From positions 11,003 through 47,514 of the forward strand of contig PLKS01000133.1 in assembly GCA_003140665.1 (NCBI GenBank): 36,512 nt of DNA. Reading direction: 5' to 3'. Made by a program: the position numbers and the translations under genes. Shown in pieces: positions 1 to 36,512 of this stretch. The DNA is from Opitutaceae bacterium (lineage in GTDB: Bacteria; Verrucomicrobiota; Verrucomicrobiia; Opitutales; Opitutaceae). Positions within the stretch are counted from its first letter, which is position 1. Each line of letters opens with the position of its first letter. The notes beneath the pieces were generated by a model. It searched no databases and had not been told where the DNA came from. It saw only the letters and a program-made list of their open reading frames with translations.

Positions 1-165
1 GTCGAGGATCCCGCGCTTCTGCAGGGACTTTGCGGCCATCGCGACATCGACCGCCTTGCGGCCAGGGCGATTGAGCTCGGGCGCGAGCGGGGCTTGGTTT
101 TCGGATTGCCGGAGGTTCGCAGGGCCTGGAACGCCGCATGCGCCTCCGCAAGGCCGGGGCCCTGA
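1..165 (+). CDS. C-terminal end of a truncated upstream ORF; possibly Nif11-like C-terminal segment
   Basis: Frame 1 is open from base 1 to TGA at 163-165: VEDPALLQGLCGHRDIDRLAARAIELGRERGLVFGLPEVRRAWNAACASARPGP. The pattern 'DPALLQGL...LAARAIELGRERGLVFGLPEVRRAW' resembles Nif11-like domains (weak). The N-terminus lies outside the window. Confidence 0.45.
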   Translation, partial: VEDPALLQGLCGHRDIDRLAARAIELGRERGLVFGLPEVRRAWNAACASARPGP

Positions 166-1145
166 CCATGGCCGAATCGCCCTGGAGAGATTGGATGCCG
201 ATCGCGGTTCGCCTCCGCCAGGCCGGCTGCGTGGTGGACTGGTGCTATTTTGCCGGGATTCGCCCGACGGATCCGTTTTTCCAGCAGACGGTGAACCATG
301 CGCTCAGCGATCCGGCGCGGATGCTGTTTCGCCGGGAGACGCCGGTAGGGCACCTCGGGGACCTCGCCTGGGATTTTCCCGGAATAGCGCCCGCCGGGTT
401 CATCTTCCACCTTTCGCGGTGCGGATCGACCCTGGTTTCGCGCCTGCTGGCGACCCTCCCCCGGACCCTCGTCATTTCCGAGCCGCCCGCCCTCGACCAG
501 CTTCTGCACCTATCGGGGACCGGCGCGCCGGGTTCCTCCGAATCGGCACGGAGGGCCCTCCGGGGGCTCGTGAGCGCGATCGCCCAGCCGAGAAACGGCG
601 AGGACCGCCTTTTCATCAAGTTTGACAGCTGGCACGTGTGCGAACTGCCGGCGATCCTCGAGGCTTTCCCCGGGGTCCCCTGGATCTTCCTCTACCGCGA
701 TCCGGTTGAGATCCTCGTCTCACAGGACCGGATGCCGGGCATCCAGATGGTTCCCGGCATCATCGACCCCCGTCGACTGGGGCTGGACCCGGCCACGGTC
801 AATCCCGCCGCGCTCGATGGGTACTCGGCCCGCGTCCTGGCTCAATTCTGCGGCGCGGCCATCGAGAATCGCGGCAACGGGAGGGGCCTTTTTGTGAACT
901 ACCGTGAGCTTCCCGGCGCAATATTCGGAGCAATCTCCCGGCATTTCGGCCTGGAGATGACGCACGAGGAGCAGGCGACGATGGAAGAGGCGGCCAAATT
1001 CGACGCAAAAAGCCCCGGCTTCGTCTTTGAGGACGATTCGGCCGGGAAGCAGCGGGAGGCCAGCGACCGGATTAGGGAACTGGCCAAGGTTTGGCTCGCC
1101 GAGCCCTACGAAAAGCTGGAATCGATCCGACGCGCCCAGGCCTAG
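138..1145 (+). CDS. Sulfotransferase family protein (PAPS-type P-loop)
   Basis: 335 aa. Contains 'FIFHLSRCGSTLVSRLL' (5'-phosphosulfate-binding-like P-loop) and 'WIFLYRDPVEILVSQ' (3'-phosphate-binding-like). The alternative start ATG at 168 lies just after the upstream stop and may be the true start. Confidence 0.8.
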   Translation: MRLRKAGALTMAESPWRDWMPIAVRLRQAGCVVDWCYFAGIRPTDPFFQQTVNHALSDPARMLFRRETPVGHLGDLAWDFPGIAPAGFIFHLSRCGSTLVSRLLATLPRTLVISEPPALDQLLHLSGTGAPGSSESARRALRGLVSAIAQPRNGEDRLFIKFDSWHVCELPAILEAFPGVPWIFLYRDPVEILVSQDRMPGIQMVPGIIDPRRLGLDPATVNPAALDGYSARVLAQFCGAAIENRGNGRGLFVNYRELPGAIFGAISRHFGLEMTHEEQATMEEAAKFDAKSPGFVFEDDSAGKQREASDRIRELAKVWLAEPYEKLESIRRAQA

Positions 1146-1720
1146 GCGGGGACGGCGCGGGCGGACTCTGCCAGGATCAGGTCCCGCAGCCAGTCATTGA
1201 GCACGCAATCGATCACCAGGTGGATTCGGTCGGTTGCCCCCCGGTTCTCCACGCTGTGCGGATGCGTGAAGTCGATGTACCAGCACTCCCCCTCGTTCAT
1301 CACCACCCTTTGGTCATCGAGAAGGAAGATGACGCCGGGATTGGTGCGGACGGGGATGTGCAGGCGGATTTCACCGTCGGCGAAGCCCAACGCCAGGTCC
1401 GTGTGCTTGCGCACCACCGAACCGGGCTTCAGGCGCAGGAATCGCACGGCCTGCTGGGGGCATTGGAAATGGGCAAGGATCTCCCTGACGTACGTGCAGC
1501 GCTCGAGGAGCGGCGCGTCGGCAAAGGCCGTCTTTGCCGTGGGATCCGGGTAAATGTGGCGGGCCTTGCCCCCGACCGATCGCAGCGGGACAGCGCTCCA
1601 GTCACCCGTGTAGTACTGGGTGTTGAAATGGGGCACGAATTCCTCGGAGACGATCCCGTCAAGCTCCGCCTGGAGCCGGGCGGCGTCAAAGGAGCGGGAA
1701 AGTCGCAGGCTGGATTGCAT
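1142..1720 (-). CDS. Aspartyl/asparaginyl beta-hydroxylase-like 2OG-Fe(II) oxygenase
   Basis: 192 aa. 'VVRKHTDLALGFADGEIRLHIPVRTNPGVIFLLDDQRVVMNEGECWYIDFTHPHSVENRGATDRIHLVID' matches the Asp/Asn hydroxylase (PF05118-like) H...RxHxP...GExWxxDxxxxHxVxN...R pattern. Confidence 0.85.
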   Translation of the reverse strand: MQSSLRLSRSFDAARLQAELDGIVSEEFVPHFNTQYYTGDWSAVPLRSVGGKARHIYPDPTAKTAFADAPLLERCTYVREILAHFQCPQQAVRFLRLKPGSVVRKHTDLALGFADGEIRLHIPVRTNPGVIFLLDDQRVVMNEGECWYIDFTHPHSVENRGATDRIHLVIDCVLNDWLRDLILAESARAVPA

Positions 1721-1735
1721 GTCGTCCGGTAGAGA

Positions 1736-2245
1736 TCACCGGTTGCCGCCCGACGCAATTGCAGGCTTAGGGGACGGCCACTCCATTTTTACATACATTC
1801 CGCCAGCCTCCTCCCCCACCTCTGAAAATCCGAGGCGCCTGTACAGGTTTATCGCCCGGTTCCCCTTCACGACCGAGAGGCGTACCCCCAGGCCAGCCTT
1901 GGCCCCCTGGTCGAGCAATTCCGCGATGAGTTTGCGACCGATGCCCTTCCCCCTGAATGGGTGAAGGAGCGCGATGTCGACCAGGCATATCCCATCCCCG
2001 TCGCGCGCGACGAGCATCCCTCCCACGGGACGCTTCCCCAGCTCGATTATCGAATAGGAGGCGTCGGGAAACTGATTGCGATAACTGTGTTGCCGTGCAG
2101 CGAATTGCATCCGGAAAAAGGCCTCCTCCTGCTCCCGGCTCCATCCCAGTGAAGCCACCTCGTCCCGCCGGATTCCGGAATATATTTCGTAGAGAAACGG
2201 CTTGTCGTCCGGGCACGAGGCACGCAGCGTCACGTGATGGGTCAT
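1736..2245 (-). CDS. GNAT-family N-acetyltransferase
   Basis: From internal ATG: MTHHVTLRASCPDDKPFLYEIYSGIRRDEV...LLHPFRGKGIGRKLIAELLDQ...VVKGNRAINLYRRLGFSEV. The R-G-K-G-I-G acetyl-CoA loop and the 'N.A..LY.RLGF' motif are clear. The longer ORF to 2386 overlaps the divergent collar gene, so the start at 2245 is preferred. Confidence 0.88.
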   Translation of the reverse strand: MTHHVTLRASCPDDKPFLYEIYSGIRRDEVASLGWSREQEEAFFRMQFAARQHSYRNQFPDASYSIIELGKRPVGGMLVARDGDGICLVDIALLHPFRGKGIGRKLIAELLDQGAKAGLGVRLSVVKGNRAINLYRRLGFSEVGEEAGGMYVKMEWPSPKPAIASGGNR

Positions 2246-2305
2246 CGCCAGGCATTTCCTCTGATTTCTTTCGCGCCAAGCAAGACTTTTACCCGGACCT
2301 AGATC

Positions 2306-2830
2306 ATGAGCGAACCTTTCATCGCTGAAATAAGGATGGTCGGTTTCACTTTCGCGCCGGAAGGCTGGGCATTGTGCAACGGGCAAATCCTCAGCATTGC
2401 CTCGAACACCGCGCTTTTCTCCCTGCTAGGCACCAACTTTGGCGGCAATGGAACATCGACGTTCGGCCTGCCCAAACTCCAGGGTCAGGTCCCCATCGGA
2501 CAGGGCTCGGGTCCCGGATTGAACCCTATTGAGGTTGGGGAGTCGATGGGCTTGAATGGGATCACGCTCAACGCCAATGAGCTGCCGAGTCACACCCATA
2601 CCTTGGTGGCCGCCGGCAACCCGCCCACGACCCACAGCCCATCCGGCACCGCCCTTGCGACCCAACTGCGCAGCGCGGCTCCCATCTACACGGGCACCGC
2701 CCCGAACGTGACGATGGCGCCGCAGGCGATCGCGATAACCGGCGCCAACACGCCCTATTCAAACCTTCAGCCTTACCTTGTCGTCAATTTTGTGATCGCG
2801 CTCCAGGGAATATTCCCCGCCCGGAATTGA
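2306..2830 (+). CDS. Phage tail collar domain protein (MdpB/COG4675-like), copy 1
   Basis: 174 aa. MSEPFIAEIRMVGFTFAPEGWALCNGQILSI...LFSLLGTNFGGNGTSTFGLPKLQGQVPIGQG...LPSHTHTL...NLQPYLVVNFVIALQGIFPARN. Confidence 0.92.
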   Translation: MSEPFIAEIRMVGFTFAPEGWALCNGQILSIASNTALFSLLGTNFGGNGTSTFGLPKLQGQVPIGQGSGPGLNPIEVGESMGLNGITLNANELPSHTHTLVAAGNPPTTHSPSGTALATQLRSAAPIYTGTAPNVTMAPQAIAITGANTPYSNLQPYLVVNFVIALQGIFPARN

Positions 2831-2877
2831 TCCCGAGGACCAGGAACCAATCGCTCACGCCCTAAAGCGCCGCCACC

Positions 2878-3411
2878 ATGTCACAACCTTACGTTGGTGA
2901 AATCAGGATATTCGCGGGCAACTTTGCGCCCCAGGGCTGGCAGTTCTGCGCGGGTCAGACCCTGTCGATTTCCCAGTACGAGGTCCTTTTTACCCTCATG
3001 GGCACCACCTATGGGGGAAACGGGACGACCACGTTTCAATTGCCCGACCTGCGCGGCCGCTTTCCGATACACCAGGGGACGGGCGCCGGCCTTTCGACCT
3101 ATGTCATGGGCCAGCAAGGCGGCGCTGAATCGATAACATTGACCCAGGCCAACATGCCGACCCACAACCACCTCGTCGCGGCGGACAATGGTGCACCCAG
3201 TTCCCCGACGCGGACTCCGGCAAGCAATACCTATCTTGCCGCGACGCTTCGCAACGAGGCTCCGATTTACACCTCCGGGGCTCCCAACACATCGATGGGC
3301 CCCCTGGCGGTCGGCCATACCGGAATGGGGAACCCGATCCCGATTGGCCAGCCATGCCTTGGCATCTCTTTCATCATCTCGTTGTTTGGGGTCTACCCAA
3401 GCCGCAACTGA
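2878..3411 (+). CDS. Phage tail collar domain protein (MdpB/COG4675-like), copy 2
   Basis: 177 aa. GEIRIFAGNFAPQGWQFCAGQTLSI...LMGTTYGGNGTTTFQLPDLRGRFPIHQG...MPTHNHL...GVYPSRN. Confidence 0.92.
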   Translation: MSQPYVGEIRIFAGNFAPQGWQFCAGQTLSISQYEVLFTLMGTTYGGNGTTTFQLPDLRGRFPIHQGTGAGLSTYVMGQQGGAESITLTQANMPTHNHLVAADNGAPSSPTRTPASNTYLAATLRNEAPIYTSGAPNTSMGPLAVGHTGMGNPIPIGQPCLGISFIISLFGVYPSRN

Positions 3412-3456
3412 TCCCGAAGCCAGAGGCTATCGCCATTTCCTAAGCGTTTTCATCCC

Positions 3457-3969
3457 ATGTCCAACCCGTTTCTCGGTGAAATCAGGACGTTCAGCTTCAA
3501 CTTTAATCCCAAAGGCTGGGCGATGTGCAATGGCCAGACGCTGCCGATCAACCAGAACCAGGCTCTGTTTGCCCTGCTGGGCACCACCTATGGGGGAAAC
3601 GGGACGACCACGTTTCAGCTTCCCGACCTGCGGTCGCGCGTCCCGATGCACTTCGGCGCAGGTTTCGTCCAGGGCGAGATCGGGGGTTCGGAGACCACGA
3701 CGCTCCTGCTCTCCAATCTGCCACCGCATACCCACACCTTGAACGCCTACAATGGCGCGGCCACTACCCAGTCCCCGGGCGGAGCCTACCTTGCGGCCCC
3801 CGACGCACGCCTGGGAACGCCCATCTACGATGTGGCGACCCCGACGGCCAACATGGCATCCACGACGCTGGGGCCGGCCGGCGGGAGCACGCCGATCAGC
3901 AACATCCAGCCGTATCTTTGCGTTAATTTGTGCATAGCGATGGCCGGCATATTCCCGTCCCGGAATTGA
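3457..3969 (+). CDS. Phage tail collar domain protein (MdpB/COG4675-like), copy 3
   Basis: 170 aa. GEIRTFSFNFNPKGWAMCNGQTLPINQNQALFALLGTTYGGNGTTTFQLPDLRSRVPMHFG...LPPHTHTL...IQPYLCVNLCIAMAGIFPSRN. Confidence 0.92.
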   Translation: MSNPFLGEIRTFSFNFNPKGWAMCNGQTLPINQNQALFALLGTTYGGNGTTTFQLPDLRSRVPMHFGAGFVQGEIGGSETTTLLLSNLPPHTHTLNAYNGAATTQSPGGAYLAAPDARLGTPIYDVATPTANMASTTLGPAGGSTPISNIQPYLCVNLCIAMAGIFPSRN

Positions 3970-4011
3970 ATCGCGCCTGCCAGGACACTTTCGTTTCGGC
4001 TCCCTAATTCC

Positions 4012-6807
4012 ATGATTTTTTCCGCCGGCGCACATGCCCACCGTTTCCTTCGCAGGATATTCCTGGCGGGCATCAGCCTTGGGTTGGTTGCAGGGGCGCA
4101 GGCGGAAAGTTCCATAACGTTATATCCCGGCGATGCGATCGTGGCGGACGCCGGCTCAAACGACGGCACCTCGGGCGTCTTCTACGTGGCGGCCAGCACC
4201 GGAAATAGGATAGACTTCACCGGCTTTGGCGCGGAGGGAGAGGGCGCGGTGCTCGACACTCCCCAATTCGTTGTCGTCGCCCCGAACGGGCTGGTCTACT
4301 ATATCGAGGCGCTCGCTTCGGGGACGCTGAACCAGGTCATTGCGGTCAGCCCCACCAACCACCATCGCACAGCGGTCACGAGCACGCCCTTCACCGCCCC
4401 GACCGGCATGGCCTGGGACTACACAACCGGAATGCTCATTGTTTCCGACGCCGGCTCTTCGCCCACGACGGCCGCCCTCTTCAGCGTCAATCCGAGCTCA
4501 GGCGCGGAGACCGTCATCACCAGCAGCACCGTGGGCAGCGGCCCGGCCATCAACACCCCGCGGTTCCCCGCCGTCGGGCCGACGGGCGCGATCTATTATA
4601 TCGAGGCAACCCTGGGGAGCTCCGACCAGGTGATTTTCGTCAACGCGGCCAATGGCAACCGCACGACGCTCGCGAGCTCGCAGTTGAATGCCCCGACCGG
4701 CATGTCCTGGGACTTTGCAACCGGGCTGCTCGTCGTTTCCGTTGCCGGCACCTCGAACCTGAACTCGGGGATCATGAGCGTCAACCCCAGCAACGGGAAC
4801 TCAATCTTCATCACGGGCGACAGCATTTCCGGCGAGGGCGCCAACATCGACACACCGGAGTCGGCCACGGCCACCTCCCCCGGGGTCATCTATTACTACG
4901 AGCTCGTGGCCTCGCCAACGGCCAACAACGTGATCCAGGTGTCCGGAATGATTCGGGGCGTTCTCTCCGGCAGCGATGGCCCCGTCGGGGCGGGAACGGC
5001 GTTCGTCGCGCTCACCAGCGTCGCCGCCATTCCGGATGTCGCCACCCACTTCTCAGTCAGCGCGCCGGGGTCGGCCGTGGCGGGCGGGGCCATCACGGTG
5101 ACCGTCACGGCGCTGGACAATAACAACAACGTGGCGACCGGCTACGCGGGCTCGGTGCACTTCACCAGCTCCGACGGCGTGGCAAACCTCCCGGGCAATT
5201 CCACCCTGACGAGCGGGACCGGGACGTTCTCGGTCACCCTGAACACATCCGGGGCCCAGACGATCACGGTTTCGGACTCGGTGACATCCTCGGAGTCGGG
5301 AACCTCGGGATCGATAGCCACCACCACGACCAGCCCGAACCTGTACTGGACGGACACGTCGACCGGCAATCGCGTGATCTGGCTGATGAACGGGACCAGT
5401 TACGGATCGAGCGTGGCGCTCGGCAACGTCGCGACCAGCTGGGAGATCGACGGCACCGGAGATTTCGGCGGCGACGGCAACATCGACATCCTCTGGACAA
5501 ACACGACGACCGGCGAGCGTGTGATCTGGCTCATGAGCGGCAATACCTTCTCCTCGAGCGTGTCGCTCGGCGTCGTCGCGACCAACTGGATCATCTCCGG
5601 GGTCGCCGACTTCAACGGAGACGGCAAACCTGACATCCTGTTCACGAACACGACGACCGGCGAGCGCGTGATCTGGCTGATGAACGGGACCAGCTACGGC
5701 TCCTCCGTGTCGCTCGGCGTGGTCCCGGCCTACTGGTCCATCTCCGGGGTCGCCGATTTCAACGAGGACGGCTCTCCCGACATCCTGTTCAGGAACACGA
5801 CCACCGGTGAGGGCCTGATCTGGCTCATGGACGGCACCACGCACACCCTCGACGAGTCGATCGGGATCATTCCCGCGGAGCTGAGGATCTCGGCCATCGC
5901 CGACTACAACGGCGACGGCTCGCCGGACCTGCTCATGACCAACGCCGTGACCGACGAGCGCGTGATCTGGCTGATGAACGGCTACACTCACGCAAGCACG
6001 GTCTCGCTGGGCGTCGTCCCCTCGAACTGGGAGCTCTACCCGTCGGGCCTGGATCCGGTTGAGCTGGCGAAGCTCGACTTCAACGGCGACGGCCAGCCGG
6101 ACATCCTCTTTGAGAACACCACCACCGGGGACCTCTATGTCTGGCTGATGAACGGCACCACCTTCTCCTCCAGCGTCTTCATCGGCAATGTCGCCCCGCC
6201 GTGGCAGATCGTGGGGACCGGGGACTTCGCGGGCACCGGCAACGCCGACCTCCTGTGGATGAACACCTCGACCGGCGAAATCGTGATCTGGCTGATGAAC
6301 GGCACGAGCTTCGTCTCCGGCGTCTCGGTGGGCGCGGCGCCGGCCGGATGGACCATCAACGCCGTCGGCGACTTCAACGGCGACGGCTCGCCTGACATCC
6401 TGTTCACGAACACGACGACCGGCGAACGCGTGATCTGGCTGATGAGCGGCACGAGCTTCAGCTCGAGCGTCTCCCTCGGCATCCTGACCACGCAGTGGCG
6501 GATTGCGGACACCGGCGACTTCTACGGCGAAGGCCAGCCGGACATCGTCTTCCAGAACATGTCGACGGGAGACTGCGTCGTCTGGCTGATGAATGGCACC
6601 ACCGTCGAGGCCGCCGTCGACCTCGGCAACCCCGGCACGCAGTGGCAGCTCCAGGCGGCCGAGGACTTCACCGGCGCCGGGCAGCCGGACCTCGTCTTTG
6701 AGAACACCTCCACCGGCGACCGCTACATCTGGCTGATGAACGGCACCACCTTCGAATCCTCCGTCTACCTCGGCAACGTGGGGACACAGTGGCAGATCAG
6801 GAACTGA
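4012..6807 (+). CDS. Large secreted protein: N-terminal propeller-like repeats, Ig-like domain, C-terminal FG-GAP/VCBS-type repeats
   Basis: 931 aa with an N-terminal signal-like segment. Repeated 'NAPTGMSWDFATGLLVVS' units, then an Ig-like region (FSVSAPGSAVAGGAITVTVTALDNNNNVATGYAG...), then repeats of 'DFNGDGSPDILFTNTTTGERVIWLMNGT'. Confidence 0.85.
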   Translation: MIFSAGAHAHRFLRRIFLAGISLGLVAGAQAESSITLYPGDAIVADAGSNDGTSGVFYVAASTGNRIDFTGFGAEGEGAVLDTPQFVVVAPNGLVYYIEALASGTLNQVIAVSPTNHHRTAVTSTPFTAPTGMAWDYTTGMLIVSDAGSSPTTAALFSVNPSSGAETVITSSTVGSGPAINTPRFPAVGPTGAIYYIEATLGSSDQVIFVNAANGNRTTLASSQLNAPTGMSWDFATGLLVVSVAGTSNLNSGIMSVNPSNGNSIFITGDSISGEGANIDTPESATATSPGVIYYYELVASPTANNVIQVSGMIRGVLSGSDGPVGAGTAFVALTSVAAIPDVATHFSVSAPGSAVAGGAITVTVTALDNNNNVATGYAGSVHFTSSDGVANLPGNSTLTSGTGTFSVTLNTSGAQTITVSDSVTSSESGTSGSIATTTTSPNLYWTDTSTGNRVIWLMNGTSYGSSVALGNVATSWEIDGTGDFGGDGNIDILWTNTTTGERVIWLMSGNTFSSSVSLGVVATNWIISGVADFNGDGKPDILFTNTTTGERVIWLMNGTSYGSSVSLGVVPAYWSISGVADFNEDGSPDILFRNTTTGEGLIWLMDGTTHTLDESIGIIPAELRISAIADYNGDGSPDLLMTNAVTDERVIWLMNGYTHASTVSLGVVPSNWELYPSGLDPVELAKLDFNGDGQPDILFENTTTGDLYVWLMNGTTFSSSVFIGNVAPPWQIVGTGDFAGTGNADLLWMNTSTGEIVIWLMNGTSFVSGVSVGAAPAGWTINAVGDFNGDGSPDILFTNTTTGERVIWLMSGTSFSSSVSLGILTTQWRIADTGDFYGEGQPDIVFQNMSTGDCVVWLMNGTTVEAAVDLGNPGTQWQLQAAEDFTGAGQPDLVFENTSTGDRYIWLMNGTTFESSVYLGNVGTQWQIRN
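5341..6807 (+). repeat. Ten tandem 147-nt (49-aa) FG-GAP-like repeat units
   Basis: The [VY][IV]WLM codon block starts at 5374, 5521, 5668, 5815, 5962, 6136, 6283, 6430, 6577 and 6724. Spacing is 147 nt except 174 nt between units 5 and 6. Confidence 0.9.
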
Positions 6808-6847
6808 CTAGGCCTCCGGGTGCCCGGGGATGGTCCCGCGGGCATGC

Positions 6848-8353
6848 TCAGTTCGTAGGACCCGCTGCCTTGAAATACCTGTCGGCAAACGTGAGGAACG
6901 TGGGCCAGTCGGGGAGGTCGGTGTGGCCGCCGGCGTGCAGCCTGAACCCGATGTCGCCGTCGATCAGCGCGACGTCGGGGGCGGGAACCTCCGTCGTGCC
7001 GAGGTCCCGCCTGCCGAGCAGGCGGTAGACCGGCCCGGCATAGACGCAGGCCTTGAACTCCCCGACGGGGTCGGACCAAAGGTCCTGCGTGCCGCCCGTT
7101 ATGAAGACCGGCCGCGGGGCGATGAGGGCGATCAATTCGTGCTGGTCCACGGGCAGCCGGTCCCAGTGGCCGGCGTACTTGAGGAAGTTCCCGGCCATCC
7201 AGTGGTACTCGCCGGGGCCGCAGACATTGTCGACGGATTCGCCCACGTCATGGCGGTGAAGCTTCGCGCCGCCCTCTCCCGAGCAGCTCGAATAGACGAT
7301 CGCCCAGCGCGGGTCGAGCGCGGCCGCAAAAAGGGCCTCCTTGCCCCACCGCGAATGGCCCTCGATGCCGAGACGCCTCGCGTCCACGTCCCGGTCGGTC
7401 TCGAAATAGTCGATCGCGCGGCTCAGGCCCCATGACCAGGCGGCGAGCGCTCCCCAGTCGTCGGGCTTCCTCGACCTGCCCTGGTTGACGAGGCCGATGA
7501 TTCCCAGGTTGAGGCCGCCCCCGCTGTCCGCCTGGATCAAGTAGGTGTTGACGAGCGCGAAGCCCCAGCCGTGGGCGATGACCTGCTCCATCGCGGTCGG
7601 GCCTCCGGGCGCGGGGCCGAAGCCCCTGCCGGTCGTGTTCCAGCTCGCGACGACCATCACGGGCACCGGCCCGGGGGCGCCCGCCGGGATGTAAAGCGCG
7701 ATGGCGATGCTCGGGTTTGCCGAGGGGTAGCTGGAATTGTCGATGCGGCCCACGATGCGCTTCAGCGTGGCCGCGCCGTTGAGCGCGTCCCGGACGGTCT
7801 CGGCGACCTCCCATGTCACCGTGGGAGTATTCCTGGGGATCCTTCCATAGATCTCGGATTCGAAATCGCCGAGGATCTCCGGGCGCCGCCTGTTCCACCA
7901 CGTGTCGGCATCCCTCACCGGCTCGCCGTTCTTCAATGTCAGGACGTCGGGGATCGCAAAGCGGTCGGCCCTGGCCAGGTCGTAGTTCGACCAGTTGCCC
8001 CAGCTCGAGCGCACGATCGTGTGGCCCGGCACGTCGTCGGTCCAGTTTGGCGACGCCCCGCCGACCGGGTGCGTGTTCGCGGGCCGACGCGGGTCATCGG
8101 CCGGGGGCGGCAGCGAGCCTGGCTCCGCGAGATGCAGGAGGTCCATCATCCTCCCATGGTCCGCGGCCGCCAGTTCCCCCAGCCTGCGGCGTTCTTCCGC
8201 CGTGGGCATTCCGCTTGGGGTGGCGGACGGAACGGCGTCTACCGCCCAGGTCGGGCCTGGGACGGCGGCAAGCGCAAGGGAGCCGATGAACCCCATCAAC
8301 ATCCGGGATCGAACGGGGACCGGAACCGCGGAAAGGGGCGTCTCTTTCATCAA
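6848..8353 (-). CDS. CE15-like glucuronoyl methylesterase, secreted
   Basis: 501 aa (ATG 8350 is the likely start). Signal-like N-terminus; 'RRLGIEGHSRWGKEALFAAALDPRWAIVYSSCSGEGGAKLHRHDVGESVDNVCGPGEYHWMAGNFLKYA' with G-x-S-R-x-G-K nucleophile motif; 'LIALIAPRPVFITGGTQDLWSDP'. Confidence 0.85.
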   Translation of the reverse strand: MMKETPLSAVPVPVRSRMLMGFIGSLALAAVPGPTWAVDAVPSATPSGMPTAEERRRLGELAAADHGRMMDLLHLAEPGSLPPPADDPRRPANTHPVGGASPNWTDDVPGHTIVRSSWGNWSNYDLARADRFAIPDVLTLKNGEPVRDADTWWNRRRPEILGDFESEIYGRIPRNTPTVTWEVAETVRDALNGAATLKRIVGRIDNSSYPSANPSIAIALYIPAGAPGPVPVMVVASWNTTGRGFGPAPGGPTAMEQVIAHGWGFALVNTYLIQADSGGGLNLGIIGLVNQGRSRKPDDWGALAAWSWGLSRAIDYFETDRDVDARRLGIEGHSRWGKEALFAAALDPRWAIVYSSCSGEGGAKLHRHDVGESVDNVCGPGEYHWMAGNFLKYAGHWDRLPVDQHELIALIAPRPVFITGGTQDLWSDPVGEFKACVYAGPVYRLLGRRDLGTTEVPAPDVALIDGDIGFRLHAGGHTDLPDWPTFLTFADRYFKAAGPTN

Positions 8354-8551
8354 GGGCCTCGGCAGGGGCTGCCCTGGCGTGGCTGGACCTTGGATGGGGC
8401 AATCCCTCCCGGACCTCGATGCTAATCCCCTGGCGCCCGTGACGCCAGCCGACGGTGCGCCGAGGCCAGAAACTGCTCGAAAGTCGGCTCATTCGCACCC
8501 AGACCTTACGGTCGAGCCGCCCCGAATCCCCCTTTTCGTCACCACGAGCAC

Positions 8552-10672
8552 ATGGCGAACGCATTCCCATTCCTGGATCCCGACCTGCCCCTGGATCAAC
8601 GCGTCCGGGATCTCGTGGGACGGCTCACCCTGGAGGAAAAGATCGACCAGATGCTGCATGAGAACAACCCGGTCGGCCGCCTGGGCGTGCCCGCCTACAA
8701 CTGGTGGAACGAAGCCTGCCACGGTGTCGGCCGCAACGGGCGGGCCACCGTCTTCCCGCAGGTGATCGGGCTGGGCGCCACATGGAATCGCGCCCTCGTG
8801 CGGCGCGTCGCGAGCGTGATTTCCGACGAGGCGCGGGCCAAGCACCACGCGGCGATCGCCGCGGGGCGGCGCGGACAATACCAGGGCCTCACCTTCTGGA
8901 CGCCCAACATCAACATATTCCGCGACCCGAGATGGGGCCGCGGACAGGAGACGTTTGGCGAGGACCCGTACCTGACGGGCGAGCTCGGCGTGGCGATGGT
9001 GCGGGGGCTGCAGGGCGACCATGGGCGCTACCTTAAGGCTGCGGCCTGCGCCAAGCACTACGCCGTGCACAGCGGACCCGAGCGGGAGCGCCACGGCTTC
9101 GACGCGCGGCCCACCCAGAAGGACCTCTTCGAGACCTACCTCCCGGCATTTGAAAAACTCGTCCGGGCGGGCGTCGAGGCGGTTATGGGCGCCTACAACC
9201 GCACGCTCGGGGAGCCCTGCTGCGGCAGCAAGCTCCTCCTCGTGGACGTCCTTCGCGGCCGCTGGGGCTTCCGCGGCCACGTCGTCAGCGACTGCGGCGC
9301 CCTCGATGACATCCACATCCATCACAAGGTGACGCGCAACGCAGCCGAGTCCGCGGCCCTCGCGGTTCACAACGGCTGCGACCTCAACTGCGGCCGGACG
9401 TACCACGACCTCCTGGCCGCCGTGGGCGGGGGCCTCGTCGCCGAGGCGGAGATCGACACGTCGCTCGGCCGCCTTCTGGCCACCAAGATCAGGCTCGGCA
9501 TCCTGGACCCCCAGGAGCGCGTGCCATGGTCCCGGACGCCGGTCTCGATCATCGATTGCGACGCCCACCGCGCCCTTTCCCGGCGGGCCGCCGTGGAATC
9601 GATCGTGCTGCTGAAGAACAACGGGGTCCTCCCGCTCCGGCGGGACCATGAGAGCATCCTGGTCACCGGCCCGACCGCCGCCAACACCAGCGCGCTTCTC
9701 GGCGACTATTTCGGGGTTTCGTCCCGGCTCATAACCCTTCTGGAGGGCATCACCGAATCCGCGGCGGAAGGCTGCCGCGTCGTCTATCGCACCGGCTGCC
9801 CCCTGCTGGGGCCCGCCGCCCCCGGCGTCAACTACACCTATCCCACCGCCGCGGAGTCCGAAATCACCATCGCCGTGCTCGGCCTCGATCCCTCGCTGGA
9901 GGGGGAGGAGGGCGACGCCGTCGCCTCGCCGACCGACGGGGACCGCGACTCCATCGAGTTGCCGCGGGTGCAGCTCGAATTCCTGATCGAGCTTCGAAGG
10001 CACGCAAGGAAGCTCGTGGTCGTCCTTACCGGCGGAAGCGCGATCGCGGTCCCGGAGGCCCAGGACCTCGCCGATGCCGTTCTTCAGGTCTGGTACCCGG
10101 GCTGCGAAGGCGGCCGCGCGCTCGCCGACGTGCTCTTTGGGGGCGCTTCGCCCTCGGGCAAGCTTCCCGTGACCGTGCCCTATCGCACCGCGGACCTGCC
10201 TGCGTTCGCCGACTATGGCATGCGCGGCCGCACCTATCGCTTTTCGACGATCGAGCCGCTCTACCCGTTTGGATTCGGGCTGGGCTACGCGAAGCTCGAG
10301 TACGGCCCGCTCGAACTGGGCGCCCCCACCCTTGCCTCCGGGCAGGAGGTGGCGCTGCGCACGACCGTCGCCAATGTCGGGTCCGTCGCGACCGAGGAGG
10401 CGGTGCAGTGCTATGTCCAGCCCCCGCGCGAATGGCCGGACGCCCCTCGCGCAACGCTGGTCGATTTTCAGAAGATACCGGTGCCGGCCGGCTCGACGGC
10501 CAGGGTCGAATTCCACCTTCCCGCGGGCGCCTTCGCGCAGGTCGACTCGGAAGGCCGCAGCGTCCACGTTCCCGGCCGCTACCGCCTGGTGGTGGGTTCC
10601 GCCTCGCCGGGCCTGCGCGCGCAGGCCCTGGGCGCGCCGGCGCCCGCCACAGCCGAAATCATCCTCGTCTAG
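8552..10672 (+). CDS. GH3 glycoside hydrolase, beta-xylosidase-like, with C-terminal FnIII-like domain
   Basis: 706 aa. 'LGVPAYNWWNEACHGVGRNGRATVFPQVIGLGATWN', 'KHYAVHSGPERERHGFDA', 'GHVVSDCGALDDI' (nucleophile region), 'YPFGFGLGYAKLEYGPL'. No evident signal peptide. Confidence 0.92.
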   Translation: MANAFPFLDPDLPLDQRVRDLVGRLTLEEKIDQMLHENNPVGRLGVPAYNWWNEACHGVGRNGRATVFPQVIGLGATWNRALVRRVASVISDEARAKHHAAIAAGRRGQYQGLTFWTPNINIFRDPRWGRGQETFGEDPYLTGELGVAMVRGLQGDHGRYLKAAACAKHYAVHSGPERERHGFDARPTQKDLFETYLPAFEKLVRAGVEAVMGAYNRTLGEPCCGSKLLLVDVLRGRWGFRGHVVSDCGALDDIHIHHKVTRNAAESAALAVHNGCDLNCGRTYHDLLAAVGGGLVAEAEIDTSLGRLLATKIRLGILDPQERVPWSRTPVSIIDCDAHRALSRRAAVESIVLLKNNGVLPLRRDHESILVTGPTAANTSALLGDYFGVSSRLITLLEGITESAAEGCRVVYRTGCPLLGPAAPGVNYTYPTAAESEITIAVLGLDPSLEGEEGDAVASPTDGDRDSIELPRVQLEFLIELRRHARKLVVVLTGGSAIAVPEAQDLADAVLQVWYPGCEGGRALADVLFGGASPSGKLPVTVPYRTADLPAFADYGMRGRTYRFSTIEPLYPFGFGLGYAKLEYGPLELGAPTLASGQEVALRTTVANVGSVATEEAVQCYVQPPREWPDAPRATLVDFQKIPVPAGSTARVEFHLPAGAFAQVDSEGRSVHVPGRYRLVVGSASPGLRAQALGAPAPATAEIILV

Positions 10673-10712
10673 CCGGCGAAGCCGCAGAAGTTGTCCCACC
10701 GACCCCCACCCC

Positions 10713-12227
10713 ATGAGCGACACCACGCAGAAATTATCCGTCGGCGAGAAGCTCGGCTACAGCTGCGGCGACGCGGCGGCCAACTTCGTCTTCATGACGA
10801 TGGTCCTCTTCCAGTCGAACTTCTACACCGACGTCTTCGGGCTGGCCGCCGGCACCGCGGGGACGATTATCCTCATCGCCCGGCTCTGGGACGCCTTCTT
10901 CGACCCGCTCGTGGGCGTGCTGGCCGATCGCACCCATTCGCGCTGGGGCCGGTTCCGGCCGTGGGTCCTCTTCACGGCGCTGCCGTGGGCGGCGATCATG
11001 TACCTCGCGTACCGGACGCCCTCGGGGCTGGGCGGGAGCGCCATGGTCGCCTACGCCCTCGTCACCAACATCCTTCTGATGACCCTCTACTCGATGAACA
11101 ACATGCCGTATTCGGCACTCGGCGGCGTGATGACCGGCGACGTGCACGAGCGGGCAAAGCTCAATTCCTACCGCTTCATCGCCGCGAACATCGCGCAGTT
11201 CGTGGTGGGCGGCCTCACGCTGCCGCTGGTCGCCAAGTTCGCGGGCGCCGACCATGACAAGCAGCGGGGATGGGCCATGACGATGGGACTCTGGGCGGTG
11301 ATCTGCATGGTCCTCTTCGTGATCACCTTCGCCACCACGAGGGAGCGGATCCACCCGGAGCCCAAGCAGAGGTCCACGCCGAGGCAGGATTTCGGGGACC
11401 TGCTGACGAACAGCCCGTGGGTCGTCATGTTCCTGATGACGCTCCTGCACTTCGGGCTCCTTTCGCTGCAGGGCGGCGCGCTGTACAATTACTTCCACTC
11501 CTACGCCGACAAGGGCGCCATGTTCGACGGGCTGCAGACGATTCACCTGACGGCGGCGCCTCTCGCCGCGGGCGGGCCCGCGCCCGGCGGCGTCCTCGAG
11601 TGGCTGGGCTACATCGTGCACGCCGACAGGGCGAACCTGGCCAACTCGAACGTCGCCGACGTCTTCAACAGCATCATCAACATGCTCGGCAAGATCGTGG
11701 TCATCACGGTCATCCTGCTCTCCCCCTTCCTCGCGAGAAGATGGGGCAAGAAGTCCGTCGCGATCGCGGGCTTCGCCATGTCCGCGGTCACCGCCGCCGC
11801 CTTCTACACCGTGGCGCCGACGAACGTTGCCGGGATGGTCCTCTTCACCATCCTCGGCGCGGCGGTCTATGCCCCGACGATCCCGCTCATCTGGGCGATG
11901 TTCGCCGACGTGGCCGATTACTCCGAATGGAAGAACGGGCGCCGGGCCACCGGGGTGATCTTCGCGACGATCTGCTTCGCCATCAAGGCCGGCCTGAGCC
12001 TCGGCTCCGCGTCGTTCCTCTGGCTCATGAGCATGTACGGGTACGCCGCCAACCAGCCCCAGACCGCCCGGACCCTCGAGGGCATCCACATGTGCTCGAC
12101 CGTCTACCTGGCCGTCCTCTTCGCCGTCTGCACGGGACTGCTCCTGCTCTACAAGATCAACAAGGGCCTGACGCACCGGATCGCCGACGAGCTCGCCGCG
12201 CGGCGCAGGAACTTCGCCGCGGCCTGA
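10713..12227 (+). CDS. GPH/MFS family oligosaccharide:cation symporter
   Basis: From ATG 10713: MSDTTQKLSVGEKLGYSCGDAAANFVFMTMVLFQSNFYTDVFGLAAGTAGTIILIARLWDAFFDPLVGVLADRTHSRWGRFRPWVLF...; typical GPH N-terminus and 'RxWDAxxDPxxGxxxDRTxSRWGRxRPW' motif; hydrophobic throughout. Confidence 0.93.
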   Translation: MSDTTQKLSVGEKLGYSCGDAAANFVFMTMVLFQSNFYTDVFGLAAGTAGTIILIARLWDAFFDPLVGVLADRTHSRWGRFRPWVLFTALPWAAIMYLAYRTPSGLGGSAMVAYALVTNILLMTLYSMNNMPYSALGGVMTGDVHERAKLNSYRFIAANIAQFVVGGLTLPLVAKFAGADHDKQRGWAMTMGLWAVICMVLFVITFATTRERIHPEPKQRSTPRQDFGDLLTNSPWVVMFLMTLLHFGLLSLQGGALYNYFHSYADKGAMFDGLQTIHLTAAPLAAGGPAPGGVLEWLGYIVHADRANLANSNVADVFNSIINMLGKIVVITVILLSPFLARRWGKKSVAIAGFAMSAVTAAAFYTVAPTNVAGMVLFTILGAAVYAPTIPLIWAMFADVADYSEWKNGRRATGVIFATICFAIKAGLSLGSASFLWLMSMYGYAANQPQTARTLEGIHMCSTVYLAVLFAVCTGLLLLYKINKGLTHRIADELAARRRNFAAA

Positions 12228-12256
12228 GCCGGCGCGGCCGCGGGAACCCTTCCGGA

Positions 12257-13480
12257 ATGCGCGCACTCCGAATCCTGCCGCTGCTGCTCGGCCTGGCCGG
12301 GGCCTGTCGCGCGGCCGCTCCCCTGCCGGGCGACGGCGGCGCGTACCACAACCTGTTCCACGAGCTCCTCGGCAAGGGCGACGCGGAGATCGACGCGAAG
12401 GTCTCCGCCGCCTGGAGCCAGCTGTTCCTCGGCGCCGGCGACACGCAGCGCCTCTTTTATCCCGTCGCGGGGGACATGGCGTACGTCCCCGACGTCGCCA
12501 ACCACGATGTCCGCACGGAGGGGCTGTCCTACGGCATGATGATCTGCGTGCAGTTGGACCGGAAGGCGGAATTCGACCAGATCTGGAGATGGGCGAAGAC
12601 GAACCTGTACCACCCGGCGGGCCCCTACAGCGGTTACTTCGCATGGCATGGGGATTTCCAGGGCAGGCAGATCGACGCGGGGCCTGCGCCGGACGGCGAG
12701 GAGTGGTTCACCACCGCGCTGTTCTTCGCCGCGCACCGGTGGGGCGACGGCTCCGGGATGCTCGACTATGATGCGCAGGCCCAGGCCATCCTGCGCGCGA
12801 TGCTCCACAGGGGGGAGGATTCCGGCGGCGTCGGGGCGACCAGCATGTTCGACGCGGCGGCAAGGCAGGTCGTCTTCGTCCCCGGCGGGGCCGGCGCACA
12901 TTTCACGGACCCTTCGTACCACCTGCCCTTCTTCTACGAGCTGTGGGCGCGATGGGCCGCCGCGCCGCGGGACCGCGCGTTCTGCGCCGACGCCGCCAAG
13001 GCCAGCCGCGCGCTCTTCAAGCTGGCCGCTGATCCCACGACGGGACTCATGCCCGACTACTGCGGTTTCGACGGCCGGCCCATCGTCCGCCGCGGCCACG
13101 AGGATTTCCGCTACGACGCCTGGCGAACGCTGTGCTACCCGGCAATGGATTATTCCTGGTTCAACCCCGATCCCTGGGAGGTGGAACGCAGCAACCGCGT
13201 CCTGCGTTTCCTCGCGGCGCAGGGCCCGTCGTGCCCCGACCGGTTCAAGCTCGACGGCGCGCCGGTCTCGACCGACACCAATTCTCCGGGCCTCTCGGCG
13301 ATGGCCGCGACCGCCGGCCTGGCGGCGGATCCCGATGTCGCCCGGCCCTTTGTCGGCCGCCTTTGGGACATGGAGATCCCCTCCGGGCATTTCCGCTATT
13401 ACAATGGTCTTCTCTACATGCTGGCGCTCCTTGAAACCAGCGGCCGGTTCAGGATCATCGGCCCAGCTCCAGGCCCCTGA
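12257..13480 (+). CDS. GH8 reducing-end xylose-releasing exo-oligoxylanase-like
   Basis: 407 aa. Signal-like N-terminus; 'VRTEGLSYGMMICVQLDRKAEFDQIWRWAKTNLYHPAGPYSGYFAWH', 'APDGEEWFTTALFFAAHRWGDG', 'YDAWRTLCYPAMDYSWF'. Confidence 0.9.
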   Translation: MRALRILPLLLGLAGACRAAAPLPGDGGAYHNLFHELLGKGDAEIDAKVSAAWSQLFLGAGDTQRLFYPVAGDMAYVPDVANHDVRTEGLSYGMMICVQLDRKAEFDQIWRWAKTNLYHPAGPYSGYFAWHGDFQGRQIDAGPAPDGEEWFTTALFFAAHRWGDGSGMLDYDAQAQAILRAMLHRGEDSGGVGATSMFDAAARQVVFVPGGAGAHFTDPSYHLPFFYELWARWAAAPRDRAFCADAAKASRALFKLAADPTTGLMPDYCGFDGRPIVRRGHEDFRYDAWRTLCYPAMDYSWFNPDPWEVERSNRVLRFLAAQGPSCPDRFKLDGAPVSTDTNSPGLSAMAATAGLAADPDVARPFVGRLWDMEIPSGHFRYYNGLLYMLALLETSGRFRIIGPAPGP

Positions 13481-13485
13481 TCCCG

Positions 13486-15630
13486 ATGCCTCCCAGACCG
13501 CCCGCATTGCGCCGCTTCGCCGCCAGGGCTTGCCGCATGCCGGCGATGGTCGCGTTGGCCGCGGCGCTTGCCTGCCGCGCGTCGGCCGAGGACGGCTACC
13601 GCCTCTGGCTGCGCTACGACCGCATCACCGACAGGGCGCTGAGGACGGGGTATGCCGAGGGCGTGCAGAAGGTCATCCTCGAGACGCCCACGGGGGCCGA
13701 CTCGCCGGCCGTGTCGGCCGCCCGCGCCGAGCTCACCGCGGGGATGCGCGGCCTGCTGGGGAGCGAGGTGTCGGTCGTCCTTGAAAAATCCGCCGGGCAG
13801 GTTGCCGGCGCGGGAGCCGAGGGCTATTCGCTCGCGAGGCGGGGGGACAGCGCGGTGGCGATCGCCGCCAACAGCGATGCCGGGGCCCTCCATGGCGCAT
13901 TCGCTCTCCTGCGCCACCTGCAGACCCACAGGCCGATCGGGGGCCTCGCCGTCACGAGCGCCCCCCGCATCCAGCGGCGAATACTGGATCACTGGGACAA
14001 CCTCAATGGGACCGTCGAGCGCGGCTACGCGGGAAATTCGCTCTGGGAGTGGTTCGTCCTGCCGGATTACAAGACGCCGCGCTACCGGGACTATGCCAGG
14101 GCCTGCGCGTCCATAGGGCTGAACGGCTCCGTGCTGACGAACGTGAACGCCGACACGCTGGCGCTGACCCCGGCCTACCTTGAGAAGGCCGCGGCCATCG
14201 CCGGCGAGCTGCGCCCCTACGGAATACGCACGTACCTGTCGGCCCGTTTCAGCGCGCCCATCGAGCTCGGCGGCCTCAGGACGGACGACCCCCTGGACCC
14301 CGCCGTCATGGCCTGGTGGCGCGCAAAGGCCGACGAAATATACCGGTACATCCCCGATTTCGGCGGCTTCCTCGTGAAGGCCAATTCCGAGGGCCAGCCC
14401 GGGCCGCAGGATTTCGGCCGCACGCACGCCGACGGTGCGAACATGCTCGCGGACGCCCTCGCGCCGCACGGCGGCATCGTCATGTGGCGGGCGTTCGTCT
14501 ATGAGGTGCAGCCGGGCGTGGACCGGGTGAAGCAGGCCTACAGGGAGTTCACGCCGCTCGACGGCAGGTTCCGGCCGAACGTCGTCGTCCAGATCAAGAA
14601 CGGGCCGCTCGACTTCCAGCCGCGCGAGCCCTTTCACCCGCTCTTTGGCGCGATGCCCCGCACCCCCCTCGCGCTCGAGCTTCAGATCACCCAGGAATAT
14701 CTCGGGGCTTCCATCCAGCTCGCCTACCTCGGGCCGCTTTTTCAGGAGGCGCTGCGCTCGGACACCCGCACCCGGGGCCCCGGGTCCACGGTGGCGCGCA
14801 TTGTCGACGGCAGCCTGGACGGCCACTCGCTCTCGGTCATAGCGGGCGTCGCCAACACGGGCAAGGACCGAAATTGGACCGGCCACCCGCTTGCCGCCGC
14901 CAACTGGTATGCCTTCGGCCGCCTGGCATGGGATCACACGCTCGATTCAGGCGACATTGCCGAGGAATGGACGCGCATGACGTTCTCCAGCGACCCCGAC
15001 GTGGTCGCGGCGCTCGGCGCAATGCTGCGCACCTCCCGCGAGACCGTCGTGAACTACTCGATGCCGCTCGGCCTCCATCACATCATGGCCACGGACCACC
15101 ACTATGGTCCCGGACCTTGGGCCGCCGCGGGCAGGCCGGACTGGACCCCCGCGTACTATCATCGCGCCGACGAGAAGGGCCTCGGCGCCGACCGCACGGC
15201 CACCGGCACCAATGCGCTTGAGGAATATTCGCCGGAGGTCGCGCGCGCCTGGGGCGATACATCCTCCTGCCCCGAGGAGCTCCTGCTCTGGTTCCACCAT
15301 GTTCCCTGGGACTACAGGATGAGGTCGGGCAGGATCCTCTGGGACGAGCTCTGCCTGCGCTACCAGCGCGGCGTCGACGGCGTGCGCCAGCTCCAGCGCG
15401 ACTGGGATTCGCTTGCCGGCCTGGTCGACGGCGAGCGCTTCGCCCATGTGCAGGCGCTCCTCCGGCGCCAGGAAAGGGACGCCCGCGAGTGGCGCGACGC
15501 CTGCCTGCTCTATTTCCAGCAGTTCTCGAAGCGGCCGCTGCCCGGCGGGGTTGAGCCGCCGGAACATACGCTGGACTATTACGAGGCCGTCCAGCTGCAC
15601 TACGTGCCCGGCACGCCCAGCGGAAAATAG
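13486..15630 (+). CDS. GH67 alpha-glucuronidase
   Basis: 714 aa. 'IQRRILDHWDNLNGTVERGYAGNSLWEW', 'YARACASIGLNGSVLTNVNA', 'GFLVKANSEGQPGPQDFGRTHADGANMLADALAPHGGIVMWRAFVY', 'LWFHHVPWDYRMRSGRILWDELCLRYQRGVDGV'. Confidence 0.95.
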   Translation: MPPRPPALRRFAARACRMPAMVALAAALACRASAEDGYRLWLRYDRITDRALRTGYAEGVQKVILETPTGADSPAVSAARAELTAGMRGLLGSEVSVVLEKSAGQVAGAGAEGYSLARRGDSAVAIAANSDAGALHGAFALLRHLQTHRPIGGLAVTSAPRIQRRILDHWDNLNGTVERGYAGNSLWEWFVLPDYKTPRYRDYARACASIGLNGSVLTNVNADTLALTPAYLEKAAAIAGELRPYGIRTYLSARFSAPIELGGLRTDDPLDPAVMAWWRAKADEIYRYIPDFGGFLVKANSEGQPGPQDFGRTHADGANMLADALAPHGGIVMWRAFVYEVQPGVDRVKQAYREFTPLDGRFRPNVVVQIKNGPLDFQPREPFHPLFGAMPRTPLALELQITQEYLGASIQLAYLGPLFQEALRSDTRTRGPGSTVARIVDGSLDGHSLSVIAGVANTGKDRNWTGHPLAAANWYAFGRLAWDHTLDSGDIAEEWTRMTFSSDPDVVAALGAMLRTSRETVVNYSMPLGLHHIMATDHHYGPGPWAAAGRPDWTPAYYHRADEKGLGADRTATGTNALEEYSPEVARAWGDTSSCPEELLLWFHHVPWDYRMRSGRILWDELCLRYQRGVDGVRQLQRDWDSLAGLVDGERFAHVQALLRRQERDAREWRDACLLYFQQFSKRPLPGGVEPPEHTLDYYEAVQLHYVPGTPSGK

Positions 15631-15645
15631 GCCGGATCAGCGACC

Positions 15646-17313
15646 TTGAAGACCACCGCCCTGCTGCCCCTCATGGCTCTATCCGCCGCAAAGCTCATGC
15701 CGGGATCGGCGCCACCCGTCGCCTTCGAGTGGTTTGAATACACGGGCCGCGACGCCGTGTTTTGCGCACCGCTGGCCCCGGGGCATTTTCGCAACCCCAT
15801 TTTTGCGGGTTTTTATCCCGACCCGGATATCTGCCGGGTCGGGGACGACTACTACATCGTGAATTCCTCGTTCGCCTACTTCCCGGGGATCCCGATATTC
15901 CACAGCCGCGACCTGGTGAACTGGACGCTGGTCGGCCACGTCGTCGACCGGCCGGGCCAGCTCGACTACGACGGCCTGGGTGTCTCGCGCGGAATCTTTG
16001 CGCCGGCGCTGAGCCACCATGCGGGCCTTTTTTACCTCGTCTGCACCTTTGTCGATGCAGGAGGCAATTTCCTCATGACGGCCGCGAAGCCGGAGGGGCC
16101 GTGGTCCGACCCGGTGTGGCTGGGCTTCGATGGCATAGATCCCTCCATTTTCTTCGATGACGACGGCCGGGCATGGCTCGTCAACAACGGTCAGCCTCCC
16201 GACGACATGCCGTCCTACGACGGACAGCGGGCCATCTGGCTCCAGGAATTCGACATCGCAGGGAAAAGGCCCGTCGGGCCGCGCGAGATCATCGTCAACG
16301 GCGGCGCCAACCCCGCCGATCACCCGGTATGGATCGAGGGGCCGCACCTGTTCAAGAAGGACGGATGGCACTACCTCATCTGCGCGGAAGGGGGCACATC
16401 CGAGGGGCACTCGGAGGTCGTGTTCCGAAGCCGCTCCGTGCGCGGGCCGTATTCCCCCGGACCCGCGAACCCGATCCTCACCCAGCGGACGCTTGCGGCC
16501 AATCGGCCAGACCCCGTTACCTGCACGGGCCATGCGGACTTCGTCGAGACGGCGGCCGGGGAATGGTGGGCGGTGTTTCTCGGCTGCCGTCCCTACGAGG
16601 GGAACATGTACAATACCGGCCGGGAGACGTTTATGCTGCCCGTATCATGGGTCGACGGCTGGCCGTCGGTCGTCGCCCCGGGGCAGGCCGTGCCGCCAAG
16701 CCCGGCGTCGCCCGGCTCCAAAGTCGTGGAGGCCGCGGCCGGCGCTCCCATGACCGGCAATTTCACCTGGCGAGACGACTTCCGGGGGCATGCGCTGTCG
16801 TCATTCTGGATCGGGCTCCGGCAAGGACCCGAGAGACCGTGGGCCCTGGGCGATCCAGGCCGGGGCCTCTTGCTCTCCCCGCGCAGGGACAAGCTGTCCG
16901 GAAATGGAAATCCCGCCTTCATCGGACGGCGCCTTCAGCATGCGCGCTTCGTCGCCAGCACGGCCCTCAGGGTGCCGGCGACGGACGGAATCTCCGCGGG
17001 TCTCGTGGCATTCCAGAACGAGACGCACCATTATTTCCTTGGCGTGCATCGGGGCAAAGGCGGCCTCGAGGTGTTTGTCGAGCGCCTGAAGGGGGGTCCG
17101 GCCGAGACGGTTGCGCGGGCCGCGATCCCCGAGACCGCGCGGGTGGAATTTCGGCTGGTCGGCGACGGCGCCGCGTGCGACTTCGAGTATGCCCTTTCGC
17201 CCGGCGCCTGGCAGACGATGCTGTCGGGAGCGGACGCCACCCTGCTCAGCACGCAGGTCGCGGGCGGGTTTGTCGGGACCCTGGTCGGCCTCCACGCGCG
17301 CGTGGAGCCGTGA
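15646..17313 (+). CDS. GH43 beta-xylosidase-like with C-terminal beta-sandwich domain
   Basis: 555 aa, TTG start. 'RNPIFAGFYPDPDICRVGDDYYIVNSSFAYFPGIPIFHSRDLVNW', 'GIDPSIFFDDDGRAWLVNN', 'WIEGPHLFKKDGWHYLICAEGGT', 'GHADFVETAAGEWWAVFLGCRP'. Confidence 0.92.
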   Translation: MKTTALLPLMALSAAKLMPGSAPPVAFEWFEYTGRDAVFCAPLAPGHFRNPIFAGFYPDPDICRVGDDYYIVNSSFAYFPGIPIFHSRDLVNWTLVGHVVDRPGQLDYDGLGVSRGIFAPALSHHAGLFYLVCTFVDAGGNFLMTAAKPEGPWSDPVWLGFDGIDPSIFFDDDGRAWLVNNGQPPDDMPSYDGQRAIWLQEFDIAGKRPVGPREIIVNGGANPADHPVWIEGPHLFKKDGWHYLICAEGGTSEGHSEVVFRSRSVRGPYSPGPANPILTQRTLAANRPDPVTCTGHADFVETAAGEWWAVFLGCRPYEGNMYNTGRETFMLPVSWVDGWPSVVAPGQAVPPSPASPGSKVVEAAAGAPMTGNFTWRDDFRGHALSSFWIGLRQGPERPWALGDPGRGLLLSPRRDKLSGNGNPAFIGRRLQHARFVASTALRVPATDGISAGLVAFQNETHHYFLGVHRGKGGLEVFVERLKGGPAETVARAAIPETARVEFRLVGDGAACDFEYALSPGAWQTMLSGADATLLSTQVAGGFVGTLVGLHARVEP

Positions 17314-17318
17314 GGCGC

Positions 17319-18092
17319 TCAGAATCCTATGCTGACGCCGCCGTCGACCGGCAGAACCACCCCGGTTACAAACCCGGCGGCCGGCGACGTCAGATAGACC
17401 GCCGCCCAGCCGATGTCCGCGGGCTGCCCGAGCCGTCCCATCGGCGTGCGCCCGAGGACCTTGTCGCGCCGGGCCGGATCCCCCGCGAGCGCCTTGCGCG
17501 ACATCTCCGTCTCAATCCAGCCGGGCGCAATCGCGTTCACCCGGACGCCATGGGGTGAAAACTCGGTCGCGTATCCCCTCACCATGCCGACGTAGGCGGA
17601 TTTTGCCGCCGTGTAGGCGATGACCAGCGGAATGCCGAACAACGATGCCATCGACGCGGTGAAGAGGATGCTTCCGCTCTTGCGGGCGATCATGGAGGGA
17701 ACCACGGCGCGCACCAGGGCGTGGGCGCCGAGGACGTGCGTCTGGAGCACTCTCCCGAACTCGTCGGGCGTCGTGTCAACGGCGGCCTTCTTGAGGTGGA
17801 CACCCGCATTGTTCACCAGGCAGGTGATCGGGCCGGCCGCGGCGCTTGCACGTTCGACGAGGGCAGCAGCCTCGTCGAGCCGAGTCACATCGTGCACGAT
17901 GTAGCTCGAACCGTCGCCGAGTTCGCCGACAGCCGCCGCCAGCTCGGCCTCGCGGCGGCCCACCAGGACCACGCGCGCGCCGGCGGACCGCATGGCGCCC
18001 GCGATGGCCAGCCCGATGCCGGTGCCCCCGCCGGTGATGACCGCGACCTCGCCATCCAGGGAAAATGCGGCGGGAAATGCTGGATTCTTCAT
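17319..18092 (-). CDS. SDR-family oxidoreductase, probable D-mannonate oxidoreductase / fructuronate reductase by context
   Basis: 257 aa. '[18 protein letters not shown]' (Rossmann), '[12 protein letters not shown]', '[27 protein letters not shown]' (S...YxxxK), C-terminal '[10 protein letters not shown]'. Function from the ATGA overlap with UxuA. Confidence 0.85.
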
Positions 18093-19159
18093 GCGAGCCC
18101 GAGAGATTTCATCTCAGCCTTCATGTATCCCATCGCGTAGGCCATCCCGGAATGCCAGGGCGCCGCGCACGCCATCTGTGGCGTGTGATCCGGAACGAGC
18201 ACCCCGTCGAACTTGTTCCTCTTAAGGATCTCGAGCACCCGGTGCATATCCACATCCCCGTCGTCGATGAAGGTCTCCCTGTAGGTCGGCACCTTTCCCG
18301 TGACGTTGCGAAAATGCACGTACCCAAGCCGCTGTTGGCGGCTGAAATCGTCGACGACGTCGTAGATGTCCCCCTCGGTCATCTCAGCAAGGGACCCGAT
18401 GCAGAACTCAAGCGTGTTGGCCGGGCTGGGATTCAGGTCGATGAGCTTCTGGTAGAACCGCGGCTGGTAGACGAGCCGCGGCTGGCCGCGGACGAAGGGC
18501 ATGGGCGGATCGTCGGGGTGGGCTGCAAGCTTCACGCCGGCCTCTTCCGCCACAGGCAGCACCTCGCCGAGAAATCGGTCGAGCCGGCGCCACAACTCCT
18601 CATGGGTGATGGCGGGCACCTCGCCCGGCGGCGCATGGGTGTCATAGACCATGTTCCACACCATACCGTTGAACATCGGCGGGTCATAGGGGCCCTCCAT
18701 GCCGACGGACCGGGCCTCCCCCCTCGCATAGTTGCCGGTGGTGCGGCCGGCCACGCCGGCAATGCTGAAATTGTAGCCCATCATCGGGATCCCCGCGCGT
18801 CCCATTCGCCGGAGGATGGTCTTGACGTTCTCGATGTGCTGCGCGCGCCTTGGCCCGTCGAGAAGCACGTCGTGCCAGTGGGCAGGGTCAAAATTCTCTA
18901 TGGCCTCAAGCTTGAGGCCGGCCGCCTCGACGTCGCTCCGGAGCGCCATCATCTCCTCAAGGGTCCAGAGCTTGTCGGGATCCCCAGCCAGTCCCCAGCC
19001 CCGGTCGGTGCCCGTGGGCTGGCTGTCACGGGCCGCCTGCGAGCTTCCCCGGAAATAGTCGACGAGGTGCGCCACGATGTGCGTGGCGCCCGCCTGCCGC
19101 GCAAACTGGAAGTTCTCGCGCGTGAGCATGTGGCGGTAGAGGCCAAGTCCGAGCTTCAT
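18089..19159 (-). CDS. uxuA: Mannonate dehydratase
   Basis: 356 aa. '[36 protein letters not shown]', '[32 protein letters not shown]', '[12 protein letters not shown]', '[33 protein letters not shown]'. Confidence 0.9.
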
Positions 19160-19172
19160 GGAAACGTGGGGC

Positions 19173-21227
19173 CTATTGCGCCGCGGCCGCGGTGGCCGCC
19201 ATGTTCTTCGCCAGGAACGCCTCGATCCTGGTATACTGCTCCACCCTGTTGGTGAAGTGCAGCATGCCGTGACCCTCGGTGCTCACGATGAAGGAATCGT
19301 AGGGCACGCCGTGTTTCTTCAGTTCCGAGATCAGCCGGGTGGACTGTCCAATGTCCGCGATCGGATCATATCCGCCGTGGGTGACAAATATCGGCACACG
19401 CACCCGGTCTATGTGCCTCACGGGCGCAATGGCGTCGAACTTCGCGGGTTCGTTCCTGGGATCCCCGAGCTGGCGGAGAAGCAGCGCGTACCATGGATCG
19501 AACTGGGAGTAGTCGTACTTTCGGTCACGGATCACCTGCTCCCAGTCGTACACCCCGGATATCGCGACCGCGCAGCGGTAGAGCGAGGGCTCGTCGACCA
19601 CGCCCTTCAACGCAAGGTATCCGCCAAACGAGCCGCCCATGATGGCTATCCGGCCGGCGTCGACGAGCCCGGTTGCGATGAGCGCCTTCGTCGCATCGGT
19701 GACGTCGTAGCTCATCTTCACAAAATCCCACTGATCCTTCTCGGGGAACATCCATGTGCAGCCCGGAGAGGCCCGGTAGTTGGGCTTCAGGACGGCATAG
19801 CCGCGGCTCGCGAGGAATTGGGCCTCCGGGTCGAACCCCCAGTTGTCCCTTGCCCAGGGTCCCCCGTGCGGCAGGACCACCATGGGTGCCGGATGCTCCT
19901 TGGACGCGCCGGCGGGCAGCGTCAGGTAGGCGTCAAGCTGGCGGCCGTCCCGCGTCCTGAACCGGACGATGGCTTCCGGAAGCATCCGTTTGGGGTCGAT
20001 CCAGGGCGCCGACTGCTTGAAAAGGCCCGACCTGTGTGCCTTGAGGTCGACCCAGTCGTAGATCGGGGGCTGCCGGTCGGAATAGGTCATCACGAGGAAA
20101 AAGTCCTGTGCGTCGTCGCTTCCCAGTATGCGCACCACCAAGCCCGGGAATGACCGGTTCAAGGTGCCCTGGAGCCTCTGGTAGGTCTCGTTGAACCATG
20201 TTGTATGGGGACCCTCGCGCTCTGCGGTCGCCCCGATGACCTCTCCGGAAACGGGATCGCGGTATACGCTGCCTATGAAGTCGTAGCCCTTGTCTTCGAC
20301 GAGGATCTCCCCCGGGGTCGCCGTCGCCGCGTCCAGGAATTCAAGCGGGCTGGGCGTCCCCTCCCTGTGCGGCGGCCGCGCGACCAACTCTCCCGGCCTG
20401 TCGCCGCATCCAAGTACGGTCCATCTGTCCAGGTTCACCGGGCACCGGACCCAGGTCCCCTGCATAAACCGCTTCAGCGCAATGTTTCCATTCGAGGCTT
20501 CCAAGGCAAATGCCAATTTCCCGTCCTTGTCGGCAATATAGCTGAGTGTACTCCCTCCCCCGGGCACAGGGTAGCGGTCCAGGATATGGAGGTCGTTGTT
20601 CTCTATCACGGGTTGGATTTCCGACTCCGATATCATGCCCGTGAGCAGGTTCACACCCTTGGCCTTTGAAGCCATCGCGGAGCTGACGGTGGCCGCACCC
20701 AGGTCCTGCCAGGGCGGCCGGAGCTGGTCGATGCTGTTCCAGACAAGGGGACTTAGCCGATCGGACCTCGGGATCGCGATCAGGCTCGTGCCCCAATACT
20801 GCAGGATGGGGTAGGTGTTGGCGAGATCGCCGACATCCGCCGCGAACAGACCGATTCCATACAGCTTCTGCGTGGATACCTGGTATACGAGCCGCTTGTC
20901 GTTCAGCCAGAAGACGTCGTTCACATCCAGGTCGCCCTGCTGGCCAAGCAAATCGTATTTCTGGGATGCAAGATCATACACAAGCAGCAGATGGTTGTCC
21001 TCGCCGGCAGTGACGATGGCCGCGACATGGGTGCCCGACGGACTCAGTTTCGGCTCCCGCAGCAGCGCCGGCCGCAGGAAATCGGCCGCGGGGATCTGCT
21101 GGTCGGCCGGTACGGGCGTGAGCCGCTTGAGCGCGGGCAAATCCTCGGACTGCAGGGGCGCGACGCAGCACAACCCGGCGATGATGATGGCGACGGTTAG
21201 CTTCCTGGAGGGCAACGGGAAGGACAT
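19173..21227 (-). CDS. S9-family (prolyl oligopeptidase-like) secreted hydrolase
   Basis: 684 aa. Signal-like N-terminus; 'PMVVLPHGGPWARDNWGFDPEAQFLASRGYAVLKPNYRAS', 'IAIMGGSFGGYLALKGV' (GxSxGGY), 'PIFVTHGGYDPIADIGQS', 'TEGHGM'. Confidence 0.88.
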   Translation of the reverse strand: MSFPLPSRKLTVAIIIAGLCCVAPLQSEDLPALKRLTPVPADQQIPAADFLRPALLREPKLSPSGTHVAAIVTAGEDNHLLLVYDLASQKYDLLGQQGDLDVNDVFWLNDKRLVYQVSTQKLYGIGLFAADVGDLANTYPILQYWGTSLIAIPRSDRLSPLVWNSIDQLRPPWQDLGAATVSSAMASKAKGVNLLTGMISESEIQPVIENNDLHILDRYPVPGGGSTLSYIADKDGKLAFALEASNGNIALKRFMQGTWVRCPVNLDRWTVLGCGDRPGELVARPPHREGTPSPLEFLDAATATPGEILVEDKGYDFIGSVYRDPVSGEVIGATAEREGPHTTWFNETYQRLQGTLNRSFPGLVVRILGSDDAQDFFLVMTYSDRQPPIYDWVDLKAHRSGLFKQSAPWIDPKRMLPEAIVRFRTRDGRQLDAYLTLPAGASKEHPAPMVVLPHGGPWARDNWGFDPEAQFLASRGYAVLKPNYRASPGCTWMFPEKDQWDFVKMSYDVTDATKALIATGLVDAGRIAIMGGSFGGYLALKGVVDEPSLYRCAVAISGVYDWEQVIRDRKYDYSQFDPWYALLLRQLGDPRNEPAKFDAIAPVRHIDRVRVPIFVTHGGYDPIADIGQSTRLISELKKHGVPYDSFIVSTEGHGMLHFTNRVEQYTRIEAFLAKNMAATAAAAQ

Positions 21228-21468
21228 GTCTTGGGCCGTGGGGCCTAGGTTTGCGTATCCCGACCGCTATGCCGCCTGGGAACAATAAGATTCTCGGGGC
21301 ATGGCAGAGACCGACTGCCAAGAGGCAAGTCCGCCGCCGGCGCGCACAAGGCACCGGGATGTTGCCGCTGACCAGCGAGGATTTCTGCGCCCACGGCGCG
21401 CGCGGCTCCTCTGGATCCGGGTTGGGATGAGTTGCCTCAAGTCCGAGTCGAATTATGCGTAGGGTGCC

Positions 21469-23093
21469 ATGAATCGCCGCCCCTCCCTCCGCACCCTCCT
21501 CCTGACCTCCGTTTCGCTGGCCTGTCTGGGGGGAACCGCCGGCGCGCAGGCCGAAGCCGGCTCCTTGCCGCACTTTATCCAAAAGGACGGCAGGCACGCT
21601 TTCATCGTGGACGGCGCGCCCTTCCTGATGCTGGCCGGCCAGTGCAACAATTCGAGCGCATGGCCGGACACGCTTCCCGGCGTGTGGGATGCCATCGAGC
21701 GCCTGCATGCCAACACGCTCGAGGCCCCCGTTTATTGGGAGCAATTCGAACCTGAAAAGGGAAGCTATGACCCTTCGATCGTCGACACGATGATCCGGCA
21801 GGCGCGGGAGCATCATGTCCGCCTCGTTCTGCTTTGGTTCGGAACTTGGAAGAACGGAAGCTCACACTACATGCCGCTCTGGATGAAGGCGCAGCCATCG
21901 CTCTTCCCCCGGATCATTGGAAAGACCGGCCTGAGCGTGGATTCGCCATCGCCTCACGCCCCCGCGACACTGGAAGCCGATATCCGGGCGTTTACGGCCC
22001 TGATGCACCACCTCAAGGTGACTGATTCCCTTCATACGGTCGTCATGGTCCAGGTGGAGAACGAGTCCGGGGCGTGGAACAGCATCCGCGACTACTCGCC
22101 CGCGGCGCAGGCGATCTTTGGGCAGCCAGTGCCGCACGAGCTCCTTGATGCGCTTGGGATGGCGCCGGGGCGACCTGGACCGCGGCGTTCGGAGTGGATG
22201 CCGACGAATTCTTCCATGCGTGGTCGGTCGCGCGCTTCGTCGGCCAGGTGGCGGCCGCGGGGAAGGCGGAATATGCGCTCCCGATGTACGCCAATGCCGC
22301 GCTGCGCGATCCGATATCGCCGGGACCCGCGGGCACCTACGAGAGCGGCGGCCCGACCGACAACGTGCTCTCGATATGGAAAGCCGCCGCCCCGGCGCTG
22401 GACGTGCTGGCGCCCGACATATACGTGAAGGATTCCGGGCGCTACAGGAGGGTCCTGGAACTCTATTCCCGGCCTGACAATCCCCTCTTCGTGCCGGAAA
22501 GCGGGGGCGCTCCCTGGACCGCGCGGATGTTCTTCGCCGCGCTCGGCAAGGGAGCCGTCGGATGGGCGCCCTTCGGGATCGACCGCGGGCGGGACGGCTA
22601 CGTTCCCATCCCGGGGCTGAACCCGGGCGACGATCCCCTGGCGCCGTTTGCCATGAACTACCGGATCGTCGAGCCCATCATGCGCGAGGTCGCACGCCTG
22701 AACTTCGAGGGAAAGCTGCAGGCCGTCGCCGAGGAGAAGGATGAACACGTCCAAACAATGGACTTCGCCGGCTGGAAGGCCGTTGTCTCATATGGCGTGA
22801 GGCCCTTCGGCCCGGGGTGGGATCCCCAGGGAAACCCGGAGGCCGCCGGGCGGGCGCTTGTCGCACAGGTCGGGGCGGACGACTTCCTCGTCGCGGGATA
22901 TTCGTGCAGGGTCGACTTCCACCCTTCCGACCCGTCCTCAAAGGCCCAGCGCGAATTCATCCGGGTCGAGGAGGGCACCTATGACGGCGGCGTGTTCAGG
23001 CCGGCGCGCATCTGGAACGGCGACCAGACGGACTGGGGACTGAACTTTGGCTCGGTGCCGGTCGTCCTGCGGGCCCGCATCGGGACATTCTAG
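21469..23093 (+). pseudogene. GH35/DUF5597-like beta-galactosidase, interrupted by an apparent one-base frameshift near 22156-22160
   Basis: The N-terminal part (frame of 21469) reads MNRRPSLRTLLLTSVSLACLGGTAGAQ...FMLAGQCNNSSAWPDTLPGVWDAIERLHANTLEAPVYWEQFEPEKGSYD...VVMVQVENESGAW. The continuation lies in the frame of 22194: ...DGAGATWTAAFGVDADEFFHAWSVARFVGQVAAAGKAEYALPMYANAALRD... to the stop at 23093. May be a sequencing error rather than a true pseudogene. Confidence 0.8.
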
Positions 23094-23125
23094 GGCACCG
23101 CGGACAACACCTGGATTCGGCAGCG

Positions 23126-25870
23126 TCACTTCGGACGCGCGATATCCTGCGACGCGGGAATGGCCCCCTGCTCCTCCTGGCGGCGTGCAATGCCGAGGTT
23201 CTTGCGAGCCTCCGCGTATTCCGGATCAATCTTGAGCGCCATCTCGAACTGGGCCGCGGCCTCGTCCGCCCTCCCGCCCTCGATGAGGGCTATGCCAAGA
23301 TTGTTGTGGGTCCGGGCGTCGCCGGGCTCGATGCCCAATGCCCTCCTGTAGTCGGCAACGGCCTCCGCCGGTCGCCCCCGCTTCAACGAGAAGTTGCCGA
23401 GGTTTATGAGGGCGCCGGCGAATTCCGGATCGATCGCCAATGCCCTTTGGTAATGGACGACCGCCTCGTCCGACCGTCCCTCCTGCATGAGGACGGCTCC
23501 AAGGTCGCTCTCCACGCGCGCATTCCTGGGCTCGAGTTCCAGGACCCTTTGAAACTGGATCGCGGCCTCTCCCAGCCGCCCCTTCTGCGCAAGGGCGCCG
23601 GCAAGGTTGTCGTGGGCCTCGGCGAAGTCCGCGCTGATTTCCACCGTCCTCTGGAACTGGGCGATGGCGTCGTCCACCCGCCCGAGCTGCAGGAGCGCGT
23701 TCCCCAGGTTGAAATGCGCCTCGGCGTAGTCGCCGTTTATCTCCAGCGCCTTTTGGAAATGGGCGACCGCCTCGTCCATCGTTCCCCTCTTCAGCAGCGC
23801 GTTGCCCAGGTTGTTGTGGGCCTCGGCAAAGCCCGGCCGAATTTCCAGCGCCCTCTTGAAATGGGCGATGGACCCGTCGACCTTCCCCTCGCCCATGAGC
23901 GCATTGGCCAGGTTGAAATGCGCATCCGCATAGGCCCCGTCGATCTCCAGGGCCCTCTCAAACTGGACGACCGCCCCTTCCAGCAGGTGCTCGTGCATCA
24001 GCGCCAGCCCGAGGCTGTTGTGGGTCTCGGCGTCGCCGGGCGTCAGGTCCGCGGCGATCCGGAGCTGGGAAATCGCATCGTCGCCCCGCCCCTCCTGGCG
24101 GAAGGCCGCCGCGAGGTTCTCGTGGGCGAGCGCGTTGTTCGGCTCGATCTTCAGCGCCTCTCGAAACTGCCCGGCCGCATCATCCGCCTGCTGCTTTCGC
24201 AGGAGCGCGGCGCCGAGGTTGATGTGGGTCTCGGCCTTCATGGGCGCGATCCCCAACGCCCTTTGGAACTGAAGGATGGCCCGGTCGACCCTCCCCTGGC
24301 GCAGCATTGCGACACCGAGCTCGTTGAGCGCTCCGACATCGTCGGGTTCGATTTCCAGGGCCTTTCTGAATTGCTCCGCGGCCTGGTCGACACGGCCCTC
24401 GTTCAGGAGGACTCCGCCCAGATTCTCGAAGGCCATCCAGCATTCCGGATTCCTTGCAATCGTCGTCCGCCAGAGCGTCTCCGCATCGGCATACATCGCG
24501 CTTTGCCGCGACGTCAGCCACGAGAGGCCGGCCACCACGCAGGCGGCCGCAACCATTCCGGCGATGCGCCCGGTCCGCGAAAGGCGGCCCGCGGCGATTG
24601 CGAGCGCCGCTGCCGTGCCGGAAACGACGACGGCAGCCGCGAGGTATTGGAAATGGTCGGCGACGTACGAGTAGACGAAGGGATAGACGTTGACGAAGCC
24701 AAGGGCTGGAAAAAGCGTGCCCGCAAACAGCAACGCGCACGCCAGGGGGCCCCGGGCGCGCCTGCGGAGGGCATACAGGGCCGCCAGCGCGGCGGCGGCC
24801 GACGCCGGAAAGAGGTATTGCCAGACCGCCCGGGAATCCACGCCCCAGCGCGGGTAGATGAAAGCCAGGTCGACCGGCCAGAAGATCTTTCCCAGGTAGA
24901 ACCAGAGGGCCCGCCCGGCGATGAGGAAGCGGTCTGCAAGGCCCAGGTCGAAGGCCTTGCCGCTCGCGCCGATGTACGTCCTTTCCACCCAGGCCGTAAC
25001 GGCGCCGGCTGCGGCGCCCAGGCAAAGCCATGGAGCAAGGGGCCGGACGTCGCCTTTCCAGGACAGCCGTCCGCGCTTCCACCAGAGAATGACAAGGAGC
25101 GCGGCGGGAAGCGTGGCTGCGACGCTCTTCGTCGCGAGCGCCATGCCGAAAAGGCCCAGGCCGAGCACGTACCACAAGGCATGGCGCTCCCGGTCGAATC
25201 GGAGATAGGCCAGCGCAGCCGTCAGATAGAAGACTCCCGAAAGGGTGTTTTTCTGCTCGGAGATCCAGGCGACGGACTCGACGCAGACGGGGTGAACCGC
25301 GAATGCCGATGCGGCAAGGAGCGCCCCGGGCGTGGTCAGGCGCCGCAGAAGGCGGTAGAGGAGCCACGCTACGGCCGCGTGCAAGAGGACGTTGGCCAGG
25401 TGATATCCAAGCGCCGAATCGGCCCACAACCTGTACTCCAGCCAAAAGGCGGTGTGCAGGAGCGGATAATACTGCTGTGTCGCGCCGGGCTCGAACCAGA
25501 TCCTCCAGAGGCCGCCGATCGGGCGCAGGTCCGCGCGGGTCACGTGACCGTTGTCGTCCCATATGAAACCGGCGTGCCACACCGGCCAGTACGCGGTGAG
25601 TGTCAGCGCCAGCAACAACAGGCCGACGAGCCACTCCCTGCGCGCAGGATGCCAGCCGGATTCCGGCGCGCCGCCGCGCGATGCGGGCGGCCCGTCGGCT
25701 AGCGGCCGCCCAATCGTCGAGGCCCCCGGCTCCTCCGTCCCCGGCGCCCCCGAGGCGGCCGAAGGCCGGCACGGGCCTGTGGGCTTGGGACCGGCCGCCT
25801 TTTTTTCCGGCTTCCGCGTCATACGACTGCCATCATAATAGCCCACTTTCATGGTCGCAGGTAACGTCAA
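23126..25870 (-). CDS. Polytopic membrane protein with C-terminal TPR array (TMTC / O-mannosyltransferase-like)
   Basis: 914 aa. 'GFIWDDNGHVTRADL', 'YYPLLHTAFWLEYRLWADSALGYHLANVLLHAAVAWLLYRLLRRL', 'AFAVHPVCVESVAWISEQKNTLSGVFYL', 'YSYVADHFQYLAAA', then many 'A.FN LG..L...G..DEA...F..AL.I.P' repeats. TTG start; ATG at 25852 also possible. Confidence 0.87.
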   Translation of the reverse strand: MTLPATMKVGYYDGSRMTRKPEKKAAGPKPTGPCRPSAASGAPGTEEPGASTIGRPLADGPPASRGGAPESGWHPARREWLVGLLLLALTLTAYWPVWHAGFIWDDNGHVTRADLRPIGGLWRIWFEPGATQQYYPLLHTAFWLEYRLWADSALGYHLANVLLHAAVAWLLYRLLRRLTTPGALLAASAFAVHPVCVESVAWISEQKNTLSGVFYLTAALAYLRFDRERHALWYVLGLGLFGMALATKSVAATLPAALLVILWWKRGRLSWKGDVRPLAPWLCLGAAAGAVTAWVERTYIGASGKAFDLGLADRFLIAGRALWFYLGKIFWPVDLAFIYPRWGVDSRAVWQYLFPASAAAALAALYALRRRARGPLACALLFAGTLFPALGFVNVYPFVYSYVADHFQYLAAAVVVSGTAAALAIAAGRLSRTGRIAGMVAAACVVAGLSWLTSRQSAMYADAETLWRTTIARNPECWMAFENLGGVLLNEGRVDQAAEQFRKALEIEPDDVGALNELGVAMLRQGRVDRAILQFQRALGIAPMKAETHINLGAALLRKQQADDAAGQFREALKIEPNNALAHENLAAAFRQEGRGDDAISQLRIAADLTPGDAETHNSLGLALMHEHLLEGAVVQFERALEIDGAYADAHFNLANALMGEGKVDGSIAHFKRALEIRPGFAEAHNNLGNALLKRGTMDEAVAHFQKALEINGDYAEAHFNLGNALLQLGRVDDAIAQFQRTVEISADFAEAHDNLAGALAQKGRLGEAAIQFQRVLELEPRNARVESDLGAVLMQEGRSDEAVVHYQRALAIDPEFAGALINLGNFSLKRGRPAEAVADYRRALGIEPGDARTHNNLGIALIEGGRADEAAAQFEMALKIDPEYAEARKNLGIARRQEEQGAIPASQDIARPK
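23150..24500 (-). repeat. About 13 tandem 34-aa tetratricopeptide repeats
   Basis: Regular 'AEAHFNLGNALLQLGRVDDAIAQFQRTVEI...' units spaced about 102 nt in the C-terminal part of 23126..25870. Boundaries approximate. Confidence 0.88.
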
Positions 25871-26172
25871 AAAAAGGCCGTCTTGCCTGGGCTGCCCCTC
25901 GTGGGATCCAAGGATTTCCCGGCCGCATCTCGATTTCCTAAGTTGTTGTTAATAAATATACAAGCCATCCACATGTTTTTGCCGAAATTAAGACTGCCTC
26001 AAAAGGGCACAATCGCATCCACCGAATGTCTAGCCGCTTTCGTCCGTTCTTTTTCCCGACTTCGTCCGTCCAGTCCAGAAGGGTCGCCTTCGAAGCCAGG
26101 TCCCCCGGTCCAGGTTCGGACGGCAGCCTTCAGGTTGACGTCGAATCAAATGCCAGCGTCTTGATAGCGCAG

Positions 26173-28410
26173 ATGCGAAGAACAAAAACACACATGCCTC
26201 TCCATTCTCCCTCAGCGCGCCCGGCTGGAATTGTCTCGCTGTGTCTCGCGCTGTCGCTGGGCCTGGCTCCGCCGCTTCTCGCGCAAAGCAACTATGCCAC
26301 GCCCTATGCATTCACCGTCCTGGCGGGAACGCCGGGCAGCCCCGGCAGCTCGGACGGGACAGGCGCGGCAGCGGGGTTCGACCAGCCCTACGGCCTGGCG
26401 CTGGACTCGAGCGGAAACGTATTTGTCGCGGACAAGTCGAATGAGTTGATCCGGATGATCACCCCGGCGGGCGTCGTGACGACCGTGGCCGGCTTGGCAG
26501 GCAACCAGGGCACCACGGACGGGACGGGTTCCGACGCGCGTTTTGACGAGCCCGCCGGCCTGACCGTCGGCAGCGGGGGCGACATCTATGTCGCCGATAC
26601 CGGCAACAACACGATTCGGAAGATCGCATCCGGAGGGGTCGTGTCGACGCTCGCGGGATCGGCGGGAAGGAGCGGCACCGTAAACGGGACGGGCACCGCC
26701 GCGCTCTTCAACGAGCCCTACGGCGTGGCCATCGACAGCAGCGGAAACCTGTATGTCTCGGAGTTGGGCAATGACTCGATCCGGGAAGTCACCCAGGGAG
26801 GGGTGGTGACAACCTTCGCGGGAACCGTGGGCAGCCCCGGCAGCGTGAACGGAACCGGGGGCGGCGCCACGTTCGACCAGCCCACGGGCATCGCGATAGA
26901 CGGGAGCGGCAACCTGTACGTGGCGGATGCCGGCAACGACATGATCCGGAAGATCACCTCGGCCGGGGTGGTGACCACCCTCGCAGGCTCGCCACACAGT
27001 GCCGGCAGTGCGGACGGGACGGGCGCCGCGGCTCAATTCAACGGCCCCCGCGGCGTGGCGGTGGACTCGTCCGGCAACGTGTATGTCGCGGACACCCAAA
27101 ACTGCACGGTCCGGAAGATCACGCCGGCGGGCGTGGTGACGACCATTGCGGGCACGCCGGGCGACTTCGCAAATGAGCCGGGCACGGGCCCCGCAGCCAT
27201 GTTCGACGTTCCCGCCGGCCTGGCTGTGAATTCAGCCGGCATCGTGTACGTCTCGAGCGCGCTTGCCTACGCGATAGACCAGGGCTCGGCGGCAACGATT
27301 CCCACGACGGCCGCGCCGGCGATCACCCAGCAGCCAAGCGCCCAGACGATATCGAGCGGAAGCACCGTTGTGTTCCAGGTGCTGGCGACCGGCCTTCCAG
27401 CGCCGACCTACCAGTGGTTTTTCAACGGCAACGCGCTCGCTGCCGGCGCCGGAATCTCCGGCGTCACCGGCCCCGTGCTTGTCATCAACGGCGCAACGCA
27501 GGAAAACGCAGGCAGCTATTACTGCGTTGCAAGCAACTCCACCGGGTCCGCCCAGAGCGGCCCGGCGACGCTTTCGGTGAGCGCTACGACCGACATCGGC
27601 CGGCTCGTGAACATATCGTGCCGCGCGCAGGTCGGCACGGGAAACAGCATCCTGATCGCCGGATTTGCCGTCGGCGGGGCGGGAACCTCGGGCTCTGAAC
27701 CGCTCCTGGTCCGCGCGTCGGGACCGGCGCTGCAAGCCTTCAATGTCACCGGCACGCTTCCCGATCCGCAGCTCCAGATCTTCTCGGGCTCCGTCTTGCT
27801 TGGGATGAACGCCGGCTGGGGCGGCAGCGCCGCGATCGCCACGGCGGCGGCCGACGTGGGCGCATTCGAATGGACGAACCCGTCCAGCCACGACTCTGCG
27901 CTCCTCCAGAGCTTGGCCGCCGGCCCCTATACGGCCCAGGTCTCGGGGCAAAGCGGCGACACGGGAGTCGCGCTGGCCGAGGTCTACGATGCCACGCTCT
28001 CGTATGTGCCCGCCAGCCCGCGGCTCGTGAATATCTCGGCGCGCGTGCAGGTCGGCACGGGAGGCAACATCCTCATCGCCGGCTTCGTTGTCGGCGGCTC
28101 GACTTCGAGGTCGGTCCTTATCCGCGCATCCGGGCCGGCCCTCGCGCCCTTTGGCGTCACCGGTACCCTTTCCGATCCGGAGCTCCAGCTGTATTCCGGG
28201 AGCACGCTGCTCGGGATGAATGCGGGCTGGGGTGGAAGCACCGAGATCGCGAACGCGGCCGCATCCGTGGGAGCTTTTGCATGGACGAGCGCCACGAGCG
28301 CCGACTCGGCCCTTCTCGTGACCCTCCCGCCCGGTGCCTATACGGCCCAGGTTTCAGGGTCCAGCGGCGACAGCGGCGTCGCGCTCGTCGAGGTCTACGA
28401 GGTACCGTAG
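26173..28410 (+). CDS. Secreted NHL-repeat protein with Ig-like domain and duplicated C-terminal domain
   Basis: From ATG 26173 or 26194 a signal-like segment (PAGIVSLCLALSLGLAPPLLAQ), then repeats of 'DGTG..A.F..P.G.A.DSSGN.YVAD..N..IRKIT.AGVVTT.AG', an Ig-like segment 'YQWFFNGNALAAG...GSYYCVASNSTGSAQSGPATLSV', then two ~130-aa copies of 'RLVNIS.R.QVGTG..ILIAGF.VGG'. The ORF extends upstream to 26026 without signal-like sequence. Confidence 0.85.
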   Translation: MRRTKTHMPLHSPSARPAGIVSLCLALSLGLAPPLLAQSNYATPYAFTVLAGTPGSPGSSDGTGAAAGFDQPYGLALDSSGNVFVADKSNELIRMITPAGVVTTVAGLAGNQGTTDGTGSDARFDEPAGLTVGSGGDIYVADTGNNTIRKIASGGVVSTLAGSAGRSGTVNGTGTAALFNEPYGVAIDSSGNLYVSELGNDSIREVTQGGVVTTFAGTVGSPGSVNGTGGGATFDQPTGIAIDGSGNLYVADAGNDMIRKITSAGVVTTLAGSPHSAGSADGTGAAAQFNGPRGVAVDSSGNVYVADTQNCTVRKITPAGVVTTIAGTPGDFANEPGTGPAAMFDVPAGLAVNSAGIVYVSSALAYAIDQGSAATIPTTAAPAITQQPSAQTISSGSTVVFQVLATGLPAPTYQWFFNGNALAAGAGISGVTGPVLVINGATQENAGSYYCVASNSTGSAQSGPATLSVSATTDIGRLVNISCRAQVGTGNSILIAGFAVGGAGTSGSEPLLVRASGPALQAFNVTGTLPDPQLQIFSGSVLLGMNAGWGGSAAIATAAADVGAFEWTNPSSHDSALLQSLAAGPYTAQVSGQSGDTGVALAEVYDATLSYVPASPRLVNISARVQVGTGGNILIAGFVVGGSTSRSVLIRASGPALAPFGVTGTLSDPELQLYSGSTLLGMNAGWGGSTEIANAAASVGAFAWTSATSADSALLVTLPPGAYTAQVSGSSGDSGVALVEVYEVP
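26353..27300 (+). repeat. Six in-register 165-nt (55-aa) NHL repeat units
   Basis: The [DN]GTG codon block occurs at 26353, 26518, 26683, 26848 and 27013, and as PGTG at 27178; spacing is exactly 165 nt. Confidence 0.88.
27601..28410 (+). repeat. Tandem duplicated domain (420-nt offset)
   Basis: Copy A 27601-27990 and copy B 28021-28410 begin with near-identical DNA (cggctcgtgaa[c/t]at[a/c]tcg) and share LL[VI]RASGPAL, GMNAGWGGS, DSALL, YTAQVSG.SGD.GVAL.EVY. Confidence 0.88.
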
Positions 28411-28502
28411 CACGCGCGCTTGCCCTGCCCGCAGGGCGCGGGCATGCGACGGTGCCGGAGCGCCTGTTGACAGGGAGCTCGGAACCTCCAAGTAAGGGAC
28501 AT

Positions 28503-28937
28503 ATGATGTCCTTTGCCCTGCGCATCTCGGTCTTGGCGCTGACGATCGGAAGCTGCCTGGCGGAGGACCTGGCCCTTCCGAGGAACACGGTGATGCGGTC
28601 CGACCGAAGCCTCGTCTCACTAAAGGCGGGAACCGTGGTCGAGATCCTGGATAGGGGCTACACGACGAGCTCGATCCGCTACAAGGGCCAGACCGGGACC
28701 ATTCCGACCAGCAGCCTGGCAGCCGTGGCGAGTCCCCCCGTCGCGGCCTCCCTCGCGGCAAAACCCGGTTTCACGGCTGCAAAGGCCACGCCCTCCACCC
28801 CAAATTCGCTCGTTGTCGACCATCCCCAGAGCCTTTACGGCAACCTCGTGAAGAAGGCGCAGGCGAGCGTGGCAAAGCACGATGACAATCTCGTCAAGCC
28901 GGCAAACGATGCAATGGATGATCCTCCATCGAAGTAA
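28503..28937 (+). CDS. Small secreted protein with SH3-like segment
   Basis: From ATG 28503: MMSFALRISVLALTIGSCLAEDLALPRNTVMRSDRSLVSLKAGTVVEILDRGYTTSSIRYKGQTGTIPTSSLAAV... Signal-like N-terminus, then SH3b-like 'L..G..V.ILDRG...S.I.YKGQTG.IP'. Confidence 0.65.
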   Translation: MMSFALRISVLALTIGSCLAEDLALPRNTVMRSDRSLVSLKAGTVVEILDRGYTTSSIRYKGQTGTIPTSSLAAVASPPVAASLAAKPGFTAAKATPSTPNSLVVDHPQSLYGNLVKKAQASVAKHDDNLVKPANDAMDDPPSK

Positions 28938-28993
28938 CGACGCGTGCCGCGCCCTCGGCGCCCCTTCGCGCGGGGAAGCCGTACGCCTGCCCT

Positions 28994-30052
28994 TTGAATC
29001 CTAGCACGCGCATTGTACTACCCCTCTGGGCGGCCATCGTCGCCGCTTCCCCTCTCGCAAGATGCTCATTCGCCGAGGAAGCCTCGGCAACGCAGACGGC
29101 CGCAAACCCGCTGAGCCGGCAGCAGCTTGACTTCATGAAGTGGCGCTTCGGCATGTTCATCCACTTCAACCTCGGCACGTTTGCGGACCTTGACTGGGCC
29201 GGCGGCTATGAGGACCCGGCTCTCTTCAACCCGGCGAATCTGGACTGCGGGCAATGGGCCGACGCGGCCAAGGAGGCTGGAATGACCTACCTGGTCCTGA
29301 CCGTGAAGCATACCGAGGGCATCGCCCTCTATCCCAGCGCGTGGACGACGCATGACATCACGCTGTTCAAGAACTTCCGGAACGGAAAGGGGGACATCGT
29401 GCGCGAGTTCGTCGACGCGTGCCGGTCGCGCGGGCTCAAGGTCGGGCTCTACTACTGCTTTCCGGGCGACTATTCGGATGAGGCGCACAGGAACGCGCCG
29501 CCCCCGGGGATGCCGAACCTCCATGGACTGCCGCCGGAGGCGGCGGCCGACTACGCGGGTTTCGTCAGGAGGCAGTTGGCCGAGCTGCTGACAAACTATG
29601 GGCCAATCGACCTCCTGTGGATCGACGCGTTCGACAACAAGTACACCGGAAAACAGTGGCCGGATATCCTCGCCTACATCAGGTCCCTTCAGCCGCATTG
29701 CATCGTGCTGGGCAACAATGCGCAGAACCTGCGCGATTCCGACGTGCTGAGCAACGAGTTCCCCTGGAAGGGCGGACTCCCGCCCGAGGGAAATAGGATG
29801 CCCGCGGAGGTCTGTGACACGATTCAGACGGGAGCCCGGTGGTTTTGGCGCGAGGTGAGGCAGCCGTCCGACCTGCAGTCTGCGCAGGCAGTCGTGGCGA
29901 GGCTCCGGACCTGCAACGAGCGGAATGCGAACTACCTCCTCGATGTCCCCCCCGATCGCGATGGCCTGATCTCGGGGCCCCAGCTGCAACGGTTGCGCGA
30001 AATCGGCGCACTGCTGAAGTCCACCGGCGGCATCCGGGGACCCGCATCCTAG
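28994..30052 (+). CDS. GH29 alpha-L-fucosidase-like
   Basis: 352 aa, TTG start. 'QQLDFMKWRFGMFIHFNLGTFADLDWAGGYEDPALFNPANLDCGQWADAAKEAGMTYLVLTVKHTEGIALYPSAWTTHDI', 'GLKVGLYYCFPGDYS', 'YGPIDLLWIDAFDN'. Confidence 0.9.
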   Translation: MNPSTRIVLPLWAAIVAASPLARCSFAEEASATQTAANPLSRQQLDFMKWRFGMFIHFNLGTFADLDWAGGYEDPALFNPANLDCGQWADAAKEAGMTYLVLTVKHTEGIALYPSAWTTHDITLFKNFRNGKGDIVREFVDACRSRGLKVGLYYCFPGDYSDEAHRNAPPPGMPNLHGLPPEAAADYAGFVRRQLAELLTNYGPIDLLWIDAFDNKYTGKQWPDILAYIRSLQPHCIVLGNNAQNLRDSDVLSNEFPWKGGLPPEGNRMPAEVCDTIQTGARWFWREVRQPSDLQSAQAVVARLRTCNERNANYLLDVPPDRDGLISGPQLQRLREIGALLKSTGGIRGPAS

Positions 30053-30353
30053 TGGAGTTCGGGTTCCACGGCTGCGGCATCCCCCAACGGGAGACACGAT
30101 TCCGGGATGGCCATCACCGGCAATCCGGCGCATCAGTTGCCGCGGTTCCCACTAGGCCCGAGTGACTTATGGCATCAACGCCCACGGCCCTGCTCGGGCG
30201 CCATCCCGACGCAGCCTTTCCACCCCATCCGCTCGGTCTCCCAAAAACGGAACCTTTGCCGCGCCCCCATCGTCATACCAATCGCATTCCAGGAAGTTGT
30301 TTTTCCCAGCGGATGAATTAGAGTAAGGAACGTCTCCAATCCCTGTCCTCCCC

Positions 30354-31226
30354 ATGAAAACACCCACCTACCCCGCGCTCGGCCTAGCCGTCCTTTGCGC
30401 CGCCGGTCTTTGCACTCAAGCGAGAGCCGGCATTTTCTCCAATAACTTCAATATGCTGGTGGTTGCCGAGCAGCTGGCCGCACCGGCGCAGCAAGACAAT
30501 CCCAGCTCCTACGTCGCCATTGACGGCGGATACATCGAGGCGGGTGACTCCCTCGCCGGCGACACGCCGCCCACCGCCGACCAGATCCGGCAGGATTTGC
30601 AGGCAGCCCTTTCAGAGCACAGCTTTCAGGCGGCCCAGGGTACGCCCTCCGTCGTGCTGGCCTACTATTGGGGCATCCTCAGGGTCGACCATCGCCAGAT
30701 CAAGGTGCCCTATGGGATTAAATCCAACCTGATGGCGCGAATCGAGCTCGTCAGCACCGTGAAGCTTGGCGAGGAAGTGGAGAACCACATCCTCCTCCGC
30801 GAGAAGGGAAGCGGGACGAATGAGGATGTCTCATCGCCCGTGATCCTCGCCGGCTCGCTGGAAACCGTCCAGCAGGATGCGCGGATGCCGCGGATGTTCA
30901 TCGTCGTCTCGGCGTATGACTATCAGGCACTCGTGCACCGCGAAGCGAAGGTTCTGTGGAGGGTGAAGCTGAGTGCCCTGGACACGAGCGGGGAGATGCG
31001 GGAGGTTCTTCCCGCCCTCATCGCCGGCGGGGCCCCGTATTTCGGAAAAAACCTCACCGACCTGAGGGACGTCGAGGTCTCGCTTTCAACGGGTTCGCAG
31101 GCCACCTTGGTTGGCGCCAGTGCGCGGCCCACGCTTGAATCCCTCCAGCTCGACAAGCAATTCGTCGGCAGCCTCCTGAGACAGGAGCGCGGAAAGATCT
31201 CCGGGCTTGGCGCGTACGACGAGTGA
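30354..31226 (+). CDS. Secreted protein of unknown function
   Basis: 290 aa. Signal-like MKTPTYPALGLAVLCAAGLCTQARAG; no family recognised. 'VVLAYYWGILRVD' and 'MPRMFIVVSAYDYQALVHREAKVLWRVKLSALD'. Confidence 0.75.
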   Translation: MKTPTYPALGLAVLCAAGLCTQARAGIFSNNFNMLVVAEQLAAPAQQDNPSSYVAIDGGYIEAGDSLAGDTPPTADQIRQDLQAALSEHSFQAAQGTPSVVLAYYWGILRVDHRQIKVPYGIKSNLMARIELVSTVKLGEEVENHILLREKGSGTNEDVSSPVILAGSLETVQQDARMPRMFIVVSAYDYQALVHREAKVLWRVKLSALDTSGEMREVLPALIAGGAPYFGKNLTDLRDVEVSLSTGSQATLVGASARPTLESLQLDKQFVGSLLRQERGKISGLGAYDE

Positions 31227-31296
31227 GGTCGTCGCGCCGTCCCCGAGGACGCTGCGCGGGCGCCGCGGGTGCGCCCGCCGAAGGCCCGTTGCATCC

Positions 31297-31878
31297 ATGA
31301 AGAGACTCCTTTTCGCCGCCCTTCTGCTCTCCGGCGCGAGCCTGCCGGCGCAGCAAATCGTGGTGTTTGGCGAAAAGGACATCCTCGACGTTGGCTCCAG
31401 TGCGGCCAACCAGGGGCCCAGGGAGCCCGACCGGATGGCATTCCTCGAGGACTACAGGAGCGATCTCGCCCGCAAGGCGCCGTTTGAGGAGGCCATGGAC
31501 CTGGTGAGCCCACCGGCCTGGGGGAAGACGGTCCATGCCGCCACCGGCGGCCGGATTCAGTTCCGGCCATCGTTCGCCCGCGGTTTCGCCTGCCACCTCA
31601 CCCTCGAGAATCTCGTGCCCGATCACGATTACATCCTGACGCTCAATGGTAATCCGGCGAGGGCGGGCAACAGCCTGCTCCTCACGCCTGTGCCGTCCAA
31701 CGAGCAGGAAAGGTACTACGACTTCCTCATCGTCAGGACCGACGCCAAGGGCCGGTACGACTCGGGCCTGGGGATCTACCTCAAGCCGGGCGAATACGAC
31801 GTCCGCTGCTACGTCAAGGACACCGCCGATTTCAAGATCGTGCTCTACCGGGACTTCTTCAAGTTCACCGTTCGGTAG
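31297..31878 (+). CDS. Small secreted beta-rich protein of unknown function
   Basis: From ATG 31297: MKRLLFAALLLSGASLPAQQIVVFGEKDILDVG...LTLENLVPDHDYILTLNGNPARAGN...GLGIYLKPGEYDVRCYVKDTADFKIVLYRDFFKFTVR. Confidence 0.75.
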   Translation: MKRLLFAALLLSGASLPAQQIVVFGEKDILDVGSSAANQGPREPDRMAFLEDYRSDLARKAPFEEAMDLVSPPAWGKTVHAATGGRIQFRPSFARGFACHLTLENLVPDHDYILTLNGNPARAGNSLLLTPVPSNEQERYYDFLIVRTDAKGRYDSGLGIYLKPGEYDVRCYVKDTADFKIVLYRDFFKFTVR

Positions 31879-31952
31879 GTATCGGCTGCTGGAATCGCCC
31901 GAACGCCCATCGACCCCAGAGGCCGGGGATGCCCGCGGACGCGCGGTGGCAA

Positions 31953-31978
31953 CGCGGGCGAGGCATGCCTCGCCCGCG
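31953..31978. repeat. 26-bp perfect palindrome between convergent genes
   Basis: cgcgggcgaggca|tgcctcgcccgcg is self-complementary over 26 bp with no loop. It lies between the convergent 31297..31878 (+) and 32063..32722 (-). Confidence 0.85.
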
Positions 31979-32062
31979 CCATGAGGAGCCCGGCTGTGCC
32001 GTGGTGGCGCAATCCCATTCCGCGGGCCCACCCTCGCCCGGGCGATGGCGCCCACCCGATGG

Positions 32063-32722
32063 TCAGGCGGCCCCGACCTCGATCTTTGCGGCCTCCGGCA
32101 GACCGAGCGCAGCCTCGGCGTCCCCCAGCTCGCAGCGCACGACCCCGCTGGCCCGGTCGCGCTCCCGCACCCGGACACGGGCCCCGGGCTTCAGGCCCGT
32201 CCGCTGGATGAACTCCAGGAACGGCCCGCTTTGATCGAGGATGCGCTGGACTCGAAACGGCCTCTGCGGCTCGCAGGTCGCCAGGGTGACCCCCTTGCCG
32301 CGGTCGAACAGCGGCCGCTTCGGGCTGGGTATGGGGTCGCCATGCGGGTCCGAGACGGGGTGGCCGAGGATGGCGTCGATCCGCAGGAGCACGCGGTCCG
32401 AAATGGCGTGCTCAAGCGCCTCCGCCTCCTCGTGGACCTCCTTCCAGTCCATTTTCAGGACCTGGACCAGAAAGGTCTCGATCAGGCGATGCTTTCGAAG
32501 GACCCCCAGCGCGTGGGCGCGGCCCGCCGGCGTCAGGCGCACCCCCTCCCGGGGCTGATGCTCGACCAGGCCCTGCGCGGCCAGGGATTTCACCATGGTC
32601 GTGATCGTTCCAGGCGTCACCCCCAGCGCCTCCGCTATCGACCCGGTCGAAACGACAGCGCCGGCGTCCGCGGAGCGGACAAGGATGGCCTTCAGGTAAT
32701 TCTCGACCGTGCTGGTCGGCAT
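32063..32722 (-). CDS. DtxR/MntR-family metal-dependent transcriptional regulator
   Basis: From ATG 32722: MPTSTVENYLKAILVRSADAGAVVSTGSIAEALGVTPGTITTMVKSLAAQGLVEHQPREGVRLTPAGRAHALGVLRKHRLIETFLVQVLKMDWKEVHEEAEALEHAISDRVLLRIDAILGHP; classical DtxR wHTH and dimerisation region, with a C-terminal FeoA/SH3-like domain. Confidence 0.92.
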   Translation of the reverse strand: MPTSTVENYLKAILVRSADAGAVVSTGSIAEALGVTPGTITTMVKSLAAQGLVEHQPREGVRLTPAGRAHALGVLRKHRLIETFLVQVLKMDWKEVHEEAEALEHAISDRVLLRIDAILGHPVSDPHGDPIPSPKRPLFDRGKGVTLATCEPQRPFRVQRILDQSGPFLEFIQRTGLKPGARVRVRERDRASGVVRCELGDAEAALGLPEAAKIEVGAA

Positions 32723-32766
32723 GGGGGGAGGGAAGCGAAGAAGTATTTTGAAAACAAATGTATTTT

Positions 32767-32786
32767 GTCTTTGACGAGTCAAAGAC
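32767..32786. promoter_or_regulatory. Inverted repeat, candidate operator between the regulator and mntH
   Basis: gtctttgac-ga-gtcaaagac: two perfect 9-bp arms with a 2-bp spacer in the divergent intergenic region. Confidence 0.65.
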
Positions 32787-32844
32787 GGTATTTCTATAAC
32801 TCACAATCATAAACTCTGGCAATCAACCTCCGGCGCCGGCCAAG

Positions 32845-34236
32845 GTGCCCGCCGCCCGCGACGGGGGCCTTTCACTCGAGGGGTTCCACGGAAGCGTCGT
32901 CGTGCCGCCTGCCGCCGCCCGGCCGTGGCGCCAGTATCTCGCGTTCGCGGGGCCAGCCCTCCTCGTGAGCGTGGGCTACATGGATCCCGGGAACTGGGCG
33001 ACCGACCTGCAGGCGGGCGCCCAGTTCGGATACACGCTGCTGTGGGTGGTCGGGCTTTCGAGCCTGATGGCGATCTTCCTCCAGATCGTCGCCGCGCGCC
33101 TCGGCATCGTCACGGGGAAGGACCTGGCCCAGTGCTGCCGCGACTTCCTTCCCGCCTGGACGCGCTGGCCGAACTACCTGAGCTGCGAGATCGCGATCGC
33201 CGCGTGCGACCTTGCCGAGGTTCTCGGCAGCGCGGTCGCGCTGCACCTGCTGTTTCCGCGGCTCTCGCTGCTGGCCGCCGTCCTCATCACGTCGTTTGAC
33301 GTGCTGCTGCTCCTGTCCCTGCAGAGGCTTGGCATGCGCGTGATCGAGTCGGTGATCCTGGTGCTGATCGCCACGATAGGGGTGTGCTATTACATCGAGA
33401 TCTTCGTCCTGCCGCAGACGCATCCCGATTTCCCGCAGATGGCGCGCTGGATGTTCGCCCCGAACCTGAGCGCCTTCATCCGCAGCCGGGACCTCGTGTA
33501 TGTCGCGATCGGCATCATCGGGGCGACGGTGATGCCCCATAATCTCTATCTCCATTCGGCGCTCGTCCAGTCGCGCCAGCTGAAAAAGGACCCCGAATCG
33601 GTCCGCCGGGCGGTGCGCTACAACACGATCGACACCACGGTCGCCCTGTCGGTCGCGTTCTTCGTCAATGCGGCGATCCTGATCCTGGCCGCCGTCGTGT
33701 TCTTCGGCCATGACAAGGTCAAGCTGCCGTCGGGACAGGTGGTCGCGTTCACGCCCGACTCGGATTGGATCCAGATCGCCTATGTGACGCTGGCCCCCCT
33801 CGTCGGGAAGGTCGCCGCCAGCCTGCTCTTTGCGATCGCGCTGCTCGCAAGCGGGCAAAGCAGCACGATCACCGGCACGCTTGCGGGCCAGGTGGTGATG
33901 GAGGGGTTCATGCACTGGCGGATCGCGCCATGGATGCGGCGGCTGATCACGAGGCTGTGCGCAATCATCCCCGCGATCATCCTGATCGGCCTGCGGGGCG
34001 ACAACAGCGTGACCGACCTGCTCACGCTGAGCCAGGTGGTCCTGGCGATCCAGCTGCCGTTGGCCATGTTTCCCCTTCTGGCCTTCGCCGGCTCGAAGCG
34101 CCGGATGGGCGACGGGCGCATCGGCAGCTTCCTGCTCGTCGCGGGCTGGGCATCCTGCCTCGCGATCACGGCATTGGACATCTACGGCCTGCCGGGCGCC
34201 ATGCGCGATGCGGTTGCGGTGTTCGCAGGCCACTAG
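32845..34236 (+). CDS. mntH: Nramp-family Mn2+/H+ transporter
   Basis: 463 aa, GTG start. 'VSVGYMDPGNWATDLQAGAQFGYTLLW', 'IAACDLAEVLGSAVALHLLF', 'GATVMPHNLYLHSALVQSR', 'LLASGQSSTITGTLAGQVVMEGF'. Confidence 0.95.
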   Translation: MPAARDGGLSLEGFHGSVVVPPAAARPWRQYLAFAGPALLVSVGYMDPGNWATDLQAGAQFGYTLLWVVGLSSLMAIFLQIVAARLGIVTGKDLAQCCRDFLPAWTRWPNYLSCEIAIAACDLAEVLGSAVALHLLFPRLSLLAAVLITSFDVLLLLSLQRLGMRVIESVILVLIATIGVCYYIEIFVLPQTHPDFPQMARWMFAPNLSAFIRSRDLVYVAIGIIGATVMPHNLYLHSALVQSRQLKKDPESVRRAVRYNTIDTTVALSVAFFVNAAILILAAVVFFGHDKVKLPSGQVVAFTPDSDWIQIAYVTLAPLVGKVAASLLFAIALLASGQSSTITGTLAGQVVMEGFMHWRIAPWMRRLITRLCAIIPAIILIGLRGDNSVTDLLTLSQVVLAIQLPLAMFPLLAFAGSKRRMGDGRIGSFLLVAGWASCLAITALDIYGLPGAMRDAVAVFAGH

Positions 34237-34257
34237 AGAACCCATGGCAATTTATCG

Positions 34258-35718
34258 TTGAACCAATTCACCGACGCTCGGGTCTCCCGCCTGAGGGCTT
34301 TTGGTAGGTCGTCCCGGGCCGCGCACGTATTCGCCGCAGCAGCAGGCGCCCTTTTCTTGCGCGGCATCACCCCGGCAATGAAGGCGCAGGCCCCCCGCGA
34401 GCCGCCCCAAACGGAGGCGGCGCCCCCGCAGCCAGGAACGGATGAGACCGCCCAAATTGAGGCCGGAGGCCTTCAGGGCGACATGGGTTGGGGCCCGGGA
34501 TGGAGCGTCCTGACGCAAGCAACGTTCATCGAGCAGTTCCATTACGCCTTCCCATCGGCCTATGAGGGCCAAAACAGCTTTGGAAGCGAGGCCGAGGCGG
34601 AGCATACATTCTCATTCAGTCTTTTCCTCGGCAGGCGGCTTTGGGAGGGTGGCGAGCTCTTCTTTGATCCGGAGTTCTTCCAAGGTTACGGGCTCAGCCG
34701 CACCTTGGGCATCGCGGGATTTCCGAACGGCGAGGCCGTGAAGGCGGGATTCGCCAATCTTCACTACAACACGTCGCGACTCTTCATCAGGGAGGCGTTT
34801 GGTTTCGGCGGAGGCAAGGAGACGCTTGAGGCCGACCCAAGGCAGTTCGCCGGTGAAGAGGATGTAGACCGGCTGGTCCTTTCAGTAGGAAAGTTCTCCG
34901 CGAACGACTTTTTTGACGACAACGACTACAGCCATGATCCGCGCACACAATTCATGAACTGGGCGCTGTGGGAAAGCGCCGCGTGGGACTATCCGGCGGA
35001 CATCGTGGGATTCAGCGACGGGGCGGTCGCCGAATGGAACACACGGAGCTCGACGTGGCACTACGGGATCTTCATGGAGCCCACAGAGTCAAATGGCGCC
35101 CGCGAGGACTATCACCTCGGAAAGGCCCACGGCCAAATCCTCCAGTTCGACCGCCGATACATCGTGGGCGGGCGCAGCGGAACGACTCGGTGGTTCGCAT
35201 ACTGGAACCAGGCTCACATGGGCTCGTATGCGGTCGCCGCTCAGCAGCAGGATCCCGAGGACATCATTCTGACCCGTTCCTATCGTTCGAAGGTGGGCCT
35301 TGGATCCAGCTGGAATCAGGAGCTGACCGAGAGCATCGGAGCCTTCTTGCGCGCAAGCTGGGACGACGGGCGCACCGAGAGTTTCACCTTCACCGAAGTC
35401 GACCGATCGGTCGCTGGAGGACTCAGCATTGCCGGCAAGTCGTGGCGCCGGCCCGCCGACACGGCGGGGATCGCAGCGGTGGTGAACGGTCTTTCCGCCA
35501 ACCAGCGCCATTACCTTGAGGAGGGCGGAACCGGACTAATCCTTGGCGATGGCGCGCTTTCATATTCGCCCGAGGAGATACTGGAGGCCTATTACGAGTT
35601 TCGTCCCTGGCACGGGCTCGAGTTCGGGCCCGATTTCCAATATGTCCGCAATCCGGGCTATAACTCGGTGCGGGGGCCGGTCTCCGTTTACGCGGTCCGC
35701 GCACATGTCGAATTTTGA
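34258..35718 (+). CDS. Carbohydrate-selective porin, OprB-like
   Basis: 486 aa, TTG start. 'ANDFFDDNDYSHDPRTQFMNWALWESAAWDYPADIVGFSDGAVAEW', 'REDYHLGKAHGQILQFDRRY', 'GLEFGPDFQYVRNPGYNSVRGPVSVYAVRAHVEF' (C-terminal Phe). Confidence 0.85.
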   Translation: MNQFTDARVSRLRAFGRSSRAAHVFAAAAGALFLRGITPAMKAQAPREPPQTEAAPPQPGTDETAQIEAGGLQGDMGWGPGWSVLTQATFIEQFHYAFPSAYEGQNSFGSEAEAEHTFSFSLFLGRRLWEGGELFFDPEFFQGYGLSRTLGIAGFPNGEAVKAGFANLHYNTSRLFIREAFGFGGGKETLEADPRQFAGEEDVDRLVLSVGKFSANDFFDDNDYSHDPRTQFMNWALWESAAWDYPADIVGFSDGAVAEWNTRSSTWHYGIFMEPTESNGAREDYHLGKAHGQILQFDRRYIVGGRSGTTRWFAYWNQAHMGSYAVAAQQQDPEDIILTRSYRSKVGLGSSWNQELTESIGAFLRASWDDGRTESFTFTEVDRSVAGGLSIAGKSWRRPADTAGIAAVVNGLSANQRHYLEEGGTGLILGDGALSYSPEEILEAYYEFRPWHGLEFGPDFQYVRNPGYNSVRGPVSVYAVRAHVEF

Positions 35719-35817
35719 CAGTTCCCGAGGGGAGCCGGCCGGTTCTTGACATTAACTTAATGGTTTGGCGGGGCCTTTTAATTAACGGGCGCATTGAAAG
35801 GGTGGTAGCATTGGAGC

Positions 35818-36512
35818 ATGGAAGCGCTCCTCGATGAATCCTTTGCCCGTGGCCAGGCATCCGCGGGAAGCCTTCTCGTGGAGGCTCGCCCCGCTGAATC
35901 CTACGAATTGGCGCCCGGCCGCGTCCTAGACGGACGCTTCGAGATCGTCGAGCTTGTCAGCCGCACCTGCATGGCGTCCATCTTCAAGGCGCGCGACCTG
36001 AAGTCCGGGAAGACGGTCGCGATCAAGCTTCCCCTGATGGAGTGCGAAAGCGATCCCCTCGCCTACGACCGGTTCCTGCGCGAGGAGGAGATAGCGCTCA
36101 GGCTCGACCATCCGGACATCGTGAAGGTGATTCCTACGGACGGCTCGAGGAGCCGGCCCTACCTGGCGATGGAATACCTCGAGGGGGAGCGGCTCGACCA
36201 GCTCCTGGCGCGAACCAAGCCCATGCCCGAGGGGAAGGCCGTCGCCGTCGCCAGCCGGCTGTGCGCGGCCATGGGCCATATCCACAGCCGGGGGATCGTG
36301 CACCGGGACATCAAGCCCGAGAACATCATGTTGTGCGGCGACGGGAGCCTGCGGCTGTTCGACTTCGGCATCGCAAAGGCATCGCACCTGAGGCGGATGA
36401 CCTTCGCCGGCCTCACGGTGGCCATGGGCACCCCCGACTACATGGCGCCGGAACGGGTGGAAGGCTACCGGGGGGACGAGCGCACGGACATCTACAGCCT
36501 TGGCGTCATCCT
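35818..36512 (+). CDS. Serine/threonine protein kinase, 3'-truncated by window end
   Basis: Read in the frame of ATG 35818: ...GRVLDGRFEIVELVSRTCMASIFKARDLKSGKTVAIKLP...MGHIHSRGIVHRDIKPENIMLCGDGSLRLFDFGIAKASH...MGTPDYMAPERVEGYRGDERTDIYSLGVI. HRD, DFG and APE motifs present. Absent from the ORF track because no stop is reached. Confidence 0.93.
   Translation, partial: MEALLDESFARGQASAGSLLVEARPAESYELAPGRVLDGRFEIVELVSRTCMASIFKARDLKSGKTVAIKLPLMECESDPLAYDRFLREEEIALRLDHPDIVKVIPTDGSRSRPYLAMEYLEGERLDQLLARTKPMPEGKAVAVASRLCAAMGHIHSRGIVHRDIKPENIMLCGDGSLRLFDFGIAKASHLRRMTFAGLTVAMGTPDYMAPERVEGYRGDERTDIYSLGVI

Follow-up and report, generated by a model that had tools for sequence, protein, structure and literature searches.

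A recurrent, probably non-phage collar-protein gene set with predicted tailoring of the collar termini

Gene content of the locus

The window analysed here, a 36,512-nucleotide stretch of an Opitutaceae draft genome, opens with a set of genes identified from its open reading frames and Pfam: a sulfotransferase (ST), a hydroxylase (HYD), a GNAT N-acetyltransferase, three collar genes and a gene for a protein of 931 amino acids. Ahead of them, a DUF6916 gene (contig C218, L044:7532-8077; + strand) begins before the window and reaches into it with its 3' end, at positions 1–74; its product matches PF21880 at 49.1 bits (cut-off 27) and has an N-terminus that appears TAT-like by eye. ST, a PAPS-dependent-type sulfotransferase of family PF13469 (28.5 bits, cut-off 27), occupies 168–1145 (+ strand), where 168 is the probable start and the longest reading frame runs from 138. 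HYD, a short 2OG-Fe(II) hydroxylase of a PF05118 subfamily (73 bits, cut-off 22.6; E = 3e-20), lies at 1142–1720 on the − strand, convergent with ST and overlapping it by 4 nt. A spacing of 15 nt separates it from the GNAT gene (PF00583; 1736–2245, − strand), whose longest reading frame spans 1736–2386 and whose sensible ATG start, at 2245, leaves exactly 60 bp to the first collar gene. The initial annotation had described this layout exactly.

The collar genes encode proteins of 174, 177 and 170 amino acids at 2306–2830, 2878–3411 and 3457–3969, all on the + strand, with PF07484 E-values of 7e-25, 3e-29 and 1e-29 (87–102 bits, cut-off 24). They end in GIFPARN, GVYPSRN and GIFPSRN, respectively, and the codons of the final Asn174, Asn177 and Asn170 (2825–2827, 3406–3408 and 3964–3966, + strand) mark the hydroxylation sites predicted from comparisons of the C-terminal residue. 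An apparently secreted FG-GAP repeat protein, the 931-residue product, follows at 4012–6807 (+ strand) and represents here the large surface proteins often seen beside collars. The three collars are the only ones in the draft genome, and HYD is its only PF05118 protein. Neither the window nor the listed related neighbourhoods contain a recognisable tail tube, sheath, baseplate or tape-measure gene, in keeping with the earlier remark that other phage morphogenesis genes were not in view.

The predicted fold of HYD is confident (pLDDT 92.8), and its nearest solved structure is L-proline cis-4-hydroxylase. His106-x-Asp108, His155 and Arg165 form the metal- and 2OG-binding residues; they align with those of 4p7w and are invariant in 38 sequences. 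With 192 amino acids, HYD consists of the oxygenase domain only and lacks the TPR domain of AspH. The collar model (pLDDT 71.8, pTM 0.47) is of low quality outside the collar domain, and a trimeric state of the protein is the probable reason. Most collars have no signal peptide; some in Flavobacteriaceae carry one.

Recurrence of the collar set

The collar set is not a chance assembly, as it recurs in other genera and phyla. The initial annotation had tied its proposal to co-occurrence beyond close relatives, and collar and GNAT genes, in a subset with HYD and ST, are indeed found together across six phyla: Verrucomicrobiota, Acidobacteriota, Bacteroidota, Planctomycetota, Chloroflexota and Pseudomonadota. 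The core consists of one to three stand-alone collar genes, the GNAT gene and the DUF6916 gene, often with a giant surface protein bearing a signal peptide. GNAT adjoins collars in 20/27 Acidobacteriota, 24/40 Myxococcaceae, 11/14 Opitutaceae and 8/10 plasmid loci, and DUF6916 does so in 17/27 Acidobacteriota and 7/10 plasmid loci. Most reading frames in the related loci came from a simple longest-ORF caller, so the sizes of the neighbours are approximate. HYD and ST are accessory to this core and missing from most collar sets, and in two loci (L064 and L066) HYD and GNAT are fused.

At the level of the genome, HYD and collars go together. In family-wide draws, 29 of 31 genomes with a strong HYD match also carried collars, against 12.6 expected (p = 5e-13), and collars were present in all 36 genomes taken from the HYD scan. 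The two exceptions in the draws are G291 and G645, the latter a fragmented assembly; a further HYD-bearing genome, G276, has collars of another architecture that lack the canonical C-terminus. Three HYD genes interrupted by a stop codon or a frameshift (G313, G410 and G440) were scored as present. The link holds in Myxococcaceae and Flavobacterium despite HYD not being adjacent to the collars there, and members of the HYD subfamily are rarely met outside genomes that carry collars, which answers the earlier concern that the hydroxylase might be kept without them. Matches at 90–145 bits were rejected as the same enzyme, the Acidobacteriota genomes that hold them being devoid of collars, and full-length PF05118 proteins in four Opitutaceae show no collar link.

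The last collar residue follows the hydroxylase

Collars mostly end in Asn in all 28 genomes with HYD and in 10 of 60 without it, a difference that spans four clades (stratified p = 7e-14). Counted by protein, 42/43 collars end in Asn with HYD and 25/94 without it, and 34 further HYD-bearing genomes from other groups contribute 63 of 68. The C-terminal Asn ranks first among 885 tests of alignment column and residue, with a z of 7.07 against 4.60 for the next. Phylogenetically independent pairs give about seven cases with the link and none against it (median p ~0.016). In Myxococcaceae, 15/15 collars end in Asn where HYD is present and mostly in Gly where it is missing; Myxococcus collars without HYD are nested in an HYD-bearing clade, and these close relatives have switched to Gly. 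HYD is not required for a C-terminal Asn, and the correlation is one-sided, because Asn also ends 27% of the collars without HYD (14/47 in Acidobacteriota, 9/22 in Flavobacteriaceae). From these comparisons, HYD probably β-hydroxylates the C-terminal Asn of the collars. The initial proposal that the neighbouring enzymes tailor the collars thus gains strong comparative support for hydroxylation, down to the residue, while HYD and ST prove to be accessories that most sets do without.

The ST family keeps an RCGSTL motif that is invariant or nearly so and a conserved RDPVE motif. By sequence reading, an APS-kinase-like gene adjoins ST in loci L122 and L129. Four Opitutaceae genomes retain ST and are missing HYD, and their collars end in S, S, SS and T (p = 0.012, n = 4 genomes). 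One of these four genomes, G003, retains a 27-residue HYD fossil (residues 157–183) between GNAT and ST in which the 2OG-binding-type Arg has become Gln; its collar ends in Ser. Ser and Thr already carry a β-hydroxyl. A close ST is absent from most of the HYD-bearing Flavobacteriaceae tested and from two HYD-bearing Acidobacteriota, so sulfation is not universal. Sulfation of the collars, as first suggested, draws support from the Ser/Thr pattern, and ST may sulfate the hydroxyl predicted to be made by HYD on the C-terminal Asn, a step to which we give slightly less than an even chance.

For acetylation, which had also been put forward, the neighbourhood of GNAT and the Ser, Ala or Thr at the collar N-termini speak in favour, and GNAT possibly acetylates the N-terminal Ser or Ala, a prediction we hold tentatively. 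In Bacteroidota a formyltransferase takes the place of GNAT. An N-terminal code built on this exchange was weakened by counterexamples: four formyltransferase loci have collars starting MSTEPF, and those of two GNAT-bearing Myxococcaceae start MDPF.

Other readings of the correlation

HYD and ST could instead act on the large secreted neighbour, with its Ca-binding FG-GAP or Ig-like repeats, much as AspH acts on EGF domains, while the collar C-terminus tracks lineage. A big secreted gene is frequently found beside collars, and the 931-residue protein of the window is rich in DxNxDG-type loops. However, a Pfam scan of 19 large neighbours returned SprB, a T9SS sorting tail, autotransporter, SLH and Ig-like domains and no domain common to all, and most Myxococcaceae, the group with the strongest C-terminal correlation, have no such protein next to their collars. 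The rank of the last residue above every other column and its persistence in independent pairs make this reading unlikely.

It is also improbable that HYD makes a small molecule, such as a free hydroxy-amino acid or a peptide natural product, that is used with collars that are not themselves its substrate. The nearest solved structures hydroxylate free proline, and small Nif11-like proteins precede ST in several loci, recalling peptide natural-product clusters; the domain exceeds its cut-off only in Myxococcus L070 and is weak elsewhere. It was not found in the window, and no RiPP core peptide was identified. Azospirillum collars sit in a lasso-type cluster (L274); counter to the Ser/Thr pattern of ST-bearing loci, they end in N, A and N, and the ST present there probably belongs to the lasso-peptide cluster. 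A small-molecule product leaves the tracking of HYD by the collar C-terminal residue unexplained.

Alternatively, collar types that co-occur with HYD by coincidence might need the C-terminal Asn for another purpose, such as folding or contacts within the trimer. The Asn-ended collars found without HYD in Acidobacteriota and Flavobacteriaceae fit this idea, but the change to Gly within the Myxococcus clade and the terminal Ser beside the HYD fossil render it very unlikely. It is extremely improbable that the collars are left over from a phage or tailocin, with the enzymes as passengers: PF07484 and the structural matches are those of phage tail fibres, but phage genes are absent beside the set, phage relatives are at most ~36% identical and plasmid relatives up to 56% among the matches listed, 50,697 phage records contain next to no HYD (4 weak matches), and collar triplets with GNAT are conserved over phyla.

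A model for collar tailoring

We favour a non-phage, chromosomal collar system with terminal tailoring, at a probability of about 0.66, and infer its chemical steps, their order, export and biological role as follows. The collars, probable trimers related to the receptor domains of phage short tail fibres, would be made alongside a large exported surface protein and modified in the cytoplasm. HYD, as a 2OG/Fe(II) oxygenase, would hydroxylate the β-carbon of the C-terminal Asn, using its free α-carboxylate in much the same way as the nearest solved relatives, which are free-amino-acid hydroxylases. ST would then place sulfate on this β-hydroxyl; in lineages that lost HYD and kept ST, a C-terminal Ser or Thr would provide the hydroxyl. 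GNAT would acetylate the N-terminal Ser or Ala. Together with the large surface protein, the finished collar would be presented as a fibre or an adhesin; the presumed purpose of the system is a surface fibre that includes this giant protein. The complete picture of a cross-phylum surface fibre with collars finished at both ends, by N-terminal acetylation and by C-terminal Asn β-hydroxylation and O-sulfation, is more speculative than any of these three steps.

If the model is true, hydroxylation of a protein's C-terminal residue by a 2OG enzyme, with the hydroxylated product then sulfated, would represent a novel type of protein modification, and the hydroxylase would tie surface modification to oxygen and 2-oxoglutarate. 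We know of no sulfated C-terminal residue of this kind in proteins. To our knowledge, the widespread collars of the COG4675 type are without a known function, and annotations usually label them phage components; the predicted triple of enzyme, substrate and residue offers a direct experimental handle on them. The switch between HYD with Asn and Ser is a natural experiment in the co-evolution of enzyme and substrate.

Comparison with known systems

Searches of the literature on the gene combination, DUF6916 and MdpB returned nothing relevant, and no account of the system was found in the open literature. By name and domain, the collars are of the same type as the COG4675 'microcystin-dependent protein' (MdpB-like), for which the literature found reports neither function nor modification; COG4675 proteins are repeatedly listed in soil metaproteomes (PMC5579227). 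The best structural and profile matches of the collars are the T4 gp12 short tail fibre and the cyanophage A-1(L) tail fibre (PDB 1ocy and 8kec), with which they share the collar domain and an HxH motif. Unlike these, the collars are stand-alone proteins of ~175 amino acids that occur outside phages, often as three consecutive paralogues with GNAT and DUF6916.

By sequence (E = 1e-19) and by structure, HYD best matches L-proline cis-4-hydroxylase (PDB 4p7w/4p7x) and proline 3-hydroxylase (1e5r). They share its HRD/H/R active-site pattern, but they have ~290 amino acids and act on free amino acids, and we know of no link between them and collars. AspH belongs to the same Pfam family, has the same double-stranded β-helix fold and acts on Asp or Asn in proteins, as proposed for HYD. 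It is known to lack the Asp ligand, whereas HYD keeps His-x-Asp...His. HYD also differs in being an apparently cytosolic protein of ~190 amino acids rather than a TPR-oxygenase, and its predicted target is a C-terminal Asn, while that of AspH is the EGF domain, which does not occur among the families listed for the collar set. In Xanthomonas, the bacterial sulfotransferase RaxST modifies an exported protein, RaxX, as suggested here for ST, although its target is a tyrosine and it has no known hydroxylase partner.

Gene set and its recurrence

The gene layout claimed by the initial annotation for the first 6.8 kb of the window matches the ORFs. Pfam identifies a PF13469 sulfotransferase (ST), a short PF05118 2OG-Fe(II) hydroxylase (HYD), an N-acetyltransferase (GNAT) and three stand-alone PF07484 phage-tail-collar genes (collars), followed by a gene for a 931-aa protein that has FG-GAP repeats and what looks like a signal sequence. 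The 60-bp gap reported between GNAT and the collars was recovered with a sensible GNAT start at 2245, gene starts and neighbours being the output of simple ORF calling. A further set member, a DUF6916 gene ending at about position 74, lies just upstream on the contig, and the entire draft genome (3.85 Mb, 278 contigs) holds no additional collar or PF05118 gene. Positions 6848-19159 contain an apparent glucuronoxylan utilisation cluster that begins with a glucuronyl esterase-like gene (PF22244) and continues, by eye, with GH3, a sugar transporter, GH8-like, GH67-like, GH43-like, SDR and mannonate dehydratase-like genes.

Among 150 Opitutaceae genomes, 12 carry PF05118 and 22 carry collars. The short HYD adjoins collars, with GNAT and ST, in genomes G000, G065, G023 and G109 and more loosely in G040; G135 has HYD and ST on one contig and a collar and GNAT on another. 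Full-length PF05118 occurs in four Opitutaceae genomes, all devoid of collars. The set is patchy within the window's genus, probably through horizontal gain or frequent loss, since neither a collar nor a PF05118 gene was found in six other genomes of the genus. When 85,000 species genomes were scanned with a HYD profile, the same neighbourhood turned up in Acidobacteriota (loci L077, L083), Chloroflexota (L078), Planctomycetota (L103), Oceanospirillaceae (L122), Sphingomonas (L127) and Bacteroidota (L090, L096, L128, L129, L141). HYD is fused to GNAT in L064 and L066. A conserved ~165-aa Bacteroidota protein with a HEAGH motif, one representative of which had no Pfam match, adjoins HYD in L090, L096, L102 and L141 and is fused to it in L108 and L121.

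HYD and the last residue of the collars

HYD depends on collars. Collars are present in 36/36 genomes chosen from the HYD scan, even though HYD lies away from the collar genes in Myxococcus and Flavobacterium. In unbiased draws, HYD counted as strong above 200 bits with HYD search profile A1 or, within Opitutaceae, when of the short form. Strong-HYD genomes that also carry collars number 6/6 in Opitutaceae, 4/5 in Flavobacteriaceae, 4/4 in Acidobacteriota and 15/16 in Myxococcaceae, 29 coincidences against 12.6 expected (p=5e-13, kinship ignored).

A reading of the collar ends showed FPSRN almost always when HYD is present and mixed residues when it is absent. The formal test counted genomes whose collars mostly end in Asn, three of the HYD genes scored as present being damaged: HYD+ 6/6 versus HYD- 0/6 in Opitutaceae, 3/3 versus 5/18 in Flavobacteriaceae, 4/4 versus 3/20 in Acidobacteriota and 15/15 versus 2/16 in Myxococcaceae (stratified exact p=7e-14 for the four combined). 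HYD- Myxococcaceae lacking Asn-ending collars mostly have Gly at this position. C-terminal Asn tops 885 column/residue tests against HYD (z=7.07; second, 4.60). The last four residues were left out when a collar tree was built; on its well-supported branches, about 7 independent pairs behave as predicted, none oppositely, and 2 are tied (median p 0.016). In 34 additional HYD+ genomes from other groups, 63/68 collar ends are Asn. Asn persists where HYD is decayed or divergent (G618, internal stop; G635, truncated), as expected soon after loss. HYD is proposed to place a hydroxyl on the C-terminal Asn of the collars.

Candidate sulfation and acetylation

The HYD+ Myxococcaceae tested carry close ST homologues, as do some HYD+ Acidobacteriota; among Opitutaceae they are found both with and without HYD. 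In four Opitutaceae with ST and without HYD, collars end in Ser or Thr (p=0.012, few genomes); G003 retains only residues 157-183 of HYD between GNAT and ST. Ser and Thr side chains already bear a hydroxyl, the group that HYD would add to Asn, and ST is therefore proposed, from these sequence patterns, to sulfate the hydroxyl at the collar C-terminal position. A small Nif11-like protein directly precedes ST (L070:6512-6769, L078:6575-6811, L048:10443-10673) or forms its N-terminal extension (L047); the match exceeds the Pfam cut-off in Myxococcus only. On an Asticcacaulis plasmid (L154), sulfotransferases and Asp/Asn hydroxylases are densely clustered next to a TonB receptor, with no collar in view.

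In GNAT-bearing loci, 87% of 101 collars start with M-[S/A/T]; the share is 21% in loci that have a formyltransferase or binding protein in place of GNAT. This pattern, confounded with phylum, offers only a lead towards acetylation of the collar N-terminus.

Accessory members and surface context

In a plasmid search centred on collars, most of the records listed carry a collar at three places. Ten inspected plasmid loci contain GNAT (8/10), DUF6916 (7/10) and a large ORF (9/10); neither HYD nor ST appeared in these ten, which marks both as accessory. Azospirillum plasmids L147 and L274 hold a collar triplet and GNAT within a lasso-peptide-like cluster that includes lasso B2, asparagine synthetase, PqqD and 2OG-Fe oxygenases. 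In Bacteroidota, GNAT is usually replaced by a formyltransferase and an apparently signal-less periplasmic-binding-protein homologue; such homologues stand beside collars in L141 (PF13458), L096, L128 and L142.

The large collar neighbours have SprB repeats, type IX sorting tails, autotransporter domains, SLH domains and numerous Ig-like folds, features that amount to surface-display routes specific to each lineage. Signal peptides on a few of the Flavobacteriaceae collars themselves are consistent with an extracytoplasmic role. In Flavobacteriaceae loci L181, L197, L201, L207 and L210, a single collar with an N-terminal signal peptide sits in a conserved gene order, one different from that of the triplet type. 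Relatives of the collar in phages are distant, and phages almost entirely lack HYD.

Comparison with known systems

Every protein family in the set is already known; no description of the system or its proposed modification was found in open-access papers. The HYD structure model is confident (pLDDT 92.8), with invariant His106, Asp108, His155 and Arg165. L-proline cis-4-hydroxylase and proline 3-hydroxylase match it best in structure and sequence, followed by AspH. The proline hydroxylases act on free amino acids, whereas the proposed target of their relative HYD is the C-terminal residue of a protein; such a target would be chemically reasonable because that residue has a free carboxylate.
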